Source of the DNA: Rhizobium leguminosarum | GTDB taxonomy: Bacteria; Pseudomonadota; Alphaproteobacteria; Rhizobiales; Rhizobiaceae | DNA length: 64,000 nucleotides | NCBI RefSeq assembly: GCF_017876795.1 | Contig: NZ_JAGIOR010000004.1 | Span: 248,001 to 312,000 of the forward strand | Reading direction: 5' to 3' | In this document: in pieces, positions 1 through 64,000 of the stretch | How the letters are laid out: every line of letters begins with the position of its first letter | Position numbering within the stretch: position 1 is the first letter of the stretch | Program-made: the position numbers and the translations under genes | Notes under the pieces: generated by a model | What the model was told of the DNA's origin: nothing | The model's input: only the letters and a program-made list of their open reading frames with translations | Databases searched by the model: none

Positions 1-678
1 GACGTGCTGAAGCTGATCGTTACCCGCATCGAGCCGACGCTGGCGCTGGTCGTTTCCAGCGTCGTGCTGTCGGTCCTGATCGCGGTGCCGATGGCGGCGA
101 TCGCCGCGCGCAATGCCGGCCGGGCGCCCGACCATGCGGTGCGCATCGTCTCGACCTTCGGCATTGGCTTTCCGCCTTTCTGGCTGGGGCTGATGCTGAT
201 CATCCTCTTCAGCGTCGAACTCGGTGTACTCCCCGTTTCGGGTTATGGCGCGACGATCGGTGAGAAGCTCTCGCATCTCGTGCTGCCGAGCCTGACGGTC
301 GCGCTGTCGCTCTCGACCGTGCTGACGCGCAGCCTGCGGGCGGCGATGATCGAGCAGCTGAAATCGGATGTGGCGACCGCGGCGCGCGCCCGCGGCCTGC
401 CGGAGGGGGTTGTCTTCTGGCGGCATGTGCTGCCGAATTCGCTGGTGCCGACGATCAATCTGCTTGCCGTCAACATCGGCTGGCTGATCGGCGGTAGCGT
501 GGTGGTCGAGACCGTCTTTGCGCTGCCCGGCATGGGGCAGCTGCTCGTCAGGGCGATCTTTTCACGCGACTACATGGTGGTCCAGGGCGTCGCCATGGTC
601 TTTGCCTGCGCCACCGTGCTCATCAATTTCATCGCCGACATCATCACCGTCACCGTCGATCCGCGGGTGACGCTATGA
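1..678 (+). CDS. Peptide-type ABC transporter permease (DppB family), 5' end outside window
   Basis: Inner-membrane permease of a dipeptide/oligopeptide/nickel-type importer. The reading frame is open from base 1 and 225 codons are visible; DppB-family proteins run to about 310 residues, so the N-terminal third lies upstream. The visible part has several hydrophobic segments and the cytoplasmic EAA-type loop (around AARARGLPEGVVFWRHVLPNSLVP) that contacts the ATPase, followed by the family ending VDPRVTL. The stop overlaps the ATG of the next permease in an ATGA, so the two are translationally coupled. The family is clear; the substrate is not. Confidence 0.9.
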   Translation, partial: DVLKLIVTRIEPTLALVVSSVVLSVLIAVPMAAIAARNAGRAPDHAVRIVSTFGIGFPPFWLGLMLIILFSVELGVLPVSGYGATIGEKLSHLVLPSLTVALSLSTVLTRSLRAAMIEQLKSDVATAARARGLPEGVVFWRHVLPNSLVPTINLLAVNIGWLIGGSVVVETVFALPGMGQLLVRAIFSRDYMVVQGVAMVFACATVLINFIADIITVTVDPRVTL

Positions 679-1507
679 GCATCGAGGCGATCGCCCCTGC
701 CCCCGCCTGGCGCCGGCTCTTCGGCCGGCGACCGATGCTTGCCGTCGGTTTCGGCCTGCTGCTGTTCTTCGTCCTGCTGGCGATCGCCGCGCCTGTTATC
801 GCGCCCTACGACCCGATCATGCAGAACGCCGAGGTGCGCCTGCAGGCGCCTTCTTTGCTGCATCCGTTCGGCACCGACAATTTCGGCCGTGATATTCTCT
901 CCCGCGTCATCGGGGGCGCGCGCCTCGATCTGCAGATGGCGCTGATCGGCGTCATCTTTCCCTTCCTGATCGGCACGACGGTCGGCACGATTGCCGGCTT
1001 CTTCGGCGGCATCGTCGATGCGCTGTTCATGCGCCTCGTCGATATCATTCTCGCCTTCCCCTTCCTCGTGCTGATGCTGTCGATCATCGCAATCCTCGGC
1101 CCCGGCCTTGGCAGCTTCTACATCGCCATGGCGCTGGTCGGCTGGGTCTCCTATGCGCGGCTGATCCGGGCGCAGATGCTGGTGCTGAAAAGCAGCGACT
1201 ATGCCGTTGCCGCCGTCAGCCTCGGCTTCAGCCGCTCGCGCATCATGTTCCGCCACCTGCTGCCGAACGCGATCGCCGGTTCGATGTCCGATGCGACGCT
1301 GGTGCTGCTCAGCGGCGCCGCCGTCAGCTATCTCGGTCTCGGCGTCCAGCCGCCGGTGGCCGAATGGGGCGTCATGGTCGCGGAAGGGCAGAGTTTCATC
1401 ACCACCGCATGGTGGATCACGCTGTTTCCCGGCCTCTCCATCGTCTGCCTCGCCTTCGGCTTCAGCATGCTGGGCGATGCTCTCGGCGAATTGCTGGGGG
1501 TGCATGA

Positions 1508-1511
<4 letters not shown>
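675..1511 (+). CDS. Peptide-type ABC transporter permease (DppC family)
   Basis: Second permease of the same importer, 278 residues, which is normal for DppC proteins. An N-terminal cytoplasmic stretch precedes the first membrane segment at about residues 22-42. The family motif HPFGTDNFGRDILSRVIGGA follows, then further membrane segments and the EAA loop (AAVSLGFSRSRIMFRHLLPN). It starts inside the stop of the upstream permease and overlaps the ATPase start by four bases at its own end, giving a tight operon. Substrate unknown. Confidence 0.92.
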
Positions 1512-3217
<1,706 letters not shown>

Positions 3218-3236
3218 CAACGAAGGGAACGAATTC

Positions 3237-4751
3237 ATGACAAACAGGTGGAAATCAATCGGGCTTGCAGCCGTGCTCGCCGGCCTGACACTCAGCGCAA
3301 GCTATGCTGAGGCCGCCGGTGTGCTGACCATCGGCCGCCGCGAGGATTCAACGACATTCGATCCGATCAAGACCGCCCAGAACATCGACAACTGGGTGTT
3401 CTCCAATGTCTACGACGTGCTGATCCGTGTCGACAAGACAGGCACGAAGCTGGAGCCTGGTCTTGCCGAAAGCTGGACCGCCTCCGATGACGGGCTGACC
3501 TATACATTCAAGATCCGCGACGCGAAATTCTCGGACGGTTCGCCGCTGACGGCGGAAGACGCCGCCTTCAGTCTGTTGCGCATCCGCGACGATGCCGCCT
3601 CGCTCTGGAGCGATTCCTACAAGGTGATCGACACGGCGGTCGCGACCGATGCGCATACGCTGACGATCAAGCTGAAGAACCCGTCCGCACCGTTCCTTTC
3701 GACGCTGGCGCTGCCAAATGCCTCGGTTATCTCCAAGAAAGGCATGGAATCGCTTGGTGCCGACGCCTACGCCGAAAAGCCGATCGCATCCGGCGCGTTC
3801 ACCGTCGAGGAATGGCGCCGCGGCGACCGCATCATCTTGAAGAAGAACCCGAACTTCTGGCAGGCCGACCGCGTCAAGCTCGACGGCGTCGAATGGATCT
3901 CGGTGCCCGACGACAACACGCGCATGCTGAATGTCCAGGCCGGCGAACTGGATACGGCGATCTTCGTGCCCTTCTCCCGTGTCGAGGAGCTGAAGAAGGA
4001 TCCTAACCTCAAGGTCGATATCGATGCCTCGACCCGCGAGGATCATCTGCTGATCAACCATGCGCATGGCGCGCTCGGCAAGAAGGAAGTCCGCCAGGCG
4101 CTGGATCTGGCGATCGACAAGAAGGCAATCGTCGATGCCGTCACCTTCGGCCAGGGTACGGTCGCCAATTCCTATATTCCGAAAGGTGCTCTCTATTATT
4201 ACGCCGACAATCTGCAGCGGCCATACGACCCTGCGAAGGCCAAGGAGATGCTGGCGGCCGCCGGTGCTTCCGACCTGACGCTTAACTATCTGATCCGCGC
4301 CGGCGACGAAGTCGACGAACAGACCGCCGTGCTGGTCCAGCAGCAGCTGCAGAAGGCCGGCATCACCGCTAATCTGCAAAAGGTCGATCCGAGCCAGGAA
4401 TGGGACATGACGGTTGCCGGCGACTACGACATCTCGGTCAATTACTGGACGAACGACATTCTCGATCCGGACCAGAAGACCACCTTCGTTCTCGGGCACG
4501 ATTCCAACAACAACTACCTGACCAACTACAAGAACGAGGCGGTCAAGGAGCTGGTCGCCAAGGCGCGCCTCGAGCTCGACCCGAAGAAGCGCCAGGAGAT
4601 GTATGTCGATCTGCAGAAGATGGCCAAGGACGACGTCAACTGGATCGACCTTTATTACAGCCCCTATATCAACGTCTCGCGCAAGAATATCGAGAACTTC
4701 TACCAGAACCCGCTCGGCCGGTTCTTCCTGGAGGATACGGTCAAGAACTGA
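3237..4751 (+). CDS. Periplasmic solute-binding protein, family 5 (DppA/OppA-like)
   Basis: Extracytoplasmic receptor of the importer encoded just upstream, 504 residues. A Sec signal peptide is visible: basic start MTNRWK, hydrophobic core, cleavage near AEAAG. The mature protein shows family-5 landmarks: an early TFDPIKTAQNIDNWVFSNVYD stretch, LEPGLAESWTASDDGLTYTFKIR, then GSGAF-type and VRQALDLAIDKKAIVD stretches. The start is fixed by the Shine-Dalgarno AAGGGAAC eight bases upstream. Placing the receptor after the permeases and ATPase is less common than receptor-first order. A hairpin terminator follows. The ligand is probably a peptide or peptide-like compound, but nothing in the sequence identifies it. 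Confidence 0.92.
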   Translation: MTNRWKSIGLAAVLAGLTLSASYAEAAGVLTIGRREDSTTFDPIKTAQNIDNWVFSNVYDVLIRVDKTGTKLEPGLAESWTASDDGLTYTFKIRDAKFSDGSPLTAEDAAFSLLRIRDDAASLWSDSYKVIDTAVATDAHTLTIKLKNPSAPFLSTLALPNASVISKKGMESLGADAYAEKPIASGAFTVEEWRRGDRIILKKNPNFWQADRVKLDGVEWISVPDDNTRMLNVQAGELDTAIFVPFSRVEELKKDPNLKVDIDASTREDHLLINHAHGALGKKEVRQALDLAIDKKAIVDAVTFGQGTVANSYIPKGALYYYADNLQRPYDPAKAKEMLAAAGASDLTLNYLIRAGDEVDEQTAVLVQQQLQKAGITANLQKVDPSQEWDMTVAGDYDISVNYWTNDILDPDQKTTFVLGHDSNNNYLTNYKNEAVKELVAKARLELDPKKRQEMYVDLQKMAKDDVNWIDLYYSPYINVSRKNIENFYQNPLGRFFLEDTVKN

Positions 4752-4761
4752 GTTTTAGCCC

Positions 4762-4792
4762 ATGCTCCGTCGCCTTTCGGGCGGCGGAGCAT
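4762..4792. terminator. Hairpin between convergent genes
   Basis: Inverted repeat ATGCTCCGTCGCC / GGCGGCGGAGCAT with a five-base loop; 13 pairs including one G-T. It lies just after the importer operon and before the stop of the convergent YghU gene. No long T-run follows on either side, so efficiency is uncertain. Confidence 0.65.
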
Positions 4793-4829
4793 TGTCGATT
4801 TGGGAGAAGCGAAAGTCGCGGCGGCTTGC

Positions 4830-5705
4830 TTAGCTCGCGACCGCGAGTTTGTCCTGCGTCCTCGTGTCGAAATCGCTGGCGTCGTGACGTTCATGCAACT
4901 GGCTCGACGGCTCGCCGGAGGTCCGGTTGACCATTCGCCCGCGTTTTACGGCTGGGCGGTCGCCGATCGCGTCGGCCCAGCGCTGGACGTTCTTATAGTC
5001 CTCGACCTGCAGGAATTCGGCAGCTCCATAGGTCAGGCCCTTCACCAGGCCGCCATACCAGGGCCAGACGGCAATATCGGCAATCGTATATTGGCTGCCC
5101 GCCAGATAATTGCTTTCAGCGAGGCGACGATCGAGCACGTCGAGCTGGCGCTTCACTTCCATGGCGAAACGGTCGATGGCATATTCGATCTTCGTCGGCG
5201 CATAGGCGTAGAAATGGCCGAAGCCGCCGCCGAGATAGGGTGCGCTTCCCATCTGCCAGAACAGCCATGACAGGCATTCGGCGCGCTCGCCCGGTGCGGT
5301 CGGCAGGAAAGCGCCGAACTTTTCGGCGAGATAGGTCAGGATGGCGCCGGATTCGAAGACGCGGATCGGCGTTTCGCCGCTGCGGTCCATCAGCGCCGGG
5401 ATCTTCGAGTTGGGATTGACGGCAACGAAGCCGCTGCCGAACTGGTCGCCATCGCCGATCCGGATCAGCCAGGCGTCGTACTCCGCACCGCCATGGCCAA
5501 GGGCCAGCAGCTCCTCGAGCATGATGGTGACCTTCTGGCCGTTCGGCGTTCCGAGCGAATAAAGCTGCAGCGGATGACGGCCGATCGGAAGCTCCTTCTC
5601 ATGCGTCGGGCCTGCTATCGGGCGGTTGATGCTGGCGAACTGGCCGCCATTCGCCTTGTTCCAGGTCCAGACCTTCGGGGGTACGTAATCGGAAGAACCG
5701 CTCAT
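4830..5705 (-). CDS. yghU: Glutathione S-transferase-family disulfide-bond oxidoreductase (YghU-like)
   Basis: A 291-residue cytosolic GST-fold protein that matches E. coli YghU along most of its length, as I recall that sequence. Shared features include the N-terminal PKVWTWNKANGG, the INRP motif (N27) in the glutathione-binding region, LQLYSLGTPNGQKVTIMLEE, the thioredoxin-fold NPNSKIPAL, ESGAILTYLAEKFG, and the C-terminal LHERHDASDF. YghU binds two glutathione molecules and reduces disulfides. It is convergent with the peptide importer and separated from the reductase gene upstream by 190 bases in which no clear element was seen. A link to the adjacent importer, for example a glutathione peptide, is only a guess. 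Confidence 0.93.
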   Translation of the reverse strand: MSGSSDYVPPKVWTWNKANGGQFASINRPIAGPTHEKELPIGRHPLQLYSLGTPNGQKVTIMLEELLALGHGGAEYDAWLIRIGDGDQFGSGFVAVNPNSKIPALMDRSGETPIRVFESGAILTYLAEKFGAFLPTAPGERAECLSWLFWQMGSAPYLGGGFGHFYAYAPTKIEYAIDRFAMEVKRQLDVLDRRLAESNYLAGSQYTIADIAVWPWYGGLVKGLTYGAAEFLQVEDYKNVQRWADAIGDRPAVKRGRMVNRTSGEPSSQLHERHDASDFDTRTQDKLAVAS

Positions 5706-5895
5706 CTTTCAAACTCCTGGCATTGGTCGGATAGAACGCGGCGGCGATCGGCTGGCCACCGCATTTTTCCTGACATAGCAGAGGCGATGCGGTTTGTCAG
5801 AGGTGTCGGGACGGCTTCACACAATCGTCAGAATATTAGCAAAGCGGAAGGAAGTGCCGCCTCAGACGTCCGCTGGCCGCCCGCAGGGCGAGAAG

Positions 5896-6762
5896 CTATG
5901 GCATGACCATCGCGCCGGCGGTTTCCGGGGAGCCAAGGATCTCGTCTAACTGCCTGGCCAGCACGTGGCTGCCCTTGATGTCGTCGGCCAGCCTGGAGAA
6001 AACATCAGCCATGCCCCGAAAAATCCCCGCCGCCGGATCATCCTCCCCGAGAAAATCGGCGATCTCCTGCATTTCGGCAACCCAACGATAGGCTTTCGGA
6101 TATATGTCTGGAATGGATCTCGACAGTTTGCGGTCGATGTCCGGAAGACTTTCGGATAGCTCGGCCTTCAGGCTTTCGGCAGCTCCGGAACGGGATGCGG
6201 CGAGCAGCATTGCGGTGCCGAGGCCGACAAAGCCCTTGTTGATGCCGGCATAACACATCTTCAGCGCCGAAGCGGCGCCGAGAGGCCCATCGAGCCTGCG
6301 GATTTTGAGGCCGCACTCTTCGAGCAGCCTGCTTCGCGCCGCTGTATCGCCGCTGATATAGAGGGTCGGACCTGATTTGCCGGGAACCGGCGGCCCGCCG
6401 ATGATGGCGCCATCCAACACCTCCACACCGCTTCTGCCGAACCGTGCCGCCAATGCCTGCATGGTTTTCGGTGCAATTGCGTTGAGGTCGATGAAGGGCG
6501 GTGGCGCCTGCACCCCCGACGATATCTCCGCGACGAGCCCGGCAACCCCGATCGCTTCCGCCGGCGGAACGATCGATAGGATGAGCTCTGCCTTCGTCAG
6601 CTCCTGGCGGCCGACCGGTACCATGCCCGCCGCCTTAGCCCGCGCGATCGTCTGTTCGCTGCGGCCTTCGAGACAGGTCAGCACGGTGGCACCGTGGTCG
6701 ACCAGCCGTTTGGCGACCGCGCTTCCCATTGCGCCCGCTCCGATGATTGCAAAAGTCTGCAT
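5896..6762 (-). CDS. NAD(P)-binding 6-phosphogluconate dehydrogenase-like oxidoreductase
   Basis: A 288-residue dehydrogenase of the beta-hydroxyacid/6PGDH-like superfamily. The N-terminal Rossmann motif IIGAGAMGSAVA places glycines at residues 8, 10 and 13. The C-terminal half, with LKMCYAGINKGFVGLGTAML, resembles the domain found in putative NAD-binding phosphogluconate dehydrogenases (DUF1932 type). A longer frame opens at 6837, but ATG 6762 is preferred because it directly precedes the Rossmann strand and has GAGG seven bases upstream. The lysine in the GINK stretch may be catalytic, by analogy with 3-hydroxyisobutyrate dehydrogenases. Substrate unknown. It is divergent from the universal stress protein gene, so the anaerobox between them could influence both. 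Confidence 0.82.
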   Translation of the reverse strand: MQTFAIIGAGAMGSAVAKRLVDHGATVLTCLEGRSEQTIARAKAAGMVPVGRQELTKAELILSIVPPAEAIGVAGLVAEISSGVQAPPPFIDLNAIAPKTMQALAARFGRSGVEVLDGAIIGGPPVPGKSGPTLYISGDTAARSRLLEECGLKIRRLDGPLGAASALKMCYAGINKGFVGLGTAMLLAASRSGAAESLKAELSESLPDIDRKLSRSIPDIYPKAYRWVAEMQEIADFLGEDDPAAGIFRGMADVFSRLADDIKGSHVLARQLDEILGSPETAGAMVMP

Positions 6763-6894
6763 CTGAACCTCGATGAGTAACGACGTCACGATAGAGCTAT
6801 TGCCGATGGCCATGCCGTCAATCGTGACGACCCCCAAAATTCTATTTTGAAGCGAACGGCCGCTTCCTGGACGCGATCATTGCGATACTCCGGC

Positions 6895-6925
6895 GTTTCT
6901 GTTTGATATCGGTCAAAACAGAAAC
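6895..6925. promoter_or_regulatory. FixK/FnrN-type anaerobox in an extended inverted repeat
   Basis: TTGATATCGGTCAA at 6903-6916 fits the FNR/FixK consensus TTGAT-N4-(A/G)TCAA. It sits inside a larger inverted repeat with perfect ten-base arms GTTTCTGTTT (6895-6904) and AAACAGAAAC (6916-6925). Its centre is 63 bases upstream of the universal stress protein start, which would suit activation from about -41.5 with a transcript start near 6951. Confidence 0.8.
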
Positions 6926-6972
6926 GGTCGATGTCGGTATGATCGGTGCGACCATTTGCGTGCGAGGATTCA

Positions 6973-7440
6973 ATGTATAGAACGATTATCTGCGGCATCG
7001 GCATGGGCTCCCGACAAACGGCAATCCGTCTCCTGCGCCGGGCGGCAGGGCTCGTGGACGAAGGCGGAAACGTCGTCGTCATGCATGCGGTCGAGAACAT
7101 CCCCCACCGTCATCTGACGGGCCTTCCCGAGGAATTCGAGACGACCGCTATCGTCGATGCCCAGAGGAAACTTGTATTGCTCTGCAAGGAGCTCGCCATT
7201 CCGGCGACAGTCGAGGTTCGCATCGGCGTTGCCGCGTCCGTGCTCGTGTCGGCCGCCCGGGAGAGATCAGCCGATCTCATCCTGCTTTCATCCCATGTGG
7301 CGGATATCACCGACTATGTCTTCTCCTCGATCGTCGACAAGGTCGTGCGTCACGCCGGATGCTCGGTTCTCATCGACCGGCGGCCCGATCAAGCGCATGA
7401 CGGCTCGGCTCCTCAGGAAGAAGACACGCTGGCGCTCTAA
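6973..7440 (+). CDS. Universal stress protein (UspA family)
   Basis: A single-domain Usp protein of 155 residues. It begins with the usual beta strand (MYRTIICGIGMGSRQT) and ends with the strand carrying CSVLIDRRP. The ATP-binding G-x2-G-x9-G-S/T motif is not recognisable: the equivalent stretch reads LLSSHVADITDYVFSSIVDK without the glycines, so nucleotide binding is doubtful. The start at 6973 is chosen over the upstream in-frame 6946 because GAGGA lies six bases before it and the conserved strand begins there. The anaerobox upstream suggests induction under low oxygen, a known pattern for some rhizobial and other proteobacterial usp genes. The C-terminal tail is acidic. Confidence 0.85.
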   Translation: MYRTIICGIGMGSRQTAIRLLRRAAGLVDEGGNVVVMHAVENIPHRHLTGLPEEFETTAIVDAQRKLVLLCKELAIPATVEVRIGVAASVLVSAARERSADLILLSSHVADITDYVFSSIVDKVVRHAGCSVLIDRRPDQAHDGSAPQEEDTLAL

Positions 7441-7501
7441 CCTTCCGCGGCCTCCCCTCCCCGGCGACGGTCTGAGAGCCTATATTTCCCCCAAGCCAAT
7501 C

Positions 7502-7517
7502 GGCAGTATTAACTGCC
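7502..7517. repeat. Short palindrome before cbpA
   Basis: GGCAGT-ATTA-ACTGCC has perfect six-base arms and ends 16 bases before the cbpA start codon, just upstream of its Shine-Dalgarno CCGGAG. It could be an operator or a small hairpin affecting translation. Nothing identifies a binding protein. Confidence 0.45.
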
Positions 7518-7533
7518 CTGACCGGAGATATGC

Positions 7534-8448
7534 ATGAGCCAGGATCCATACGAGCTTCTGGGTGTGAAGCGGGATGCGTCGCAAAAGGACATCCAAAGCG
7601 CCTTTCGTAAGCTCGCCAAAAAACTTCACCCCGATCTTAATCCCGGCGACAGACACGCCGAGGAGCGTTTCAAGGAAGTTTCGACTGCCTACGAGATCTT
7701 GAGCGACGAGGGAAAACGCGGGCGCTTCGATCGCGGCGAGATCGACATGACGGGCGCCGAGCGGGCGCAACGCAGTTATTACCGCGACTATGCCTCGGCG
7801 AGCGGTTCCGAAAATCCCTACCACAACAGTGCCGGCTTTGCCGATTTCGGCGATGCCGACAGTTCCTTTGCCAATTTCTTTTCGCGCCGCGCCGGCGGCA
7901 GCAGGATGCGCAGCCATGGCCAGGATCGGCGGTTCTCCATGCAGGTCGACTTTCTGGACGCCATCAACGGCACCAGGACCGAAGTCAAGCTGCCGGACGG
8001 GCCACAACTCGATGTGCAGATCCCGCCCGGAACCCGCGACGGCCAGACCTTGCGGCTGCGCGGCAAGGGCGAGCCGGGTATTGCAGGCGGGCCGCCGGGG
8101 GATGCCCTCATCGAGATCCGCGTGAGCCCTCACCGCTTCTTCACGCGGGACGGCGACGACATCCGCCTGGAACTGCCGATCTCGCTTGGCGAGGCGGTGC
8201 TCGGCGGCAAGGTCCGCGTGCCGACACCGTCGGGACCCGTCAATCTGACGCTGCCCCCGCACTCGAATACGGGGAGGGTCCTGCGTCTCAAGGGCAAAGG
8301 CGTTGCCAACCGCGGCGGCGGGCACGGCGATGTCTATGTCTCCCTGAAGATCGTGCTGCCCGACAATCCCGACGAACGGCTGACGTCCCTGATGAAGGAA
8401 TGGGAGGCGGCGCATCCATACAATCCGAGGAAGAACATGGAGGCTTGA
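7534..8448 (+). CDS. cbpA: DnaJ-class co-chaperone CbpA
   Basis: A 304-residue type II J-protein. The J domain occupies residues 4-70 with the catalytic HPD at 32-34 (KKLHPDLNPG). A short Gly/Ser-rich linker follows, with no CxxCxGxG zinc finger, and then two DnaJ C-terminal substrate-binding domains (about 130-290) with IPPGTRDGQTLRLRGKGEPG and LPPHSNTGRVLRLKGKGV. CbpA stimulates the DnaK ATPase and binds unfolded protein or curved DNA. The Shine-Dalgarno CCGGAG precedes the ATG. The gene for its modulator CbpM begins two bases after the stop, so they are co-transcribed. Confidence 0.95.
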   Translation: MSQDPYELLGVKRDASQKDIQSAFRKLAKKLHPDLNPGDRHAEERFKEVSTAYEILSDEGKRGRFDRGEIDMTGAERAQRSYYRDYASASGSENPYHNSAGFADFGDADSSFANFFSRRAGGSRMRSHGQDRRFSMQVDFLDAINGTRTEVKLPDGPQLDVQIPPGTRDGQTLRLRGKGEPGIAGGPPGDALIEIRVSPHRFFTRDGDDIRLELPISLGEAVLGGKVRVPTPSGPVNLTLPPHSNTGRVLRLKGKGVANRGGGHGDVYVSLKIVLPDNPDERLTSLMKEWEAAHPYNPRKNMEA

Positions 8449-8450
8449 TC

Positions 8451-8777
8451 ATGGATGATCTCGAATTCCGTCTTTACTTGAAAATCGATGTCGTCCAGCT
8501 CGATTTTTGGATCGAACAGGGCTGGTTGATTCCAGAGACGTCCGGCGAAAGGCGATGGTTTCGCGACGCCGACGTTGCCCGCGCCAGGCTCATTCAGGAT
8601 TTGATGGGCGACATGGGTGTCAACGAAGCCGGCGTCGATGTCGTCATTGATCTGATCGATCAGTTGTATGACCTGCGGGGAACGATGGGCAAGCTGGTGA
8701 CGGCTATCGGCAGGCAGGAGCGGGAGGTTCAGCGCCGGCTGTTCGAGAGCCTCGAAGACATCGACCGGGTTGAATGA
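8451..8777 (+). CDS. cbpM: Chaperone modulator CbpM (MerR-like)
   Basis: A 108-residue protein of the CbpM family, which binds the J domain of CbpA and inhibits its co-chaperone activity. The MerR-type helix-turn-helix-like N-terminus (WIEQGWLIPETSGERRWFRDADVARARLIQDL) is followed by a helical segment ending in a charged tail. The start at 8451 has GGAGG inside the last codons of cbpA. The same frame is open from 8400, but that would add 17 unrelated residues overlapping cbpA. The pairing with cbpA supports the call. Confidence 0.9.
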   Translation: MDDLEFRLYLKIDVVQLDFWIEQGWLIPETSGERRWFRDADVARARLIQDLMGDMGVNEAGVDVVIDLIDQLYDLRGTMGKLVTAIGRQEREVQRRLFESLEDIDRVE

Positions 8778-8804
8778 TTGGCCGCATGCTTTCGGATATC
8801 CGCC

Positions 8805-9734
8805 TCAGGTGGTGAACCAATAGCGGACGATGTGGAAGAACAGCGGTGCGGCGAAAGTTATGGAGTCCAGGCGGTCGAGCACGCCGCCATGGCCTTCGAT
8901 CACATAGCCCCAGTCCTTGGCGTTGAGGTCGCGCTTGATCGCCGACAGCACGAAGCCGCCGAAGAAACCGGCGACGACGATGACCGTGCTGACGGCCGCC
9001 GCCTGCAGCGGCGAGAACGGCGTCAGGCGATAGAGCAGCGTCCCCACGAGGATGGCCGAGGCGCCGCCGCCGATCAGGCCTTCGAGGGTTTTCGACGGGC
9101 TGATGTTCGGTGAGAAGCGATGCTTTCCCAAGAGCTTGCCCCAGACATACTGGAAGACGTCGCTGAGCTGCACGACGATGACCAGATAGACCAGCAGAAG
9201 TGCCGACGGCGTGCCGGTCTGCAGCATGAGGAGTGCCGGGGCATGGCTGATCGAATAAACCGTCAACATCAATCCCCATTGCACCCTGGCGCTGCGCGCC
9301 AGGAATTCATTGACGTCGCCGGTCAAGGTCGCCACCGCCGGCAGGATCAGGAAGGCATAGACCGGGATGAAGATTGCAAAGAGGCCATACCACTGCGTTC
9401 CGAGCAGCACGTAATGCACCGGCAGGACCACGAAAAAGGACAGGAACAGCGCCAGGTGATCGCCGCGCCGCGATGGTGTCAGCGTCCAGAATTCGCGAAG
9501 TGCCATAAAGGACAGAAACGCGAACAGGATGACCGTCGCCGTATCGCCAAGCAGGATCGCGCCGCCGAACACCGCCACCATGATCCACCAGGAGCGGATA
9601 CGGGCGTTGAGGTTATGGACGGTGGCGACGGAGCCGGGCTCGGTTGTCCGCCGCTGCAGGATGAAGCCGATCGCCGAGGCGACGGCAAGCAGGCCGAGGA
9701 TCGCGGCAAGCACGATCGAAAAAAGACCGGTCAT
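8805..9734 (-). CDS. cdsA: Phosphatidate cytidylyltransferase-family protein
   Basis: Makes CDP-diacylglycerol from phosphatidic acid and CTP, the branch point of phospholipid synthesis. This is a 309-residue polytopic membrane protein with about eight hydrophobic segments. The family signature is near the C-terminus at residues 264-290: SAIKRDLNAKDWG followed by the GHGGVLDRLD block, matching the S-x-x-K-R-x4-K-D...H-G-G-x-x-D-R-x-D pattern. It overlaps the acyltransferase gene upstream by four bases and is the last gene of a three-gene lipid operon. Genomes of this type usually also carry a cdsA in the frr/uppS/dxr region, so this is probably a paralogue; that was not checked. Confidence 0.9.
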   Translation of the reverse strand: MTGLFSIVLAAILGLLAVASAIGFILQRRTTEPGSVATVHNLNARIRSWWIMVAVFGGAILLGDTATVILFAFLSFMALREFWTLTPSRRGDHLALFLSFFVVLPVHYVLLGTQWYGLFAIFIPVYAFLILPAVATLTGDVNEFLARSARVQWGLMLTVYSISHAPALLMLQTGTPSALLLVYLVIVVQLSDVFQYVWGKLLGKHRFSPNISPSKTLEGLIGGGASAILVGTLLYRLTPFSPLQAAAVSTVIVVAGFFGGFVLSAIKRDLNAKDWGYVIEGHGGVLDRLDSITFAAPLFFHIVRYWFTT

Positions 9735-10351
9735 GCGATGTGCCCTCCGTCCGCGAGCTCGATGACGGCGGCGCGGGCGCGGGCCAGGAAGGCGCCCTTT
9801 TCCTCGCCAGGTTCGACGCGCAGCGGCTTGCCGAAACGCGCCGTGCAGGTGATCGGGACGATCAGCATGCTTCCCTTGGGAAGGATCCGCTGGAGGTTGT
9901 CGAGATGGATCGGCACGAGATCGACGTCGGGGAAACGGCAGGCCAGGCGATAGATGCCGCTGCGGAACGGAGCGATCTCTTCGGTGGCGCTTCTCGTCCC
10001 TTCCGGAAAAATCAGCACCGAACGCCCCTCCTCGAGCAGGCGCTCAAGAGGCTCCAGTGGGTTGCTGTCCGGCAGAGGCTTGCGGTCTATCAGCACGGCG
10101 CGCAGGCCTTTCTCGGCGATGAAACGACGAAAGGCGCTGGTCCCCCAATAGTCGCGCGCCGCGACCGGATGGGTCAGCCGCCGCACTGGCCACGGCAGGG
10201 CTGCCATGACGGCGACCGTATCGACATGGCTGTTGTGATTGGCGAAATAGATACGGCGGCGAGTGTCGGGCGCACAGCCCCGCCATTCGCTTCGGGCGCC
10301 GACCAGGATACGGACGAACAGCACAAGAAGGCGACGGATGAGCGCGATCAT
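9731..10351 (-). CDS. 1-acylglycerol-3-phosphate O-acyltransferase (PlsC family)
   Basis: A 206-residue acyltransferase expected to make phosphatidic acid from lysophosphatidic acid. The catalytic HX4D motif is NHNSHVD with H39 and D44, and the glycerol-phosphate binding block is FPEGTRS. One hydrophobic N-terminal helix would anchor it to the membrane. ATG 10351 is preferred because GGAGAG lies directly upstream and the PlsC homology begins there; the same frame extends upstream to 10615 only as a shadow of the overlapping CDP-alcohol gene. Its product would feed the CdsA-like enzyme encoded next. Confidence 0.87.
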   Translation of the reverse strand: MIALIRRLLVLFVRILVGARSEWRGCAPDTRRRIYFANHNSHVDTVAVMAALPWPVRRLTHPVAARDYWGTSAFRRFIAEKGLRAVLIDRKPLPDSNPLEPLERLLEEGRSVLIFPEGTRSATEEIAPFRSGIYRLACRFPDVDLVPIHLDNLQRILPKGSMLIVPITCTARFGKPLRVEPGEEKGAFLARARAAVIELADGGHIA

Positions 10352-10977
10352 AATCTCTCCAGCAAGCGGGCAAGCGTTATCGTGCGCGTGATGCAGGTGA
10401 CGAGGCTGCCGGCTGCGATGATGACCGAGGCTGAGATCAGCGACCAATGGCTGGCGGATATCAGCGTCTCGATGCTCTGGGCAACGAGACCCGCCGTCAG
10501 CACCGCCATGCGGCGCTGTTTGGCCATGATGCCGCTGAAGTCCTGGGGAAGGCCAACTGCTCCGCCGAAGACCCGGATATAGGCGGTGAGTGCTGCGAGC
10601 AGCGCTGAGAGCCAACCAAGCCAGGCAAAGCCGCAGGCATAGCCGGCGGCCACCAGAAGCAGGCTGTCGGCGATCCGGTCGGGGAATTCGTTGTAGATCG
10701 GCCCGCTCTTGGTTTTCTTGCCGCCTTCGATCGCGACCATCCCGTCAAGCAGGTTGCAGACGAGCCGCAACTGCACCGAGATCGCGGCGCCGATCATGGC
10801 AATCGGATGTGCCGTGAGCAGGATCAGCGTCGCGCCGATGCCGGCAAACAGGATCGACAGCAGCGAAATGCCGTTCGGCGTGACGCCGGTGCGGGCCAAC
10901 CATGCACTCATGCCGATCGCCCAGGACGACGACCGGCTCGCGATCGGTCGCCGCGAGGCGCCCTCTTCTTCCCCCAT
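10348..10977 (-). CDS. CDP-alcohol phosphatidyltransferase family membrane protein
   Basis: A 209-residue integral membrane protein of the family that transfers a phosphatidyl group from CDP-diacylglycerol to an alcohol. The core motif reads CNLLDGMVA...GPIYNEFPDRIAD, against the classical D-x2-D-G-x2-A-R-x8-G-x3-D-x3-D: the first Asp is Asn and the Arg position is not conserved, while the PDRIAD part keeps both late aspartates. ATG 10977 has GAGGG eight bases upstream; ATG 10983 is also possible. It is the first gene of the operon with PlsC and CdsA homologues. The alcohol acceptor cannot be read from the sequence. Confidence 0.83.
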   Translation of the reverse strand: MGEEEGASRRPIASRSSSWAIGMSAWLARTGVTPNGISLLSILFAGIGATLILLTAHPIAMIGAAISVQLRLVCNLLDGMVAIEGGKKTKSGPIYNEFPDRIADSLLLVAAGYACGFAWLGWLSALLAALTAYIRVFGGAVGLPQDFSGIMAKQRRMAVLTAGLVAQSIETLISASHWSLISASVIIAAGSLVTCITRTITLARLLERL

Positions 10978-11312
10978 TTTCATTTCCCTCAACCCGATCC
11001 CCTTGCATATCCTGCCGATGTCGTCGCGCCAAGCCGTCGTGCCCTGTATATTCGGCCCAGGGTCACTCTCGCTGACGCTGAAAGAGCGCGTTTTTCAGCA
11101 TCGAGCTTTGACCGCTTAAGAAGCCGGCGGCTGAGCACGCCATGCCGCGTACTTTCGGCCAAGCCGAGACACCATTCGAGTTCGGAAACATCGGCTGAAG
11201 GACCCGGGCAATGGATCGAACAGCCTGATTTTTAAGCCCATTCGACGCTTGACACATTTTTGGGCGCTACCTATGATTTTTGAACCAAACGGTAAAAAAA
11301 GGGGAGCAGTCA
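10978..11312. other. Intergenic region of 335 bases with one clear promoter
   Basis: This lies between the divergent lipid operon and the BMP-type importer. The only clear element is the sigma-70 promoter at 11249-11277, facing the importer. Short open frames here overlap one another on both strands and show no family resemblance. Confidence 0.6.
11249..11277 (+). promoter_or_regulatory. Near-consensus sigma-70 promoter for the BMP-type importer operon
   Basis: -35 TTGACA at 11249-11254, a 17-base spacer, and -10 TATGAT at 11272-11277. The expected start is near 11284, about 29 bases before the ATG at 11313, which has AAGGGGAG as Shine-Dalgarno. The -35 is perfect and the -10 differs from TATAAT at one position. 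Confidence 0.85.
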
Positions 11313-12298
11313 ATGACCAAAGACATCCTGATTTCACGCCGGGCAGTGATCGCGTCGGGCATTGCGCTCGGCGTCAGCGGCTTTGCGCCGCTGGCGAGAG
11401 CTGCCGCGCCGCTGAAGGTCGCCGGCATTCATGCGTCGCCGGTCGAAAATGCCTGGAATCCTGTCTGCATAAGGCCTTGCAGGACGCAGCCAAGGAAGGT
11501 GCAATCGAATACGTCTTCTCCGAAGGTGTCTCCGGCACCGATTATCCGCGCGCCATGCGAGAATATGCCGAGCAGGGCAACAAGCTGATTATCGGCGAAG
11601 CCTACGCGGTGGAGAAAGAGGCCAGGCAGGTCGCAGCCGATTATCCCGACACCGCCTTCGTGTTGGGTTCGAGCGGCGAGCAGGCCGGCGACAATTTCGG
11701 CGTCTTCGGCACCTGGAACCATGACGGCGCCTATCTTGCCGGCATGCTGGCCGGCAAAATGACCAAGTCGAATGTTGTCGGTTCGGTCGGCGCCATTCCG
11801 ATCCCCGAAGTCAACATGCTCATCAATGCGTTCGCGGCGGGCGTCAAGGCCGTCAATCCCGACGCCAAGCACCTCGTCTCGTTCATCGGCACCTTCTTCG
11901 ATCCGCCGAAGGCGCGAGAAGCCGGTCTTGCCCAGATCGATGCCGGCGCCGACATCCTGTTCGGCGAGCGCATCGGCACGGCCGATGCCGCCAAGGAGCG
12001 CGGCATCAAGTCTGTCGGCTCGCTGATCGACTATACGCCGCGCTATCCGGATACGGTGTTCGCCAACGCCATGTGGTACTTCCGCCCGATCCTGAACGCT
12101 GCGATCGCCGATGTCGCTGCCGGAAAGCCGGTCGGCAGGAACTACACGTCTTACGGCCTGATGAAGGAAGGCGGCAGTGATATCGTCTTCGTCAAGGGTG
12201 TGGCGCCCGCTGAAGCCGAGGCTGCGATGGAAGCCAAGCGGGCGGAGATCAAGGCCGGCACTTTCGAAGTTCCGAAGATGATGGAAGAGCCGAAGTAA
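11313..12298 (+). pseudogene. BMP-family (PnrA/Med-like) solute-binding protein gene with a one-base frameshift
   Basis: Receptor of a nucleoside/nucleobase-type ABC importer, split between two frames. The first 49 codons from ATG 11313 give a Tat-like signal (SRRAVIASGIALGVSGFAPLARA) and the start of the mature protein (LKVAGIHASPVENAWN). The next frame carries the rest from LHKALQDAAKEGAIEYVFSEG to the end at 12298. Adding one T next to 11459 (GGAATCC to GGAATTCC) restores W-N-S-C-L-H-K and a continuous protein of about 328 residues. No slippery heptamer is present, so programmed frameshifting is unlikely. Everything downstream of the lesion is intact, which suggests a sequencing error or a very recent mutation. 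If real, the importer lacks its receptor. Confidence 0.85.
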
Positions 12299-12306
12299 TT
12301 CGGCTC

Positions 12307-13719
12307 ATGCAGGGCGATGCAACGGACCTGGCGGCAGCGATCAGGCATGGCAGCCTCAGCGCTGCAGAGGCGATGCAGGCTTCTCTTGACGCAGTTGCGC
12401 GGCAAGAGAAGCTCGGCGCGATCGCCTATCTCGATGCAGCTATGGGCCGAGCCTCGGCAGACGCCCGCGACCGGGAACGGCAGAGTGAGCCCGAACACTT
12501 TTCCATCAGGCCCTTTGCCGGCGTGCCGACCTTGGCGAAGGATCTTGGCGGCCCCTTCGCCGGTCTGCCGGTAGCGGCCGGGTCCCGCCTCTTCGAAAGA
12601 AAAGGCGGCGAAGCGGATTCCGATCTCGCATCCCGTTTCCGCGACGCCGGCTTCTGTCTGTTCGGCCTGACGACGAGCCCGGAATTGGGCCTGTCGCTTG
12701 CCAGCGAACCGGCGATCGGACCGCTCTGCCGCAATCCGCTCGATCCGGCCCGGACCGCAGGCGGCTCTTCCGGTGGTGCGGCAGCGGCGGTTGCCGCCGG
12801 GATCGTCGCCATTGCGCATGCCACCGATGCCGGCGGCTCGATCCGTGTGCCCGCAGCCTGCTGTGGCCTTGTCGGAATGAAGCCGACACGCGGCGCCATG
12901 CCGGGCGGACCATCTTTTGGCAACCACCTCGGCGGGATCGCCAGCGAACTCGCGGTTTGCCGCTCGGTGCGGGATACCGCGCGGATATTCGATAGGCTGA
13001 GCGGCAATTCACGAGGGCCATTTCCGGATCCTTCTCTTGTCGCTATCGGCAACGGCCGTTTGCGGATCGGCCTGCTGGCCGATACTGGATCGGTCTATCC
13101 GACCGAGGGCGACCGACTCGTAGCCGTTGAGGATGCGGCTCGTGCCCTCGAAAGCGACGGACACGAGATCGTTCCGCTGAGCTGGGCTGAGTTCGAACGG
13201 AGCGTCACTTCAAGCGGCCGCGCCTTCGCCGAGATCGTCTCCGTCAACCTTGCGGCGTTCATCGAGGCGGCAGCTCTTGATGAAAGCAGGGCTGAGCCTC
13301 TGACGCAGGCTTTCGCGGCGCGCGGACGGGCGCTTCCCGCCACCATGCTCTGGAACACGCTGAACGACGCCGTCCTGGTGAGCCATAACCTCTGGGCGCT
13401 GTTCGACAGGGTCGATTGCATCTTAATGCCGATGCTCTCGTCTGCGCCTCTTGCGATCGGCTCCTTTCCGTCCGATCATGGCGACACGGATCTGCATCTC
13501 GAGCGGATGACGGCATTCGCGCCGCTTGCCTGCCTCGCCAATATTTCGGGTTTTCCTGCTTTGACGCTGCCTTTCGGACAGGATGAGCATGGCATGCCGC
13601 TGCCGGTGCAGATCATGGCGCCGATGGGTCACGAGCCGCGCCTGCTGTCGCTTGCCGCACGCCTGGAGGCCGAGGCGCGATGGCAGCACCGTTTTCCGGT
13701 CGCAGGATTGCCGTCATGA
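12307..13719 (+). CDS. Amidase (amidase-signature family)
   Basis: A 470-residue hydrolase of C-N amide bonds. The Ser-cisSer-Lys triad is intact: K78 in PTLAKDLGG, cis-Ser S154 in TAGGSSGG and nucleophile S178 in DAGGSIRVPA. The 24-residue spacing between the two serines is the family norm. It starts eight bases after the binding-protein stop and overlaps the ATPase start by four bases, so it belongs to the importer operon. It probably acts on an imported amide, ureide or ring-opened nucleobase derivative; the sequence does not say which. Proposed from context only. Confidence 0.88.
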   Translation: MQGDATDLAAAIRHGSLSAAEAMQASLDAVARQEKLGAIAYLDAAMGRASADARDRERQSEPEHFSIRPFAGVPTLAKDLGGPFAGLPVAAGSRLFERKGGEADSDLASRFRDAGFCLFGLTTSPELGLSLASEPAIGPLCRNPLDPARTAGGSSGGAAAAVAAGIVAIAHATDAGGSIRVPAACCGLVGMKPTRGAMPGGPSFGNHLGGIASELAVCRSVRDTARIFDRLSGNSRGPFPDPSLVAIGNGRLRIGLLADTGSVYPTEGDRLVAVEDAARALESDGHEIVPLSWAEFERSVTSSGRAFAEIVSVNLAAFIEAAALDESRAEPLTQAFAARGRALPATMLWNTLNDAVLVSHNLWALFDRVDCILMPMLSSAPLAIGSFPSDHGDTDLHLERMTAFAPLACLANISGFPALTLPFGQDEHGMPLPVQIMAPMGHEPRLLSLAARLEAEARWQHRFPVAGLPS

Positions 13720-15248
13720 CCGGACCTGTGCTGGAGATTATCGGCGTCAGCAAGCGCTTCGGCGGCAATCTTGCCAATGACGATATCTCCATGACGCTTG
13801 CCAGGGGCGAGGTCGTCGCTCTGCTTGGCGAAAACGGCGCCGGCAAGACCACGCTGATGAGCATCCTGTTCGGCCATTACATGCCCGATACCGGTCGGAT
13901 TCTGATTGAGGGTATCGAGGTGGCGCAGGGCAAGCCGCGGGCGGCGATCCGCGCCGGCGTCGGCATGGTGCATCAGCACTTCTCGCTCGCACCCAATCTC
14001 ACCGTTCTTGAAAATGTCATGACCGGCACCGAAAGCCTGTGGGTCTGGCGCTCGGGAACATCAACGGCGCGAAAGAAGCTCCTGGCAATTTCCGAGCGCT
14101 TCGGCCTCAAGGTCGATCCGGATGCCCGTATTGGCGACTTGTCGGTCGGCGAGCAGCAACGCGTCGAGATCCTCAAGGCGCTCTATAACGATGCCCGCAT
14201 TCTGATCCTCGACGAGCCAACGGCGGTCCTGACCAATATCGAGGCCGACCGGCTGTTCACGACCTTGAAGGAGATGGCCCGCCAGGGCCTGTCGCTGATC
14301 TTCATCTCCCACAAGCTCGACGAGGTGATGGCGGCAGCCGACCGCATCGTCGTGCTGCGCGGCGGCAAGATGGTCGCCGAACGCAAGGCGTCTGAAACCA
14401 GCAAGGCGGAACTCGCCGAGCTGATGGTCGGCCGCCGCGTGATGCGGCCCGTGCGCGAACCGTCGGCGCCCGGCGCGGTTGCGCTCGAAGCCGCCGATGT
14501 CACGGTGCGCATCGACGGCATCGATCGGTTGAAATCGATCAGCTTTCGGCTGCATCAGGGCGAGATCCTTGGCATCATCGGCGTTTCGGGCAATGGCCAG
14601 GCGGCGTTGGCGCACCTTCTCTCCGGCACACTGGCGCGCAGCGGCGGCGACCTTCTTCTGTTCGGGGAAGCCGTCGGTGATCTCGGCGTCGCCGATGTCG
14701 TCGACGCCGGTATCGGCCGCATTCCTGAAGACCGCAACGAGGAGGGCGTGATCGGCGAGATGGCGATCTGGGAAAATGCCGTACTGGAGCGCCTCGCCTC
14801 ACCGGCCTTCTCGCGCCTCGGTCTTGTCAACCGCAAGGCCGGCATGGCCTTCGCCAGGGAGATCATCGACGGGTTCGATGTCCGTGGCGGCGGCCCCGCC
14901 ATTCGCACTCGGCTGCTCTCCGGCGGCAATATGCAGAAGCTCATTCTCGGCCGCAACCTGCATCGGCGGCCGCGCATCCTGATCGCCGCGCAGCCCGCAC
15001 GGGGGCTCGACGAAGGGGCCGTGGCGGCCGTGCACGCGCGCCTGCTCGAAGCCCGCCGGCAGAGTGCCGCCGTACTGCTGATCTCGGAAGACCTCGACGA
15101 GGTAATCGCGCTCGCCGATCGTATCCAGGCAATCGTCGGTGGCCGCCTGTCGCCGCCCGTCGAGGCCGAAGATGCCGATGCTCGCAGACTAGGGCTGATG
15201 ATGGCTGGCGAATGGCAAGAGACCCGCGAGACCAGCCATGCGATTTGA
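13716..15248 (+). CDS. Double-domain ATPase of BMP-type nucleoside importer
   Basis: A 510-residue protein with two ABC domains of the RbsA/NupA type. Domain 1 is canonical: Walker A GENGAGKTT, signature LSVGEQQR, Walker B ILILDEPTAVL. Domain 2 is degenerate as usual for this family: GVSGNGQAA in place of Walker A and ILIAAQPARGL in place of Walker B, with LSGGNMQK as signature. Domain 1 is therefore the likely site of hydrolysis. ATG 13716 overlaps the amidase stop in an ATGA, and the frame's earlier start at 13680 would extend into the amidase. It overlaps the following permease by 11 bases. Confidence 0.92.
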   Translation: MTGPVLEIIGVSKRFGGNLANDDISMTLARGEVVALLGENGAGKTTLMSILFGHYMPDTGRILIEGIEVAQGKPRAAIRAGVGMVHQHFSLAPNLTVLENVMTGTESLWVWRSGTSTARKKLLAISERFGLKVDPDARIGDLSVGEQQRVEILKALYNDARILILDEPTAVLTNIEADRLFTTLKEMARQGLSLIFISHKLDEVMAAADRIVVLRGGKMVAERKASETSKAELAELMVGRRVMRPVREPSAPGAVALEAADVTVRIDGIDRLKSISFRLHQGEILGIIGVSGNGQAALAHLLSGTLARSGGDLLLFGEAVGDLGVADVVDAGIGRIPEDRNEEGVIGEMAIWENAVLERLASPAFSRLGLVNRKAGMAFAREIIDGFDVRGGGPAIRTRLLSGGNMQKLILGRNLHRRPRILIAAQPARGLDEGAVAAVHARLLEARRQSAAVLLISEDLDEVIALADRIQAIVGGRLSPPVEAEDADARRLGLMMAGEWQETRETSHAI

Positions 15249-16287
15249 GCGCCGCGAACACCGTCCGCTTTACCTGCTGATCGTCACGCCCATCATCGCG
15301 GTGATTGCAGCGCTGGCGCTCTCGGGCATCCTGATTGCCATCGCCGGCGCGCCGGTGCTCGATGCCTATTGGCGTATCCTGATCGGTGCTTTCGGCTCGC
15401 GGCTGTCGGCGACCGAAACGCTGACGCGGGCGACACCGCTGATGCTGACGGGGCTTGCCGCCGCCGTCGCCTTCCGGGCGCGGCTCTGGAATATCGGCGC
15501 CGAGGGCCAGTTTTATCTTGGCGCCATCGCCGTTGCCGCGGCGAGTTCGAAACTGCTGGGCGATCTGCCGGCACCCATTCTCATTCCGCTGCTGCTGCTG
15601 ATCGGAGCCTTTGCCGGCATGGTGCTCATTCTCATTCCCCTCTGGCTCAGGCTGCGCTTCTCTGTCGATGAGGTCGTCACCAGCCTGCTGCTGAACTTCA
15701 TCGCCGTGCTCTTCGTCTCGATGCTGATTGACGGCGTTCTCAAGGACCCGCTTGCCTTCGGCTGGCCGCAGTCGCAATCCGTCAGCGATCATGCCATGCT
15801 GCCGAAGTTGATCGCCCGCTCACGCCTGCATATCGGTTTTGCGATCGCGATCGGGCTGGCTGTCGTCGTCCATTTTGTCCAATCCCGCACCGTGTTCGGC
15901 ATGCAGTCGCGCGCCGCCGGCCTCAATCCCACCGGTGCGATCTTCGCCGGTGTGCCGCTCGGCAGAACGTTGGTCAAGGTCGCCTGCCTGTCCGGCGGCC
16001 TTGCGGGGCTCGCGGGAGCGATCGAGGTGATGGGGGTCAAGGGTTACGTGACGACCGATCTGTCGCCGGGTTTCGGCTATGCAGGCATCGTTGTCGCCAT
16101 GCTCGCCAATCTCAATCCCCTGGGTGTCGTCTTCGCCGCCATTTTCACGGCCACCATGTTTGTGGGCGCGGACGGCATGAGCCGGGGTCTCGGCATCCCC
16201 ACCTATATCGCCGATGTCACGGTGGCGTTGTCGCTGTTGACGATGCTGATCGCCTTGTTCTTCACCCAATACAGGATCCGGCGATGA
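15238..16287 (+). CDS. BMP-type ABC transporter permease 1 (NupB/YufP-like)
   Basis: A 349-residue inner-membrane permease of the branched-chain/ribose-like permease superfamily, the longer of the pair typical of BMP importers. About nine hydrophobic segments are visible, with family stretches TPLMLTGLAAAVAFRARLWNIG and AEGQFYLGAI near residues 60-95 and GLAGLAGAIEVMGVKGYV in the C-terminal half. It begins 11 bases inside the ATPase gene and ends in an ATGA overlap with the second permease. Confidence 0.92.
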   Translation: MRFERREHRPLYLLIVTPIIAVIAALALSGILIAIAGAPVLDAYWRILIGAFGSRLSATETLTRATPLMLTGLAAAVAFRARLWNIGAEGQFYLGAIAVAAASSKLLGDLPAPILIPLLLLIGAFAGMVLILIPLWLRLRFSVDEVVTSLLLNFIAVLFVSMLIDGVLKDPLAFGWPQSQSVSDHAMLPKLIARSRLHIGFAIAIGLAVVVHFVQSRTVFGMQSRAAGLNPTGAIFAGVPLGRTLVKVACLSGGLAGLAGAIEVMGVKGYVTTDLSPGFGYAGIVVAMLANLNPLGVVFAAIFTATMFVGADGMSRGLGIPTYIADVTVALSLLTMLIALFFTQYRIRR

Positions 16288-17228
16288 TGCAGCTGTTCGA
16301 CATCATCGCTTCCGCGGGACTCTGGGCGGCAATCCTGCGCATCGCCACGCCGCTGATCTTCGGCACGCTCGGCGCATTGCTCTGTGAACGGGCCGGCGTG
16401 CTCAATCTCGGCATCGAAGGCATCATGACTTTCGGCGCGATGATCGGCTGGCTCTCCGTCTATCACGGTGCCGATCTCTGGACCGGTCTGCTGATCGCAG
16501 GCATAGCCGGCGGCGTCTTCGGCCTGCTGCACGCGTCGCTGACGGTGACGCTGGGCCTCTCCCAGCATGTCTCCGGCCTTGGAGTCACGCTGTTTGCCTC
16601 CAGTTTCAGCTATTATGTCTTCCGGCTGATCGTGCCGCTTGCCAATACGCCACCCACCATCGTGCCGTTCCGGCCGATCGACATTCCTGGGCTTTCGACT
16701 TTGCCTTTCATCGGGCCGGCCTTCTTCACGCAGACGGCGCCCACCTATCTCGCGATCATTATCGCCCTGCTGATGGCCTACATCATCTTTCGCACACCGG
16801 TGGGGCTTGCGATCCGTATGACCGGTGAAAATCCGCATGCGGCGGAAGCACAGGGCGTCAATCCAATGAAGGTGCGCTATGGCGCGGTGATTGCCGGAAG
16901 CGCGCTGATGGGAATGGGAGGTGCCTTCCTGACATTGTCGGCGTTCAACAGTTTCTTCCCGACGATGGTGCAGGGACGCGGCTGGATCTGTATCGCCCTC
17001 GTCGTGTTCGCCTCCTGGCGCCCCGGCCGCGCGCTTTTCGGCGCCCTGCTCTTCGCCTTCTTCGACGCCTTTCAGCTTCGTCTGCAAACCGCGCTGAGCG
17101 GGCTCGTGCCCTATCAGCTTTTCCTGATGACCCCCTATATCCTTTCCATCGCCGCCCTTGCCGTCATGGCCCGCCGCGCCCGCGTTCCGCAGGCGCTCAT
17201 GCAGCCCTATCGACGCGGCGAACGCTGA
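16284..17228 (+). CDS. BMP-type ABC transporter permease 2 (NupC/YufQ-like)
   Basis: The shorter partner permease, 314 residues. It has the family landmark FGTLGALLCERAGVLNLGIEG followed by IMTFGAMIGW near the N-terminus and ALMGMGGAFLTLSAFNSFFPTMVQGRGWI in the C-terminal half. Together with permease 1 it would form the heterodimeric channel. Its start overlaps the stop of permease 1 by four bases. The deaminase gene follows after 26 bases, so both probably share one transcript. Confidence 0.92.
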   Translation: MMQLFDIIASAGLWAAILRIATPLIFGTLGALLCERAGVLNLGIEGIMTFGAMIGWLSVYHGADLWTGLLIAGIAGGVFGLLHASLTVTLGLSQHVSGLGVTLFASSFSYYVFRLIVPLANTPPTIVPFRPIDIPGLSTLPFIGPAFFTQTAPTYLAIIIALLMAYIIFRTPVGLAIRMTGENPHAAEAQGVNPMKVRYGAVIAGSALMGMGGAFLTLSAFNSFFPTMVQGRGWICIALVVFASWRPGRALFGALLFAFFDAFQLRLQTALSGLVPYQLFLMTPYILSIAALAVMARRARVPQALMQPYRRGER

Positions 17229-17254
17229 AACTGCCCACATCCAATGAGGTTCCG

Positions 17255-18544
17255 ATGTTCGATTTGATCGTCAGAAATGCAAATCTCCCCGATGGCTCAG
17301 AGAATATCGATATCGGCATTGAGGGCGGTAAGATCATCGTTGTCGAGCGCAATCTCCAGGCGCAGGCGGGGGAGGAAATCGATGCAACCGGCCGGCTGGT
17401 CAGTCCGCCCCTGGTCGATCCGCATTTCCATATGGACGCCACCCTGTCGCTCGGCTTACCGCGCATGAATGTATCCGGCACGCTGCTTGAGGGAATCGCG
17501 CTCTGGGGAGAGTTGCGGCCGATTTTGACGAAAGAGGAGTTGGTCGATCGCGCGTTGCGCTATTGCGATCTGGCGGTGACGCAGGGGCTGCTCTTCATTC
17601 GCAGCCATGTCGACACCAGCGATCCCAGACTGGTGACCGTCGAGGCGATGATCGAGGTTCGCGAAAAGGTCGCGCCCTATATCGATCTGCAATTGGTCGC
17701 TTTTCCTCAGGATGGCTATTACCGCTCGCCCGGCGCGGTCGACACTCTCAACCGCGCCCTCGACATGGGCGTCGACATCGTTGGTGGCATTCCCCACTTT
17801 GAACGGACGATGGGCGAAGGTGCGGCATCGGTCGAGGCGCTCTGCCGCATCGCTGCGGACCGCGGCCTGCCGGTCGACATGCATTGCGACGAAACCGACG
17901 ACCCGCTCTCGCGCCATATCGAGACGTTGGCTGCCGAAACCATCCGTTTCGGGCTCAAGGGGCGCGTCGCCGGCTCGCATCTGACCTCGATGCATTCGAT
18001 GGACAATTATTATGTCTCCAAGCTCATTCCGCTGATGGTCGAGGCCGAGATCAACGTCATCCCCAATCCGCTTATCAACATCATGCTGCAGGGCCGGCAC
18101 GACACCTATCCGAAACGCCGCGGCATGACGCGCGTGCGGGAATTGATGGATACGGGGCTTAATGTTTCCTTCGGGCACGATTGCGTCATGGACCCCTGGT
18201 ACTCGATGGGATCGGGCGACATGCTGGAGGTCGGCCATATGGCGATCCATGTCGCGCAGATGGCCGGGATCGACGATAAGAAAAGGATCTTCGACGCGCT
18301 GACCGTTAATTCGGCGAGGACGATGGGGCTTGCAGGCTATGGCCTGGAGAAGGGATGCAATGCCGACCTCGTCATCCTCCAGGCGAGCGACACGCTGGAA
18401 GCGCTGCGGCTGAAGCCGAACCGGCTGGCGGTGATCCGTCGCGGCAAGGTCATCGCCCGCTCGGCGCCGCGCATCGGCGAGCTTTTCCTGGACGGGCGCC
18501 CGGCGCAGATCGACGGCGGTCTGGATTACACGCCTCGTTCTTGA
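17255..18544 (+). CDS. Cytosine deaminase-family amidohydrolase (CodA-like)
   Basis: A 429-residue metal-dependent hydrolase that aligns by eye along its length with E. coli CodA, which deaminates cytosine to uracil. Metal and catalytic residues are present: H57 and H59 (PHFHMD), H210 and E213 (HCDE), H242 (GSH) and D309 (FGHD). LQLVAFPQDG, NPLINIMLQGRHDTYPKRRG and MDPWYSMG are shared blocks. The residue after the metal Asp is C310, whereas E. coli has Asp314, which faces C5 of the pyrimidine; the preferred substrate may therefore differ (cytosine, isoguanine or another amino-heterocycle). GAGG precedes the ATG. Its place after the importer suggests it processes the imported base. Confidence 0.85.
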   Translation: MFDLIVRNANLPDGSENIDIGIEGGKIIVVERNLQAQAGEEIDATGRLVSPPLVDPHFHMDATLSLGLPRMNVSGTLLEGIALWGELRPILTKEELVDRALRYCDLAVTQGLLFIRSHVDTSDPRLVTVEAMIEVREKVAPYIDLQLVAFPQDGYYRSPGAVDTLNRALDMGVDIVGGIPHFERTMGEGAASVEALCRIAADRGLPVDMHCDETDDPLSRHIETLAAETIRFGLKGRVAGSHLTSMHSMDNYYVSKLIPLMVEAEINVIPNPLINIMLQGRHDTYPKRRGMTRVRELMDTGLNVSFGHDCVMDPWYSMGSGDMLEVGHMAIHVAQMAGIDDKKRIFDALTVNSARTMGLAGYGLEKGCNADLVILQASDTLEALRLKPNRLAVIRRGKVIARSAPRIGELFLDGRPAQIDGGLDYTPRS

Positions 18545-18592
18545 GGTGCGGCGGCGGCTTATCGGAGCAGCTTCTATTTGAGCCAAAACAAC

Positions 18593-18614
18593 GGGGTCGC
18601 GAAGCAGCGACCCC
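18593..18614. terminator. Bidirectional hairpin between convergent genes
   Basis: GGGGTCGC / GCGACCCC with a six-base loop, lying between the deaminase stop and the convergent RraA-like gene. Reading on the minus strand the stem is followed by GTTGTTTTGG, so it suits termination of the RraA-like gene best. Confidence 0.65.
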
Positions 18615-18637
18615 TTCAATTCGCTCTGGCCTGGAAA

Positions 18638-19336
18638 TTATTTCTTCGAAGCCTCGTAGAGCGCCTTGGTTTCGGCGTTCATCGGATAGAGGCCGGGCAG
18701 CGCCACACCTTCATCGATCCTGGTCATGATCCAGGCTTCCATGCGCTCCTGTTCCGGCGCTTCATCAAGCACCGCCTCGAGCAGATCGGCCGGGATCAGC
18801 ACCGCGCCGTCCTGGTCGACGACGATGATGTCATCGGGAAAGATCGCCACGCCGCCGCAGCCGATCGGCTGCTGCCAGGCGACGAAGGTGAGACCGGCGA
18901 CCGAGGGAGGAGCCGCGACGCCGCGGCACCAGACCGGCAGGTCGGTGTCGAGCACGCCGGCAAGGTCGCGCACCACGCCGTCGGTGACGAGCGCGGCAAC
19001 ACCCCTCTTCTGCATGCGGGCGCAGAGGATGTCGCCGAAGATGCCGGCATCGGTCACGCCCATCGCATCGACGACGGCGACGCAACCTTCCGGCATCGCC
19101 TCGATCGCGGCGCGCGTCGAGATCGGCGAGGCCCAGGATGCTGGCGTCGCCAGATCCTCGCGGGCCGGAACGAAGCGGAGAGTGAAGGCCGGGCCGACGA
19201 TGCGCGGCTGACCGGGCTTCAGCGGAGCGGCGGCGCGGATCCAGACATTGCGCAAGCCCTTCTTCAGAAGAACGGTCGTCAGTGTCGCCGTCGAGACGGC
19301 TTTGAGTGTTGCTATCGCTTCAGTACTAAGGGCCAT
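18638..19336 (-). CDS. RraA-like family protein, probable class II 2-oxoacid aldolase/decarboxylase
   Basis: A 232-residue protein of the RraA/HMG-aldolase superfamily. The motif D-x20-R-D is complete with D102, R123 and D124 (GD...TDGVVRD). In divalent-metal 4-hydroxy-4-methyl-2-oxoglutarate and related aldolases these positions bind metal and activate the substrate. The acidic residue often found three positions after that Asp is Gly here. The enzyme is therefore more likely an aldolase or oxaloacetate decarboxylase than an RNase E inhibitor, although automated naming often gives the latter. It follows 27 bases after a decayed SDR gene on the same strand, implying a former two-gene unit. 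The aldol substrate is unknown. Confidence 0.8.
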   Translation of the reverse strand: MALSTEAIATLKAVSTATLTTVLLKKGLRNVWIRAAAPLKPGQPRIVGPAFTLRFVPAREDLATPASWASPISTRAAIEAMPEGCVAVVDAMGVTDAGIFGDILCARMQKRGVAALVTDGVVRDLAGVLDTDLPVWCRGVAAPPSVAGLTFVAWQQPIGCGGVAIFPDDIIVVDQDGAVLIPADLLEAVLDEAPEQERMEAWIMTRIDEGVALPGLYPMNAETKALYEASKK

Positions 19337-19363
19337 CGGTTCTCGGGTCCAATCCGGTTTCTG

Positions 19364-19775
19364 TCAAATTCTCTGGATCATGCGGCCATCGACGCGGATC
19401 ACCGATCCGGTCAGGTAGGAGGCAGGCTCGCTCGCCAGGAAGGCGACGACATTGCCATATTCTTCCGGCCGGCCATAGCGGCCAAGCGAAATGCTGCTGG
19501 TGCTTTCGGCGACGACGTCATCGATGGCGCGGTTTTCGCGCTTGGCCTTCTGCTCGTCGAGGAAGCTGATGCGGCCGGTGGCAATCCGGCCGGGCAACGA
19601 TGTTGACGGTGATGCCGTCGCGCTCGACCTCGCGCGCCAGCGTTTTCGGCCATCCCACCAGCGACAGGCGCAGTGCGTTCGAGATGCCGAGATCGGGGAT
19701 CGGCGCCACTACCCCCGACGAGGTCGAGGTGACGATCCGTCCCAGTTGCGCGATGATAGATAGATGACGGTCGCC
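19364..19775 (-). pseudogene. Remnant of a short-chain dehydrogenase/reductase gene
   Basis: Only the C-terminal half of an SDR of about 250 residues survives. One frame reads SIIAQLGRIVTSTSSGVVAP, then PDLGISNALRLSLVGWPKTLA and ITVNIV (about 19775 to 19598). The continuation PGRIATGRISFLDEQ to the usual SDR ending (YLTGSVIRVDG) is in another frame down to 19364. Two missing bases near 19593-19596 account for the switch. A stop lies upstream at 19776-19778, and no Rossmann GxxxGxG half exists between it and msrA. The Tyr-x3-Lys site reads LGISN, so the parent already belonged to a subfamily lacking the normal catalytic pair. It is probably non-functional. Confidence 0.82.
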
Positions 19776-19777
19776 TC

Positions 19778-19807
19778 ATACATGCCGGCTCTGATGCCGG
19801 CATGTAT
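19778..19807. terminator. Perfect 12-base inverted repeat downstream of msrA
   Basis: ATACATGCCGGC / GCCGGCATGTAT with a six-base loop, ten bases after the msrA stop and directly at the break point of the SDR remnant. No T-run follows on the msrA strand. It may be a terminator or the scar of the event that truncated the SDR gene. Confidence 0.55.
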
Positions 19808-19816
19808 TTAAAAGCG

Positions 19817-20326
19817 TCAGGCGATCTTCTGGCGGACCGGCAGCTTCCAACCTGGCCGGACGAAATGGCAGGTGTAGCCGTTTGGTATCCTCTCCAGATA
19901 ATCCTGATGCTCGGGCTCGGCCTCCCAGAAATCGCTAACCGGCACGACCTCGGTGACGACCTTGCCGGGCCACAGGCCCGATGCGTCGACATCGGCGATC
20001 GTATCCTTGGCGACACGCTCCTGCTCGGGGCTGGCGTAGAAGATCGCCGAGCGGTAGCTCGCGCCGACGTCATTGCCCTGGCGGTTGCGTGTGCTCGGGT
20101 CGTGGATCTGGAAGAAGAATTCGAGGATTTCGCGATAGCTGATCCTTGCGGGATCAAAGATGATCTCGATCCCCTCGGCGTGGTTTCCGTGGTTGCGATA
20201 GGTCGCATTCGGCACGTCGCCGCCGGTATAGCCGACACGGGTCGAAATCACGCCCTTGTACCGGCGGATGAGGTCCTGCATCCCCCAGAAGCAGCCACCG
20301 GCGAGCACTGCACGTTCTTCGGTCAT
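19817..20326 (-). CDS. msrA: Peptide-methionine (S)-S-oxide reductase MsrA
   Basis: Repairs methionine S-sulfoxide in oxidised proteins, in the cytoplasm. At 169 residues it has normal MsrA length. The catalytic motif GGCFWG places Cys12 as the sulfoxide-attacking residue, followed by [13 protein letters not shown] and the conserved [14 protein letters not shown] further Cys in NGYTCHF may act in resolution. The frame is open from 20473, but ATG 20326 has AAGGAGA upstream and begins exactly at the conserved region. It is divergent from the following importer across 188 bases in which no clear operator was seen. Confidence 0.95.
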
Positions 20327-20514
20327 TGGATGTCTCCTTGTTTGCCGAGAGATAGTGTCTGCGGCCCGCGATTTCCATACCGCGGAAATAAGCACAGCTG
20401 CGCAATTCCCTCGGAATAGGGCCATTCCTGTCATGTCGATGTTACGCGCCGGCGCTAGCAAAGTCCTGAACAATCCTGCGGAGGCAGTGCCTCGATACCT
20501 GATGGAGATGGATT

Positions 20515-21660
20515 ATGAACAGGCGTGAATTTCTGATCACATCGTCGGCTGCGGCCGGTCTTTTGGCTCTTCCGCGCTTCGCATCGGCTGCGGCCGGCAC
20601 GATCGACCTCTATAGCGGTTCGGATGCCAATATCGTCGACCTCTGGAACAACATCATCCGCCCCGCCTTTCAAAAGGCGCATCCTGAAGTCGCCCTGAAG
20701 GTGACCGATGCCGGCGACAATAACGGCCTTCGCGCCATCGCCGACCGCGCGCTCGCAGCGCTGAAGACGAAGACCGATCCGCAGGCCGATCTTTTCGAGC
20801 AGTTCGATCCGCGTTTGCCGGCGGGCGGCATCGATGCCGGCCTCTGGGTGAAATTGTCAGCCGAAAACATCGAAGGCTACGACCACATCAATCCACTGGC
20901 CTTCGATACTTCCTACTCGCTTCCCTATCGCGGCTCGCAAGTCCTGCTCGCCTACGACACGACCAAGCTCGACCCGAAGGATGCCCCGAAGAGCTGGGAT
21001 CAGCTCACTGCCTGGATCAAGGCCCATCCGGGCCAGTTCATCTATAACAGACCCGACAAGGGCGGTTCGGGCAGCAACTTCGTTCGCCGCGCAATTCATG
21101 AGGTGAACGGCCGCGATCCGAAAAAATTCAAGGTCGACAATTTCACCGCCGACTACGGCGCCGCGGCGCTGATGCCGGCCTGGAAAATCCTCAACGATCT
21201 CGCCCCTTCGCTCTACGACAAGGGCGCCTACACATCAGGCAATACCCAGTCGATCCAGCTGCTTGCCCAGGGTGTCGTCACCATGGTTCCGGTTTGGTCG
21301 GACCAGGTGCTGCAGGCGATCTCGCAGGGCGTCCTGCCCGAAACGACCGGCCTGGTGCAGCTTGGCGATCTCGCCCTTTGCGGCGGCTTCTCGAGCATCA
21401 CCGTGTTCTCGAATGGCGCCAACAAGGATGCGGCGCTGAAGCTTGCCGCATTCATGCTGACGAAGGACATGCAGGAAGCGATCATTACCCAGATCGGCGG
21501 CTTCCCCGCCATTTCCTGGGATCATATTTCCGACGATCTTCGCAAGAAATATGCCGACGTCATTCCGTCGACCATCCCGACCTTCCCGAGCGGCGATTGG
21601 GAAAAAGCGATCAACGACGGCTGGTATCGCAACGTCGCGCCGGGCATCAGCCGCACCTGA
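20515..21660 (+). CDS. Periplasmic solute-binding protein (iron/thiamine/polyamine-type)
   Basis: Receptor of a four-gene importer, 381 residues. A Tat-like signal (MNRREFLITSSAAAGLLALPRFASA) starts the protein. The fold is that of class D binding proteins used for ferric iron, thiamine, polyamines and phosphonates, with LPYRGSQVLLAYDTTKL and the late GGFSSITVFSNGANKDAALKLAAFML. No Tyr-Tyr iron-binding pair could be assigned. GGAGATGG precedes the ATG. The stop overlaps the first permease start by one base (TGATG), so expression is coupled. The ligand remains open. Confidence 0.85.
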   Translation: MNRREFLITSSAAAGLLALPRFASAAAGTIDLYSGSDANIVDLWNNIIRPAFQKAHPEVALKVTDAGDNNGLRAIADRALAALKTKTDPQADLFEQFDPRLPAGGIDAGLWVKLSAENIEGYDHINPLAFDTSYSLPYRGSQVLLAYDTTKLDPKDAPKSWDQLTAWIKAHPGQFIYNRPDKGGSGSNFVRRAIHEVNGRDPKKFKVDNFTADYGAAALMPAWKILNDLAPSLYDKGAYTSGNTQSIQLLAQGVVTMVPVWSDQVLQAISQGVLPETTGLVQLGDLALCGGFSSITVFSNGANKDAALKLAAFMLTKDMQEAIITQIGGFPAISWDHISDDLRKKYADVIPSTIPTFPSGDWEKAINDGWYRNVAPGISRT

Positions 21661-22550
21661 TGTCCGCCGATACCGCGCTGGCGGCACCGCGCCGTCACCA
21701 ATCTATCGACAGGAGGAGCTTCATCGGGCTCCTCCTCGTCGCCCTGCCGGTCTTCTTGGTTGGATGGCTGATCGTCTTTCCTATCTTTTCGGCGGTCGTC
21801 GGCACGATTTTCGTTCGAGGCCCTGATGGCGCGACGGAGTTCTCGCTCGCCTCCTACCGCTTCTTCTTTTCCGATGGCTACAGCCTCGGCAATTTGTGGC
21901 TGACGCTCTGGACCACTGCCGTCTGCGGCATCCTGCTTCTGGCGATCGGCCTTCCGATCGCGCTTTACCTTCGCTTCTCGCAAGGGCGCCTTGCTGCCTA
22001 CGTGCAGGCTCTTGCGATCTTCCCGATGTTCGTGCCGTCGATCATTCTTGCCTATGCGCTGATCAGGACCATCGGGCCGAACGGCACCATCGACCTGTTG
22101 CTGAACGCCGCCGGCCTGCCCAAGCTGCGCACGCCCTATCTGACACCGTGGGGACCGGTGATCGGCCTCGTCTGGGACAATCTTCCGCTGACGGTGCTGA
22201 TGCTGACGGCCGGGCTGTCCTCGGTTTCGAACAGCGCGATCGAGGCCGCCCGCGACGTCGGCGCAGGGCCGCTTCGGGTCTTCGTCTCGATCATTCTGCC
22301 GCGCATGGGCAATTCCCTGCTGGTCACCGCTTCCTTTGCGGTGCTCGGCATCTTCTCCGCCTTCACCCTACCCTATGTGCTCGGTCCGGCATCGCCGGAG
22401 ATGATGGGGCCGTTCATGCAGCGCACCTTTGCCGACATGAACGACCCGCTGAACGCCATGACCCAGGCGGTCATCACATTCGCCTTGTGCCTGGTCTTCG
22501 GCATCTTCTATATCCGGTCGATTGCTCGCAACCGCGAGGCCCGGCCATGA
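21660..22550 (+). CDS. ABC transporter permease 1 of Fe/polyamine/phosphonate-type importer
   Basis: A 296-residue permease with six predicted membrane segments, the first at about residues 20-45. The EAA loop reads EAARDVGAGPLRVFVSIILPRMG. The frame is open further upstream but 21660 is the right start: it forms a TGATG junction with the binding-protein stop and begins the conserved part. The end overlaps the second permease by four bases. Confidence 0.9.
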   Translation: MSADTALAAPRRHQSIDRRSFIGLLLVALPVFLVGWLIVFPIFSAVVGTIFVRGPDGATEFSLASYRFFFSDGYSLGNLWLTLWTTAVCGILLLAIGLPIALYLRFSQGRLAAYVQALAIFPMFVPSIILAYALIRTIGPNGTIDLLLNAAGLPKLRTPYLTPWGPVIGLVWDNLPLTVLMLTAGLSSVSNSAIEAARDVGAGPLRVFVSIILPRMGNSLLVTASFAVLGIFSAFTLPYVLGPASPEMMGPFMQRTFADMNDPLNAMTQAVITFALCLVFGIFYIRSIARNREARP

Positions 22551-23374
22551 GAACAGCCAAACCGGGCACCGGCCTTCGCTTCGACTGGATCGGCACGCTC
22601 TTCGCATGCCTGCTGACGCTGTTCATCGCGCTGCCGCTGATCGTCGTCGGCACATGGGCCTTCACCGAGGTCTGGCGTTACCCGTCGGTGATCCCGCAGC
22701 AATTCGGCCTGCGCTTCTGGGGCCAGACGCTGGCGCGCTCGGATGTCTGGGATGCTCTCTTGCTCAGTCTGCGGTTGACGGCGACGGTGACCGTTCTTTC
22801 CGCCGTCATCTGCCTTCCCGCTGCCTATGCTTTCGCGCGCATGCGCTTTCCGGGCAGAAATATCCTGTTCCTGTCGTTTCTCGCATCGCATGCCTTCCCG
22901 AAATTCGGCCTGCTCGTCGCCATTGCCGGCATCTTCCTGCGGCTTGGCCTGATCAGCACCTTCTGGGGCGTTGTGCTGATCCAGCTTGTCGGCACGCTCA
23001 TGCTGATGATCTGGATTCCGGTCGCAGCCTTCCAGAATGTCGACCGGCGCATGGAAGAGGCAGCACGTGACGCCGGCGCCACGCCGCTACGCGTCTTCTG
23101 GTCGATCACGCTGCCGCAGGCCGCACCCACGATCACCGCCGCCCTGCTTCTGACCTTCGTCGGCACCTTTTACGAAACCGAAGGCGCCTGGCTGATTGGC
23201 GCGCCTGGGATCCGCACCATGCCGGTGCTGATGATCAGCTTCATCAACAATCAAATCGTCGTGCAATACGGCGCCGTGCTCTCCGTGATGCTGTGGGTAC
23301 CGTCCTTCATCGCGCTGATGTTTGCGCGCCGCGTCATCGGCACCGGCGCGTTTGCGAGAGGTTTTGGCGCGTGA
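22547..23374 (+). CDS. ABC transporter permease 2 of Fe/polyamine/phosphonate-type importer
   Basis: A 275-residue permease with six membrane segments and the EAA loop EAARDAGATPLRVFWSITLPQAAP. The start at 22547 overlaps the first permease's stop; the much longer same-frame extension upstream is a shadow of permease 1. Having two separate permease genes, rather than the fused form common in iron importers, favours a polyamine- or phosphonate-like system, but weakly. Confidence 0.9.
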   Translation: MRTAKPGTGLRFDWIGTLFACLLTLFIALPLIVVGTWAFTEVWRYPSVIPQQFGLRFWGQTLARSDVWDALLLSLRLTATVTVLSAVICLPAAYAFARMRFPGRNILFLSFLASHAFPKFGLLVAIAGIFLRLGLISTFWGVVLIQLVGTLMLMIWIPVAAFQNVDRRMEEAARDAGATPLRVFWSITLPQAAPTITAALLLTFVGTFYETEGAWLIGAPGIRTMPVLMISFINNQIVVQYGAVLSVMLWVPSFIALMFARRVIGTGAFARGFGA

Positions 23375-23403
23375 GAGGCGTCAATTGAGGAAAGGTTCTG
23401 AGA

Positions 23404-24483
23404 ATGGCACATCTTACAATCGAGGGGGTTTCGAAGCTGTTCGGAACCACCTTTGCCGTTCGCGATTTTTCGCTCGAAGTGAGTGACGGCGAGCTCGTCT
23501 GCCTGCTCGGCCCTTCCGGTTCCGGCAAATCGACGCTCCTCAGAATGATTGGCGGCTTCGAGCGTCCGAGCGGCGGAATGATCTGCATCGACGGCAGGGA
23601 TGTGACGAGCCTGCCGCCCGAGCGGCGCCCGACCGGCATGGTGTTCCAGAGCCACGCGCTCTGGACGCATATGGATGTCTTCAACAACATCGCCTTCGGT
23701 CTGAAGCTTCGCCGGCTGCCGAAATCCGAAATCCGGCAACGTGTCGAGGATGCGCTCGATCTGGTCGGCCTTGGTGATTACGGGCGGCGGATGACGACGC
23801 AACTGTCGGGCGGGCAGCAGCAGCGCGTCGCGCTTGCCCGCTCGCTGGTGCTCGAGCCGAAGATCCTGCTGCTCGACGAACCCTTCGCCAGCCTTGACCA
23901 GCACCTGCGCGAAAGGCTGCGGGAAGAAGTGCGCGATATCCAGCAGCGCCTCGGCATCACCACGCTCTTCGTCACCCACGGGCAGGACGAGGCCTTGGCG
24001 CTCGCCGACCGCATCGTCGTCATGCGCGACGGGCGCACCGAGCAGATCGCGCCGCCGAGCACCATCTACCGGCAGCCGCAGACGGCCTTCGTCGCCGGCT
24101 TCATCGGCTCGATGAATTTCGTCCAGAGCCATACCAGAAACGGCGCCTGCGAGCATCCGCTGTTCCCGCTTGCGATCCCTATCGAGGACGGACCCGTGAC
24201 GCTGGCCACCCGCCCGGAAGCACTGACGATCCGGGCCTCGGACCGGCCGGATGCCGCGACAGTCCATCGCGTCGTCGATTTCGGCACCCATAAGATGGTC
24301 GATGTCGATCTTGCCGACGGCAGCCGGCTGAAGGCGATGGTGGCGCCGGACGATCGGATTCGGATCGGAATAAAGATCGAGCCCAGCTTCACCAGTTTTT
24401 TCGTCTTCCGCAACAATGAACTCATCCATCAGTCGATGACGGCAAAGGACGATGCGGAGCTTGGGCGGCTGTTGCCGGTCTAA
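23404..24483 (+). CDS. ABC transporter ATPase of Fe/polyamine/phosphonate-type importer
   Basis: A 359-residue ATPase: Walker A GPSGSGKS at residues 36-43, signature LSGGQQQR, Walker B ILLLDEPFASLD, His switch VTHGQDEALALADR. A C-terminal regulatory TOBE-like region begins at about residue 240. AAAGG precedes the ATG. Its stop is one base from the stop of the convergent IMPase gene, leaving no room for a separate terminator, so read-through or overlapping 3' ends between the two operons are likely. Confidence 0.92.
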   Translation: MAHLTIEGVSKLFGTTFAVRDFSLEVSDGELVCLLGPSGSGKSTLLRMIGGFERPSGGMICIDGRDVTSLPPERRPTGMVFQSHALWTHMDVFNNIAFGLKLRRLPKSEIRQRVEDALDLVGLGDYGRRMTTQLSGGQQQRVALARSLVLEPKILLLDEPFASLDQHLRERLREEVRDIQQRLGITTLFVTHGQDEALALADRIVVMRDGRTEQIAPPSTIYRQPQTAFVAGFIGSMNFVQSHTRNGACEHPLFPLAIPIEDGPVTLATRPEALTIRASDRPDAATVHRVVDFGTHKMVDVDLADGSRLKAMVAPDDRIRIGIKIEPSFTSFFVFRNNELIHQSMTAKDDAELGRLLPV

Positions 24484-24484
24484 A

Positions 24485-25318
24485 TTACGCCTTCGTCGCG
24501 AAGCCTTCCTTGAGCCAGGGATACAATGCCTTGCTGGCGGCGAGGATATCGCCCGGCCCGTCGACGTCGGCGCCGGAAAAACGGGTGACGATGCCGCCTG
24601 CCTCCTCGACCATCAGCGCCGAGGCGCCGAAATCATGGATCGAGAGCCCGTCCTCGAAGAATCCGTCCAGCCGGCCGCAGGCGACATAAGCGATCGACAG
24701 CGCCGCCGAGCCGAGGCGGCGCACGCCTGATGTGTTGGCCATCAGCCGTTTGATGGCGTCGAAATAGGCCTCTTCGGCGACCGCCTTGACCTGGCCCGGG
24801 ATCGGCAGGCCGGCGCCGACAAGCACGTTCTCGATATCGCCGACCTCGGCGCAGCGGATGCGCTCGCCGTCGAGGTAGGCGCCGCCGCCGACCTCGGCGC
24901 TGAACAGTTCGTCCTGCATCGCGTCATAGACGACGCCGGCGACGAGCCTGCCGCCTTCGGCGATTGCGATCGTCATGCCGAAATGCGGGAGGCCCCAGGC
25001 ATAATTGGTGGTGCCGTCGATCGGATCGATATAGATGATCGGCGTTTCCGGCCCGGCCGTGCGGTTGCCGACGGCTTCCTCGCCCTGAATGGCATAATCT
25101 GGAAAAGCCTTCGTCATCTCGTCGACGATGATCTGCTCGACGGCGACATCGACCTCGGTCTGATAGTCGCGCGGCGCCTTGGCCAGCATTTCGGCCGATG
25201 TCCGTCGCCGCAGCGAGCCGCGGGCGGTTTCGCCCGCCTTTATGGCCGTTTCGGCAAGCACGACGAGGCGGGACGATGCGGTCGGGGAAAGACGCGCGGA
25301 TATCGGGGAGGATGCCAT
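24485..25318 (-). CDS. Inositol monophosphatase-family phosphatase
   Basis: A 277-residue Mg-dependent phosphatase of the IMPase superfamily (inositol-1-phosphate, histidinol phosphate, sugar phosphates, 3'-phosphoadenosine phosphate). Metal ligands are visible: E80 in QGEE and the signature DPIDGTTNY with D98 and D101; a second Asp motif (IHDFGASALMVEEAGG) is near the C-terminus. No Shine-Dalgarno is obvious. It is separated by 177 bases from the kinase gene upstream on the same strand. It may be the last gene of the long minus-strand catabolic operon or have its own promoter. Substrate not determined. Confidence 0.85.
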   Translation of the reverse strand: MASSPISARLSPTASSRLVVLAETAIKAGETARGSLRRRTSAEMLAKAPRDYQTEVDVAVEQIIVDEMTKAFPDYAIQGEEAVGNRTAGPETPIIYIDPIDGTTNYAWGLPHFGMTIAIAEGGRLVAGVVYDAMQDELFSAEVGGGAYLDGERIRCAEVGDIENVLVGAGLPIPGQVKAVAEEAYFDAIKRLMANTSGVRRLGSAALSIAYVACGRLDGFFEDGLSIHDFGASALMVEEAGGIVTRFSGADVDGPGDILAASKALYPWLKEGFATKA

Positions 25319-25495
25319 GAGAAGAGTCCGGATTGCTGCTGATATGACGGGGTGAACGACGAGGCGCCCATCCCTTCGCAGAGGCTGATGATGGTTTGAT
25401 GAAGCGGTCCGCTGCGATTGCCGTCAAAGGCCATCCAACGGTCGACGAGAACGCAGAGTTTGTTTGTGAGCGTCAACATAATCGCGTCAAGCCGG

Positions 25496-26389
25496 CTATT
25501 TCAAGATCGTTTCAAGCTCGGAAACCGTAGGAAACGCCTTTCTGGTCCCGTGCCGAGAGACGGTGATAGCGGCGGCGGCGGCGGCATGCTCGATGGCCTG
25601 CCTGTCCAGCCGTCCCCCTCGCAGCCCACAGGATGCCAGCGCCACGGCCATAAATGTATCGCCCGCACCCGTCGTATCGACCACATCGCAGGCTCGGGCG
25701 GGCACTTCGATGCTATCGTGCCGATTGACAAGCGTCGCGCCGTCGCTGCCGAGGGTCAGAACGATTTCGCGCAGGCCCCGGCTCAGAAGATATTCGGCAG
25801 CATCGCTGCCCGTCGTTCCTGTCAGGGCCTGTGCCTCACCCTTGTTGAGGAATGCTATGTCGATCAACCCCCAAAGATCGGAGAAATAGGAACGCACCGG
25901 CGAGGGATTGAAGGCGGTGACCATGCCGATCGCTCTTGCCTGCTCCAGGATGTCGCGGGTCGCCTGATCGGACAGATTGCCCTGCAGCATCATCAGATCG
26001 CCTTGACCAGCCGTCGATAGGCTTCGTGTGACATGGGACAGGGACAGGCTCTGCGATGATTCCGTCGTCGTGACGATGGCATTTTCACCGCCCGGGAGCC
26101 GGAAGATGATCGAGACGTCGCTCGATGTACCTTCCATTTCGATCAGTTCGCTCTGAAGCGGTTCCTCCGCGAGGTAGTGGCGGATCGTCTCGGCCCTCGC
26201 ATCCCTGCCGACAGGTGCCACCAACGTTGTCGGAACGCCGCAGCGGGCCATGACGACCGCCTGGTTCGTGCCCTTGCCGCCGAGATCGCTGCCACCGGCA
26301 GTGCCGAGGATGGAGGCACCAATGACGGGCAGTTCGGAAACAGCGATGGTTTCGTCGATGGCGACATTGCCGACTATGTAGGCGCGCAT
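25496..26389 (-). CDS. PfkB-family carbohydrate/nucleoside kinase (ribokinase-like)
   Basis: A 297-residue sugar or nucleoside kinase. The N-terminal substrate-binding signature is GGSDLGGKGTNQAVVMARCG and the C-terminal signature is DTTGAGDTF with catalytic base D244 and anion hole GAG. The lid strand at residues 10-35 is present. In context it would phosphorylate the compound brought in by the ribose-type importer upstream in the same gene run, or an intermediate. Distances to the neighbours are small (24 bases after the TenA-like stop), supporting one transcript. The exact sugar cannot be read. Confidence 0.88.
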   Translation of the reverse strand: MRAYIVGNVAIDETIAVSELPVIGASILGTAGGSDLGGKGTNQAVVMARCGVPTTLVAPVGRDARAETIRHYLAEEPLQSELIEMEGTSSDVSIIFRLPGGENAIVTTTESSQSLSLSHVTRSLSTAGQGDLMMLQGNLSDQATRDILEQARAIGMVTAFNPSPVRSYFSDLWGLIDIAFLNKGEAQALTGTTGSDAAEYLLSRGLREIVLTLGSDGATLVNRHDSIEVPARACDVVDTTGAGDTFMAVALASCGLRGGRLDRQAIEHAAAAAAITVSRHGTRKAFPTVSELETILK

Positions 26390-26413
26390 GCATCCGCTTT
26401 CGCAAGGCTGAAG

Positions 26414-27061
26414 CTAAAGATAAGGCGCATTGTGAAAATCGATCTCAAGCTGCATCGCCTGGCCGAAGATCGCGCTCAATCGCGCCATTTCATCCTCTTC
26501 CAGGGTTTCTCCTGCCATGTCGAGTTCATTCTTCAGCCATTGCGCCTGGGCGGCGAAATTAGGATCGACATGCAGGTCGACCCATTCCTTCAGCATCGGA
26601 TCGCTGATCGAGCGGGTAGCCGCTTCCTTCGACCAGGTCCAATACATCCACTCGGCCGCAAACATCGCCGCGACCGTATCGAGGAAGCCGCCCTGGCGGG
26701 CGATCTCCAACATGCCGGCACGAAAGGCCTCGACCTCGGCGATGCCGGTGTCGAAGGACGAAGGATCAATACCGCGGCCGGCGAAAGTGCGTTCGAAATA
26801 GGTGATCTGCTCAGTTGCTAGCGCGTCGAGAACCGCGATCAGCCAGCGCTTCTGCGTCATCATCTTGGCGGTCGCCGCCGCATAAGCAAAGATCGAGATG
26901 GCGCTATCGACGAAAGCGCCTTCGTAGACGAGATAACGATCGAAAGCCTCCTTGCTCAACCTGTCATTCTTCACGTCCTCGACAAAACGGTGGCCAAGCA
27001 TCGTCCGGAAGACGGCGTCGTTCTCACGCAGAATGCGGTCTGAAAGGCTTTCCTCGCCCAT
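26414..27061 (-). CDS. TenA/THI-4-family protein without active-site cysteine
   Basis: A 215-residue all-helical protein of the TenA family. Classical TenA (thiaminase II) hydrolyses aminopyrimidines in thiamine salvage using a cysteine nucleophile. This protein contains no cysteine at all, so it cannot be that type and falls nearer the cysteine-less TenA_E class. Helical blocks include DRYLVYEGAFVDSAISIFAYA and FAAEWMYWTWSKEA, the latter carrying the conserved Glu and Trp of the pocket. ATG 27061 is chosen because BtpA ends two bases upstream and the homology starts there; the frame is open to 27133. No other thiamine gene is in the window, so a role in the local catabolic pathway is more likely. 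Confidence 0.8.
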   Translation of the reverse strand: MGEESLSDRILRENDAVFRTMLGHRFVEDVKNDRLSKEAFDRYLVYEGAFVDSAISIFAYAAATAKMMTQKRWLIAVLDALATEQITYFERTFAGRGIDPSSFDTGIAEVEAFRAGMLEIARQGGFLDTVAAMFAAEWMYWTWSKEAATRSISDPMLKEWVDLHVDPNFAAQAQWLKNELDMAGETLEEDEMARLSAIFGQAMQLEIDFHNAPYL

Positions 27062-27063
27062 GC

Positions 27064-27906
27064 TTAGCCCTCCAGTCCCGGTTCGGCGGCCGCCCGGAGG
27101 GCGCGCACCCGCTCGATATCGACAGGATTCCACCAGACGCCGCCATGTTTCAGCGATGAGGCGACGATGACGCCGTTGGTACGGCTCAGAATATCGACGA
27201 TATTGTCCTTATTGACGCCGGAGCCGACGAGCAGTGGCAGATGCGTCGCCGCGCCGATCTCCTCGATTTCCTCCATCGTCGCCGAATTGCCGGTTCGCTG
27301 GCCGGTGGCGATGACGCCGTCGGCATCGAAGAAGGCGAGGTCGCGCGTCAGTTCCTGGATTGAACGGTCGGCGACGATGGCGTGGCTGCCGTGTTTGACG
27401 TGGCTGTCGGCAAAAACTATGATGTGCTCGGCTCTGAGCAGCGAACGGTAGCGCATAGCTTCGGCCGCCCTGCCCTCCATGAAACCTTCATTGGCAACAT
27501 AGGCATTGGCCCATTGATTGACGCGGATGAATTTGGCGCCGCCGGCCATTGCGATGGCGAAGGCCGGGATCGGCGCATTGGCAAGTACGTTGACGCCGAG
27601 CGGAATGCCGGCCGCGCGGGCGATCCGGTCGGTGACGACGGACATGAAACCCGTCGTCTCGGGGCCGATATCCTCGGGCTTCGAGAATGGCACGTCGCCG
27701 TGATTTTCGATGATCAGCCCATGCAGGCCGCCTTCCATGCAGGCTTCGGCGTCGCGCATGCACGCGTCGTAGATAGCGTCCATCGCAGCAGCCCTGTAGC
27801 GGGGTGCGCCCGGGAAGGCTGGGCAGTGGATCATGCCGATCAGAACCTTGTCCCTGCCGAAGATGTCTCTGACGGCGTTGGACGATCTGTCCGAAATTTC
27901 CTGCAT
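27064..27906 (-). CDS. BtpA/SgcQ-family TIM-barrel protein
   Basis: A 280-residue (beta/alpha)8-barrel protein of the BtpA family, named for a cyanobacterial photosystem I factor but usually found in sugar catabolic clusters, such as SgcQ of E. coli. Family blocks: VLIGMIHCPAFPGAPRY, GLIIENHGDVPF, PLGVNVLANAP, IRVNQWANAYV, and the phosphate-binding-like LLVGSGVNKDNI followed by GVIVASSLKHGG. GGSGV-like loops at barrel ends suggest a phosphorylated ligand. ATG 27906 has AAGGGAA upstream. No enzymatic reaction is established for the family. Confidence 0.87.
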   Translation of the reverse strand: MQEISDRSSNAVRDIFGRDKVLIGMIHCPAFPGAPRYRAAAMDAIYDACMRDAEACMEGGLHGLIIENHGDVPFSKPEDIGPETTGFMSVVTDRIARAAGIPLGVNVLANAPIPAFAIAMAGGAKFIRVNQWANAYVANEGFMEGRAAEAMRYRSLLRAEHIIVFADSHVKHGSHAIVADRSIQELTRDLAFFDADGVIATGQRTGNSATMEEIEEIGAATHLPLLVGSGVNKDNIVDILSRTNGVIVASSLKHGGVWWNPVDIERVRALRAAAEPGLEG

Positions 27907-27941
27907 ATCATTCCCTTTCCAATTTCTGCCGCGAGCTGAAA

Positions 27942-28715
27942 TTACGCTCGGTTCTCGGTGAGCCAGCCGAGGATGTTCTTCCACAGCCGGCCGTAGCCTT
28001 CCCATTCGCAGAAGGCAGGCGAGAGCCAGTGCGGGCCGATATCCGACGTCCAGGCCGCCGTTCGCCCAGTGCCGTGCGTCCCGACGACGAGCAGCGGATG
28101 ACCGCCCTGATCCTCGGGCAGGCGCGCGACGACCTCGACATCCGCACGGTCGCGCACTTCGACCTCGTTGACGCCGAGAAGCACCGGCCAGGCGCCTTCG
28201 AGGCCCTGCATCGTCGGGTGCTTAGGCTTCACCACCTCGGCAACGGTTCCCTCGGGGATCTCGACGCGGTCGTCATAGGGCAGACAGGTGACGGGCAACG
28301 TGTTTTCGACAGGGGTGCGCCGCCAGCGCGCCTTGCCGTCGATGCCCTGGAAGGAGAAATAGCCGCCGACCATCAGCAGGCCGCCGCCCTTTTCCACCCA
28401 TGCCTTCAGCAGCTTCAGCCGGTTCGGCACCGTGCGCGAATGCAGCCACACATCCGGCGGCAGCAACAGCGAATTGGCGCCGATATCGGAGAGGATGATG
28501 GCATCGTAAGCGTCGAGCCCGGATAAATCGAAGGGGAATTTCTCCACCGCCTCATGCGCCGGCATATAGGTGAGTTCGAAGGCGCTGCCGGCGAGCGCCT
28601 TGACCAGCGGTTCTGCGCCGAGATGAAAGGTGACGCTGCCGAACTGGTCGAAGCCTTTGTAATGCGTGGCGGAGCTGACCCAGCTCTCGCCGACAAGGAG
28701 GATTTTCTTTGTCAT
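27942..28715 (-). CDS. Glutamine amidotransferase-like protein (PF07090/DUF1355 type)
   Basis: A 257-residue protein with a class I glutamine-amidotransferase-like fold. It begins KKILLVGESWVSSATHYKGFDQF and has AYDAIILSDIGANSLLLPP, then WVEKGGGLLMVGGYFSFQGIDGKARW, which occupies the nucleophile-elbow position but has Gly-Gly-Tyr instead of a cysteine. The lack of a Cys in that elbow argues against true glutaminase activity. The C-terminus holds GTHGTGRTAAWTSDIGPHW. Proteins of this type occur beside sugar importers but have no assigned reaction. It sits between the phosphotriesterase-family gene and the BtpA-family gene, with 32- and 35-base gaps. Confidence 0.8.
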   Translation of the reverse strand: MTKKILLVGESWVSSATHYKGFDQFGSVTFHLGAEPLVKALAGSAFELTYMPAHEAVEKFPFDLSGLDAYDAIILSDIGANSLLLPPDVWLHSRTVPNRLKLLKAWVEKGGGLLMVGGYFSFQGIDGKARWRRTPVENTLPVTCLPYDDRVEIPEGTVAEVVKPKHPTMQGLEGAWPVLLGVNEVEVRDRADVEVVARLPEDQGGHPLLVVGTHGTGRTAAWTSDIGPHWLSPAFCEWEGYGRLWKNILGWLTENRA

Positions 28716-28747
28716 GACCGTACCTGTGATCGATTGAATTGATGGAG

Positions 28748-29827
28748 CTAGGCTCCGGCATGAAAGACGCGGCGCGGATTGCCGCGCATCATCTCGTTAA
28801 GGACCGTCCCGTCGAGGCCGTGCCGCTGAAGACGGGGAAGGAAGTGGCGAAGGATGTAGGCGTAGCCATTGCCGCCGTAGTGCGTCAGCATCATCTTCAG
28901 AAAGACGTCATGCGACAGAAGAATCCGATCGAGATAACCGGCCTCGACGAGACGCACGATCGCGCGCGCAGCCTCCTCGTCGCTCGGGCACTGCACCTGC
29001 TGGTCGGCATAGAAGAAATCCATGCCGATCATGTCGTATTCGATAAAGGCGCCGCGCTCCGCCAGCTCGCTCTGATAGGCAATGTCGTCATGCGACGGGT
29101 TCATGTGGCAAAGGACAGTGTGACTGAGATCCGCACCCTCTTCTGCCACCACGTCGAGCACGCGATGGCCGAGGCGGAACCAGCCCGGCAGATGCACCAT
29201 CAGGGGAAGTCCGGTCCGCACCTGCGCCTGGGCAGCACCACGCAGCGATTTCTCTTCCTCGGAGGTGAAGTCCGAGGAGACGCCGATCTCGCCGATCAGG
29301 CCGATCCTGACGCCGGTGCCATCGACGCCTTCCCTCGCCTCACGGACAATTTCCCGCGCTATATCCTCGACGCTCATTGCCGCGACGCCTTCCGGATGCG
29401 AGGAGCCGAGATAATAACCCGCCCCCATCACGATGTTGAGGCCTGAAGCCTTCGAGATGCGCTGGAGCGCCAGCGGATCTCGGCCGATGCCCTTGCAGGT
29501 CGGCTCCACCACGGTGCGTCCGCCGGCGCCGGCGAAATCCTTGAGTTCGGCCACCGCCAGATGTTCGTCGTCGAGGGTGATATTGTGTTTGTTGACGAAG
29601 GGATCCTGCCGGAGTTCGCCGAGGATTTCCATGCAGACGAAGCTTTCGGCCAGATATTGCCGCTCCGGCGTCTTCGGCGCATGCCACCAGCAGCGGCAAT
29701 CGTTGAGGATATGCTCGTGCATCAGCGTCACGCCGAGCGCATCCGCCGAAACGGGGCCGGTGACCGTCATCACCTTGCCGGATCGGACATGCGCTTCGGA
29801 CAAACTATCTGCTGTGTGCTCGCTCAT
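28748..29827 (-). CDS. Phosphotriesterase-family metal hydrolase (Php/lactonase-like)
   Basis: A 359-residue amidohydrolase-superfamily enzyme of COG1735. Binuclear metal ligands visible: H37 and H39 (MHEH), a Glu in LIGEIGVSSD at the position of the carboxylated lysine of true phosphotriesterase, His in MVHLPGW, His in VLCHMNPSHDD and Asp in LLSHDVF. The bridging Glu is shared with E. coli Php. Characterised relatives include lactonases that act on sugar lactones and phosphosugar lactones, which would suit a sugar catabolic operon better than organophosphate hydrolysis. GAGGCG precedes the ATG. It follows the permease gene by four bases. Confidence 0.87.
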   Translation of the reverse strand: MSEHTADSLSEAHVRSGKVMTVTGPVSADALGVTLMHEHILNDCRCWWHAPKTPERQYLAESFVCMEILGELRQDPFVNKHNITLDDEHLAVAELKDFAGAGGRTVVEPTCKGIGRDPLALQRISKASGLNIVMGAGYYLGSSHPEGVAAMSVEDIAREIVREAREGVDGTGVRIGLIGEIGVSSDFTSEEEKSLRGAAQAQVRTGLPLMVHLPGWFRLGHRVLDVVAEEGADLSHTVLCHMNPSHDDIAYQSELAERGAFIEYDMIGMDFFYADQQVQCPSDEEAARAIVRLVEAGYLDRILLSHDVFLKMMLTHYGGNGYAYILRHFLPRLQRHGLDGTVLNEMMRGNPRRVFHAGA

Positions 29828-29831
29828 CGCC

Positions 29832-30836
29832 TCATCCTTTCCTGCCCAACCCGAAACGGAAATTGGCCGTGAAGATGCGGGTGTTCAGCCAGATGGCGAC
29901 GAGAATGATGGCGCCGGTGACGATCTGGGTGAAGAACGGCGATATGTGCATCAGGATCAGGCCGTTGCCGATGACGGCGATGGTCAGCGTGCCGAGCACC
30001 GTGCCGAGGATGGTGCCACGTCCGCCCATCAGCGATGTCCCGCCGAGAACGACGGCCGCAATCACCTGCAGTTCGAAACCGACGGCGGCATTGGACGAGC
30101 CGGAGCCGAGCCGGGCGGCAATCAGCAGGCCAGCGACCGCGCAAGCGATGCCGGAGATGATGTAGACCGAGGCGATGATCCATTTGGCGGGCATGCCGAC
30201 ACGCCGCGCCGCTTCCATGTTGGAACCGACCGCCACGACCTGCCGGCCGTATTTGGTCGCTGTGATGATCACATAGCCGAGAATGGCGATGATGAGGGCG
30301 ATGATTGCGGGGATCGGGAAGCTCAGGATTTCGCCCCGGCCGAGCGCGAAGAAGCCCGGTGCATCCTTGATCGGGATGGAGTAGCCCTGGGTCAGATAGA
30401 GTGCCAGGCCGCGCAGGATCGAAAGGCCGGCAAGCGTGACGATGAAGGCCGGAATGCCCTGATAGGCGACGAACCAGCCCTGAACCAGACCCATGAAGGC
30501 GCCGAGCACGATCATGCCGATAACCACGGACGGCCAGGGAATTCCCATCGCCATGACGATCGCCGCAACCGCATTGACGAGGGCGACCTGCGAGCCGACC
30601 GACAGATCGATACCGCCGGTGATGATGACGAAGGTCATGGCGATGGCAACGATCAGGATGGGAGCGGCCTGCCGGACGATATTCAGGATGTTGCCGAGTG
30701 TGAAGAAGGTCTCGCTGCCGATCGAGAAGAAGATCATGCAGGCCAGGAAGAAGATGGCGATCGACAGGACCTGCGCATGTTCGCCGAAGAAATCGGCGGC
30801 GCGAGATCCGTGGCCGCGTTCCGTGTAAGCCGTCAT
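29832..30836 (-). CDS. Ribose-type ABC transporter permease (RbsC family)
   Basis: A 334-residue permease of the CUT2 (ribose/xylose/fructose) class with about ten hydrophobic segments. Family landmarks: ITGGIDLSVGSQVALVNA in the first third, IPAFIVTLAGLSILRGLAL in the middle, and VLGGTSLMGGRGTILGTVLG near the C-terminus. The start codon overlaps the stop of the ATPase gene by four bases, and the phosphotriesterase-family gene follows after four bases, so it is internal to a tight operon. Confidence 0.93.
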   Translation of the reverse strand: MTAYTERGHGSRAADFFGEHAQVLSIAIFFLACMIFFSIGSETFFTLGNILNIVRQAAPILIVAIAMTFVIITGGIDLSVGSQVALVNAVAAIVMAMGIPWPSVVIGMIVLGAFMGLVQGWFVAYQGIPAFIVTLAGLSILRGLALYLTQGYSIPIKDAPGFFALGRGEILSFPIPAIIALIIAILGYVIITATKYGRQVVAVGSNMEAARRVGMPAKWIIASVYIISGIACAVAGLLIAARLGSGSSNAAVGFELQVIAAVVLGGTSLMGGRGTILGTVLGTLTIAVIGNGLILMHISPFFTQIVTGAIILVAIWLNTRIFTANFRFGLGRKG

Positions 30837-31654
30837 TGTCTGGCTCCTTCACCGACGATCAAATGAACGAGATCCTCGAGGTTGGTGCTGCCGATCTGCC
30901 GCTCGGCCACCTTCGTGCCCTCATACATCACCGCAATGCGATCGCAGACCCGGAAGAGATCCTGCAGCCGGTGGGTGATAAGGATCACCGAGACCCCGTT
31001 CGCCTTGACGCGGTTGATCAATGCGAGAACCGCTTCGACCTCGGCAACGGCAAGTGCCGATGTCGGCTCGTCCATGATCAGCACCTTCGGCTTGAAGGAG
31101 GCCGCGCGCGCGATGGCGATCGCCTGACGCTGTCCGCCGGAGAGCTGCGCGACCTTGCCGGTCAGTCTCGGGATGCGGATTTCCAGCGAATCCAGCATCT
31201 TGCGAGCTTCGGACAGCATTGTCCGGGTGTCGAGAAACGGGCCGCGGCTGAGTTCGCGGCCGAGGAAGAGATTGCCGACGACATCGATGTGGTCGCAGAG
31301 GCTGAGATCCTGGAACACCATTTCGATGTTCCTACCGCGCGCATCCGCAGGGCCGGAGAAGCGGACCTCCTCGCCTTCCATGGTGATCGTGCCGGCATCG
31401 GGAATGTAGGTCCCCGAGATGATTTTCGTCAGTGTCGACTTGCCGGCGGCGTTGTCGCCGACGAGGCCCAGGCATTCGCCGGGGAAGATGTCGAGGTCGA
31501 CGCCGCGCAGCGCCTGATGCGAGCCGAAGGACTTGCGGATACCGCGCAGCGAGATGCGCGGATCGGATCGGGTGGCGCCGGATGTTGCGGTTCCGGAGGG
31601 CGTGAGCCCTCCGGAACCGGCGGAGGCGATGTGATGCTGTCCGCTTTCGATCAT
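30833..31654 (-). CDS. Single-domain ATPase of ribose-type importer
   Basis: A 273-residue ABC ATPase with one nucleotide-binding domain instead of the two found in RbsA, like the FrcA subgroup, so two copies should assemble. Walker A GDNAAGKST, signature LSGGQRQA, Walker B VLIMDEPTSAL. Residues 1-28 form a Gly/Ser/Thr-rich extension (MIESGQHHIASAGSGG...) with no homology. That stretch is encoded by a perfect 14-base inverted repeat, so the extension may simply be the translation of an mRNA hairpin. ATG 31654 overlaps the binding-protein stop in an ATGA; no ATG, GTG or TTG start occurs between the hairpin and the ABC domain. Confidence 0.9.
   Translation of the reverse strand: MIESGQHHIASAGSGGLTPSGTATSGATRSDPRISLRGIRKSFGSHQALRGVDLDIFPGECLGLVGDNAAGKSTLTKIISGTYIPDAGTITMEGEEVRFSGPADARGRNIEMVFQDLSLCDHIDVVGNLFLGRELSRGPFLDTRTMLSEARKMLDSLEIRIPRLTGKVAQLSGGQRQAIAIARAASFKPKVLIMDEPTSALAVAEVEAVLALINRVKANGVSVILITHRLQDLFRVCDRIAVMYEGTKVAERQIGSTNLEDLVHLIVGEGARQ
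31588..31619. other. Perfect 14-base stem-loop inside the start of the ATPase gene
   Basis: CGGTTCCGGAGGGC, loop GTGA, GCCCTCCGGAACCG. It lies 31 bases beyond the binding-protein stop, in the position where sugar importer operons often carry an mRNA-stabilising intercistronic hairpin, but here it is within codons of the next gene. Confidence 0.75.
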
Positions 31655-32604
31655 TTGAAGACGGCCCGGTACGGCTCGACATTCTCCTTGGTCACGATGG
31701 TGATTGGCACCGAGATCGTCTTGGTGACGGCATCGCCGGCCGAGGCCTTCACCAGCGCGTCGACGGCGGCACCGCCCATCGCGGCCGGATCCTGCTGGAC
31801 CACGGCGACGACGAAGCCGGCATCGATGCCGGCAATGGCTTCGGCAGTCAGATCCCAGCCGAATACCTTGATCTTATCCTGCTTTCCCTGGCTCTGGACA
31901 GCGGCGATCGCCCCCATCAGCGCCGGCTCGCCGGTGGCGTAGATCGCGGTCAGGTCGGGATTGGGGGTGATCAGGTTCTCAGCCGCCGCAAGCGCGTTGT
32001 CCTGGATGTTCTGCCCATCGACGACGCCGGCCATCTCGATGCCGTCGACACCTTTCAGGGTCTTCTCGAAGCCGTCTTGACGGATGTTCTGGATGAACGA
32101 GTTCAGTGCCCCGACAACGCCGAGCTTGGCCTTGCCGCCCATGTTCGCCTTGACGTAATCGAGAAAGTATTTGCCCATGTCGGCGCCGGCTGCGGCGTTG
32201 TCGACGCCGATCTGCGCCTTCTGCGGACCATCAGGCAGGATGGCGTCGATGGCAACGACAGGAATGCCGGCGTCGGCCGCCTGCTTGACGGCCGGCATGA
32301 TGCCGTTGACGTCGATCGCCACGACGGCAAGACCAGAGACCTTTTCCTGGACGTAAGTTTCGATCGCGCTGTTCTGCGCGGTCGTCTCGTTGTTGGCGTT
32401 GAAGATCACCAGTTTGACGCCGGCGGCATCGGCTGCCTTCTGGGCGCCCGCATTCATCTGGTTGAAGAAAAGCGCCTGCTGGTTGATCTGCACCAGTGCG
32501 ACGGTCTTCTTTTCCTGCGCCTGGGCGCCGGACAGGCCGATGACGGTCAATGCGGTGAACCCGGCGGCTGCGATCATCGTTCGTCTTGTCAGATTCAGTG
32601 TCAT
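31651..32604 (-). CDS. Ribose-type periplasmic sugar-binding protein (RbsB family)
   Basis: A 317-residue receptor of the periplasmic-binding/LacI fold. A signal peptide with a twin-arginine-like start (TRRTMIAAAGFTALTVIGLSGAQAQ) precedes the mature protein beginning KKTVALVQINQQALFFNQM. Typical pieces are NNETTAQNSAIETYVQEKVSG, AVVAIDVNGIMPAVKQAADAG and PDLTAIYATGEPALMGAIAA. ATG 32604 has AGAGGATGAG upstream. It follows the LacI gene by 37 bases and precedes the ATPase with an ATGA overlap. It probably binds a sugar or sugar-like compound; the ligand is unknown. Confidence 0.92.
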   Translation of the reverse strand: MTLNLTRRTMIAAAGFTALTVIGLSGAQAQEKKTVALVQINQQALFFNQMNAGAQKAADAAGVKLVIFNANNETTAQNSAIETYVQEKVSGLAVVAIDVNGIMPAVKQAADAGIPVVAIDAILPDGPQKAQIGVDNAAAGADMGKYFLDYVKANMGGKAKLGVVGALNSFIQNIRQDGFEKTLKGVDGIEMAGVVDGQNIQDNALAAAENLITPNPDLTAIYATGEPALMGAIAAVQSQGKQDKIKVFGWDLTAEAIAGIDAGFVVAVVQQDPAAMGGAAVDALVKASAGDAVTKTISVPITIVTKENVEPYRAVFK

Positions 32605-32641
32605 GTTCTCATCCTCTTTTGGTTTTTTGACGTTGCTTTTC

Positions 32642-33664
32642 TTATTTCGCGGGCGGCGCAACGGAGTTCCGCACCACGATTTCGACAGGCACCAGTTCCT
32701 CCGAAGCGGATGGTTTCCACTCGTGCCAATTGGTTTCCAGAAGCAGCTCCAGCGACCGCCGGCCGATCTGCCGGACCGGCTGGCGGATCGCCGTCAGCGG
32801 CGGTGCAAAAAGATGAAGCGGACCGACATCATCGAAGCCGATGACCGAGATGTCAGCAGGGATCGAGACGCCCCGGCTTCCGAAGACCTCGACCAGCCCG
32901 ATGGCGATCTCGTCGGAGCTGGCGAAGATCGCCGTCGCCTTTCGATCTCCCGAGAGATATTCGAGCGCGGCCGCACGGCCGTATTCGATCGTATATTCGC
33001 CGGCGTAGCGATCGGCCCGGGCCAATTCGCCATGCCGTTCCTTAAGTGCCTTCAGCAGGCCGTCATAACGCCTGCGGGCGCTGATCATGCGCTCGTCACC
33101 GCCGATGAACAGGACATGGCGGTGGCCCTGCCCGGCCAGGTGTTGCCCGGCGAGATAACCGCCCTGCTCATTGTCGCAGAACAGCTTCGGCGCCTTCGAA
33201 TCGGGAATGTCCTCATCGACGATGATGACCTTGCCGGTGCCGTTGATGAGGGCGGCAAGCGCGCCGTCGTCGGGGTGGTTGGTGACGAAGATCAGGCCGT
33301 CGACGTGATTGCGCTCGATCAGCTGGAGATATTCGATCTCGCGCCCCGGCCGGTTGAGCGTGGCATGCAGCGAGACAGCGAGTTTCTTTTCGTCGGCCGC
33401 TTGCTCGACGGCGGCGACGAGGGTCGCGAAGAAAGGATTGGCGATATCGGGAACGACGAGGCCGATCGTGTCAGAACGCCCCCTGCTTAGGCGGCGCGCA
33501 TGCGGGTTCGGCCGGTAGTTCAGCGTCTTGATCGCATCCTCGATACGCTTCTTGGTCTGAAACGGTAGGTCGAGGCTACCGTTGACGAAACGGGACACGG
33601 TGGTGACCGAGACGCCGGCGGCGGCCGCAACATCCTTCAAGCTCGGTGTCGTTCCCTTGGCCAT
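32642..33664 (-). CDS. LacI-family transcriptional regulator of the ribose-type importer operon
   Basis: A 340-residue repressor. The N-terminal helix-turn-helix and hinge are LKDVAAAAGVSVTTVSRFVNG followed by YRPNPHARRL; the effector domain (about 60-340) has the periplasmic-binding fold (DTIGLVVPDIANPFFATLVAAVEQAA). It is the first gene of the minus-strand run, so it is likely to repress its own operon. Two LacI-type operator sequences lie 15-43 bases before its start codon. The effector is probably the imported compound or its phosphorylated form. Confidence 0.93.
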   Translation of the reverse strand: MAKGTTPSLKDVAAAAGVSVTTVSRFVNGSLDLPFQTKKRIEDAIKTLNYRPNPHARRLSRGRSDTIGLVVPDIANPFFATLVAAVEQAADEKKLAVSLHATLNRPGREIEYLQLIERNHVDGLIFVTNHPDDGALAALINGTGKVIIVDEDIPDSKAPKLFCDNEQGGYLAGQHLAGQGHRHVLFIGGDERMISARRRYDGLLKALKERHGELARADRYAGEYTIEYGRAAALEYLSGDRKATAIFASSDEIAIGLVEVFGSRGVSIPADISVIGFDDVGPLHLFAPPLTAIRQPVRQIGRRSLELLLETNWHEWKPSASEELVPVEIVVRNSVAPPAK

Positions 33665-33678
33665 TGATCAGACCTATT

Positions 33679-33706
33679 GTAAAGCGGTTTAGTAAAGCGC
33701 TTTACA
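33679..33706. promoter_or_regulatory. Tandem LacI-type operators
   Basis: A perfect 14-base palindrome GTAAAGCGCTTTAC (33692-33705), flanked by A, which makes AGTAAAGCGCTTTACA, directly adjoins a second copy TGTAAAGCGGTTTA (33679-33692) with mismatches in one half. A minus-strand -35 TTGACA is at 33735-33730, so the sites would cover the transcription start. Confidence 0.85.
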
Positions 33707-33729
33707 AGCCAATATCGATTGCTCGTCTT

Positions 33730-33735
33730 TGTCAA
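33730..33735 (-). promoter_or_regulatory. Probable -35 element for the LacI/ribose-type operon
   Basis: TTGACA on the minus strand, 24 bases before the first operator. No good -10 is visible at 17 bases (the region reads GATATTGGCTTG), so only the -35 is called. The remaining sequence from 33736 to 33920 shows no supported gene. Confidence 0.5.
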
Positions 33736-33920
33736 CAGCGATGAATCTGCGGGATGTATTTTTCAATAAGCCGATCGAAGCTCGATCGGACGGCTCAGGC
33801 GCTCGTCGGGACGCGCTTGTGGCGCAGCCAGCCGCGGGCGGTGTGCCCGAGATCTGGCTCGACGCCATCGCCCAGGTTCGATTTATGACAAATCCGAACC
33901 GGCAGGCTGCTTTTTTGCCT

Positions 33921-34991
33921 TTATATGACGTGGTCCGTCGATGCATCGAAGAGATGGATCTGGGTCGGATCGATCGAAAGTCCGATCTTATCTCCCGGTT
34001 TCACCCTGTCGCGGCGCGTCTCGACGATCGTTAGCTCCGGCTGGGTCTCCGCGACGATGAAGGTCGACGAGCCGGTCGATTCGACGAAGGCGATCGGCAC
34101 ATCGAAGCTGCCATGCCCGGGCTCGACGACGCCGATATGTTCGGGCCGGATGCCGGCGACGAGTTTGCGTCCGGGCTCGATGGCGCGGCTTAGCGCAAGC
34201 GTCTGCTTCACCGCGCCGAAATCCAGGATCAGGCTCTTGCCGTCTTCGGCGCCAATCGCGGGAATGAAATTCATTGCCGGCGAACCAATGAAACCGGCGA
34301 CGAACCGGTTCACCGGGCGGTCGTAGAGGTCCAGCGGCGCGCCTTGCTGTTCGATGATACCGTCGCGCATCACCACCACATGATCGGCCATCGTCATCGC
34401 TTCGACCTGGTCGTGCGTGACGTAGACGAAGGTTGCGTTCAGCCGGTCGTGCAGCGCCCGGATTTCCTTGCGCATGTGGACGCGCAGCGCCGCATCGAGA
34501 TTGGACAGCGGCTCGTCGAACAGGAAGGCCTTCGGATGGCGGATGATGGCGCGGCTCATGGCGACGCGCTGGCGCTGGCCGCCGGACAGTTCGCGGGGAT
34601 AGCGCTTCAGCAGATGCGACAGACCGGTTGTCGCCGCCACGTCCTCGGCGGCCTTCTTGGCCTCGGCCTTGGCAATGCCGCGGATGCGCAGGCTATAGGT
34701 CAGGTTCTCTTCCACCGTCATATGCGGATAGAGCGCATAGGACTGGAACACCATGGCGACGTCTCGCTTGCGCGGCGGCACGCCGTTCATCAGCTCGCCG
34801 GCGATCCTCAAATCACCGGTCGAGATGCTTTCGAGGCCGGCAAGCGAGCGCAGCAGCGTGGACTTGCCGCAGCCCGAAGGGCCGACGAGCGCGACGAAAG
34901 TTCCCTTGGCAATCGACAGGTCGATGTTCTTCAGGGCGTGGAAGGCGCCGTAATATTTATTGACGCCTCTGAGCTCGATCTGCGTGGTCAT
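33921..34991 (-). CDS. Sugar ABC transporter ATPase (MalK/UgpC family, CUT1)
   Basis: A 356-residue ATPase energising the CUT1 importer encoded upstream on the same strand. Walker A GPSGCGKST, signature LSGGQRQR, Walker B FLFDEPLSNLD, switch VTHDQVEAMTMAD. The C-terminal MalK-type regulatory domain begins near residue 240 and includes VAGIRPEHIGV. ATG 34991 overlaps the permease stop in an ATGA; the frame is open to 35099 only as a shadow. It is the last gene of the operon. Confidence 0.94.
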   Translation of the reverse strand: MTTQIELRGVNKYYGAFHALKNIDLSIAKGTFVALVGPSGCGKSTLLRSLAGLESISTGDLRIAGELMNGVPPRKRDVAMVFQSYALYPHMTVEENLTYSLRIRGIAKAEAKKAAEDVAATTGLSHLLKRYPRELSGGQRQRVAMSRAIIRHPKAFLFDEPLSNLDAALRVHMRKEIRALHDRLNATFVYVTHDQVEAMTMADHVVVMRDGIIEQQGAPLDLYDRPVNRFVAGFIGSPAMNFIPAIGAEDGKSLILDFGAVKQTLALSRAIEPGRKLVAGIRPEHIGVVEPGHGSFDVPIAFVESTGSSTFIVAETQPELTIVETRRDRVKPGDKIGLSIDPTQIHLFDASTDHVI

Positions 34992-35815
34992 TTGAGGGCT
35001 CCAGAGGTGAGGCCGGATACGATGCGGCGCTGCAAGAGAACGAAGATGGCAAGGATCGGCGTCACATACATCGTGGCGTAGGCCATGATGTTGTTCCACT
35101 CGTTGGTGTTCGGCCCCATGAAGGAATTGAGGCCGACACTGGCCGGCTGAAGCTCAGCCGCCTGGATCATCGACTTCGAATAGACGAATTCGCCGAAGGC
35201 CTGCATGAAGATCAGGATGGCGCTGACGAGGATACCGTTGCGGGCGAGCGGCAGCACGATGTTGAAGAAGGCGCCGACGCGCGAATTGCCATCGACCAGG
35301 GCCGCCTCCTCCAGTTCCTGGGGAACGCTCATGAAGGTGGCGCGCACCAGGATGACGAAGAAAGGCATGCTCTTTGCGGCGACCGCGATAATGACCGCGA
35401 GCCGCGGATAGGACAGCATGCCGATCTGCGAGAAACCGACGAAGATCGGCGTGATCATCAGCGATGCCGGCAGAACCTGCAGCATCAGGATCAGAAACAG
35501 ACCAATATCCACCCAGACATTGCGGTATCTGGCGAGCACATAGGCGCAACCGACGCCCAGCAGCGCGATGAGCGCCATTGAGCCGAGCGCAATGACCAGG
35601 GAATTCCAGAGATAGCGGCCCATGTCGCGGCTTTCCCAGACATAGGTATAGGTGCGCCATTGCGGGGCGGTCGGCCAGAAGCTCGGCGGTGTGGCGAACA
35701 TCTCCGAGCCGCTTTTGAGCGCAGTGATGTACATCCAGTAGAGCGGGAAGAGATAGATCGCCGCCATGACGATCGAGATTGCCAGCATCAGGCGGTCGCG
35801 GTTCGTCGTAATCAT
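34988..35815 (-). CDS. CUT1 sugar ABC transporter permease (MalG family)
   Basis: A 275-residue permease with six membrane segments, the first at residues 8-28. The EAA loop reads EAALVDGNSRVGAFFNIVLPLARNG, normal for MalG proteins. Its start overlaps the MalF-type permease stop and its end overlaps the ATPase start, each by four bases, so the three products are translationally coupled. Confidence 0.93.
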   Translation of the reverse strand: MITTNRDRLMLAISIVMAAIYLFPLYWMYITALKSGSEMFATPPSFWPTAPQWRTYTYVWESRDMGRYLWNSLVIALGSMALIALLGVGCAYVLARYRNVWVDIGLFLILMLQVLPASLMITPIFVGFSQIGMLSYPRLAVIIAVAAKSMPFFVILVRATFMSVPQELEEAALVDGNSRVGAFFNIVLPLARNGILVSAILIFMQAFGEFVYSKSMIQAAELQPASVGLNSFMGPNTNEWNNIMAYATMYVTPILAIFVLLQRRIVSGLTSGALK

Positions 35816-36714
35816 CCCCGCACCTCGTGGCGTGTGGACCGGACGTAGACGACGGACGCGAACATGACGAAGACGATCATGATGACGGAGATCGTCGCGC
35901 CCTTGGCGAAGTCGTATTGCCGGAAGGAGAGATCCCAGGCCCAGTATTGCGTGACGTTCGACGAATTGTTCGGTCCGCCGGACGTGATCGCGGCAAAGAG
36001 GTCGAACTGCTGCAGCGTAAAGATCAGACCGAGCGAGATGATGGCGCCGATGGTCGAGCGCATCATCGGCAGCGTGATCGTCCAGAAGCGCTGCCAGACA
36101 TTGGCGCCGTCGAGTTCGGCCGCTTCGAAGAGATCGGCCGGAATACCGGCAAGACCGACGGACAGAAGGATCATGTTGAACGAGCTGCCGAGCCAGACAT
36201 TGGCGATGATCACCGCATAAAGCGAAAAATGCGGGTCCGAGCGCCAGAAGATGTTGCCGGAGATGATGCCGCTTTCCCTGAGGATGAAATTCAGCACGCC
36301 GAAATCACCAGAGAGAATCCAGTTCCAGATGGCGCCGACGACGAGACCGGGCATTACCCAGGAGACGAGGAACAGGCCGCGCATCCACGAGGCGCCGGGA
36401 AAGTTGACCCAGAAGAACAGCGCCAGGCCGAAGCCGATCAGGAATTGCCCGGCGATGGAGCCGGTGACGAAGATGACAGTGTTATAGAGGATCGGCAGCG
36501 TTTCCGGCTGCGCGAAGAGGTCGGTATAATTCTTGAAGCCGACGAAAGGACGCGAGAAGGTCCCGAGGCTGAACATGTCGACCTCCTGGAAGCTCATCAC
36601 CACATTGTAGATAAGCGGCAGGCCCGCCATCAGGAACAGAAAGCCGAGCGGGAAAGCGACGAGCACGATATCGAAACCGCGGCCGTCCCTGACGCTCATC
36701 AGGATCCTCTTCAT
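35812..36714 (-). CDS. CUT1 sugar ABC transporter permease (MalF family)
   Basis: A 300-residue permease with six membrane segments and the EAA loop EAAELDGANVWQRFWTITLPMMRS. It lacks the large periplasmic insertion of enteric MalF. ATG 36714 has GGAGGA four bases upstream and begins at a typical short cytoplasmic lead; the frame is open to 36864 without homology. It is separated from the binding-protein gene by 191 bases that carry two inverted repeats. Confidence 0.92.
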   Translation of the reverse strand: MKRILMSVRDGRGFDIVLVAFPLGFLFLMAGLPLIYNVVMSFQEVDMFSLGTFSRPFVGFKNYTDLFAQPETLPILYNTVIFVTGSIAGQFLIGFGLALFFWVNFPGASWMRGLFLVSWVMPGLVVGAIWNWILSGDFGVLNFILRESGIISGNIFWRSDPHFSLYAVIIANVWLGSSFNMILLSVGLAGIPADLFEAAELDGANVWQRFWTITLPMMRSTIGAIISLGLIFTLQQFDLFAAITSGGPNNSSNVTQYWAWDLSFRQYDFAKGATISVIMIVFVMFASVVYVRSTRHEVRG

Positions 36715-36789
36715 GCGTCCTCCGATGTTCCGAACGGGGCCGCCTGACGCATGATGCGGAAGACGGCCCCTGCCGGGAGGAAAGAGTTG

Positions 36790-36850
36790 GATGGCATGTG
36801 CCATCGATGGATGATTTTGGTTTCCTCTTCTCCCCAGCGGAGAGAAGAGG
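36790..36850. other. Two inverted repeats between binding-protein and permease genes
   Basis: GATGGCA-TG-TGCCATC (36790-36805) and CCTCTTCTC / GAGAAGAGG with a nine-base loop (36824-36850). They lie in the 191-base gap after the CUT1 binding-protein stop. They could stabilise the binding-protein mRNA and lower permease expression. The second resembles palindromic units scattered in rhizobial intergenic regions, but that was not checked. Confidence 0.6.
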
Positions 36851-36905
36851 GAGCAAGGAGCCAACCCGGCCCTTCGCTTTCGCTTCGGCTATGCCGAACC
36901 GCTCC

Positions 36906-38138
36906 TTAGCCAAGCACAGCCTTGATCTTGTCCGCTGCCTGGTCGAGTGCGTCCTTCGGGCTCATCTGGCCGGTCAGCGCTGCCTGGATGGCGTCCTGGA
37001 TCGCCTTGGAGATCTTCGGCCATTGCGGATGCGGGCCGCGCGGCTTGGCGTATTTCAGCTGTTCGAGGAACACCTTGAGGGCGGCATCCTTCAGCGGCTG
37101 GCCGCTCTCGGGGATCGAGATGTCGGAACGGGCCGGAAGCTGGCCGAAATTCTTGAACATCTTGTCGTCCTGCGAGGCGAAATATTCGAGCGCCTTGAAG
37201 GCTTCGGCCGGATGTTTGCTGGTGGCAAAGATCGCCCAGTTGAAGTCGCCCATGGCCGACGAACGTTCAGCTCCTTCCTTTGGAACCGGAAGCAGGGTAA
37301 CGCCCCAGTCGAATTTCGCTTCCTGCGTCATGCGGTCGAGTTCCCAGGGACCCGAGATCGCCATTGCCGCATTGCCTGAGTTGAAGGTGCCGGTCGAATC
37401 CCACTGGCCGCGCGTCAGCGTATCGGGAGACGCGAGCTTCTCGTCCATGATCGTCTTCCAGATCCCGAGCGCCTTCACCGCGCCGTCGGCATTGATGTGC
37501 TGATAGCCGCCGCCGCCCATCTGGGCCCAGGGAAGGAACTGGAAGGTGCCCTCCTCGTTGGCCTTGGCCGAGAAGGCCAGACCATAGACGTTCTTGGCGG
37601 GGTCGGTCAGCTTGCGCGCATCCTCGACCAGTTCGTCCCAGGTCTGCGGCGGCTTGTTCGGGTCGAGGCCCTTGGCCTTGAACATGTACTTGTTGTAGTA
37701 GAGCGCTATCGTGTTCGTCGCCTTCGGCACGCCAAAATACTTGCCGTCCCATTCCACTGACTTCAGCGGTCCGGGGAAATAATTATCCGGCTTGATGACG
37801 GTCGACTTGGCGATCATGTCGGTCAGGTCGAGGAAGGCGCCGCGCGATGAAAAGAGCGCGTGCTCCGGATTGTCGACGGCGATGATATCGGGCGCCTGGC
37901 CGGTGGCGTAGGCGCGCATCGCCTCGGTGACGACGTCGTCGAACTGGATCAGCCGATACTCGATCTTGATGCCGTTGTTCTGGGCGTTGAACTCCTTGAC
38001 GAGGTTCGGCGCCGGCTGGGTGTCCTTATCCAGCGACCAGAGCGTCAGGGTGACATCCTCGGCCTTGGCCGAAAGGCCAAACAGCGAGACGCCTGCAAGC
38101 GCCAGAGCGCCGAGAATTGCATATTTACGGATAGCCAT
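36906..38138 (-). CDS. CUT1 sugar-binding protein (family 1 extracellular solute-binding)
   Basis: A 410-residue receptor of the MalE/UgpB type. A Sec signal peptide is clear ([25 protein letters not shown], cleavage before EDVT). Mature-protein landmarks are [51 protein letters not shown] and [15 protein letters not shown] 38138 has AGGAGGAGAA upstream. The sugar isomerase gene lies 61 bases before it. It probably takes up a mono- or oligosaccharide or glycoside. Confidence 0.93.
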
Positions 38139-38162
38139 GGTTCTCCTCCTTTGGGTTATCCC

Positions 38163-38193
38163 CGTTTCCGGCAATTCCTCCTTGCCGGAAACG
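38163..38193. other. Perfect 12-base stem-loop ahead of the CUT1 binding-protein gene
   Basis: CGTTTCCGGCAA / TTGCCGGAAACG with a seven-base loop. It stands between the isomerase stop and the binding-protein start. On the minus strand the loop reads GGAGGAA, a Shine-Dalgarno-like sequence; the functional AGGAGG lies further on, just before the ATG. Possible attenuator or RNA processing site. Confidence 0.65.
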
Positions 38194-38199
38194 ATATTA

Positions 38200-39102
38200 T
38201 CAGACCGGGTCGACGACGAATTCGCCGCCCCGGGCATGCTTGAGGTGGTTCAGCGCATAGACCTGGCCGGTCATTTCAAGCGCGTCGCGATAGACCGGGT
38301 CGTGCCAGCCTTCGATATCGATCGAACCGGACCAGCCGGCCAGGCGCAGCTCGGAAATGATGTCGGACCAGTTGCTGTCGCCGAAGCCCGGCGTGCGCAT
38401 GAAGACGAATTTCTCTTTGCCGAAGATCCCGTGTTCCTTGATGACCTCCCAGCGGATGGTCGCGTCCTTGCCGTGGACGTGGAAGAACTTGTGCGCCCAT
38501 TTGCGGATCTGCGGCAACGGGTCGATCAGATAGACCATCTGATGGCACGGTTCCCATTCCAGCCCGATATTGTCGTCCGGCGTCTCGTTGAACATCAATT
38601 CCCAGGCATCGGGATTGTGGGCGATGTTCCAGTCGCCGCTTGCCCAGTTGCCGTCCATGGCGCAATTCTCGAAGGCGATCTTGATGCCCTTGTCGGCCGC
38701 CCGTTTGGCGAGCTCGCTCCAGACCTGCTTGTAGCGAGCCAGGCTATCGGTCAGCGGTTTGCCGCGGATGCGGCCGGTGAAGCCGGCAACGCAAGTGGCG
38801 CCGAAATGATGGGCATTGTCGATGCAGTCTTTCCAGCCCTGCAGCGTCTCCAAGTCGATTGCGGTCTCTTCCAGCGGATTGCCGAACATGCCGAGCGTCG
38901 AGATGGTGATGTCGCGGTCGCCGATCGCGTCGAGGCAGCGCTTGCCGAGCTCGGAAAGGTCCTGACCCTTGGTCGTCTGCCAGAAGAAGGGTTCGAAGCT
39001 TTCGAAGCCCATGTCGGCGATTTCGCCGATGCGCTGGGCGGTATCGCCCTTGTTGCCGCTGACCATGGTGCCGATGCGAATGGATTTTGCAGGGTTGCTC
39101 AC
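38200..39102 (-). CDS. Sugar phosphate isomerase/epimerase family protein (xylose isomerase-like barrel)
   Basis: A 300-residue TIM-barrel protein of the AP-endonuclease-2/xylose-isomerase-like family. Metal-binding residues are visible: Glu in [12 protein letters not shown], Glu in [11 protein letters not shown], His in [10 protein letters not shown] and Glu in [11 protein letters not shown]. Enzymes of this family isomerise or epimerise keto-sugars and 3-keto-glycosides. Together with the dehydrogenase 11 bases upstream it suggests oxidation of a sugar followed by isomerisation or cleavage. Substrate unknown. Confidence 0.87.
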
Positions 39103-39113
39103 GTCACTTGATC

Positions 39114-40148
39114 CTATGCTGAAATTTCGATGCGCTTGCCGGTCTTGGCGCTTTCGATCGCACCGAAGACCATGGCGAGGCTTCTGATATTGTCGGAATT
39201 GACCGTTTCGGGCTGTTTGCCAGTGCGGATCGCCGCGATGAAATCGGCGATGACGCTGGCGTGGCCGTGGGTTTCCGCGTCATGCTCCGGGCCGGGAACG
39301 TTTACGGAAGCAGAGCCGCGCAACAGGCCGGGCTCTTCGCCCGCAACCGTCGCCTTGAAACTCTCCTCGCCGTCCCAGGTGAGCATTCCCTTCGAGCCGA
39401 CGAGACGCCACTGGCTTTCCCAACTGGTGCGCTCGCCCTCGGCGCACCAGGAGCCGCGATAGGTGAAGACGATGTCGTCGGAAAATTCGAAGATGGCATT
39501 GGCCGAGGCGCCGTGCCAGTACCAAGACCCCTTCGGATTACGCTCGACGCAATAGACGGCGAGCGGCTTCCTGTCGGCGACGTAACGGGCGGCATCGAAG
39601 GTGTGGATCGCCATGTCGAGAAGCAGGACATTGTCCATCTCTTCGCGGAAGCCGCCGAAATGCGGTGCGAGGAAGAAGTCGCAATGGATGCCGGTGAGCT
39701 CGCCGATCGCGCCGCTATCGACGAAACGGCGCAGGCGCCTGACGCCCGAGATGAAACGGCGATTCTGGATGACCGCATGGATGCGGCCGGTTTCTGCGGC
39801 GAGATCGATCAGCGCAGCCCCTTCGGCGAGCGACGCGGCCATCGGCTTTTCGCTGAGCACATGGCAGCCGGTCTTGAGCGCCGTCGAAACGACATCGTGA
39901 CGGGCGGATGGAATGACGATGTCGAAGACCAGATCGGCCTTCGTGGCAGCGATGACCTCAGACAGGTCCGAACCGATCACAGCGCCCTTAAGACCGAACT
40001 CGGCGGCGAGCTTTTCCGCTGTCTCCCGGTTGAGGTCGACGAGGCCGACGATGGTGATGGATTCGGCTAGAGCAGAGTTGGAAGCGATGGCGCGCAACCA
40101 ACCTTTGGACATAGCTCCGCACCCGCACAAAATGGCACTAAATTTCAC
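39114..40148 (-). CDS. Gfo/Idh/MocA-family sugar dehydrogenase
   Basis: A 344-residue NAD(P)-dependent oxidoreductase. The N-terminal Rossmann fold begins KFSAILCGCGAMSKGW, the catalytic Glu-Lys-Pro is in HVLSEKPMA, and LLDMAIHTFDAARYV supplies the conserved Asp/His of the C-terminal domain. GTG 40148 is chosen as start: GGAGG lies seven bases upstream and the strand begins there, while the frame's ATG at 40238 lies before the operator and promoter. It is the first gene of the six-gene CUT1 operon and divergent from a LacI gene. It probably oxidises the imported sugar or a derivative such as a glycoside or inositol-like polyol. Confidence 0.87.
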   Translation of the reverse strand: MKFSAILCGCGAMSKGWLRAIASNSALAESITIVGLVDLNRETAEKLAAEFGLKGAVIGSDLSEVIAATKADLVFDIVIPSARHDVVSTALKTGCHVLSEKPMAASLAEGAALIDLAAETGRIHAVIQNRRFISGVRRLRRFVDSGAIGELTGIHCDFFLAPHFGGFREEMDNVLLLDMAIHTFDAARYVADRKPLAVYCVERNPKGSWYWHGASANAIFEFSDDIVFTYRGSWCAEGERTSWESQWRLVGSKGMLTWDGEESFKATVAGEEPGLLRGSASVNVPGPEHDAETHGHASVIADFIAAIRTGKQPETVNSDNIRSLAMVFGAIESAKTGKRIEISA

Positions 40149-40194
40149 GATTTCCTCCAGGGAATGGCGCCAACTCTCCTGGTGACACGCACTC

Positions 40195-40208
40195 CGTAAA
40201 CGTTTACG
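40195..40208. promoter_or_regulatory. LacI-type operator between divergent genes
   Basis: Perfect palindrome CGTAAACGTTTACG. On the minus strand it lies just downstream of a TTGACA (-35, 40238-40233) with a weak CACCAT at 17-base spacing (40215-40210), so repressor binding would block transcription of the dehydrogenase-led operon. The divergent gene encodes a LacI-family protein, the likely ligand. Confidence 0.85.
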
Positions 40209-40362
40209 AATGGTGGCGGAAACACTTTGCGATGTCAATAGACGCCAAATGCGAAATTTCGGACCCGGATCCGAATGGATCTAAATCAGAGAAGGAGAGC
40301 AGGATGCCGTCCGAAAACCGCGCGCAGTTTTCGGCGTCATGCTCCAGGGAAAATCAACAGCC

Positions 40363-41457
40363 ATGAAGGGCATTCGCCAGCTTGCCGAACACTTGGATAT
40401 TTCGATCGGCACGGTCTCCCGGGCGCTGAATGGCAAGCCTGATGTCAACGAGGAAACGCGGCGGCGCGTGCTCGCAGCAGCCGAGGAACTCGGCTACGTC
40501 GCCAACCAGTCGGGACGGAGCCTCAGGCAGGGTGAGACGAAGGTCATCGGGTTGATGATCGAATCCAGCACCGAGGCGGTCGAAAATGCCGACAACTTCT
40601 TCCTCGGCGTCACCAGCGGCCTACAGAGTGTCTTTGCCCGCCACAAGCTCGACCTTATCATGCTGCCCTGCCCCAGTGATGAGGACCCGCACGAATATCT
40701 GAAGCGCATGGTGGCGCGGCGCATCGTCGACGCGATGATCATCTCGGAAACCCAGCGCATCGACCGGCGCATCGACCTTCTGTCGCGCGCGAAGATCCCC
40801 TTTGTCGCGCTCGGCCGCAGCCTTTCGGCAAGCAACTCCGCATGGATCGATCTCGATTTCGAAGGTGTCGCCAACCGTGCGGTCGAACGGCTGATCGCGC
40901 GCGGCCATCGCCGGATTGCGATCACCGCGCCGTCGAGTGAGGTCAATCTCGGATATGTCTTTCTCGATGGTTATCGCCGCGCGCTCGAGCGGCACGATAT
41001 TCCGTTCGATCCGTCGCTCGTCATCCGCGTCAAATCGAGCGAACAGGGCGGCTATCAGGCAGCCCATGAACTGCTTCTGCTCGAAGAGCGGCCGACGGCT
41101 GTCATCCTGATTTATGAGCTGATGGCGATCGGTCTTTACCGCCGCCTGATGGAATCGGGCGTCATGCCGGGCCGCGACCTCGCGGTGATCGGCTTCCGTG
41201 ACGCCCCGCGCGCCAGGTTCCTGCAGCCGTCGCTCAGCTGTTTCCGCATGTCGCTGTACGATCTCGGCGTCGAACTCGGCCGGATGCTTCTCGCCAACAT
41301 GCCGGCCTATCAAGATTTCTATCCAGGCGACGGCCGCAACATCATCTGGCCCCTCGAACTGATCGTGGGCGAAAGTGACCTGTTCGATCCCAGGACAGGC
41401 GAAAAGGAATTCGAGCCCGAGCGGTTGAGCTTCGACAACAGGACTGTCGAGTTCTGA
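40363..41457 (+). CDS. LacI-family transcriptional regulator of the CUT1 sugar operon
   Basis: A 364-residue regulator. The DNA-binding head is MKGIRQLAEHLDISIGTVSRALNG followed by GYVANQSGRSLRQG; the effector domain starts near residue 55 (TKVIGLMIESS) and contains the usual RGHRRIAITAPSSEVNLGY. The last 30 residues form a charged tail. ATG 40363 starts at the helix-turn-helix; ATG 40339 in frame would add eight residues. It is divergent from the dehydrogenase gene and probably controls that operon through the palindrome between them. Confidence 0.9.
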   Translation: MKGIRQLAEHLDISIGTVSRALNGKPDVNEETRRRVLAAAEELGYVANQSGRSLRQGETKVIGLMIESSTEAVENADNFFLGVTSGLQSVFARHKLDLIMLPCPSDEDPHEYLKRMVARRIVDAMIISETQRIDRRIDLLSRAKIPFVALGRSLSASNSAWIDLDFEGVANRAVERLIARGHRRIAITAPSSEVNLGYVFLDGYRRALERHDIPFDPSLVIRVKSSEQGGYQAAHELLLLEERPTAVILIYELMAIGLYRRLMESGVMPGRDLAVIGFRDAPRARFLQPSLSCFRMSLYDLGVELGRMLLANMPAYQDFYPGDGRNIIWPLELIVGESDLFDPRTGEKEFEPERLSFDNRTVEF

Positions 41458-41523
41458 TGGCACTGCTTCTCGATACCGAATCGTTTTCGCCGCGCGAAGG
41501 GTCGAGTGGCCGGCAGCGACGCC

Positions 41524-42861
41524 TCATGCTCTGGCCGTGAAGAAGCGGTTCTCCGGCCGCGGCAAGCCGAGATGCTCGCGCAGCGTCGTGCCCTCGTATT
41601 CGCTGCGGAAGAGGCCGCGGCGCTGCAGCTCGGGAACCAGCCGTTCTGTGACGTCAAGGAGACCCTGCGGCAGATAGGGGAAGACGATATTGAAACCGTC
41701 CGAGCCTTCCTCCTCCAGCCAGCGTTCCATCTCGTCGGCAATGCTTGCCGGTGTGCCGATGAAGGCAAGGCCGGCATAGCCGCCGTAACGCTGCGCCAAT
41801 TGGCGTACGGTCAGTTTTTCCTCGGCGGCAAGCTTCAATACCTGCGCACGGCCGGTCTTGCTGGCATTGGTGTCGGGAATATCGGCCGGCAGCGGTGCAT
41901 CTGGATCGAAGCCGGAAGCCTCATGGCCGAGCGCGATCGAAAGCGAGGCGATGGCGCTGTCGTAATGTACCAGACTGTCGAGCGTGGCGCGTTTGGCGCG
42001 GGCCTCCTCGACGCTGTCACCGACGATGACGAAGGCGGCGGGCAGGATCTTCAGATGGTCGCGGTTGCGGCCGATAGTTTCCATGCGTCCCTTGATATCG
42101 GCATAGAGCGCCTTGCCGGCGGCAAGATCGCGCGGCGAACAGAAGACCATTTCGGCAGTCTCGGCGGCGAGCTGGCGGCCGGGATCGGACTGGCCGGCCT
42201 GGACGATGACAGGCCAGCCCTGCGGTGGGCGGGCAATATTAAGCGGCCCGCGGACGCTGAGCTCCTCCCCCTTGTGGCCGAGCACATGCATCTTGTCAGG
42301 ATCGAAGAACAGGCCGCTTTCCCGGTCTCGGATGAAAGCATCGTCGGCGAAGCTGTCCCAGAGCCCGGTGACGACATCATAGAATTCCCGGGCGCGATGG
42401 TAACGCTCGCCATGCTCCACATGTTCGTCGAGGCCGAAATTGAGAGCGGCATCGGGGTTCGACGTCGTAACGATGTTCCAGCCGGCGCGGCCGCCGCTGA
42501 TATGATCGAGCGAGGCGAAACGCCGGGCGATATGATAGGGCTCGTCGAAGGTGGTGGAGGCAGTGGCGACAAGGCCGACGCGTTCCGTCACCGCCGCCAG
42601 CGCGGACAATAGCGTGAAGGGCTCGAAAGAGGTGACGGTGTGGCTGCGCCTCAGCGCCTCCACAGGCATGTTGAGTACGGCAAGATGATCGGCCATGAAG
42701 AAGGCGTCGAACTTCGCCCGTTCCAGCGCCTGCGCGAAGGATTTCAGATGGGCGAAATTGAAGTTGGCGTCAGGATAGGAACCGGGATAACGCCACGCGC
42801 CGGTATGCAGGCTGACGGGGCGCATGAAGGCGCCGAGGCGCAACTGCCGTGAACGGGTCAT
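41524..42861 (-). CDS. LLM-class flavin-dependent monooxygenase (NtaA/SnaA/DszA family)
   Basis: A 445-residue bacterial luciferase-like monooxygenase using reduced FMN from a separate reductase. Family blocks: RLGAFMRPVSLHTGAWRYPG, FDAFFMADHLAVLN, RFASLDHISGGRAGWNIVTT, VIVQAGQSDPGRQLAAETAE and SDGFNIVFPYLPQGL. Relatives oxidise nitrilotriacetate, dibenzothiophene sulfone or S-alkyl cysteine derivatives. ATG 42861 has GAGGAAA upstream; the frame is open to 42939 without homology. It is divergent from an SfnB-like flavoprotein gene, consistent with a sulfur (or C-N) scavenging unit. No flavin reductase gene is visible in the window. Confidence 0.9.
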   Translation of the reverse strand: MTRSRQLRLGAFMRPVSLHTGAWRYPGSYPDANFNFAHLKSFAQALERAKFDAFFMADHLAVLNMPVEALRRSHTVTSFEPFTLLSALAAVTERVGLVATASTTFDEPYHIARRFASLDHISGGRAGWNIVTTSNPDAALNFGLDEHVEHGERYHRAREFYDVVTGLWDSFADDAFIRDRESGLFFDPDKMHVLGHKGEELSVRGPLNIARPPQGWPVIVQAGQSDPGRQLAAETAEMVFCSPRDLAAGKALYADIKGRMETIGRNRDHLKILPAAFVIVGDSVEEARAKRATLDSLVHYDSAIASLSIALGHEASGFDPDAPLPADIPDTNASKTGRAQVLKLAAEEKLTVRQLAQRYGGYAGLAFIGTPASIADEMERWLEEEGSDGFNIVFPYLPQGLLDVTERLVPELQRRGLFRSEYEGTTLREHLGLPRPENRFFTARA

Positions 42862-43183
42862 GATTTTCCTCATGGATCGGGCAAGGCGGCCGCCTGCCCC
42901 GCTTTGGGCGTTCTTTCTGGAACCGCTGCGGCGACGCATCGGATATCGGTTACGTAGGAGGTCGACGAATTCAAATCGAGGCCGGCTGGCGTAATTTCCG
43001 GCAGGAATTTCATTGCTTCCATGGCCGCGTTTTCGCGCAAACGCTGGATCGAAACACTAAACGCGGCGGCCGGAAGCTGATTAAGCAAACACTTTTTATT
43101 TTCGATCGCTTCTATAGAATTTGTGCTCTTATCTCGACGCGCGATTTCTTTCACCGATAGGCTCGTCAGAATTGGAGACATCG
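42862..43183. other. Divergent promoter region of 322 bases
   Basis: This lies between the divergent LLM monooxygenase and SfnB-like genes. It is AT-rich around 43085-43135 (AAACACTTTTTATTTTCG, then TTCTATAGAATTTG), where promoters are likely, but no element is certain. A minus-strand frame of about 50 codons (43022 to 42870) ends two codons before the LLM start region and could be a leader peptide; it has no recognisable homology and is not called as a gene. Confidence 0.5.
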
Positions 43184-44401
43184 ATGAATACCGTGCTGAG
43201 GCAAACAGACCAGATCCGGCCCGTGGCCGCCCGTATCGGCAGCGACGAGGAAGCGATCGCAACCGCCCGCAGACTGGCGGCGCAATTTGCCGCGTGCGCC
43301 GCCGAACGCGACGCCGACCGGCTCCTGCCTTTCGCCGAACTCGATTTTCTCGCCCAGTCCGGCCTCCTGGCGATCACCGTGCCCGCGCAACATGGCGGGC
43401 TCGACGTCTCGAATGCCGTGCTTGCCGAGATCACCGCGATCCTGTCGGAGGCGGACAGTTCGATCGGCCAGATCCCACAAAACCATTTCTATATTCTCGA
43501 GGCGCTCAGAACCGACGGCGGCGAGGAGCAGCAGCGTTACTTCTTCGGCCGGGTGCTGGCCGGCGACCGTTTTGGCAATGCACTTTCCGAGCGCGGCACG
43601 AAGACGGTCGGCCATTACAACACGCGCATCACCCGCGATGGCCCGGGTTACCGGATCAACGGCCGCAAATTCTATTCGACTGGTGTGCTCTTCGCCGACT
43701 GGATCACAGTCTTTGCGCTCGATGCGGAGGATCGGCTGACCATGGCCTTCGTGCCGAAGGGCACCGAAGGCGTCGAGGTCGTCGATGACTGGGACGGCTT
43801 CGGCCAGCGCACCACCGGCAGCGGCACGACGATCCTCGACAATGTCTATGTCAGCGCCGATTCCGTGGTCTTCCATCACAAGGGCTTCGAGCGGCCGACG
43901 ACGATCGGCTCCGTCGGCCAGATCATCCATGCCGGCGTCGATCTCGGAATCGCGCGGGCGGCCTTTGCCGAAACGCTGGAGTTCGTCAGGACGAAATCGC
44001 GCCCCTGGATGGATAGCGGCCTTGACCGCGCCTCCGACGATCCGCTGACGATCGCCAAGGTCGGCCAGATCGCCATCCGGCTCGAAGCCGCAACGGCGCT
44101 CGTCGAGCGTGCCGGCCACAAGGTCGATGCCGCGCAGATCGAGACGACGGAGAAAAACGTGGTCGAGGCGACGCTTGCGGTTGCCGCCGCCAAGGTACTG
44201 ACGACCGAGGTGGCGATCGAGGCGGCGAATACGCTCTTCGAGCTTGCCGGAACCTCGTCGGTACAAACAGGCCTCAATCTCGACCGCCACTGGCGCAATG
44301 CCCGCACCCACACGCTGCATGATCCCGTGCGCTGGAAATACCACGTCGTCGGCAATTACCATCTGAATGGGGTCACGCCGCCGAAGAACGGCGCGCTCTG
44401 A
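43184..44401 (+). CDS. SfnB-like acyl-CoA dehydrogenase-fold flavoprotein
   Basis: A 405-residue protein with the acyl-CoA dehydrogenase fold, close to the SfnB/DszC group of sulfur-acquisition flavin monooxygenases. It has LLAITVPAQHGG, EADSSIGQIPQNHFYILEAL, the flavin region GYRINGRKFYSTGVLFADWI and the ending NARTHTLHDPVRWKYHVVGNYHLNG, which is typical of the group. ATG 43184 has TTGGAG upstream. Acyl-CoA dehydrogenases proper have a catalytic Glu that is not evident here. It is divergent from the LLM monooxygenase and convergent with a second protein of the same fold. Confidence 0.87.
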   Translation: MNTVLRQTDQIRPVAARIGSDEEAIATARRLAAQFAACAAERDADRLLPFAELDFLAQSGLLAITVPAQHGGLDVSNAVLAEITAILSEADSSIGQIPQNHFYILEALRTDGGEEQQRYFFGRVLAGDRFGNALSERGTKTVGHYNTRITRDGPGYRINGRKFYSTGVLFADWITVFALDAEDRLTMAFVPKGTEGVEVVDDWDGFGQRTTGSGTTILDNVYVSADSVVFHHKGFERPTTIGSVGQIIHAGVDLGIARAAFAETLEFVRTKSRPWMDSGLDRASDDPLTIAKVGQIAIRLEAATALVERAGHKVDAAQIETTEKNVVEATLAVAAAKVLTTEVAIEAANTLFELAGTSSVQTGLNLDRHWRNARTHTLHDPVRWKYHVVGNYHLNGVTPPKNGAL

Positions 44402-44422
44402 AATTTTCGTTGCTGCCAAACG

Positions 44423-44457
44423 AAAACCCCACCGCCGGTGCCGGCAGTGGGGTTTTT
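44423..44457. terminator. Bidirectional rho-independent terminator
   Basis: AAAACCCCAC / GTGGGGTTTT, ten perfect pairs with a GC-rich loop, with A-run before and T-run after. It lies between the two convergent flavoprotein genes and should serve both. Confidence 0.9.
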
Positions 44458-44482
44458 CATCTTCGATGACAGCGTGGCCGCC

Positions 44483-45691
44483 TCAGCTATAGAGGCTGAC
44501 TTCGGGTATCCGGTCGTTCAGCACGAATTCACCGACTTCCTTAGCCTTATAGAAAACCGGGTCGTGCAGCGTATGGGTACGGACATTGCGCCAGAAACGG
44601 TCGAAGCGATATTTGTCGGCCGTCGAGCGTGCGCCTGTCAGCTCGAAGACGCGCGAGGTGATGTCGAGCGAAACATGGGTGGCGTGGACCTTGGCGGCAT
44701 AGGCTTCCGCTGCCGCTTCGCCACGCTCGCGCGACGTCACGTCGCGACCACGGGCAAGGCCTGCCTGCACGGCTGATGCAGCGTTGTCGGCAAGGGCTGC
44801 CGAGGCCTTCAGTGCTGCTGTAAATTCGCCAACACGTTCGAGAATATAGGGATCGTCCGCCGCCCGTTCGACGCCTGATGTGATCCACGGCCGGGTGGTG
44901 GTTCTGACGTAATCGACGGCTGCCTGCAGCGCGCCTTCGGCAGTGCCGAGATAAAAATTGACGAAGACCAGCTGGATGAACGGCGTGTTGAAGGTCGACA
45001 GCACCGGTGGCGGCGCATCAGGTGCGGCGGGGGCGCCGACGAAATCCTCCTCATAGACGGGGAAGTCATGGAACTCGACGCTGCCGCTGTCGGAGAGGCG
45101 CTGGCCGATATTGTCCCAGTCGTCATTGGCGAGGTAGCCCGGACGATTGGTCGGCACGGCGAAAGCGGCGATCTTGTCATCGAGCGTCGCGTTGGCATTG
45201 ATATAGTCGGAGACCCGCGCTGCCGTGGAAAAGGACTTGCGGCCGTTCAGCACATAGCCGTTGCCGCGGCGGGTCAGCACCAGCCCGGGGTCGCGCGGAT
45301 TGACGGCCGCGCCCCAATAGAGGTTCTTCGCCACCGTCTCTCTGCCGAGCGCCTCGGCGCGCGCCGCATCGAGCGCCCAATAGGTGTACTGGCTGTTGAC
45401 AAAGTGGTAGCCGAGCAACTGGCCGATCGAGCTCTCACCGCGGGCGAGAATGCGCACCAGCCTCAGCCCGTCGACCCAATCGAGACCACCGCCGCCGATC
45501 TCTATCGGATGCAGCGCGTTGAGCAGGCCGGCATTCTTCAGCTTGACGATCTCGGCAAGCGGCGGACGGCCGTCGCGGTCGAGTTCGGCCGCGCGCCGGG
45601 AAAGGTCAGCCGAGATCGTCTCGGCACGGGCAAACAGGTCTTCTCGCGTCAGGTTGCGGGGGGCCGCGAAGACGACATTGGACTGGCTCAT
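44483..45691 (-). CDS. Second SfnB/DszC-like acyl-CoA dehydrogenase-fold flavoprotein
   Basis: A 402-residue relative of the preceding protein and of DszC-type monooxygenases. Landmarks: KNAGLLNALHPIEIGGGGLDW, ARGESSIGQLLGYHFVNSQYTYWAL, GYVLNGRKSFSTAARVSDYINA and FDRFWRNVRTHTLHDPVFYKAKEVGEF at the end. Dimer-interface helices follow residue 230. It is preceded on the same strand by a ribose-type binding-protein gene with a strong stem-loop between them, so the receptor and this enzyme are probably one transcript. It likely attacks a sulfur- or nitrogen-bearing substrate after import. Confidence 0.86.
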   Translation of the reverse strand: MSQSNVVFAAPRNLTREDLFARAETISADLSRRAAELDRDGRPPLAEIVKLKNAGLLNALHPIEIGGGGLDWVDGLRLVRILARGESSIGQLLGYHFVNSQYTYWALDAARAEALGRETVAKNLYWGAAVNPRDPGLVLTRRGNGYVLNGRKSFSTAARVSDYINANATLDDKIAAFAVPTNRPGYLANDDWDNIGQRLSDSGSVEFHDFPVYEEDFVGAPAAPDAPPPVLSTFNTPFIQLVFVNFYLGTAEGALQAAVDYVRTTTRPWITSGVERAADDPYILERVGEFTAALKASAALADNAASAVQAGLARGRDVTSRERGEAAAEAYAAKVHATHVSLDITSRVFELTGARSTADKYRFDRFWRNVRTHTLHDPVFYKAKEVGEFVLNDRIPEVSLYS

Positions 45692-45720
45692 GGGCGGAAC
45701 TCCAATTCTTCAAAAGATGA

Positions 45721-45749
45721 TCCGGCGGGAGCCGCACGCTCCCGCCGGA
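45721..45749. other. Perfect 12-base stem-loop after the ribose-type binding-protein gene
   Basis: TCCGGCGGGAGC / GCTCCCGCCGGA with a five-base loop, between the binding-protein stop and the flavoprotein start on the minus strand. The sequence after it (ATCATCTTTTG) has a short T-run, so it may act as a partial terminator or as a 3' stabiliser of the receptor mRNA. Confidence 0.75.
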
Positions 45750-45769
45750 AGGATCGAGGTGAAAAAGCC

Positions 45770-46816
45770 TCAGAACAGCTTGTCCGGGATCCAGCTGGCG
45801 GTCGCCGCCTCGCTCGTGCTGAAAGCGGGGATCTTTTCAGCCAACTCCTCGATCGTCTTGACGCCGGCGGTGCGCAGGCTCTCCTGGGTCAGTAGCGTCG
45901 GCTTCACTGTGATCTGATGGGGAACCGTCTGGCCGGCGATTTCGAGGGCGGCGGCGCGAATGGAGACGGCGCCGACCACTGCCGGATTGGTGGCGACCGT
46001 CGCAACCCAAGGACTGCCCTCCTCGGTGATTTCTTGGATATCGGCCGTGGACACATCGGCCGAATAGATCTTGAGCTTGCTTGCGATGCCGAGGTCGTTG
46101 GCGGCGAGCTTCACGCCGCGGGCAAATTCGTCATACGGTGCGAAGACCACCGATATATCGGGATTGGCGGTGAGCGCGGCCTTCGCCTGGTCGGCGGTCG
46201 AGGTTGCCGTCGTGTCGCTGACATTGCCGAAGCGGGCCTTTTCGACCACGCCTTTGTTGTCGGACTTGAACTTGTCCCAGATTTCGTTGCGGCGGTCGAG
46301 CGGCGCAAAGCCCGCGACATAGACGTAGCCGGCGTTGAAGCTGTTGCCGTTATCCTTCACCACCTGCGCGAGCGCCAGCGAGGCAAGCTCGTGGTCGCTC
46401 TGCTCCACCTGCGGGATTTTGGGGTTGTTGAGGTTGACGTCGAAAGCCACGACCTTGATGCCCTTGTCGAGCGCCTGTTGCACGACGTCGCCAAGCGATT
46501 CCGGCAGACCGTGATCGATGACGATACCGGAGACGCCGAGATTGATCGCCTGCAGGATCTGCTCGCGCTGCTCGGCGGCATCCTGCCGCCCGGGGAAGAT
46601 GCGCAGGCCGATATCCAGTGCCCTGGCCTGGGCCTCGGCGCCCGCCTGGTAAGCCTGGAAGAAATCGCCGGCCGAGATGTAGCTGATCAACGCTACCTTG
46701 ACGCCACCCTTGTCGAAGGGAGCCGGAGCACCGGACAGGCCGTCGGCCTTTGCGCCATGAATGAAAATGAACGGAATGACGGCGGCAGACAGTGCGAGCC
46801 GTGCGAGGGATTTCAT
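45770..46816 (-). CDS. Ribose-type periplasmic binding protein
   Basis: A 348-residue receptor of the RbsB/sugar-binding family with a Sec signal peptide (KSLARLALSAAVIPFIFIHGAKA). Mature landmarks: VKVALISYISAGDFFQAYQAG, ILQAINLGVSGIVIDHG, VVAFDVNLNNPKIP and PDISVVFAPYDEFARGVKLAA. AAAAGGAA precedes the ATG. The cognate ATPase and permease genes lie on the opposite strand, starting 203 bases away, so the importer is split across a divergent promoter. The neighbours suggest its ligand may be a sulfur-containing or glycosidic compound rather than a plain sugar. Confidence 0.9.
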   Translation of the reverse strand: MKSLARLALSAAVIPFIFIHGAKADGLSGAPAPFDKGGVKVALISYISAGDFFQAYQAGAEAQARALDIGLRIFPGRQDAAEQREQILQAINLGVSGIVIDHGLPESLGDVVQQALDKGIKVVAFDVNLNNPKIPQVEQSDHELASLALAQVVKDNGNSFNAGYVYVAGFAPLDRRNEIWDKFKSDNKGVVEKARFGNVSDTTATSTADQAKAALTANPDISVVFAPYDEFARGVKLAANDLGIASKLKIYSADVSTADIQEITEEGSPWVATVATNPAVVGAVSIRAAALEIAGQTVPHQITVKPTLLTQESLRTAGVKTIEELAEKIPAFSTSEAATASWIPDKLF

Positions 46817-47019
46817 CGTCGCGTTCCTTTTAACAATAAGAGGCGTCGTCTGACAGGCAGCACCCCGCGACGCGTCAAGTTATTAGATATAATCTCTATG
46901 TTTTTAGTAGATTAAATGATCCGATTTTGCGGGCTGCGGGAGATTCTTTGTTTCCCGGGCAGCGTCTGCCGGGGAAATGCGTGCCTGGAATTCGACCGCC
47001 CGAACGAGGCACACTCCTG
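46817..47019. promoter_or_regulatory. Divergent intergenic region of the split ribose-type importer
   Basis: Contains an AT-rich core at 46880-46920 with TATAAT at 46888-46893 on the plus strand (no good -35 at 17 bases) and a TTGACG on the minus strand at 46879-46874. Promoters for both directions are expected here, but neither is clear. Confidence 0.45.
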
Positions 47020-48531
47020 ATGCAAATGCAGTCCCGGAAATTGTCGATGCCGCTTCTTCACATAGAAAATATCAGCCGCAGCTTCGGCTCGACGCGGGCG
47101 CTTGCCGGCGCCGATCTTGTGATCGAGCGCGGTGAGATCGTAGCGCTCATGGGCGCAAACGGCGCGGGTAAGTCGACGCTGGTCAAAATCCTGTCCGGCG
47201 TACTGCCGGCCGATGGCGGCACGGTCCGTCTCGATGGCCGCCCCTTTGCGCCGCGCAGCCCGGCGGAAGCGGCACGGGCCGGTATCGTCACCGTGCACCA
47301 GTCGACGGATCTGGTCGGCGCGGCCGGCCTGACCGTTGCCGACGCCCTGCTTCTCAACCGTTTCGCCGATCGCAGCACGCCCTTCTTCGTCACGCGCGCC
47401 GGCATTCGCCGCGCGGCGCAGGCGATGCTCGATGCTGCCGGCTTCGCCTTGCCGCTCGACCGCGAATTCGGCGAACTCGCCGGCGCCGACCGGCAACTCG
47501 TGGCGATCGCACGGGCGCTCGCCAACCGCGCCGATCTCCTCATTCTCGACGAGCCGACGGCGAGCCTTTCTGGAGAGGAAAGCCGTCGTCTCTTTGACAT
47601 TCTGCTGAGCCTTCGCCAGAAGGGACTGGCAATCCTTTATATATCGCATCGCACCGCCGATCTCGAAGCGATCGCCGACCGCGCGCTCGTCATGCGCGGC
47701 GGCCGTGTCGTCGGCACCTTCTCGCGGCCGATCGATTTTTCGAGCGCCATCGAGACGATGATCGACCGCAGATTGGATGCGGCGCGGCCGGATGCGCGGC
47801 CCGCAACCGGCCCTGTGATTTTCGAGGTGCGCGATGCCTGCCTGCTGCCGACAGGCGCGTCCTTCGATCTGTCTCTGCATGAGGGCGAGGTGGTGGCGGT
47901 GACCGGCGTGCTCGGCGCCGGCAAGAGCCGGCTGCTCCAGGCGATCTTCGGCGTGACGGCGCTTGAGGGTGGCGCGATGTTTCTCGACGGCCGGCCGTAC
48001 CGGCCGAGAGGCCCGGCCGAAGCGATTGCGTCAGGCGTTGCGATGGCGGCCGAAGACCGTCATCGTTCCTCGCTGATGCCGCCTGCATGGCCCGGCCATT
48101 CGCTGGCGGCGACGATCAGCCTGCCGCATCTTTCCAAATGGTATCCCCGCGGTTTCCTCCTCGGCGGGCGCGAACGACGCGAGGCCGAGCAGGCAATCGC
48201 CCGTTTCGGCATCAAGGCAACGGGTCCGCTCGCCTCGGTCTGGTCGCTCTCCGGCGGCAATCAGCAGAAGGCGGTGATCGCCCGCTGGGAAGCGGAACCT
48301 AGCCGGCTTCTGCTGCTCGACGAACCGTTCCAGGGTGTCGATGTCGGCGCCCGCCGCGACATCATCCAGGCAATCCGTGCCCGCACCGACCGGGCGACGC
48401 TGATCGCGACCTCCGATCCCGAGGAGGCCTATGAAGTGGCCGACCGCATCCTGGTCATCGACCGCCATGTGCCTGGCCCCGCTGCAGGCGGAACTGCCGC
48501 TCCTTTCGCCATTCAGGGAATATCCACATGA
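47020..48531 (+). CDS. Double-domain ATPase of ribose-type importer (RbsA family)
   Basis: A 503-residue ATPase with two ABC domains. Domain 1 has Walker A GANGAGKST and Walker B LLILDEPTASL, but its signature reads LAGADRQ instead of LSGGQ. Domain 2 has GVLGAGKSR, LSGGNQQK and LLLLDEPFQGVD. Both Walker A motifs therefore keep the lysine, unlike the BMP-type ATPase in this window. The start is uncertain: 47020 (GAGG 10-13 bases upstream), 47026, or 47047 immediately before the conserved PLLHIENISRSFG. It overlaps the permease by four bases. Confidence 0.88.
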   Translation: MQMQSRKLSMPLLHIENISRSFGSTRALAGADLVIERGEIVALMGANGAGKSTLVKILSGVLPADGGTVRLDGRPFAPRSPAEAARAGIVTVHQSTDLVGAAGLTVADALLLNRFADRSTPFFVTRAGIRRAAQAMLDAAGFALPLDREFGELAGADRQLVAIARALANRADLLILDEPTASLSGEESRRLFDILLSLRQKGLAILYISHRTADLEAIADRALVMRGGRVVGTFSRPIDFSSAIETMIDRRLDAARPDARPATGPVIFEVRDACLLPTGASFDLSLHEGEVVAVTGVLGAGKSRLLQAIFGVTALEGGAMFLDGRPYRPRGPAEAIASGVAMAAEDRHRSSLMPPAWPGHSLAATISLPHLSKWYPRGFLLGGRERREAEQAIARFGIKATGPLASVWSLSGGNQQKAVIARWEAEPSRLLLLDEPFQGVDVGARRDIIQAIRARTDRATLIATSDPEEAYEVADRILVIDRHVPGPAAGGTAAPFAIQGIST

Positions 48532-49589
48532 CGACGATCGACGACGACACGCTTGCACGGGCAGGCGCCGCCCGGCCCAAGGCATCGCACGCCGATAGCG
48601 GCCGCCTTGCAGCTTTAGGGGCGTTTCTCCGCGTCGGCGCGGTGTTCATCCTGCTTGCGCTGCTCGTCGTCGGTTTTTCGATCGCCGAGCCCGCCTTCAT
48701 CAATATCGCCAATCTGATGAGCATTTTGCAGGCGGTGTCGGTCGTCGCCATCCTCGGTGCCGGCGTCACCGTGACGCTTGCTGTCGGCGGCTTCGACCTG
48801 TCGATCGGCGCGGTCGCCGCGTCGAGCGTGATGGCGGCGAGTTATGCGATGATCGTCTGGGGTCTCGACGCCTATGCGACGGTGCCGCTGGTGCTCGCCT
48901 TCGGCGCCCTGGTCGGCCTCGTCAACGCCTTGCTGATCGTGCGCCTGAAGGTGCCGGACCTGCTGGCGACACTGGCGATAATGTTCCTGCTTTCCGGCCT
49001 GCAGCTGATACCCACAGCCGGCCGGTCGATCTCATCAGGCCTCACCTTGCCCGACGGCTCGAAGGCGGCCGGCGCCTACGATCCGGCCTTCCTGCTGATC
49101 GGCCGCTACAGCATCCTCGGCACCCTGCCCGTCTCCGTGGTGCTAATGGCGGCGGTCGCCGTCGTACTTTTCATCCTGACCGAACGTACCCGCATCGGCC
49201 GGCTGCTGTTTGCGACCGGCGGCAACGAGGTCGCCACCCGGCTCGCCGGCGCCTCGACCGTACGACTGAAGACGCTCGCCTATGTCCTGTCGGGCACGCT
49301 GGCATCGCTCGGCGGCATCGTCATCGCCGCCCGCGTCGGGCGTGGCGATGTCTCCTCCGGCGGCTCGCTGCTGATGGATTCGGTTGCCGCCGCGCTGATC
49401 GGCTTTGCGGTTCTCAATCTGCGCCGCCCGAACGTGCTCGGCACCATTGCCGGCGCTGTCTTCGTCGGCGTGCTGCTGAACGGCCTCACCATGCTGAACG
49501 CCCCTTATTACACCCAGGATTTCGTCAAGGGCGCCGTGCTCGTCGGAGCCTTAGCGCTGACCTACGGCCTCGGCCGCAGCAATCCGTAA
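48528..49589 (+). CDS. Ribose-type ABC transporter permease (RbsC family)
   Basis: A 353-residue permease with about ten hydrophobic segments after a polar 40-residue N-terminus. Landmarks are VTLAVGGFDLSIGAVAASSVMA, VPDLLATLAIMFLLSGLQLIP and AALIGFAVLNLRRPNVLGTIAGAVFVG. The ATG overlaps the ATPase stop. The LLM monooxygenase gene follows after 18 bases, so transport and oxidation of the same compound are probably co-expressed. Confidence 0.92.
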   Translation: MTTIDDDTLARAGAARPKASHADSGRLAALGAFLRVGAVFILLALLVVGFSIAEPAFINIANLMSILQAVSVVAILGAGVTVTLAVGGFDLSIGAVAASSVMAASYAMIVWGLDAYATVPLVLAFGALVGLVNALLIVRLKVPDLLATLAIMFLLSGLQLIPTAGRSISSGLTLPDGSKAAGAYDPAFLLIGRYSILGTLPVSVVLMAAVAVVLFILTERTRIGRLLFATGGNEVATRLAGASTVRLKTLAYVLSGTLASLGGIVIAARVGRGDVSSGGSLLMDSVAAALIGFAVLNLRRPNVLGTIAGAVFVGVLLNGLTMLNAPYYTQDFVKGAVLVGALALTYGLGRSNP

Positions 49590-49607
49590 ATTCCAAGGAA
49601 GAATGAC

Positions 49608-51005
49608 ATGACCCGCGAAATCAGGCTGAACGCCTTCGATATGAATTGCGTCGGACACCAGTCGCCGGGGCTGTGGCGCCATCCGCGCGACAAGTCGTGG
49701 ACGTATAAGGATCTCGACTACTGGGTGCATCTGGCAAAGACGCTGGAGCGCGGCAGGTTCGACGGGCTGTTCATCGCCGACGTGCTCGGCGTCTACGATG
49801 TACTGAACGGCAATGTCGATGCCGCCCTTCGCCATTCGGCGCAAGTGCCAGTCAACGACCCGCTGCAGCTCATCCCGACCATGGCCTATGCCACCGAGCA
49901 CCTCGGCTTCGGCCTGACGGCCTCGCTCTCCTTCGAGCATCCCTACACCTTCGCCCGCCGCATCTCGACCCTCGACCACCTGACCAAAGGGCGCGTCGGC
50001 TGGAACATCGTCACCTCCTATCTCAACAGCGGCGCGCTCAATATCGGTCAGCCGGCGCAGACGGGACATGACGATCGCTACGCCCTCGCCGAGGAATATC
50101 TGGAGGTCTGCTACAAGCTGTGGGAAGGAAGCTGGGAGGATGGTGCCGTGGTCCGCGACCGTGAAAACGGGATGTTCACCCATCCCGACAAAGTCCACCC
50201 GATCCGCCATTTCGGCCGGCATTTCAACGTGCCCGGCATTCACTTGAGCGAACCCTCGCCGCAGCGCACGCCGGTTCTCTACCAGGCCGGCGCCTCCAGC
50301 CGCGGCAAGGATTTCGCCGGCGCCCATGCCGAATGCATCTTCGTGGCATCGCCATCGAAGGCGGTGCTGAAACGTTATGTCGCCAATGTCCGCGAGGCGG
50401 CCGAGCGTATCGGCCGCAACCCGCGCGACATTCTCGCCTTCAACCTCCAGACAGTAATCCTCGGCGAGACCGATGCCGAGGCGCAGCGCAAATTCAACGA
50501 ATACCGCAAATATGCTTCCTTCGAGGGCGCGCTGACACTGATCTCCGGCTGGACCGGCATCGATTTCAGTCAGTTCGGACCGGATGAAGTGCTGCGGCAC
50601 CGTCATACCAATGCGGTGCAATCGGCCGTCGAGACTTTCACCACCATCGATCCCACCAAGGAATGGACGGTGCGTGAAATGGCCGACTGGGTCGGCGTCG
50701 GTGGTTTTGGTCCCGTCTTCGTCGGCTCGCCGCAGACGGTCGCCGATCTGATGCAGGAATGGATCGAGGACACCGATGTCGACGGCTTCAACCTTGCCTA
50801 TGCCGTGACGCCCGAGAGCTTCGAGGATGCTGTGGATTTGCTGGTGCCGGAATTGCAGAAGCGCGGCGTCTACAAGACCGAATATACCAAGGGCACGCTG
50901 CGGGAAAAGCTTGGGGGAGCGGGACCGCGACTTGTCGCGCCGCATCCGGGTGCTGCCTACCGCGATCTCTTTAGCGAGCCAAAACGCCTCGCCGCCAGCG
51001 GCTGA
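49608..51005 (+). CDS. LLM-class flavin-dependent monooxygenase (NtaA/SnaA/DszA family), second copy
   Basis: A 465-residue enzyme related to the monooxygenase at 41.5 kb. Shared blocks: RLNAFDMNCVGHQSPGLWRH, FDGLFIADVLGVYDVL, RRISTLDHLTKGRVGWNIVTSY, PVLYQAGASSRGKDFAGAHAE and DVDGFNLAYAVTPESFEDAVDLLVPELQKRG. It requires reduced flavin. AAGGAAGA precedes the ATG. It follows the ribose-type permease by 18 bases and precedes a complete peptide-type importer, which ties both transporters to oxidative cleavage of an organic sulfur or nitrogen compound. The substrate is not defined. Confidence 0.9.
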   Translation: MTREIRLNAFDMNCVGHQSPGLWRHPRDKSWTYKDLDYWVHLAKTLERGRFDGLFIADVLGVYDVLNGNVDAALRHSAQVPVNDPLQLIPTMAYATEHLGFGLTASLSFEHPYTFARRISTLDHLTKGRVGWNIVTSYLNSGALNIGQPAQTGHDDRYALAEEYLEVCYKLWEGSWEDGAVVRDRENGMFTHPDKVHPIRHFGRHFNVPGIHLSEPSPQRTPVLYQAGASSRGKDFAGAHAECIFVASPSKAVLKRYVANVREAAERIGRNPRDILAFNLQTVILGETDAEAQRKFNEYRKYASFEGALTLISGWTGIDFSQFGPDEVLRHRHTNAVQSAVETFTTIDPTKEWTVREMADWVGVGGFGPVFVGSPQTVADLMQEWIEDTDVDGFNLAYAVTPESFEDAVDLLVPELQKRGVYKTEYTKGTLREKLGGAGPRLVAPHPGAAYRDLFSEPKRLAASG

Positions 51006-51128
51006 GCAAATAATGGCTGGGTGACAAAAAATGTCTCGCAGCGCCCGGCCATTCGAATTTAACCTCTATGACAATTGGCATTTAGCCCTGAATATGGGCG
51101 CTTGAAATTATATCGATCAGGAGGGGTC

Positions 51129-52739
51129 ATGACCGTACCATCTATCTCGCGGCGCACGCTGATGAAGGGCGCCGCCCTGCTCCTCGCTTCTACGTCTCTC
51201 ACCCGCCACGCGCTGGCGCAGGCGGCGCCCGCCGGTGGCCGGCTGATCGTTGCCGCGGACTCCGAGCCGAAGAACCTCAATCCTGCCATTGTCGCCTCGA
51301 ACGGCGTCTTTTTCGTCGCCAGCAAGGTGATCGAGCCGCTGGCCGAAGCCTCGTTCGATGGCAAGGACGGGCTATCGCCACGCCTCGCCACCTCCTGGGA
51401 AGGCTCGGCCGACGGCCTCTCCGTCACCTTCAAGCTGCGCGACGGCGTCACCTGGCATGACGGCAAACCGTTCACCTCGGTCGATGTCGCCTTTTCCGCG
51501 CTCAATATCTGGAAGCCACTGCAGAATCTCGGCCGCCTGGTCTTCGCCAATCTCGAAGCTGTCGATACCCCTGATGATTACACCGCCGTCTTGCGCTTCT
51601 CCAAGCCGACGCCGTTCCAGTTGATCCGCAATGCCCTGCCCGTCGTCACCAGCGTCGTCGCCAAACACATCTTCGACGGCAGCGATATTGCCACCAATCC
51701 GGCCAACAACGCGCTCGTCGGCACCGGTCCGTTCAAGTTCGCCGAATACAAGCCCGGCGAATATTACCGGCTGACGCGCAATGACGATTACTGGGACCAG
51801 GACCAGCCGAAACTCGACGAGATCGTCTTTCGCGTGCTGCCGGATCGCGCATCGGCGGGGGCGGCGCTCGAAGCTGACGAAATCCAACTTGCCGCCTTTT
51901 CGGCAGTGCCGCTTGCCGATCTCGACCGCATTTCCAAGGTCGACGGCATCAAGGTGATTTCGAAGGGCTATGAGGCCCTGACCTACCAGCTCGTCGTCGA
52001 GATCAATCACCGCCGCAAGGAGCTCGCCGACCTCCGGGTCCGCCAGGCGATCGCCCAGGCGATAGACAAGAAATTCGTGGTCGACACGATCTTCCTCGGT
52101 TATGCCGCCGCCTCCACGGGCCCGGTGCCGAAGAATGCGCCGGAGTTCTACACATCAGATGTCGCGACCTATGCATTCGACCCCGCCGCCGCCGCCGATA
52201 TTCTCGACAAGGCGGGTTACGCCAAAGGCGCGGACGGTAACCGCTTTAAGCTGAAGCTTCGTCCCGCGCCCTATTTCAACGAGACCCGCCAGTTCGGCGA
52301 TTATCTTCGCCAGGCGCTCGCCGCGATCGGTATCGATGCCGAGATCGTCAATGCCGATGCGGCCGCCCACCAGAAGGCTGTTTATACCGACCACGACTTC
52401 GATCTCGCCGTCGGGCCGCCGGTATTCCGCGGCGATCCGGCGATCTCCACCACCATTCTCGTTCAATCAGGCACACCTGATGGTGTCCCCTTCTCCAACC
52501 AGGGCGGCTATGTCAATCCGGAGATCGACAAGATAATCCATCAGGCTTCCGAAACCATCGACACGGCGGCGCGCACCGATCTCTACCGCAAGTTCCAGCA
52601 GCTCGTCGTCGCCGATCTGCCGCTGATCAACGTCGCGGAATGGGGCTTCATCACCGTTGCGCGCGACACCGTGCTCAACGTCTCGGACAATCCGCGCTGG
52701 GCCGTTTCGAACTGGGGCGATACCGCGCTGCAATCATGA
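51129..52739 (+). CDS. Periplasmic solute-binding protein, family 5 (peptide-type), second system
   Basis: A 536-residue receptor. The signal peptide looks twin-arginine-type (SRRTLMKGAALLLASTSLTRHALAQ). Mature landmarks: GGRLIVAADSEPKNLNPAIVAS, SPRLATSWEGSADGLSVTFKLRDGVTWHDGKPFTSVDV, GTGPFKFAEYKPGEYYRL and LRVRQAIAQAIDKKFVVDTI. ATG 51129 has AGGAGGGG upstream; the frame is open to 51075. Unlike the system at the window start, the receptor is first in the operon. Expected ligand: peptide, opine or peptide-like sulfur compound. Confidence 0.92.
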   Translation: MTVPSISRRTLMKGAALLLASTSLTRHALAQAAPAGGRLIVAADSEPKNLNPAIVASNGVFFVASKVIEPLAEASFDGKDGLSPRLATSWEGSADGLSVTFKLRDGVTWHDGKPFTSVDVAFSALNIWKPLQNLGRLVFANLEAVDTPDDYTAVLRFSKPTPFQLIRNALPVVTSVVAKHIFDGSDIATNPANNALVGTGPFKFAEYKPGEYYRLTRNDDYWDQDQPKLDEIVFRVLPDRASAGAALEADEIQLAAFSAVPLADLDRISKVDGIKVISKGYEALTYQLVVEINHRRKELADLRVRQAIAQAIDKKFVVDTIFLGYAAASTGPVPKNAPEFYTSDVATYAFDPAAAADILDKAGYAKGADGNRFKLKLRPAPYFNETRQFGDYLRQALAAIGIDAEIVNADAAAHQKAVYTDHDFDLAVGPPVFRGDPAISTTILVQSGTPDGVPFSNQGGYVNPEIDKIIHQASETIDTAARTDLYRKFQQLVVADLPLINVAEWGFITVARDTVLNVSDNPRWAVSNWGDTALQS

Positions 52740-52779
52740 TAGGATCGGTGGCAATTTTCTTCCGGGGGCCCAGTCCGGC

Positions 52780-53769
52780 GTGAAACGTGCAATCATCCTC
52801 CTGAGGCGCAGGGCGATCAGCAGCATTCCGGTGCTGCTGATCGTGGTGATCTTCACCTTTTCTATGCTCGAATCCGCGTCGGGCGATGCCGTCGATGCCT
52901 ATCTCGGCTCGATCGGCGGCGGCGATGCGGCACTCAGGCAGTCGCTGCGCGAAAGCTATGGCCTCGACCGGTCCATGCTCGCGCGCCTGTGGCTCTATCT
53001 CTCCTCGCTGGCCCGGCTCGATCTCGGCTGGTCTGTCGCCTTCGGGCGGCCGGTCGGTGCACTGATTGCCGAACGCCTGCCCAACACGCTGCTGTTGATG
53101 GGCAGCGCCACCGCGCTGTCTTTCGGCTTGGGCTCGGCGCTCGGCATTCTTGCCGGCGCCCGGCCGGGCGCCCTTCGCGACCGATTGCTGTCGATCGGTT
53201 CGCTGATCGTCTACGCCATTCCGAGCTTCTGGCTCGGCCTGGTTCTGAGCATCGCCTTTTCGGTGAAGCTGCGCTGGTTTCCGATTGCCGGCATCGAGAC
53301 GATCGCTTCCGGCAAGACGGGATTTTCCCGCGCGCTCGATATTGCCGATCATCTGGTGCTGCCGGTCGGCGCACTTTCCTTGATCTATCTCGCCTTGTTC
53401 CTGCGGGTGACGCGCGCCGGCATGGCCGAGGCTTGGAAGCTGGACTTCGTCCTCTTCGCCCGCGCCAAAGGCCTGTCGCGCAGCCGCATCGTGCTGCGCC
53501 ATGTCGCGCGCAACGCCCTGCTGCCGCTCGTCACCATGCTCGGGCTGCAATCGGCCGCCATGCTCGGCGGCAGCGTGGTGATCGAGAGCGTCTTTGCGAT
53601 TCCGGGTTTCGGGCGGCTGGCGCAGGAGGCGGTCAATGGCCGCGACGCGCCGCTGTTGATGGGCATCATCGTCACCAGCGCCGTCCTCGTCATTTCGGTC
53701 AACTTCCTCGTCGATCTCGTCTATGCCGCGCTCGACCCGCGCATCGGCGCTTCGGAGGGTGGCGCATGA
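52780..53769 (+). CDS. Peptide-type ABC transporter permease (DppB family), second system
   Basis: A 329-residue permease. A GTG at 52780 is proposed as start because the basic KRAIILLRRRAISSIPVLLIVVIF lead into membrane segment 1 begins there. The upstream ATG (52657) would lie within the receptor gene. The Shine-Dalgarno is weak, so the exact start is uncertain. Family landmarks: ESYGLDRSMLARLWLYLSSL, ERLPNTLLLMGSA, the EAA loop FARAKGLSRSRIVLRHVARNALLP and the ending DPRIG. The stop overlaps the DppC-type start. Confidence 0.88.
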   Translation: MKRAIILLRRRAISSIPVLLIVVIFTFSMLESASGDAVDAYLGSIGGGDAALRQSLRESYGLDRSMLARLWLYLSSLARLDLGWSVAFGRPVGALIAERLPNTLLLMGSATALSFGLGSALGILAGARPGALRDRLLSIGSLIVYAIPSFWLGLVLSIAFSVKLRWFPIAGIETIASGKTGFSRALDIADHLVLPVGALSLIYLALFLRVTRAGMAEAWKLDFVLFARAKGLSRSRIVLRHVARNALLPLVTMLGLQSAAMLGGSVVIESVFAIPGFGRLAQEAVNGRDAPLLMGIIVTSAVLVISVNFLVDLVYAALDPRIGASEGGA

Positions 53770-54599
53770 GCCGTCTCCGCCGCCTCGTCAGCACGCCGGA
53801 AGGCATGATCGGGCTTGCAATTCTTCTCATCCTGTTTGCGGCTGGGCTGTTTGCTCCGATCATTTCGCCGGGCGATCCACTGAGAATTGCCGGCCGGGCG
53901 ATGCTTGCGCCATTCACCGATCCGGGTTTTCCGCTCGGCACCGACCGGCTTGGCCGCGACGTGCTGGCGGGCCTGCTTTATGGCGCGCGCACCTCGCTTG
54001 CCGTCGGCCTGGCGGCAGCGTTTTCGGCGATGCTGCTTGGGCTTTGCGTCGGCATGGCGGCCGGTTTTGCCGGCGGGCTGGTCGACGAGGCGCTGATGCG
54101 CGTGGTCGATGCTTTCCAGATCGTGCCGGGCTTTCTGCTTGCCCTTGCCTTCGTCAGCACCATCGGGGTCTCGACGCCGGTCGTCGTGCTGGCCATCGCG
54201 CTCGGCACCTGGGCCGATCCGGCGCGGCTGACGAGAGCGCAGGTGCTGGCGATCCGCGAGCTGGATTACGTCGCCTCGGCAAGGGTGATCGGCATGCATC
54301 CGGCCGAGATCGCCTTCCGCGAAATCCTGCCGAACGCGCTGCCGCCGGTGCTGGCACTGTCCGCCACCATCGTCGCCGGCGCAATTCTCACCGAGGCAGC
54401 GCTGTCCTTCCTTGGTCTCGGCAATCCCAATATCGCCACCTGGGGGTCGATGATCGCCGAGGGCCGCAGTGTGCTTCGTTCGGCCTCCTATCTCTCGGTC
54501 CTACCGGGCGCGGCACTCGCCGTCACCGTGCTCGGCGTCCATCTCTTCAGCGAGGGTCTCGGCAAGGTGCTTGGCGATGACGGCGGGAGGGCGGCATGA
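53766..54599 (+). CDS. Peptide-type ABC transporter permease (DppC family), second system
   Basis: A 277-residue partner permease. It contains FPLGTDRLGRDVLAGLLYGARTSL, six membrane segments and the EAA loop ASARVIGMHPAEIAFREILPNALPP. ATG 53766 overlaps the DppB-type stop in an ATGA; the long same-frame extension upstream is a shadow of that gene. The end overlaps the first ATPase start by four bases. Confidence 0.92.
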   Translation: MSRLRRLVSTPEGMIGLAILLILFAAGLFAPIISPGDPLRIAGRAMLAPFTDPGFPLGTDRLGRDVLAGLLYGARTSLAVGLAAAFSAMLLGLCVGMAAGFAGGLVDEALMRVVDAFQIVPGFLLALAFVSTIGVSTPVVVLAIALGTWADPARLTRAQVLAIRELDYVASARVIGMHPAEIAFREILPNALPPVLALSATIVAGAILTEAALSFLGLGNPNIATWGSMIAEGRSVLRSASYLSVLPGAALAVTVLGVHLFSEGLGKVLGDDGGRAA

Positions 54600-55390
54600 G
54601 CGGCGTTTTCTGCAGCCTGCGGCAGCTTTCGGTCACCTACGGGCGCGGCAAGAGCAGTGCCGCCGCGCTCGACCATATCGATCTCGATATTGCCACAGGC
54701 GAAAGGCTGGCGATCATCGGCGAAAGTGGTTCCGGCAAGAGCACGCTTGCCCGCGCGCTGGCTGGGCTGCTGCCGGAGGGAGCGACGCTCGGCGGCGAGA
54801 TTTTTTGGCCCGGTCTTGGCCGTCCGCCCCGCTCCGGCCGTGACTTCGGCTTCGTCTTTCAGGATCCGGGTGCGAGCCTCAATCCCGTCCTGACGATCGG
54901 CGAACAGGTCGCCGAAGGCGCCCGTCGCCATCTCGGCCTCAGCTGGAAACAGGCCTACGTCAGGGCCGAGGAGCTGCTTGGGCGGGTGCGGATAGCGCAG
55001 CCTGACAAGGCGATGCGGGCCTTTCCGCACCAGCTTTCCGGCGGTCAGTGCCAGCGCGTGGCGATCGCTGCGGCCATCGCCGCGAAACCAGCGCTGCTGA
55101 TCGCCGACGAAGCGACCAGCGCGCTCGATGTCGTCGTCCAGGCCGAGATCGTCCGCCTGCTCGACGGACTGGTTCGCGAGGACGGCATGACGCTGCTTTT
55201 CATCACCCACGACATTGCGCTTGCCTCCGGCTTCGTCGACCGCATCGCCGTCTTCAGCAATGCGAGGCTGGTCGAGGCCGGTCCCGTCCGCTCGGTGCTT
55301 TCGGCCCCGAAAAGCGACTATACCGCCGCCCTGATCGCCAGCCACCGCGACCTCGCGACGCCACCGTTGATCGCTGAGGTGCCGTCATGA
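54596..55390 (+). CDS. Peptide-type ABC transporter ATPase (DppD family)
   Basis: A 264-residue ATPase: Walker A GESGSGKST, signature LSGGQCQR, Walker B LLIADEATSALD, switch FITHDIALA. The C-terminal peptide-type extension is short (KSDYTAALIASH), so it may lack the iron-sulfur or zinc-like Cys cluster of longer DppD proteins. Start and stop overlap its neighbours by four bases each. Confidence 0.92.
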   Translation: MSGVFCSLRQLSVTYGRGKSSAAALDHIDLDIATGERLAIIGESGSGKSTLARALAGLLPEGATLGGEIFWPGLGRPPRSGRDFGFVFQDPGASLNPVLTIGEQVAEGARRHLGLSWKQAYVRAEELLGRVRIAQPDKAMRAFPHQLSGGQCQRVAIAAAIAAKPALLIADEATSALDVVVQAEIVRLLDGLVREDGMTLLFITHDIALASGFVDRIAVFSNARLVEAGPVRSVLSAPKSDYTAALIASHRDLATPPLIAEVPS

Positions 55391-56169
55391 ACGATACCCT
55401 GCTGTCCGTCGAAAACCTGTCAAAAGGGTTTTCTTCCGCGGGGCGTCAGGTTGCCGCTCTCGACAACGTGTCGCTGACGATTGCGGCCGGCGAAACGCTC
55501 GGGCTCGTCGGCGCTTCCGGCAGCGGGAAATCGACGCTGTCGCGCATTCTGCTGCGGCTTCTCCCCGCCGATGCCGGCTCGATCCGCTTCGAGGGGGAGA
55601 ATTGGCTAACGCTGAACGGCGCGTCATTGCGCCGCCGGCGGCCACGCATGCAGATGGTGTTCCAGGATCCGCTAGCGGCCTTCAATCCGCTGGCGACCGT
55701 CGGCACTGTCCTCGATGATCCGCTACGAATCCATGGCGTCGTCTCGAAAGACCAGCGCCCCGGCGAGATCGCCACGCTTCTCGAGCGTGTCGGCCTCACC
55801 GCCGGTCATTCCGGCCGGCCGGTCCGTGCGCTCTCCGGCGGCCAGCGCCAGCGCGTGGCGATCGCAAGGGCGATCGCGACACGGCCCTCGCTGCTTGTGC
55901 TCGACGAGGCGGTCTCGGCGCTCGACGTCACCGTGCGCGGCAGGATCCTCGAACTTCTGGTCGATCTGCAGAGAGAACAAGGCATTGCCTGTTTGTTCAT
56001 TTCGCACGATCTTGCCGTGGTCCGCGCCGTCTCCCACCGCATCGCCGTCATGGAAGGCGGGCGGATCGTCGAGATCGGCCCGGCAGCCGCGGTCGTTGAC
56101 GCGCCGCAATCCGATGCCGCTCGCGCCCTTGTTGCCGCCGTCCCTCGTCTCGTCACCGATCCATCTTGA
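55387..56169 (+). CDS. Peptide-type ABC transporter ATPase (DppF family)
   Basis: A 260-residue ATPase: Walker A GASGSGKST, signature LSGGQRQR, Walker B LLVLDEAVSALD, switch FISHDLAVV. It overlaps the DppD-type gene by four bases and is followed after 11 bases by the aminotransferase gene. The heterodimer with the DppD-type ATPase is expected. In the system at the window start the same pair is fused in one chain. Confidence 0.92.
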   Translation: MNDTLLSVENLSKGFSSAGRQVAALDNVSLTIAAGETLGLVGASGSGKSTLSRILLRLLPADAGSIRFEGENWLTLNGASLRRRRPRMQMVFQDPLAAFNPLATVGTVLDDPLRIHGVVSKDQRPGEIATLLERVGLTAGHSGRPVRALSGGQRQRVAIARAIATRPSLLVLDEAVSALDVTVRGRILELLVDLQREQGIACLFISHDLAVVRAVSHRIAVMEGGRIVEIGPAAAVVDAPQSDAARALVAAVPRLVTDPS

Positions 56170-56180
56170 AGGAAGTATCC

Positions 56181-57275
56181 ATGTCCGATCTTGGTTGGAA
56201 TCCCCTGCACGGCGCGCCCTCCTATCCACCAGAGCGCTATGCCGTTCTTGCCGACAGAATTGGCAGCATCCTTCGCAGCCGCAACGACATATTGCTGGTG
56301 CAGGCCGAGGCGGTGGTGGCGCTGGAGGCTGTGGCGGCCAGCCTTTCCCGTCCCGGCCTTGCGGCGGTCAATATCGTCACGAGCCTCTATGGCGGCTGGT
56401 TCGGGCAATGGCTGCGGCGGGGCGGTGTTGCGGTCAAGGATATCATCGCCGAACCGGGGCGGCCGGTGGAGACCGAGGCGATCGCCAAGGCGCTCGACGC
56501 CGGTCCTCCTTTCGATGTGCTCGCCCTGGTTCATGCGGAATCGGCAAGCGGCATTCTCAACCCCCTCCCCGAAATATTGGCGCTTGCGCGTGCCCGCGGC
56601 ATCGTTACCGTCGTCGATGCGGTCGCCTCGATCGGCGGCCATCGGCTCGACGTCGACGATCTCGGCATCGACATCGCGGTGATCGGCCCGCAGAAGGCGC
56701 TTGGTGGTCCGGCGGGCGTCTCCGCGCTCTCGGTCAGCCGGCGCGCCTGGGACCTCATTCTGAGCGATGGCGCGCCGCGCGATTCGATCCTGTCGCTGGC
56801 CGATCTGAAATCATGGATCGACGGTGACCGGCGGGCTCTGCCGGGAACGCCGGCGCCGTTGGAATTCTTCGCGCTCGAGACCGCACTCGACCGCATCGAG
56901 GCCGAAGGTCTGGAGAATGTCATCGCCCGCCATGCGCTGGCAGCATCGGCGACACGGGCGGGGCTTGCAGCGCTCGGCATGGGGGTCTGGGCGCCGGTAG
57001 CCAATGCTTCGAGCCTGGTGACGGCGGTGCCGGTGCCGAAGGCACTGGCGCCTGATGCGCTAATCGCCACCGCGGGGCGACTGGGGGTGGAGCTGACCGA
57101 AGGTGTTGGAACTGCGCCGGCCCACCTCCTGCGGCTGAACCATACGGGTCCGCGCGCCGCATTCCAGACTGTGCTGTCGAATGTCGTGGCCTATGGCGCG
57201 GCCCTCAGGCAGGCCGGCCATCCCTGCGATATCGCCGCCGCTGCGGAGGCAATATCTACGGCCTACAGCCCCTGA
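56181..57275 (+). CDS. Class V aminotransferase-family PLP enzyme
   Basis: A 364-residue pyridoxal-phosphate enzyme of the alanine/serine-glyoxylate aminotransferase type. The PLP lysine is K172 in GPQKALGGPAG; the ring-stacking Asp is in VVDAVASIGG; the N-terminal part includes NIVTSLYGGWFGQWLRRGG. The C-terminus LRLNHTGPRA supplies the carboxylate-binding Arg. AAGGAAG precedes ATG 56181. As the last gene after the importer, it may transaminate or cleave an imported amino acid, for example the cysteine- or alanine-like moiety of an S-conjugate. That role is inferred from context only. Confidence 0.87.
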   Translation: MSDLGWNPLHGAPSYPPERYAVLADRIGSILRSRNDILLVQAEAVVALEAVAASLSRPGLAAVNIVTSLYGGWFGQWLRRGGVAVKDIIAEPGRPVETEAIAKALDAGPPFDVLALVHAESASGILNPLPEILALARARGIVTVVDAVASIGGHRLDVDDLGIDIAVIGPQKALGGPAGVSALSVSRRAWDLILSDGAPRDSILSLADLKSWIDGDRRALPGTPAPLEFFALETALDRIEAEGLENVIARHALAASATRAGLAALGMGVWAPVANASSLVTAVPVPKALAPDALIATAGRLGVELTEGVGTAPAHLLRLNHTGPRAAFQTVLSNVVAYGAALRQAGHPCDIAAAAEAISTAYSP

Positions 57276-57345
57276 AAGCCGTATCCGGCCCTTGATAATC
57301 ACGGCTCGTCGAGGCAGGAGAGTAGCATCGCGGAGATTTGTGCAG

Positions 57346-58209
57346 ATGACGAGATTGCTGGATGCGCAGGGCCTGGAGATTTCGCATGAGGGACATCGCA
57401 CCCGCCTGAAATGGCACCGGCTGCGCAAACGCTTTGCCGATCCGCTGTTCTCAGCCGAAGTGATGGCAGAGGGATTTGCAGTAGGCGCGTCGATGGAACT
57501 CGATCTGCGGGTGCGCGCCGATGGCGGCTTCGTCGTGCTGCACGACGAAGATCTCGAAGGCGAAACGACAGGATTTGGGCCGATCGCCAAAAAGAGCCTC
57601 GGCGACCTCCGGAATATCAGGATGCAGGAGGGCGGCCGGCCGCTGATCCTGAGCGAGGATCTTGCCGCCATGATGCAATCGACGCATCCGGCCGCATTGC
57701 TGCAATTCGACATGAAGGACGATTTTGAGGCGATCGGAGCGAGGGGCATCGAGCACCTTGCCGCGCATTTCCGCGATATCGCCGCCTCGGTGATCGTCAG
57801 CGGCGGCAGTCTCGACCTCATCGTCGCGGTCAAGGAGAAGCTTCCGCATCTCCTGCGCGGCATCGATCCCACAGACAAGCTCTACGATATCAGGAAGGTC
57901 AGCGGCTGGAAGGCGGTCGAGACAGATTTGCGTGCCGACCTGCGCGGCCCGACCGAACCGGACACCGTCTATCTCCACTGGCCGCTGGTCCTTGGTGCCG
58001 CAAAAGATGGTCTCGACATGATCGGGCTCTGCCAGGACGAAGGCAAACGGGTCGACGCCTGGACCTTTACTCTTAAGGATCCGGAGGCCGGTTTCAGCGA
58101 AGAGGAATGGAAAAACTTCCAGGCGCTGATGGCCCTGAAGCCGGATCAGATCACCACAGACGAGGCGCCGGCAACCGAACGCGCCTGGCGCCAACGCATG
58201 GCGGATTAA
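57346..58209 (+). CDS. Divergent glycerophosphodiester phosphodiesterase-family protein
   Basis: A 287-residue cytosolic TIM-barrel protein. The usual HRG...ENT start is not present, but H24 (KWHR), E51 and D53 (MELDL) and H67 (LHDED) have nearly the same spacing as H27, E54, D56 and H69 in the canonical enzyme encoded at 60 kb. Catalytic residues are thus probably kept while the surrounding motif has drifted. ATG 57346 has GGAGA nine bases upstream; a longer frame opens at 57181 in the aminotransferase gene. The stop overlaps the stop of the convergent IMPase gene by four bases. A phosphodiester substrate is likely but not necessarily glycerophosphodiester. Confidence 0.78.
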   Translation: MTRLLDAQGLEISHEGHRTRLKWHRLRKRFADPLFSAEVMAEGFAVGASMELDLRVRADGGFVVLHDEDLEGETTGFGPIAKKSLGDLRNIRMQEGGRPLILSEDLAAMMQSTHPAALLQFDMKDDFEAIGARGIEHLAAHFRDIAASVIVSGGSLDLIVAVKEKLPHLLRGIDPTDKLYDIRKVSGWKAVETDLRADLRGPTEPDTVYLHWPLVLGAAKDGLDMIGLCQDEGKRVDAWTFTLKDPEAGFSEEEWKNFQALMALKPDQITTDEAPATERAWRQRMAD

Positions 58210-59027
58210 CCGTTGGGCGTGAGCCCCTCGATGTCGAGGATGAAGGCGAATTCGCCGGCGAGCCCCGGCGCGTGGGCGATGACCGGCCCGCCATCGGCAA
58301 GCAACCTGTCGACATCTGGCATTGCCACCATCGCGCCGGCCTCTTCGGCGATCAGCGCGCCGGCGAGCATGTCCCAGGCGTTGAGGTGGCGTTCGTAATA
58401 GAGATCGGCAGCACCCTCGGCGACGCGAACGAGGTCGATCGCCGCCGCGCCTGTGCGGCGATAGTCCATGCCGCGTTCGTGGAGCCGTTTGGAGAGCGCA
58501 AGATGGTCGTCAAAACTCGTCTTGCGGGAGTGGCCGAGAATGACGAGCGCGTTGGCCGGATCGGCCGTCGCTGCGGCATGGACAGGAATTCCGTCCTTGA
58601 AGGCGCCACCGCCGCGGACGGCGTGAAAAACCTTGTCCTCGGTGGCATCGTAGACGACGCCGATCTCGACCCTGCCGCCGGCGACGAAGGCGATCGAGAC
58701 GGCCCAATGGCGGAAGCCCCTGATATAATTGGTCGTGCCGTCGATCGGATCGACGACCCAGGTGCCGCCCTCGCCCGATCGCCCGCCACTCTCTTCGCCC
58801 ATGAACGTATCGCCCGGAAAGCGTGAGAGCAGCCCGTCGCGGATCGCCTGTTCGGCCTTCCTGTCGGCGATGGTGACGAAATCCTGCAATCCCTTGTTCT
58901 CGACGGCCAGCGTGCCGGAGTTCGAGTCGCGCCGAAACCGGGCCGCTTCCCGTCCGACTTCGAGGGCGACGGTGATCGCGACCTCTGCCCGGGTGCGAAT
59001 GGCGGCGGCGTCGAATGCGGAATTCAT
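58206..59027 (-). CDS. Inositol monophosphatase-family phosphatase, second copy
   Basis: A 273-residue Mg-dependent phosphatase. Metal residues: E78 in MGEES, D93 and D96 in VVDPIDGTTN, and Asp in LNAWDMLAGALIAEEAGA. It resembles inositol-1-phosphatase more closely than the copy at 24.5 kb. Its start overlaps the stop of the LacI gene in a TGATG, so it is translated from the operon that also encodes a phosphodiesterase and a CUT1 importer. That context fits release of phosphate from a product such as inositol phosphate or glycerol phosphate. Confidence 0.88.
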   Translation of the reverse strand: MNSAFDAAAIRTRAEVAITVALEVGREAARFRRDSNSGTLAVENKGLQDFVTIADRKAEQAIRDGLLSRFPGDTFMGEESGGRSGEGGTWVVDPIDGTTNYIRGFRHWAVSIAFVAGGRVEIGVVYDATEDKVFHAVRGGGAFKDGIPVHAAATADPANALVILGHSRKTSFDDHLALSKRLHERGMDYRRTGAAAIDLVRVAEGAADLYYERHLNAWDMLAGALIAEEAGAMVAMPDVDRLLADGGPVIAHAPGLAGEFAFILDIEGLTPNG

Positions 59028-60046
59028 CAGGCAGTCCTTCTTCGTATGAAAGTCACCGGCGTGAATTCGACGCGCGCCGTCAAATCCGGTTCAGCCATCC
59101 GGCTGATCAGCAGGTCGACCGTCTGTTCGGCCTGGAGGTCGCAGGGTTGGCGGATGGTCGTGAGGTCGTAGGCGGCCCAGCTTGCCTGGGGAATGTCGTC
59201 GTGACCGATGATGGAGAGCGGCGGTGCATCATCCCGGCCGCGGCCCTGCATGACACGGTCGACGACGCCGCAGGCCATGTAGTCATTGGCGCAGAACAAA
59301 CCGTCGATGCCGGATGCGGCGAGTTCGGCGGCGGCATCATAGCCGCTCTTGTAGTCATTGACCCTGAGCTGCAGGAACTGCGCCTCGGCCCCGAGCTGCT
59401 TGCAGCGCGCAAGGAACGCCTCGCTGCGCCGCCGCGCCGTATAGGATATGGCAGGAGCCGCCATGGCGGCGGGCCTTTGCACACCGCTGCCGATCAGATG
59501 ATTGGCGGCGAGATCGCCGGCCATGCGATCGTCGGAGATGATGCGGTCGACGAAAGGGATATCGTTGCCCTTGTTGATCAGCACGATCGGCACGCCCTCG
59601 GCTGCACATTGTTCGCAGATCTCGGTCGGCGGCGCGTCCGAGGTGACGATGACGCCGGAGACGGCGTAATGCAGCAGCTGGCCGATGACCGTCGAGGTAT
59701 CCGCCTCCTGCGAGGTCGGCAGCAGGATGGGGCGGAAATTGCGGGCGATAAGCACTCTCGCCAGGTTTTCGATCTGCAGCGTGCGGAACGGATTGTCGAG
59801 GCCGGCGGCAACGACGCCGACGAGATCGGAACGTTTGTTGGTGAGGCTTCTGGCAAGATAGTTCACCCGGTAGCCGAGATCCTTGGCGGCCTGGAAGACC
59901 TTTTCGCGCGTCTTCGGCGAGACGCTGGCATCCGGCGTGAAGGCGCGCGACACGGCGGCGCGCGAGACACCGGCCACACGCGCCACGTCGAAGGAGGTTA
60001 CCTTGCGTGGTCCCTTATCCCTGTCTGCCAACTGCTTTTTCCTCAA
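59027..60046 (-). CDS. LacI-family transcriptional regulator inside the CUT1/phosphodiesterase operon
   Basis: A 339-residue regulator. The DNA-binding head is VTSFDVARVAGVSRAAVSRAFTPDASVS, longer in the recognition loop than usual, followed by GYRVNYLARSL. The effector domain begins SDLVGVVAAGLDNPFRTLQIENLARVL. It overlaps the phosphodiesterase gene by 32 bases and the IMPase gene by one base, so it is embedded in the operon and probably feeds back on it. Its operator should be upstream of the importer genes, beyond the window end. Confidence 0.91.
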   Translation of the reverse strand: MRKKQLADRDKGPRKVTSFDVARVAGVSRAAVSRAFTPDASVSPKTREKVFQAAKDLGYRVNYLARSLTNKRSDLVGVVAAGLDNPFRTLQIENLARVLIARNFRPILLPTSQEADTSTVIGQLLHYAVSGVIVTSDAPPTEICEQCAAEGVPIVLINKGNDIPFVDRIISDDRMAGDLAANHLIGSGVQRPAAMAAPAISYTARRRSEAFLARCKQLGAEAQFLQLRVNDYKSGYDAAAELAASGIDGLFCANDYMACGVVDRVMQGRGRDDAPPLSIIGHDDIPQASWAAYDLTTIRQPCDLQAEQTVDLLISRMAEPDLTARVEFTPVTFIRRRTA

Positions 60047-60794
60047 CTGCCGATGGCCGCATCAGATCGGGCAGATCCGTGCAGATGCCAAGAACCGGAA
60101 GTTTCATGATGTCATTGAGAATGGTCCGCCGCTCCTCGTGCCAGAGCACGATCTCGCGGCCCCCCTCGAAGGCGCGATGCATCAGCGCTTCGGTCACCAG
60201 ATCCTGCGGCCTTTCACCTGCCCTCTCCCAGCAGAGATGCAGGATATCGGCGCCGGCCTCGTCGCCGAGCGCATGTGGATCGTGGCCGACCCGGATCAGT
60301 ACCGAAAGCGGGAAGTCGCAGGCCGCGGCGCGGAGTTCGCGCACCTGCGCCGTATCGAAGGAGCCGAGGCAGGCAAAACGCTGGTTCGTCTCGGCAAGAT
60401 GCCGCCAGCAGAGCAGGCCGGTCCCGGGCGCCTTAAGCTCGACATAGAGACCGGTTCCGGTCTCGCGGCCGAGTGCGGCCACTTCCGAAAAGCTCGGCAC
60501 ATCGACACCGTCGAGGGCTGCGAGTTCCGCCGCCGTCATTTCGGAAATGCGGCGGTCAATGCCGAAGACACGCTCAAGATGGTCGTCATGCGAGACGACG
60601 ACGACGCCGTCCCGGGTCAGCTGCGTGTCGAGCTCCCACATCTCAGCGCCGAGTTCGGCGGCGCGGCGGAAGGCAGCGATCGTGTTCTCGCGTTCATGGC
60701 CGCTGGCGCCGCGATGGCCGATGCAGAAGGGAAGCCGGCCCTTTCCCGATGGCCAGCCGTAACGCTCGAAGAATGCTCGGAAATCACGGGTCAT
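60015..60794 (-). CDS. Glycerophosphodiester phosphodiesterase (UgpQ-like)
   Basis: A 259-residue cytosolic phosphodiesterase that hydrolyses glycerophosphodiesters to glycerol 3-phosphate and an alcohol. The catalytic set is complete: H27 in GHRGASG, E36/N37 in ENTIAAF, E54 and D56 in WELDTQL, H69 in SHDDHL; LYVELKAPG adds a metal-binding Glu. No signal peptide. Its start overlaps the ATPase stop by one base, and its 3' end overlaps the LacI gene by 32 bases. Linked to a UgpC-like ATPase, it resembles the Ugp arrangement of E. coli, where UgpQ works on imported diesters. Confidence 0.92.
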   Translation of the reverse strand: MTRDFRAFFERYGWPSGKGRLPFCIGHRGASGHERENTIAAFRRAAELGAEMWELDTQLTRDGVVVVSHDDHLERVFGIDRRISEMTAAELAALDGVDVPSFSEVAALGRETGTGLYVELKAPGTGLLCWRHLAETNQRFACLGSFDTAQVRELRAAACDFPLSVLIRVGHDPHALGDEAGADILHLCWERAGERPQDLVTEALMHRAFEGGREIVLWHEERRTILNDIMKLPVLGICTDLPDLMRPSAVEEKAVGRQG

Positions 60795-61849
60795 CAGAGC
60801 CTCCTGCCATGTTCGTCGAAGACGAAGACACCGCGGCTGTCGATCGCCCAGCGGACATCGTCGCCGACATGGATGTCGCTGCGCACCGGCTGGATCGAGC
60901 GCAGCAGCGGCCCGCCGGCAAGCGCCACGTCGTAGAGGTTCTCGCGCCCTTGCGTTTCGGCGAAGGTGACCTTGCCGGAGACGGCGACGTCGCCTGCCGG
61001 CGTGAAATGCTCCGGCCGGACGCCAAGCATCAGCTTCGTACCCTCGGCGGCACCGACGGAGCCTGGCAAGGGCACGCGGATTTCGCTTTCCGGAATTGCG
61101 AAGACGCCCTTGTCGACGACGCCGCGCAGGAAGGTGATCGGCGGATTGCCGAGGAAGCCGGCGACGAAGGCGGTTTTCGGATCATTGTACATCTCGGCCG
61201 GCGTGGCGATCTGGACGATCTCGCCTTCCTTCATGATGGCGATGCGGTCGCACATGCTCATCGCTTCCACCTGATCGTGGGTAACGAGAATGGCGGTAAT
61301 GCCGGTCTCGCGCTGCAGGCGGCGGATCTCCGAGCGCATTTCGAGACGCAGCTTGGCGTCGAGATTGGCGAGCGGCTCGTCGAGCAGCAGCACATCGGGC
61401 TTGCGGATCAGCGCGCGCGCCAGCGCCACGCGCTGCTGCTGGCCGCCAGAAAGCTGCGCCGGACGGCGTTCCATGAGATTGCTGATATGAACAAGCTCGG
61501 AAATGCGCTCGACCTCCTTGCGGATTTCGGCGGCGTTGACGCCCTTCACCTTCAGGGGGAAACCGATGTTCTCGGCAACCGTCATATGCGGGTAGAGCGC
61601 ATAGGACTGGAAGACGACGCCGACATTGCGGGCCTGGCTCGGCAGGTCCGTAACGTCCCGGTCGCCGAAGAGGATGCGTCCGCTGGTCGGCCGGTGAATG
61701 CCGCAGACCGAAAAAAGTGTCGTCGATTTGCCGCAGCCGGAAGGGCCGAGCAGCGCCAGCATCTCGCCGTCGCCGACTTCGAGCTGCATGTTTTCGATGA
61801 CCTTGGTGGAGCCGAAGCTCTTCGAGAAATTGTCGAGGAGGATGCGCAT
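60794..61849 (-). CDS. CUT1 ABC transporter ATPase (UgpC/MalK family)
   Basis: A 351-residue ATPase: Walker A GPSGCGKST, signature LSGGQQQR, Walker B VLLLDEPLANLD, switch VTHDQVEAMSMCD. The regulatory C-terminal domain starts near residue 235 with LMLGVRPEHFTP. One-base overlaps join it to the MalG-type permease before it and the phosphodiesterase after it. It shares its type with the ATPase at 34 kb but the two have clearly separate sequences. Confidence 0.94.
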   Translation of the reverse strand: MRILLDNFSKSFGSTKVIENMQLEVGDGEMLALLGPSGCGKSTTLFSVCGIHRPTSGRILFGDRDVTDLPSQARNVGVVFQSYALYPHMTVAENIGFPLKVKGVNAAEIRKEVERISELVHISNLMERRPAQLSGGQQQRVALARALIRKPDVLLLDEPLANLDAKLRLEMRSEIRRLQRETGITAILVTHDQVEAMSMCDRIAIMKEGEIVQIATPAEMYNDPKTAFVAGFLGNPPITFLRGVVDKGVFAIPESEIRVPLPGSVGAAEGTKLMLGVRPEHFTPAGDVAVSGKVTFAETQGRENLYDVALAGGPLLRSIQPVRSDIHVGDDVRWAIDSRGVFVFDEHGRRL

Positions 61850-62691
61850 CAGCCTTTGCTCCCGCCGCCGTAGATGTTCATGAGATATTTGTTGAAGAGT
61901 GCGTAAGCAATCAGCACCGGAATGAGATAGAAGAGGCCGACCGCCTTGAACATATTGAAATCGTAATTGTTGTCGTCGGCGAGGAAGCCCGCGAGATAGA
62001 CCGACAGCACCTGCACCTGATTGCCCGGCGCCAGCACCTGCGGCAGGATGAATTCGCCCCAGCCGGCGAGGAAAGAGAACAGCCCGAGCGCCATGATGCC
62101 GGGTTTGACCTGCGGCAGTACGAGGCTGCGCCAGACCCGAAACCGCGAGGCGCCGTCGACGACGCCCGCCATTTCGATTTCCCAGGGCACGGTGTCGTAA
62201 AAGCCCTTCATCAGCCAGATGCCGAGCGGCAGGTCGATCGCCGCCTTCACCAGGATGACGCCGATCAGCGAATTATAGAGGCCGACCATCTGCAGCACGA
62301 TGAAGATGGCGATGATCAGCGTCACCGACGGGAAGGCGTGCAGCACCATGACGCCGGCAAGGAAAAAGCCGCGCGCCGGCACATTCAGCCGCGACAGCAC
62401 GTAACCGGCCATCGACGAGACGATGAGCACCAGGCTGGTGGTGCAGGCCGAAAACAGCAGCGTATTCAGCGTCACCTGCCAGATATTCGCCTTGCCCGCC
62501 GTCGTCTGCCACAGGAAGCGCCAGTGATTAAGCGTCAAGCCGGAGGGCAGCAGCGCATCCGCCTGCTTCACCGTCACAGTGTCGAGAAAGAGATAGACAT
62601 ACATCAGCAGCAGCGGCAGGCTGACGATGGTCAGCGCCGTTATGACAGGCCAGCTGCGATAGTTCGCCGAGGGCTGCGAGCGTTCGGCCAT
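61849..62691 (-). CDS. CUT1 ABC transporter permease (MalG/UgpE family)
   Basis: A 280-residue permease with six membrane segments and the EAA loop EMAGVVDGASRFRVWRSLVLPQVKPG. ATG 62691 is preferred over the TTG six bases earlier because GAGG lies seven bases before it. It begins two bases after the stop of the MalF-type permease and ends with a one-base overlap to the ATPase. Confidence 0.92.
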   Translation of the reverse strand: MAERSQPSANYRSWPVITALTIVSLPLLLMYVYLFLDTVTVKQADALLPSGLTLNHWRFLWQTTAGKANIWQVTLNTLLFSACTTSLVLIVSSMAGYVLSRLNVPARGFFLAGVMVLHAFPSVTLIIAIFIVLQMVGLYNSLIGVILVKAAIDLPLGIWLMKGFYDTVPWEIEMAGVVDGASRFRVWRSLVLPQVKPGIMALGLFSFLAGWGEFILPQVLAPGNQVQVLSVYLAGFLADDNNYDFNMFKAVGLFYLIPVLIAYALFNKYLMNIYGGGSKG

Positions 62692-62693
62692 GG

Positions 62694-63995
62694 TCAATCC
62701 TCGATCAGGGGCTTGGCGACAAGCGTGCCGTAGTTGAAGACGCGCAGATAGAGGAGCGACAGCGTCACGCCGATGACGACGAGCACCAGCGCCATGGCCG
62801 CGCCCAGCCCGTATTCGAGATTGCCGGCATAATTCCGGAGCGCCGTGTGATAGGCCGCGAGCGCCCAGACCTCGGTGGCGTTGCCAGGCCCGCCATTGGT
62901 GGCAAGCAGGATTTCATTGAACGACGCCAGCAGCGACAGCGTTTGGTAGCAGGTGACGAAGAGGATCGGCCAGCGCATCTGCGGCAGGATGATGTAGCGG
63001 ATCTGCTGCCAGCGCGAGGCGCCGTCGACCTCGCTCGCATAGAACTGGCTCTTCGGAATGGCCTTCATCGCCGAGGAGAACACTAGCATGCCCATCGAGG
63101 CGCCGATGAAGCCGTTGATCAGCACGACGAAGAACCAGGCATTATAAGCGGTATCGAGCAGGTAGTTCTTCGGGAGGTAGCCGAACTTGCCCATCAGAAT
63201 AGAAATGAAGCCGCTGTCCCAGGCGAGCCACTTCCACAGCAGGACGTAGATGACGACGGGCGTGATGCGCGGCAGGAGCCAGATGCCGCGAAAGATCGAG
63301 GCAGGCATCGGCGGCATATAATGTGTCCAGATGGCAAGCAGCAGGGCATAACCGACATTGAAGAGCGTCAGCACCAGCGCGACATAAAGCACGGTATTGA
63401 AAAGGACCCGCGCCATGTCGGGCGAACTGGCCATGCGTGAAAAATTCTCGGTCGTCCAGGTCCAGCCGGTATAGGTGGTCTTGGCGACGATTTCCTGCTG
63501 CTCCGGCGTCAGCTTGAAACCCAGACTGTCCAGCGCTGAAAAGAGCTGCTCTCTGCTGTCGAAGCGGGTGTTGAGGACGGAGCGGTTGAACTGTTCGGAG
63601 ATCTGCTTGACCTCGCGTGTCGAAGGCCGGTCGGCGAGATCCTTGATCATCCGCTCGACATCGCGGCGTGCCGGGAAGACCTCGCCTGTATGTTTGGCGC
63701 GCAGTTCCGCGACAATTCCCGGCGCCATCCCGAGGCCCTCGACGGCGGTGAGGCCCGCCTCGTCGATCGTGTAGCGCGGTTCGGCCATCTCGGCGGCGAT
63801 CTCGGGCATCGCCGATTTCAGCGCGATCAGGGAGTTGGGCGCGATCTGGTAGACGCCGCCGGAAATGCCGGTCGCCGTCGTCATGTTGGTCATCGAGAAG
63901 ACCGCTGTCAGAACCACCGGCATCAGGAAGAACAGGATGATCATGACCGCCGCAGGCGCGATCATCACCAGTCCGAGCGTTCTGGACGATTTCAT
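62694..63995 (-). CDS. CUT1 ABC transporter permease with enlarged periplasmic loop (MalF family)
   Basis: A 433-residue permease, over 100 residues longer than the usual CUT1 MalF-type protein (the copy at 36 kb has 300). Membrane segment 1 is at residues 8-32. A hydrophilic stretch of about 130 residues (about 37-175) follows before the next segment (VLFNTVLYVALVLTLFNVGYALLLA), so it should be periplasmic, as with the P2 loop of enteric MalF. The EAA loop is SEVDGASRWQQIRYIILPQM. ATG 63995 is five bases from the window end, so its Shine-Dalgarno is not visible. The binding-protein gene must lie outside. Confidence 0.9.
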   Translation of the reverse strand: MKSSRTLGLVMIAPAAVMIILFFLMPVVLTAVFSMTNMTTATGISGGVYQIAPNSLIALKSAMPEIAAEMAEPRYTIDEAGLTAVEGLGMAPGIVAELRAKHTGEVFPARRDVERMIKDLADRPSTREVKQISEQFNRSVLNTRFDSREQLFSALDSLGFKLTPEQQEIVAKTTYTGWTWTTENFSRMASSPDMARVLFNTVLYVALVLTLFNVGYALLLAIWTHYMPPMPASIFRGIWLLPRITPVVIYVLLWKWLAWDSGFISILMGKFGYLPKNYLLDTAYNAWFFVVLINGFIGASMGMLVFSSAMKAIPKSQFYASEVDGASRWQQIRYIILPQMRWPILFVTCYQTLSLLASFNEILLATNGGPGNATEVWALAAYHTALRNYAGNLEYGLGAAMALVLVVIGVTLSLLYLRVFNYGTLVAKPLIED

Positions 63996-64000
63996 GGAAG

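What the first reader, a model, noticed from the sequence alone, without database searches (positions are those of the whole stretch)
24485..33664. Long minus-strand operon of an apparently undescribed catabolic pathway
The order is LacI regulator, ribose-type receptor, ATPase, permease, phosphotriesterase-family hydrolase, PF07090 protein without the elbow Cys, BtpA-family barrel, Cys-free TenA-like protein and PfkB kinase. Gaps are 37 bases or overlaps throughout, and an IMPase-family gene follows after 177 bases. Three of the enzymes (BtpA, PF07090, Cys-less TenA) have no assigned reaction in sugar metabolism. Known COG1735 relatives include sugar-lactone and phosphosugar-lactone hydrolases, and PfkB kinases and IMPases handle phosphorylated sugars. 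A plausible reading is uptake of a sugar or N-glycoside, phosphorylation, C-N or ring cleavage, then dephosphorylation. The seen facts are order and families; the pathway is inference.
Basis: partly seen in the sequence, partly recalled or inferred. Interest (0 to 1): 0.85.

Follow-up and report, generated by a model that had tools for sequence, protein, structure and literature searches.

The report
Rhizobial operon for unknown ribose conjugate
A soil bacterium carries a conserved nine-gene set, under one dedicated switch, that seems to import and break down an unidentified sugar-containing compound, perhaps a ribose joined to something through an amide-like bond.

Summary
Families and order are confirmed. 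In 80 species-genome loci chosen by the PF07090 gene, BtpA is in 80, PTE, ATPase and permease in 77, PfkB in 76, LacI and receptor in 75, TenA in 63, but the IMPase in only 11. In 121 genomes of the window's family searched gene by gene, PTE, BtpA and PF07090 occur together in 12, TenA in 3 of these. A tandem LacI operator lies upstream of lacI in 75 of 75 loci that have it. So eight genes, often with TenA, form one dedicated unit; the IMPase is a lineage-specific neighbour. PfkB, PF07090 and PTE also form the uncharacterised rikA locus of Salmonella, whose kinase phosphorylates ribose, perhaps as a side activity (PMC13432705). Related clusters carry many different amide hydrolases. Best reading: uptake and catabolism of an amide- or ester-bearing ribose conjugate. 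TenA is of the Glu, not Cys, type; BtpA is modelled as a TIM barrel like enzymes of phosphorylated substrates. Substrate and reactions are unproven. Lactone and thiamin readings are not supported. It is a larger version of a known but unexplained locus.

The parts
33679..33705 (-). tandem LacI operator (two overlapping 14-bp palindromes, consensus GTAAANCGNTTTAC) upstream of lacI
   Evidence: 2 matches with at most 1 mismatch in the window, 0 in 100 shuffles; one exact place in the 7.58-Mb genome; the control pattern read backwards also occurs once; 74 of 75 loci within 200 bp upstream of the assigned lacI start, the 75th, L110, directly before the true start of a lacI whose frame is interrupted
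32642..33664 (-). LacI-family repressor
   Evidence: Pfam LacI + Peripla_BP_1/3; present in 75 of 80 loci
31651..32604 (-). RbsB-type periplasmic receptor
   Evidence: Pfam Peripla_BP_4; best PDB sequence 5hsg, 389 bits, next 98.6
30833..31654 (-). ABC ATPase, single nucleotide-binding domain
   Evidence: Pfam ABC_tran; nearest NCBIfam RbsA, first half only
29832..30836 (-). ABC permease, ribose type
   Evidence: Pfam BPD_transp_2; nearest NCBIfam ribose permease, below cut-off
28748..29827 (-). PTE-family metallohydrolase
   Evidence: Pfam PTE; metal ligands H37, H39, E180, H212, H241, D307 at least 97% conserved in 86 sequences; best PDB 3k2g, 593 bits
27942..28715 (-). PF07090 protein (named glutamine amidotransferase, nucleophile Cys absent)
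   Evidence: Pfam GATase1_like 422.6 bits; PDB 2gk3, 3soz; alignment A1
27064..27906 (-). BtpA/SgcQ-family barrel
   Evidence: Pfam BtpA, TIGR00259 220.6 over cut-off 153.4; model pLDDT 81.4, pTM 0.85; fold matches
26414..27061 (-). TenA-family protein of the Glu type (E47, E137, E206 conserved, no Cys)
   Evidence: Pfam TENA_THI-4; below thiaminase II cut-off; conservation
25496..26389 (-). PfkB kinase, nearest to ribokinase
   Evidence: Pfam PfkB; TIGR02152 188.9 bits, cut-off 299.65; best PDB 3i3y/3ikh, 225 bits
24485..25318 (-). IMPase-family gene; lineage-specific neighbour, probably not part of the core
   Evidence: Pfam Inositol_P; 177-base gap; 11 of 80 loci

Best explanation
A single LacI-controlled catabolic operon for an amide- or ester-bearing ribose conjugate (most likely an N-riboside or N-acyl/ureido ribosylamine). 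The RbsB-type receptor and its ABC transporter import the intact compound and it, or a product, lifts the repressor from the tandem operator. In the cell the PTE metallohydrolase (in many relatives together with an M20 carbamoylase/deacylase) removes an acyl, carbamoyl or ester part; TenA of the Glu type hydrolyses a C-N bond of the aglycone; PF07090 acts at the bond between sugar and aglycone; the ribokinase-like PfkB phosphorylates the ribose or riboside; BtpA, a TIM barrel like those of enzymes with phosphorylated substrates, isomerises or splits the phosphorylated pentose so that it enters the pentose phosphate pool. Shown: gene set, conservation, conserved operator at one place, families, key residues. 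Inferred: ribose, amide theme, repressor-operator contact, order of steps and every individual reaction.
For: One unit: gaps of 2-37 bases or overlaps over nine genes; presence counts in 80 loci; PTE, BtpA and PF07090 in the same 12 of 121 family genomes, PTE-BtpA overlap p 1e-15 without correction for kinship; the operator before lacI in 75 of 75 loci with no further site in 1.37 Mb of their sequence. Ribose: receptor, permease, ATPase and kinase are nearest to ribose families, all below cut-off; kinases of eight other clusters with PF07090 score best as ribokinase, one above the cut-off; the Salmonella kinase of the PfkB-PF07090-DMT-PTE locus phosphorylates ribose (PMC13432705); ribokinase-LacI-PF07090 with a ribose-type ABC in Monoglobus and PF07090-LacI-ribokinase beside PRPP synthetase in Arthrobacter. 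Riboside: one PF07090 gene sits with a nucleoside hydrolase, PnrA-like receptor, cytidine deaminase and creatininase. Amide theme: M20 carbamoylase type, M20 and ArgE/DapE, prolyl iminopeptidase, penicillin amidase and amidase, nitrilase; M20-type genes in 12 of 16 PF07090 windows against 1 of 16 control windows. BtpA: its best fold matches are mostly enzymes of phosphorylated substrates.
Against: No substrate was tested. The PfkB is below the ribokinase cut-off, and the RikA authors say that its ribose kinase activity may be off-target. The tested PTE relatives are reported as esterases, not amidases (titles). TenA is missing from 17 of 80 loci and 8 of 80 lack both TenA and the carbamoylase; in the family draw only 3 of the 12 PTE-BtpA-PF07090 genomes have a close TenA, and in the phylum windows TenA is 2 of 16 against 0 of 16, not significant. 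Five of 17 PF07090 genomes in the family draw lack the PTE. A Chloroflexota PF07090 gene sits in a D-allose operon, a Shinella one has no annotated kinase of this kind in the stretch shown, and Monoglobus has a protein named for homoserine lactonase next to PF07090. The Rhodococcus and Arthrobacter genes stand among aldehyde dehydrogenases and may serve another purpose. BtpA's fold list also holds barrels without a phosphate substrate, such as dihydrodipicolinate synthase.
Confidence: 0.4

Rival explanations
1. Sugar-lactone or phosphosugar-lactone pathway: PTE opens a lactone, PfkB phosphorylates, IMPase dephosphorylates.
For: Some PTE-family proteins are phospho-furanose lactonases (model NF045706); the transporter and kinase are sugar types; the Monoglobus PF07090 cluster has a protein named N-acyl homoserine lactonase family.
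Against: Phospho-furanose lactonase model 63.7 bits against a 630 cut-off; IMPase in 11 of 80 loci; no oxidoreductase that would make a lactone is in the operon; PTE closest to 3k2g, 9efa and 3rhg.
Confidence: 0.12
2. Thiamin or thiamin-analogue salvage: TenA, an M20 deacylase and a PfkB-like kinase act as in the salvage of degraded thiamin.
For: TenA plus M20 deacylase plus ribokinase-fold kinase is the recalled gene set of that salvage; the S. meliloti M162 version lies beside genes that read like thiE, thiG, thiO and thiC.
Against: TenA is 47.6 bits against the 130 cut-off of thiaminase II and lacks Cys; TenA is not constant (63 of 80; 3 of 12); the M162 locus has no TenA hit; kinases are nearest to ribokinase, not HMP kinase.
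Confidence: 0.1
3. Metabolite repair or detoxification: the operon removes damaged nucleosides or ribose adducts rather than feeding growth.
For: Patchy distribution (17 of 121 family genomes have a close PF07090 gene); PF07090-ribokinase genes among flavin monooxygenase, aldehyde dehydrogenase and amidohydrolase genes in Arthrobacter; esterase relatives of the PTE.
Against: A dedicated ABC importer with receptor and a LacI-type repressor point to uptake of an outside compound.
Confidence: 0.15
4. Uptake and catabolism of a glycated amino acid, glycated peptide or opine (Amadori-type compound), with kinase and deglycase steps.
For: Opp-type transporters in PF07090 clusters of Roseomonas and of G550; peptidase-type genes in E. 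coli and Shinella clusters; PfkB family includes fructoselysine kinase (weak match).
Against: No SIS-type deglycase is annotated in the records read; fructoselysine kinase model 47.7 bits against 247; kinases prefer the ribokinase model.
Confidence: 0.18

Closest known systems
rikA locus of Salmonella and other Enterobacterales (rikA-STM3548-STM3549-STM3550; PMC13432705, abstract and passages seen)
   Same: PfkB kinase, PF07090 protein and PTE-family protein encoded together; the authors call the pathway unknown. The same four-gene order is in E. coli ATCC 25922 and an E. albertii plasmid.
   Different: Enterobacteria have a DMT transporter; the window has LacI, an ABC importer with receptor, BtpA and TenA. 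The PTEs are distant (38.6% in an E. coli plasmid copy).
Ribose operon (rbs)
   Same: RbsB-type receptor, RbsC-type permease, PfkB ribokinase-like enzyme, LacI-type regulator.
   Different: Single-domain ATPase and four extra enzymes; none of the proteins reaches the rbs cut-offs.
PTER (N-acetyltaurine / N-acetyl-beta-alanine hydrolase; PMC11374699, PMC13311154, passages seen)
   Same: Same PTE family and metal ligands; second-best PDB match 9efa is named phosphotriesterase-related protein.
   Different: The substrate-contacting R204, R233 and H300 are G215, P244 and F309 here.
PTE-family esterases Rsp3690 (R. sphaeroides) and Pmi1525 (P. mirabilis)
   Same: Tested members of the family; 3k2g, from R. 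sphaeroides, aligns nearly end to end at 593 bits, and 3rhg, named Pmi1525, at 227 bits.
   Different: Their natural substrates are not known to me; the two Biochemistry papers are not held; that 3k2g is Rsp3690 is inferred.
BtpA/SgcQ family
   Same: TIGR00259 above cut-off.
   Different: Far below the photosystem I biogenesis model (180.5 against 400).

Membership tests
rikA-type PfkB-PF07090-PTE locus | PfkB, PF07090 and PTE genes together | tested here: met
   window; in the 80 loci PF07090 80, PTE 77, PfkB 76
rikA-type PfkB-PF07090-PTE locus | DMT-family transporter in the locus | tested here: not met
   ABC importer instead; DMT in E. coli and E. albertii loci
Ribokinase RbsK (TIGR02152) | score over curated cut-off 299.65 | tested here: not met
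   188.9 bits
Phospho-furanose lactonase (NF045706) | score over curated cut-off 630 | tested here: not met
   63.7 bits
PTER N-acetyltaurine hydrolase | six metal ligands (H26, H28, E169, H201, H230, D298 of mouse PTER) | tested here: met
   H37, H39, E180, H212, H241, D307, at least 97% conserved in 86 sequences
PTER N-acetyltaurine hydrolase | substrate contacts R204, R233, H300 | tested here: not met
   G215, P244, F309 in the alignment with 9efa; residue roles from PMC11374699 passages; that 9efa is PTER is taken from its name
Thiaminase II, TenA Cys type (TIGR04306) | catalytic Cys and score over 130 | tested here: not met
   47.6 bits; no Cys column over 30% in 72 sequences
TenA Glu type (TenA_E) | Glu in place of the catalytic Cys, second Glu near the C-terminus | tested here: met
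   E137 and E206 at least 97% conserved in 72 sequences, shared with five other TenA relatives; the definition and the place of the Cys are recalled
Class I glutamine amidotransferase | nucleophile Cys at the elbow | tested here: not met
   S76-D77-I78-G79 at the place I take for the elbow; no invariant Cys in 10 diverse members
BtpA/SgcQ (TIGR00259) | score over cut-off 153.4 | tested here: met
   220.6 bits
Phosphate-binding TIM-barrel enzymes (TrpA, HisA/F, TrpF, OMPDC, KDPG aldolase) | barrel with C-terminal phosphate-binding loops | tested here: inconclusive
Thiamin salvage operon | substrate is a thiamin breakdown product | not testable with these tools
   needs assay

The most novel reading that the evidence does not exclude
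PF07090 proteins are a new class of enzyme that splits sugar from aglycone without the amidotransferase Cys; with a ribokinase, a BtpA barrel and interchangeable amide hydrolases they form an undescribed route, present in Pseudomonadota and with PF07090-ribokinase pairs also in Actinomycetota and Bacillota, that salvages ribose and nitrogen from acyl- or ureido-ribosides such as ring-opened or modified nucleosides. BtpA/SgcQ would then be a phosphopentose enzyme rather than a photosystem assembly factor. Rhizobia would use it on compounds from roots or nodules.
Probability: 0.22. Interest if true: 0.75.

Novelty: new variant of a known kind. Interest (0 to 1): 0.55.

Why it matters
Protein families without an assigned reaction (PF07090, BtpA/SgcQ and this TenA of the Glu type) are tied to one another, to a ribokinase-like kinase and to a dedicated importer in a unit that is easy to test: one receptor, one repressor, one operator. 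A ligand for the receptor would give a function to all of them and perhaps to the rikA locus of Enterobacterales, reported in 2026 as a possible pathway for an unknown carbon source. DNA like the PF07090 gene is in 1940 of 5426 E. coli genomes, nearly all by a partial match of about 71% identity, so the question is not confined to rhizobia. The probable PF07090 ortholog of R. leguminosarum 3841 has been detected in proteomes.
Full report
What was checked. The window lies at C4:248001-312000 of a 7.58-Mb genome; the closest TenA relatives are Rhizobium, 96% to a R. phaseoli protein. The ten ORFs of the finding are present on the minus strand with the families stated. Gaps from lacI to pfkB are 37 bases or less, or overlaps; the IMPase follows after 177 bases. 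Promoter and terminator scans do not separate the genes: 6 promoter-like sites against 2.7 by chance and 4 terminator-like against 6.5; one weak promoter-like site (25504-25475) lies at the start of the pfkB-IMPase gap.

Conservation. By blastp against the window proteins, of 80: PF07090 80 (by construction), BtpA 80, PTE, ATPase and permease 77 each, PfkB 76, LacI 75, receptor 75, TenA 63, IMPase 11, the last only in the 11 loci most like the window. L052, L073 and L116 lack PTE and transporter. An M20 hydrolase of the hydantoinase/carbamoylase family (best PDB 5tp4) is in 38 loci by ORF clustering or 43 by tblastn. TenA and this hydrolase do not replace one another: 34 both, 29 TenA only, 9 hydrolase only, 8 neither. 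In the window's own genome the best match to this hydrolase is 38% identical and elsewhere. Annotated plasmid records show the same set in R. johnstonii 3841, Phyllobacterium, Neorhizobium, Pannonibacter, Paracoccus, Ponticoccus, Pantoea dispersa and, partly broken, Klebsiella pneumoniae.

Co-occurrence without an anchor. The four proteins were searched one by one in the same draw of 121 genomes of the window's family: PF07090 in 17 (E at most 1e-90), PTE in 12 (1e-90), BtpA in 13 (1e-80), TenA in 3 (1e-50). The 12 PTE genomes all have PF07090 and BtpA; the one further BtpA genome (G550) has more distant PF07090 genes; five PF07090 genomes lack PTE; the 3 TenA genomes lie within the 12, so TenA is the least constant partner. 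Overlap p values are 1e-15 (PTE-BtpA) and 5e-13 (PTE-PF07090), not corrected for kinship. In 11 of the 12 the PTE and PF07090 matches are neighbours on one contig; in G622 they are on two contigs.

Control for neighbourhood. In a draw of 398 genomes of the phylum, 16 had PF07090. Sixteen windows of 19.5 kb around it, from 15 genomes without the window's own, were compared with 16 windows elsewhere on the same contigs: PfkB 9 against 1, PTE 9 against 0, BtpA 8 against 0, M20 types 12 against 1, ribose-type receptors 14 against 0, LacI 7 against 0, TenA 2 against 0 (not significant), IMPase 0 against 1.

Regulation. Upstream of lacI lies a tandem operator, GTAAAGCGCTTTAC overlapping a second copy (33679-33705). 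The exact 14-bp consensus occurs at one place in the whole genome; the control pattern read backwards also occurs once, so it is the place, not the number, that counts. Of 75 loci with lacI, 74 have a site with at most one mismatch within 200 bp upstream and 69 have two; no other site was found in 1.37 Mb of these loci except two in L110, and these stand directly before the true start of an interrupted lacI frame. This argues for one dedicated, self-controlled unit. That LacI binds there is inferred.

The known core. PMC13432705 (abstract and passages seen) reports that Salmonella STM3547 (RikA), a PfkB kinase, phosphorylates ribose, and that rikA, STM3548 (PF07090), STM3549 (DMT transporter) and STM3550 (PTE) are conserved in some Enterobacterales, perhaps a pathway for an unknown carbon source; the authors add that the ribose activity may be off-target. 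E. coli ATCC 25922 and an E. albertii plasmid have this order. The operon in the window is a larger version of that core with its own importer and regulator and with BtpA and TenA. I found no paper that joins the two.

Clues to the substrate. Nine further kinases, eight from clusters with PF07090 and one beside a Haloferax BtpA, were scanned: ribokinase is the best model in eight and ribose-1-phosphate kinase in the Haloferax one; one is above the ribokinase cut-off. PF07090 stands with ribokinase, a ribose-type ABC and a homoserine-lactonase-family protein in Monoglobus, with ribokinase and PRPP synthetase in Arthrobacter, with a nucleoside hydrolase, PnrA-like receptor, cytidine deaminase and creatininase in one genome of the same class, and with allose genes in a Chloroflexota plasmid. 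Amide-hydrolase families of many kinds recur. This is why I commit to an amide- or ester-bearing ribose conjugate, at 0.40, with the compound itself open.

Expression. PMC7900000 and PMC7105596 (passages) list pRL90221 of R. leguminosarum 3841, 28.31 kDa, in one of them named putative glutamine amidotransferase, as lowered in proteomes of gpxA (nodules) and gmcA mutants. The PF07090 protein of that strain's locus has a computed mass of 28,305; the identity is an inference from mass, name and plasmid.

Verdict. Interest 0.55.

Noticed in passing
L037-L116 (80 loci): In 63 of 80 loci the best kinase match lies on the strand opposite to PF07090; in 60 it faces away from btpA across a gap of 21 to 46 bases (median 25), too short for a usual divergent promoter.
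   Followed up: partly
L032:7783-8961, L053:2559-3740, L030:7768-8994: PfkB kinases fused to DNA-binding domains of two kinds: LacI type in Rhizobium relatives, DeoR type in E. coli. They stand beside PF07090, in R. etli 8C-3 also an AI-2-like ABC transporter and an ArgE/DapE deacylase: a second, related system.
   Followed up: partly
L170 (Arthrobacter crystallopoietes pLDW-10): PF07090, LacI, ribokinase, PRPP synthetase, nucleoside hydrolase and nicotinate phosphoribosyltransferase lie among flavin monooxygenase, aldehyde dehydrogenase and amidohydrolase genes.
   Followed up: no
L027:14000-18500 (S. meliloti M162 pSymB): The TenA-less version of the cluster ends beside genes that read like thiE, thiG, thiO and thiC on the opposite strand (from the translations, not scanned).
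   Followed up: no
L019 (K. pneumoniae CP125156.1): The cluster is decayed: PF07090 is split in two frames and an IS1 element lies at the kinase gene.
   Followed up: no
window 20515-24483 and 33921-38237: The operon is flanked on both sides by other ABC transporters with SBP_bac_1/8 receptors.
   Followed up: partly
G000:C2:839839-840597: The genome has a second BtpA-family gene that scores higher on the Pfam model (293 bits) than the one in the operon.
   Followed up: no
R. johnstonii 3841 pRL9, L025: pRL90221, probably the PF07090 gene, is a protein seen in published proteomes, one of them of nodules.
   Followed up: partly
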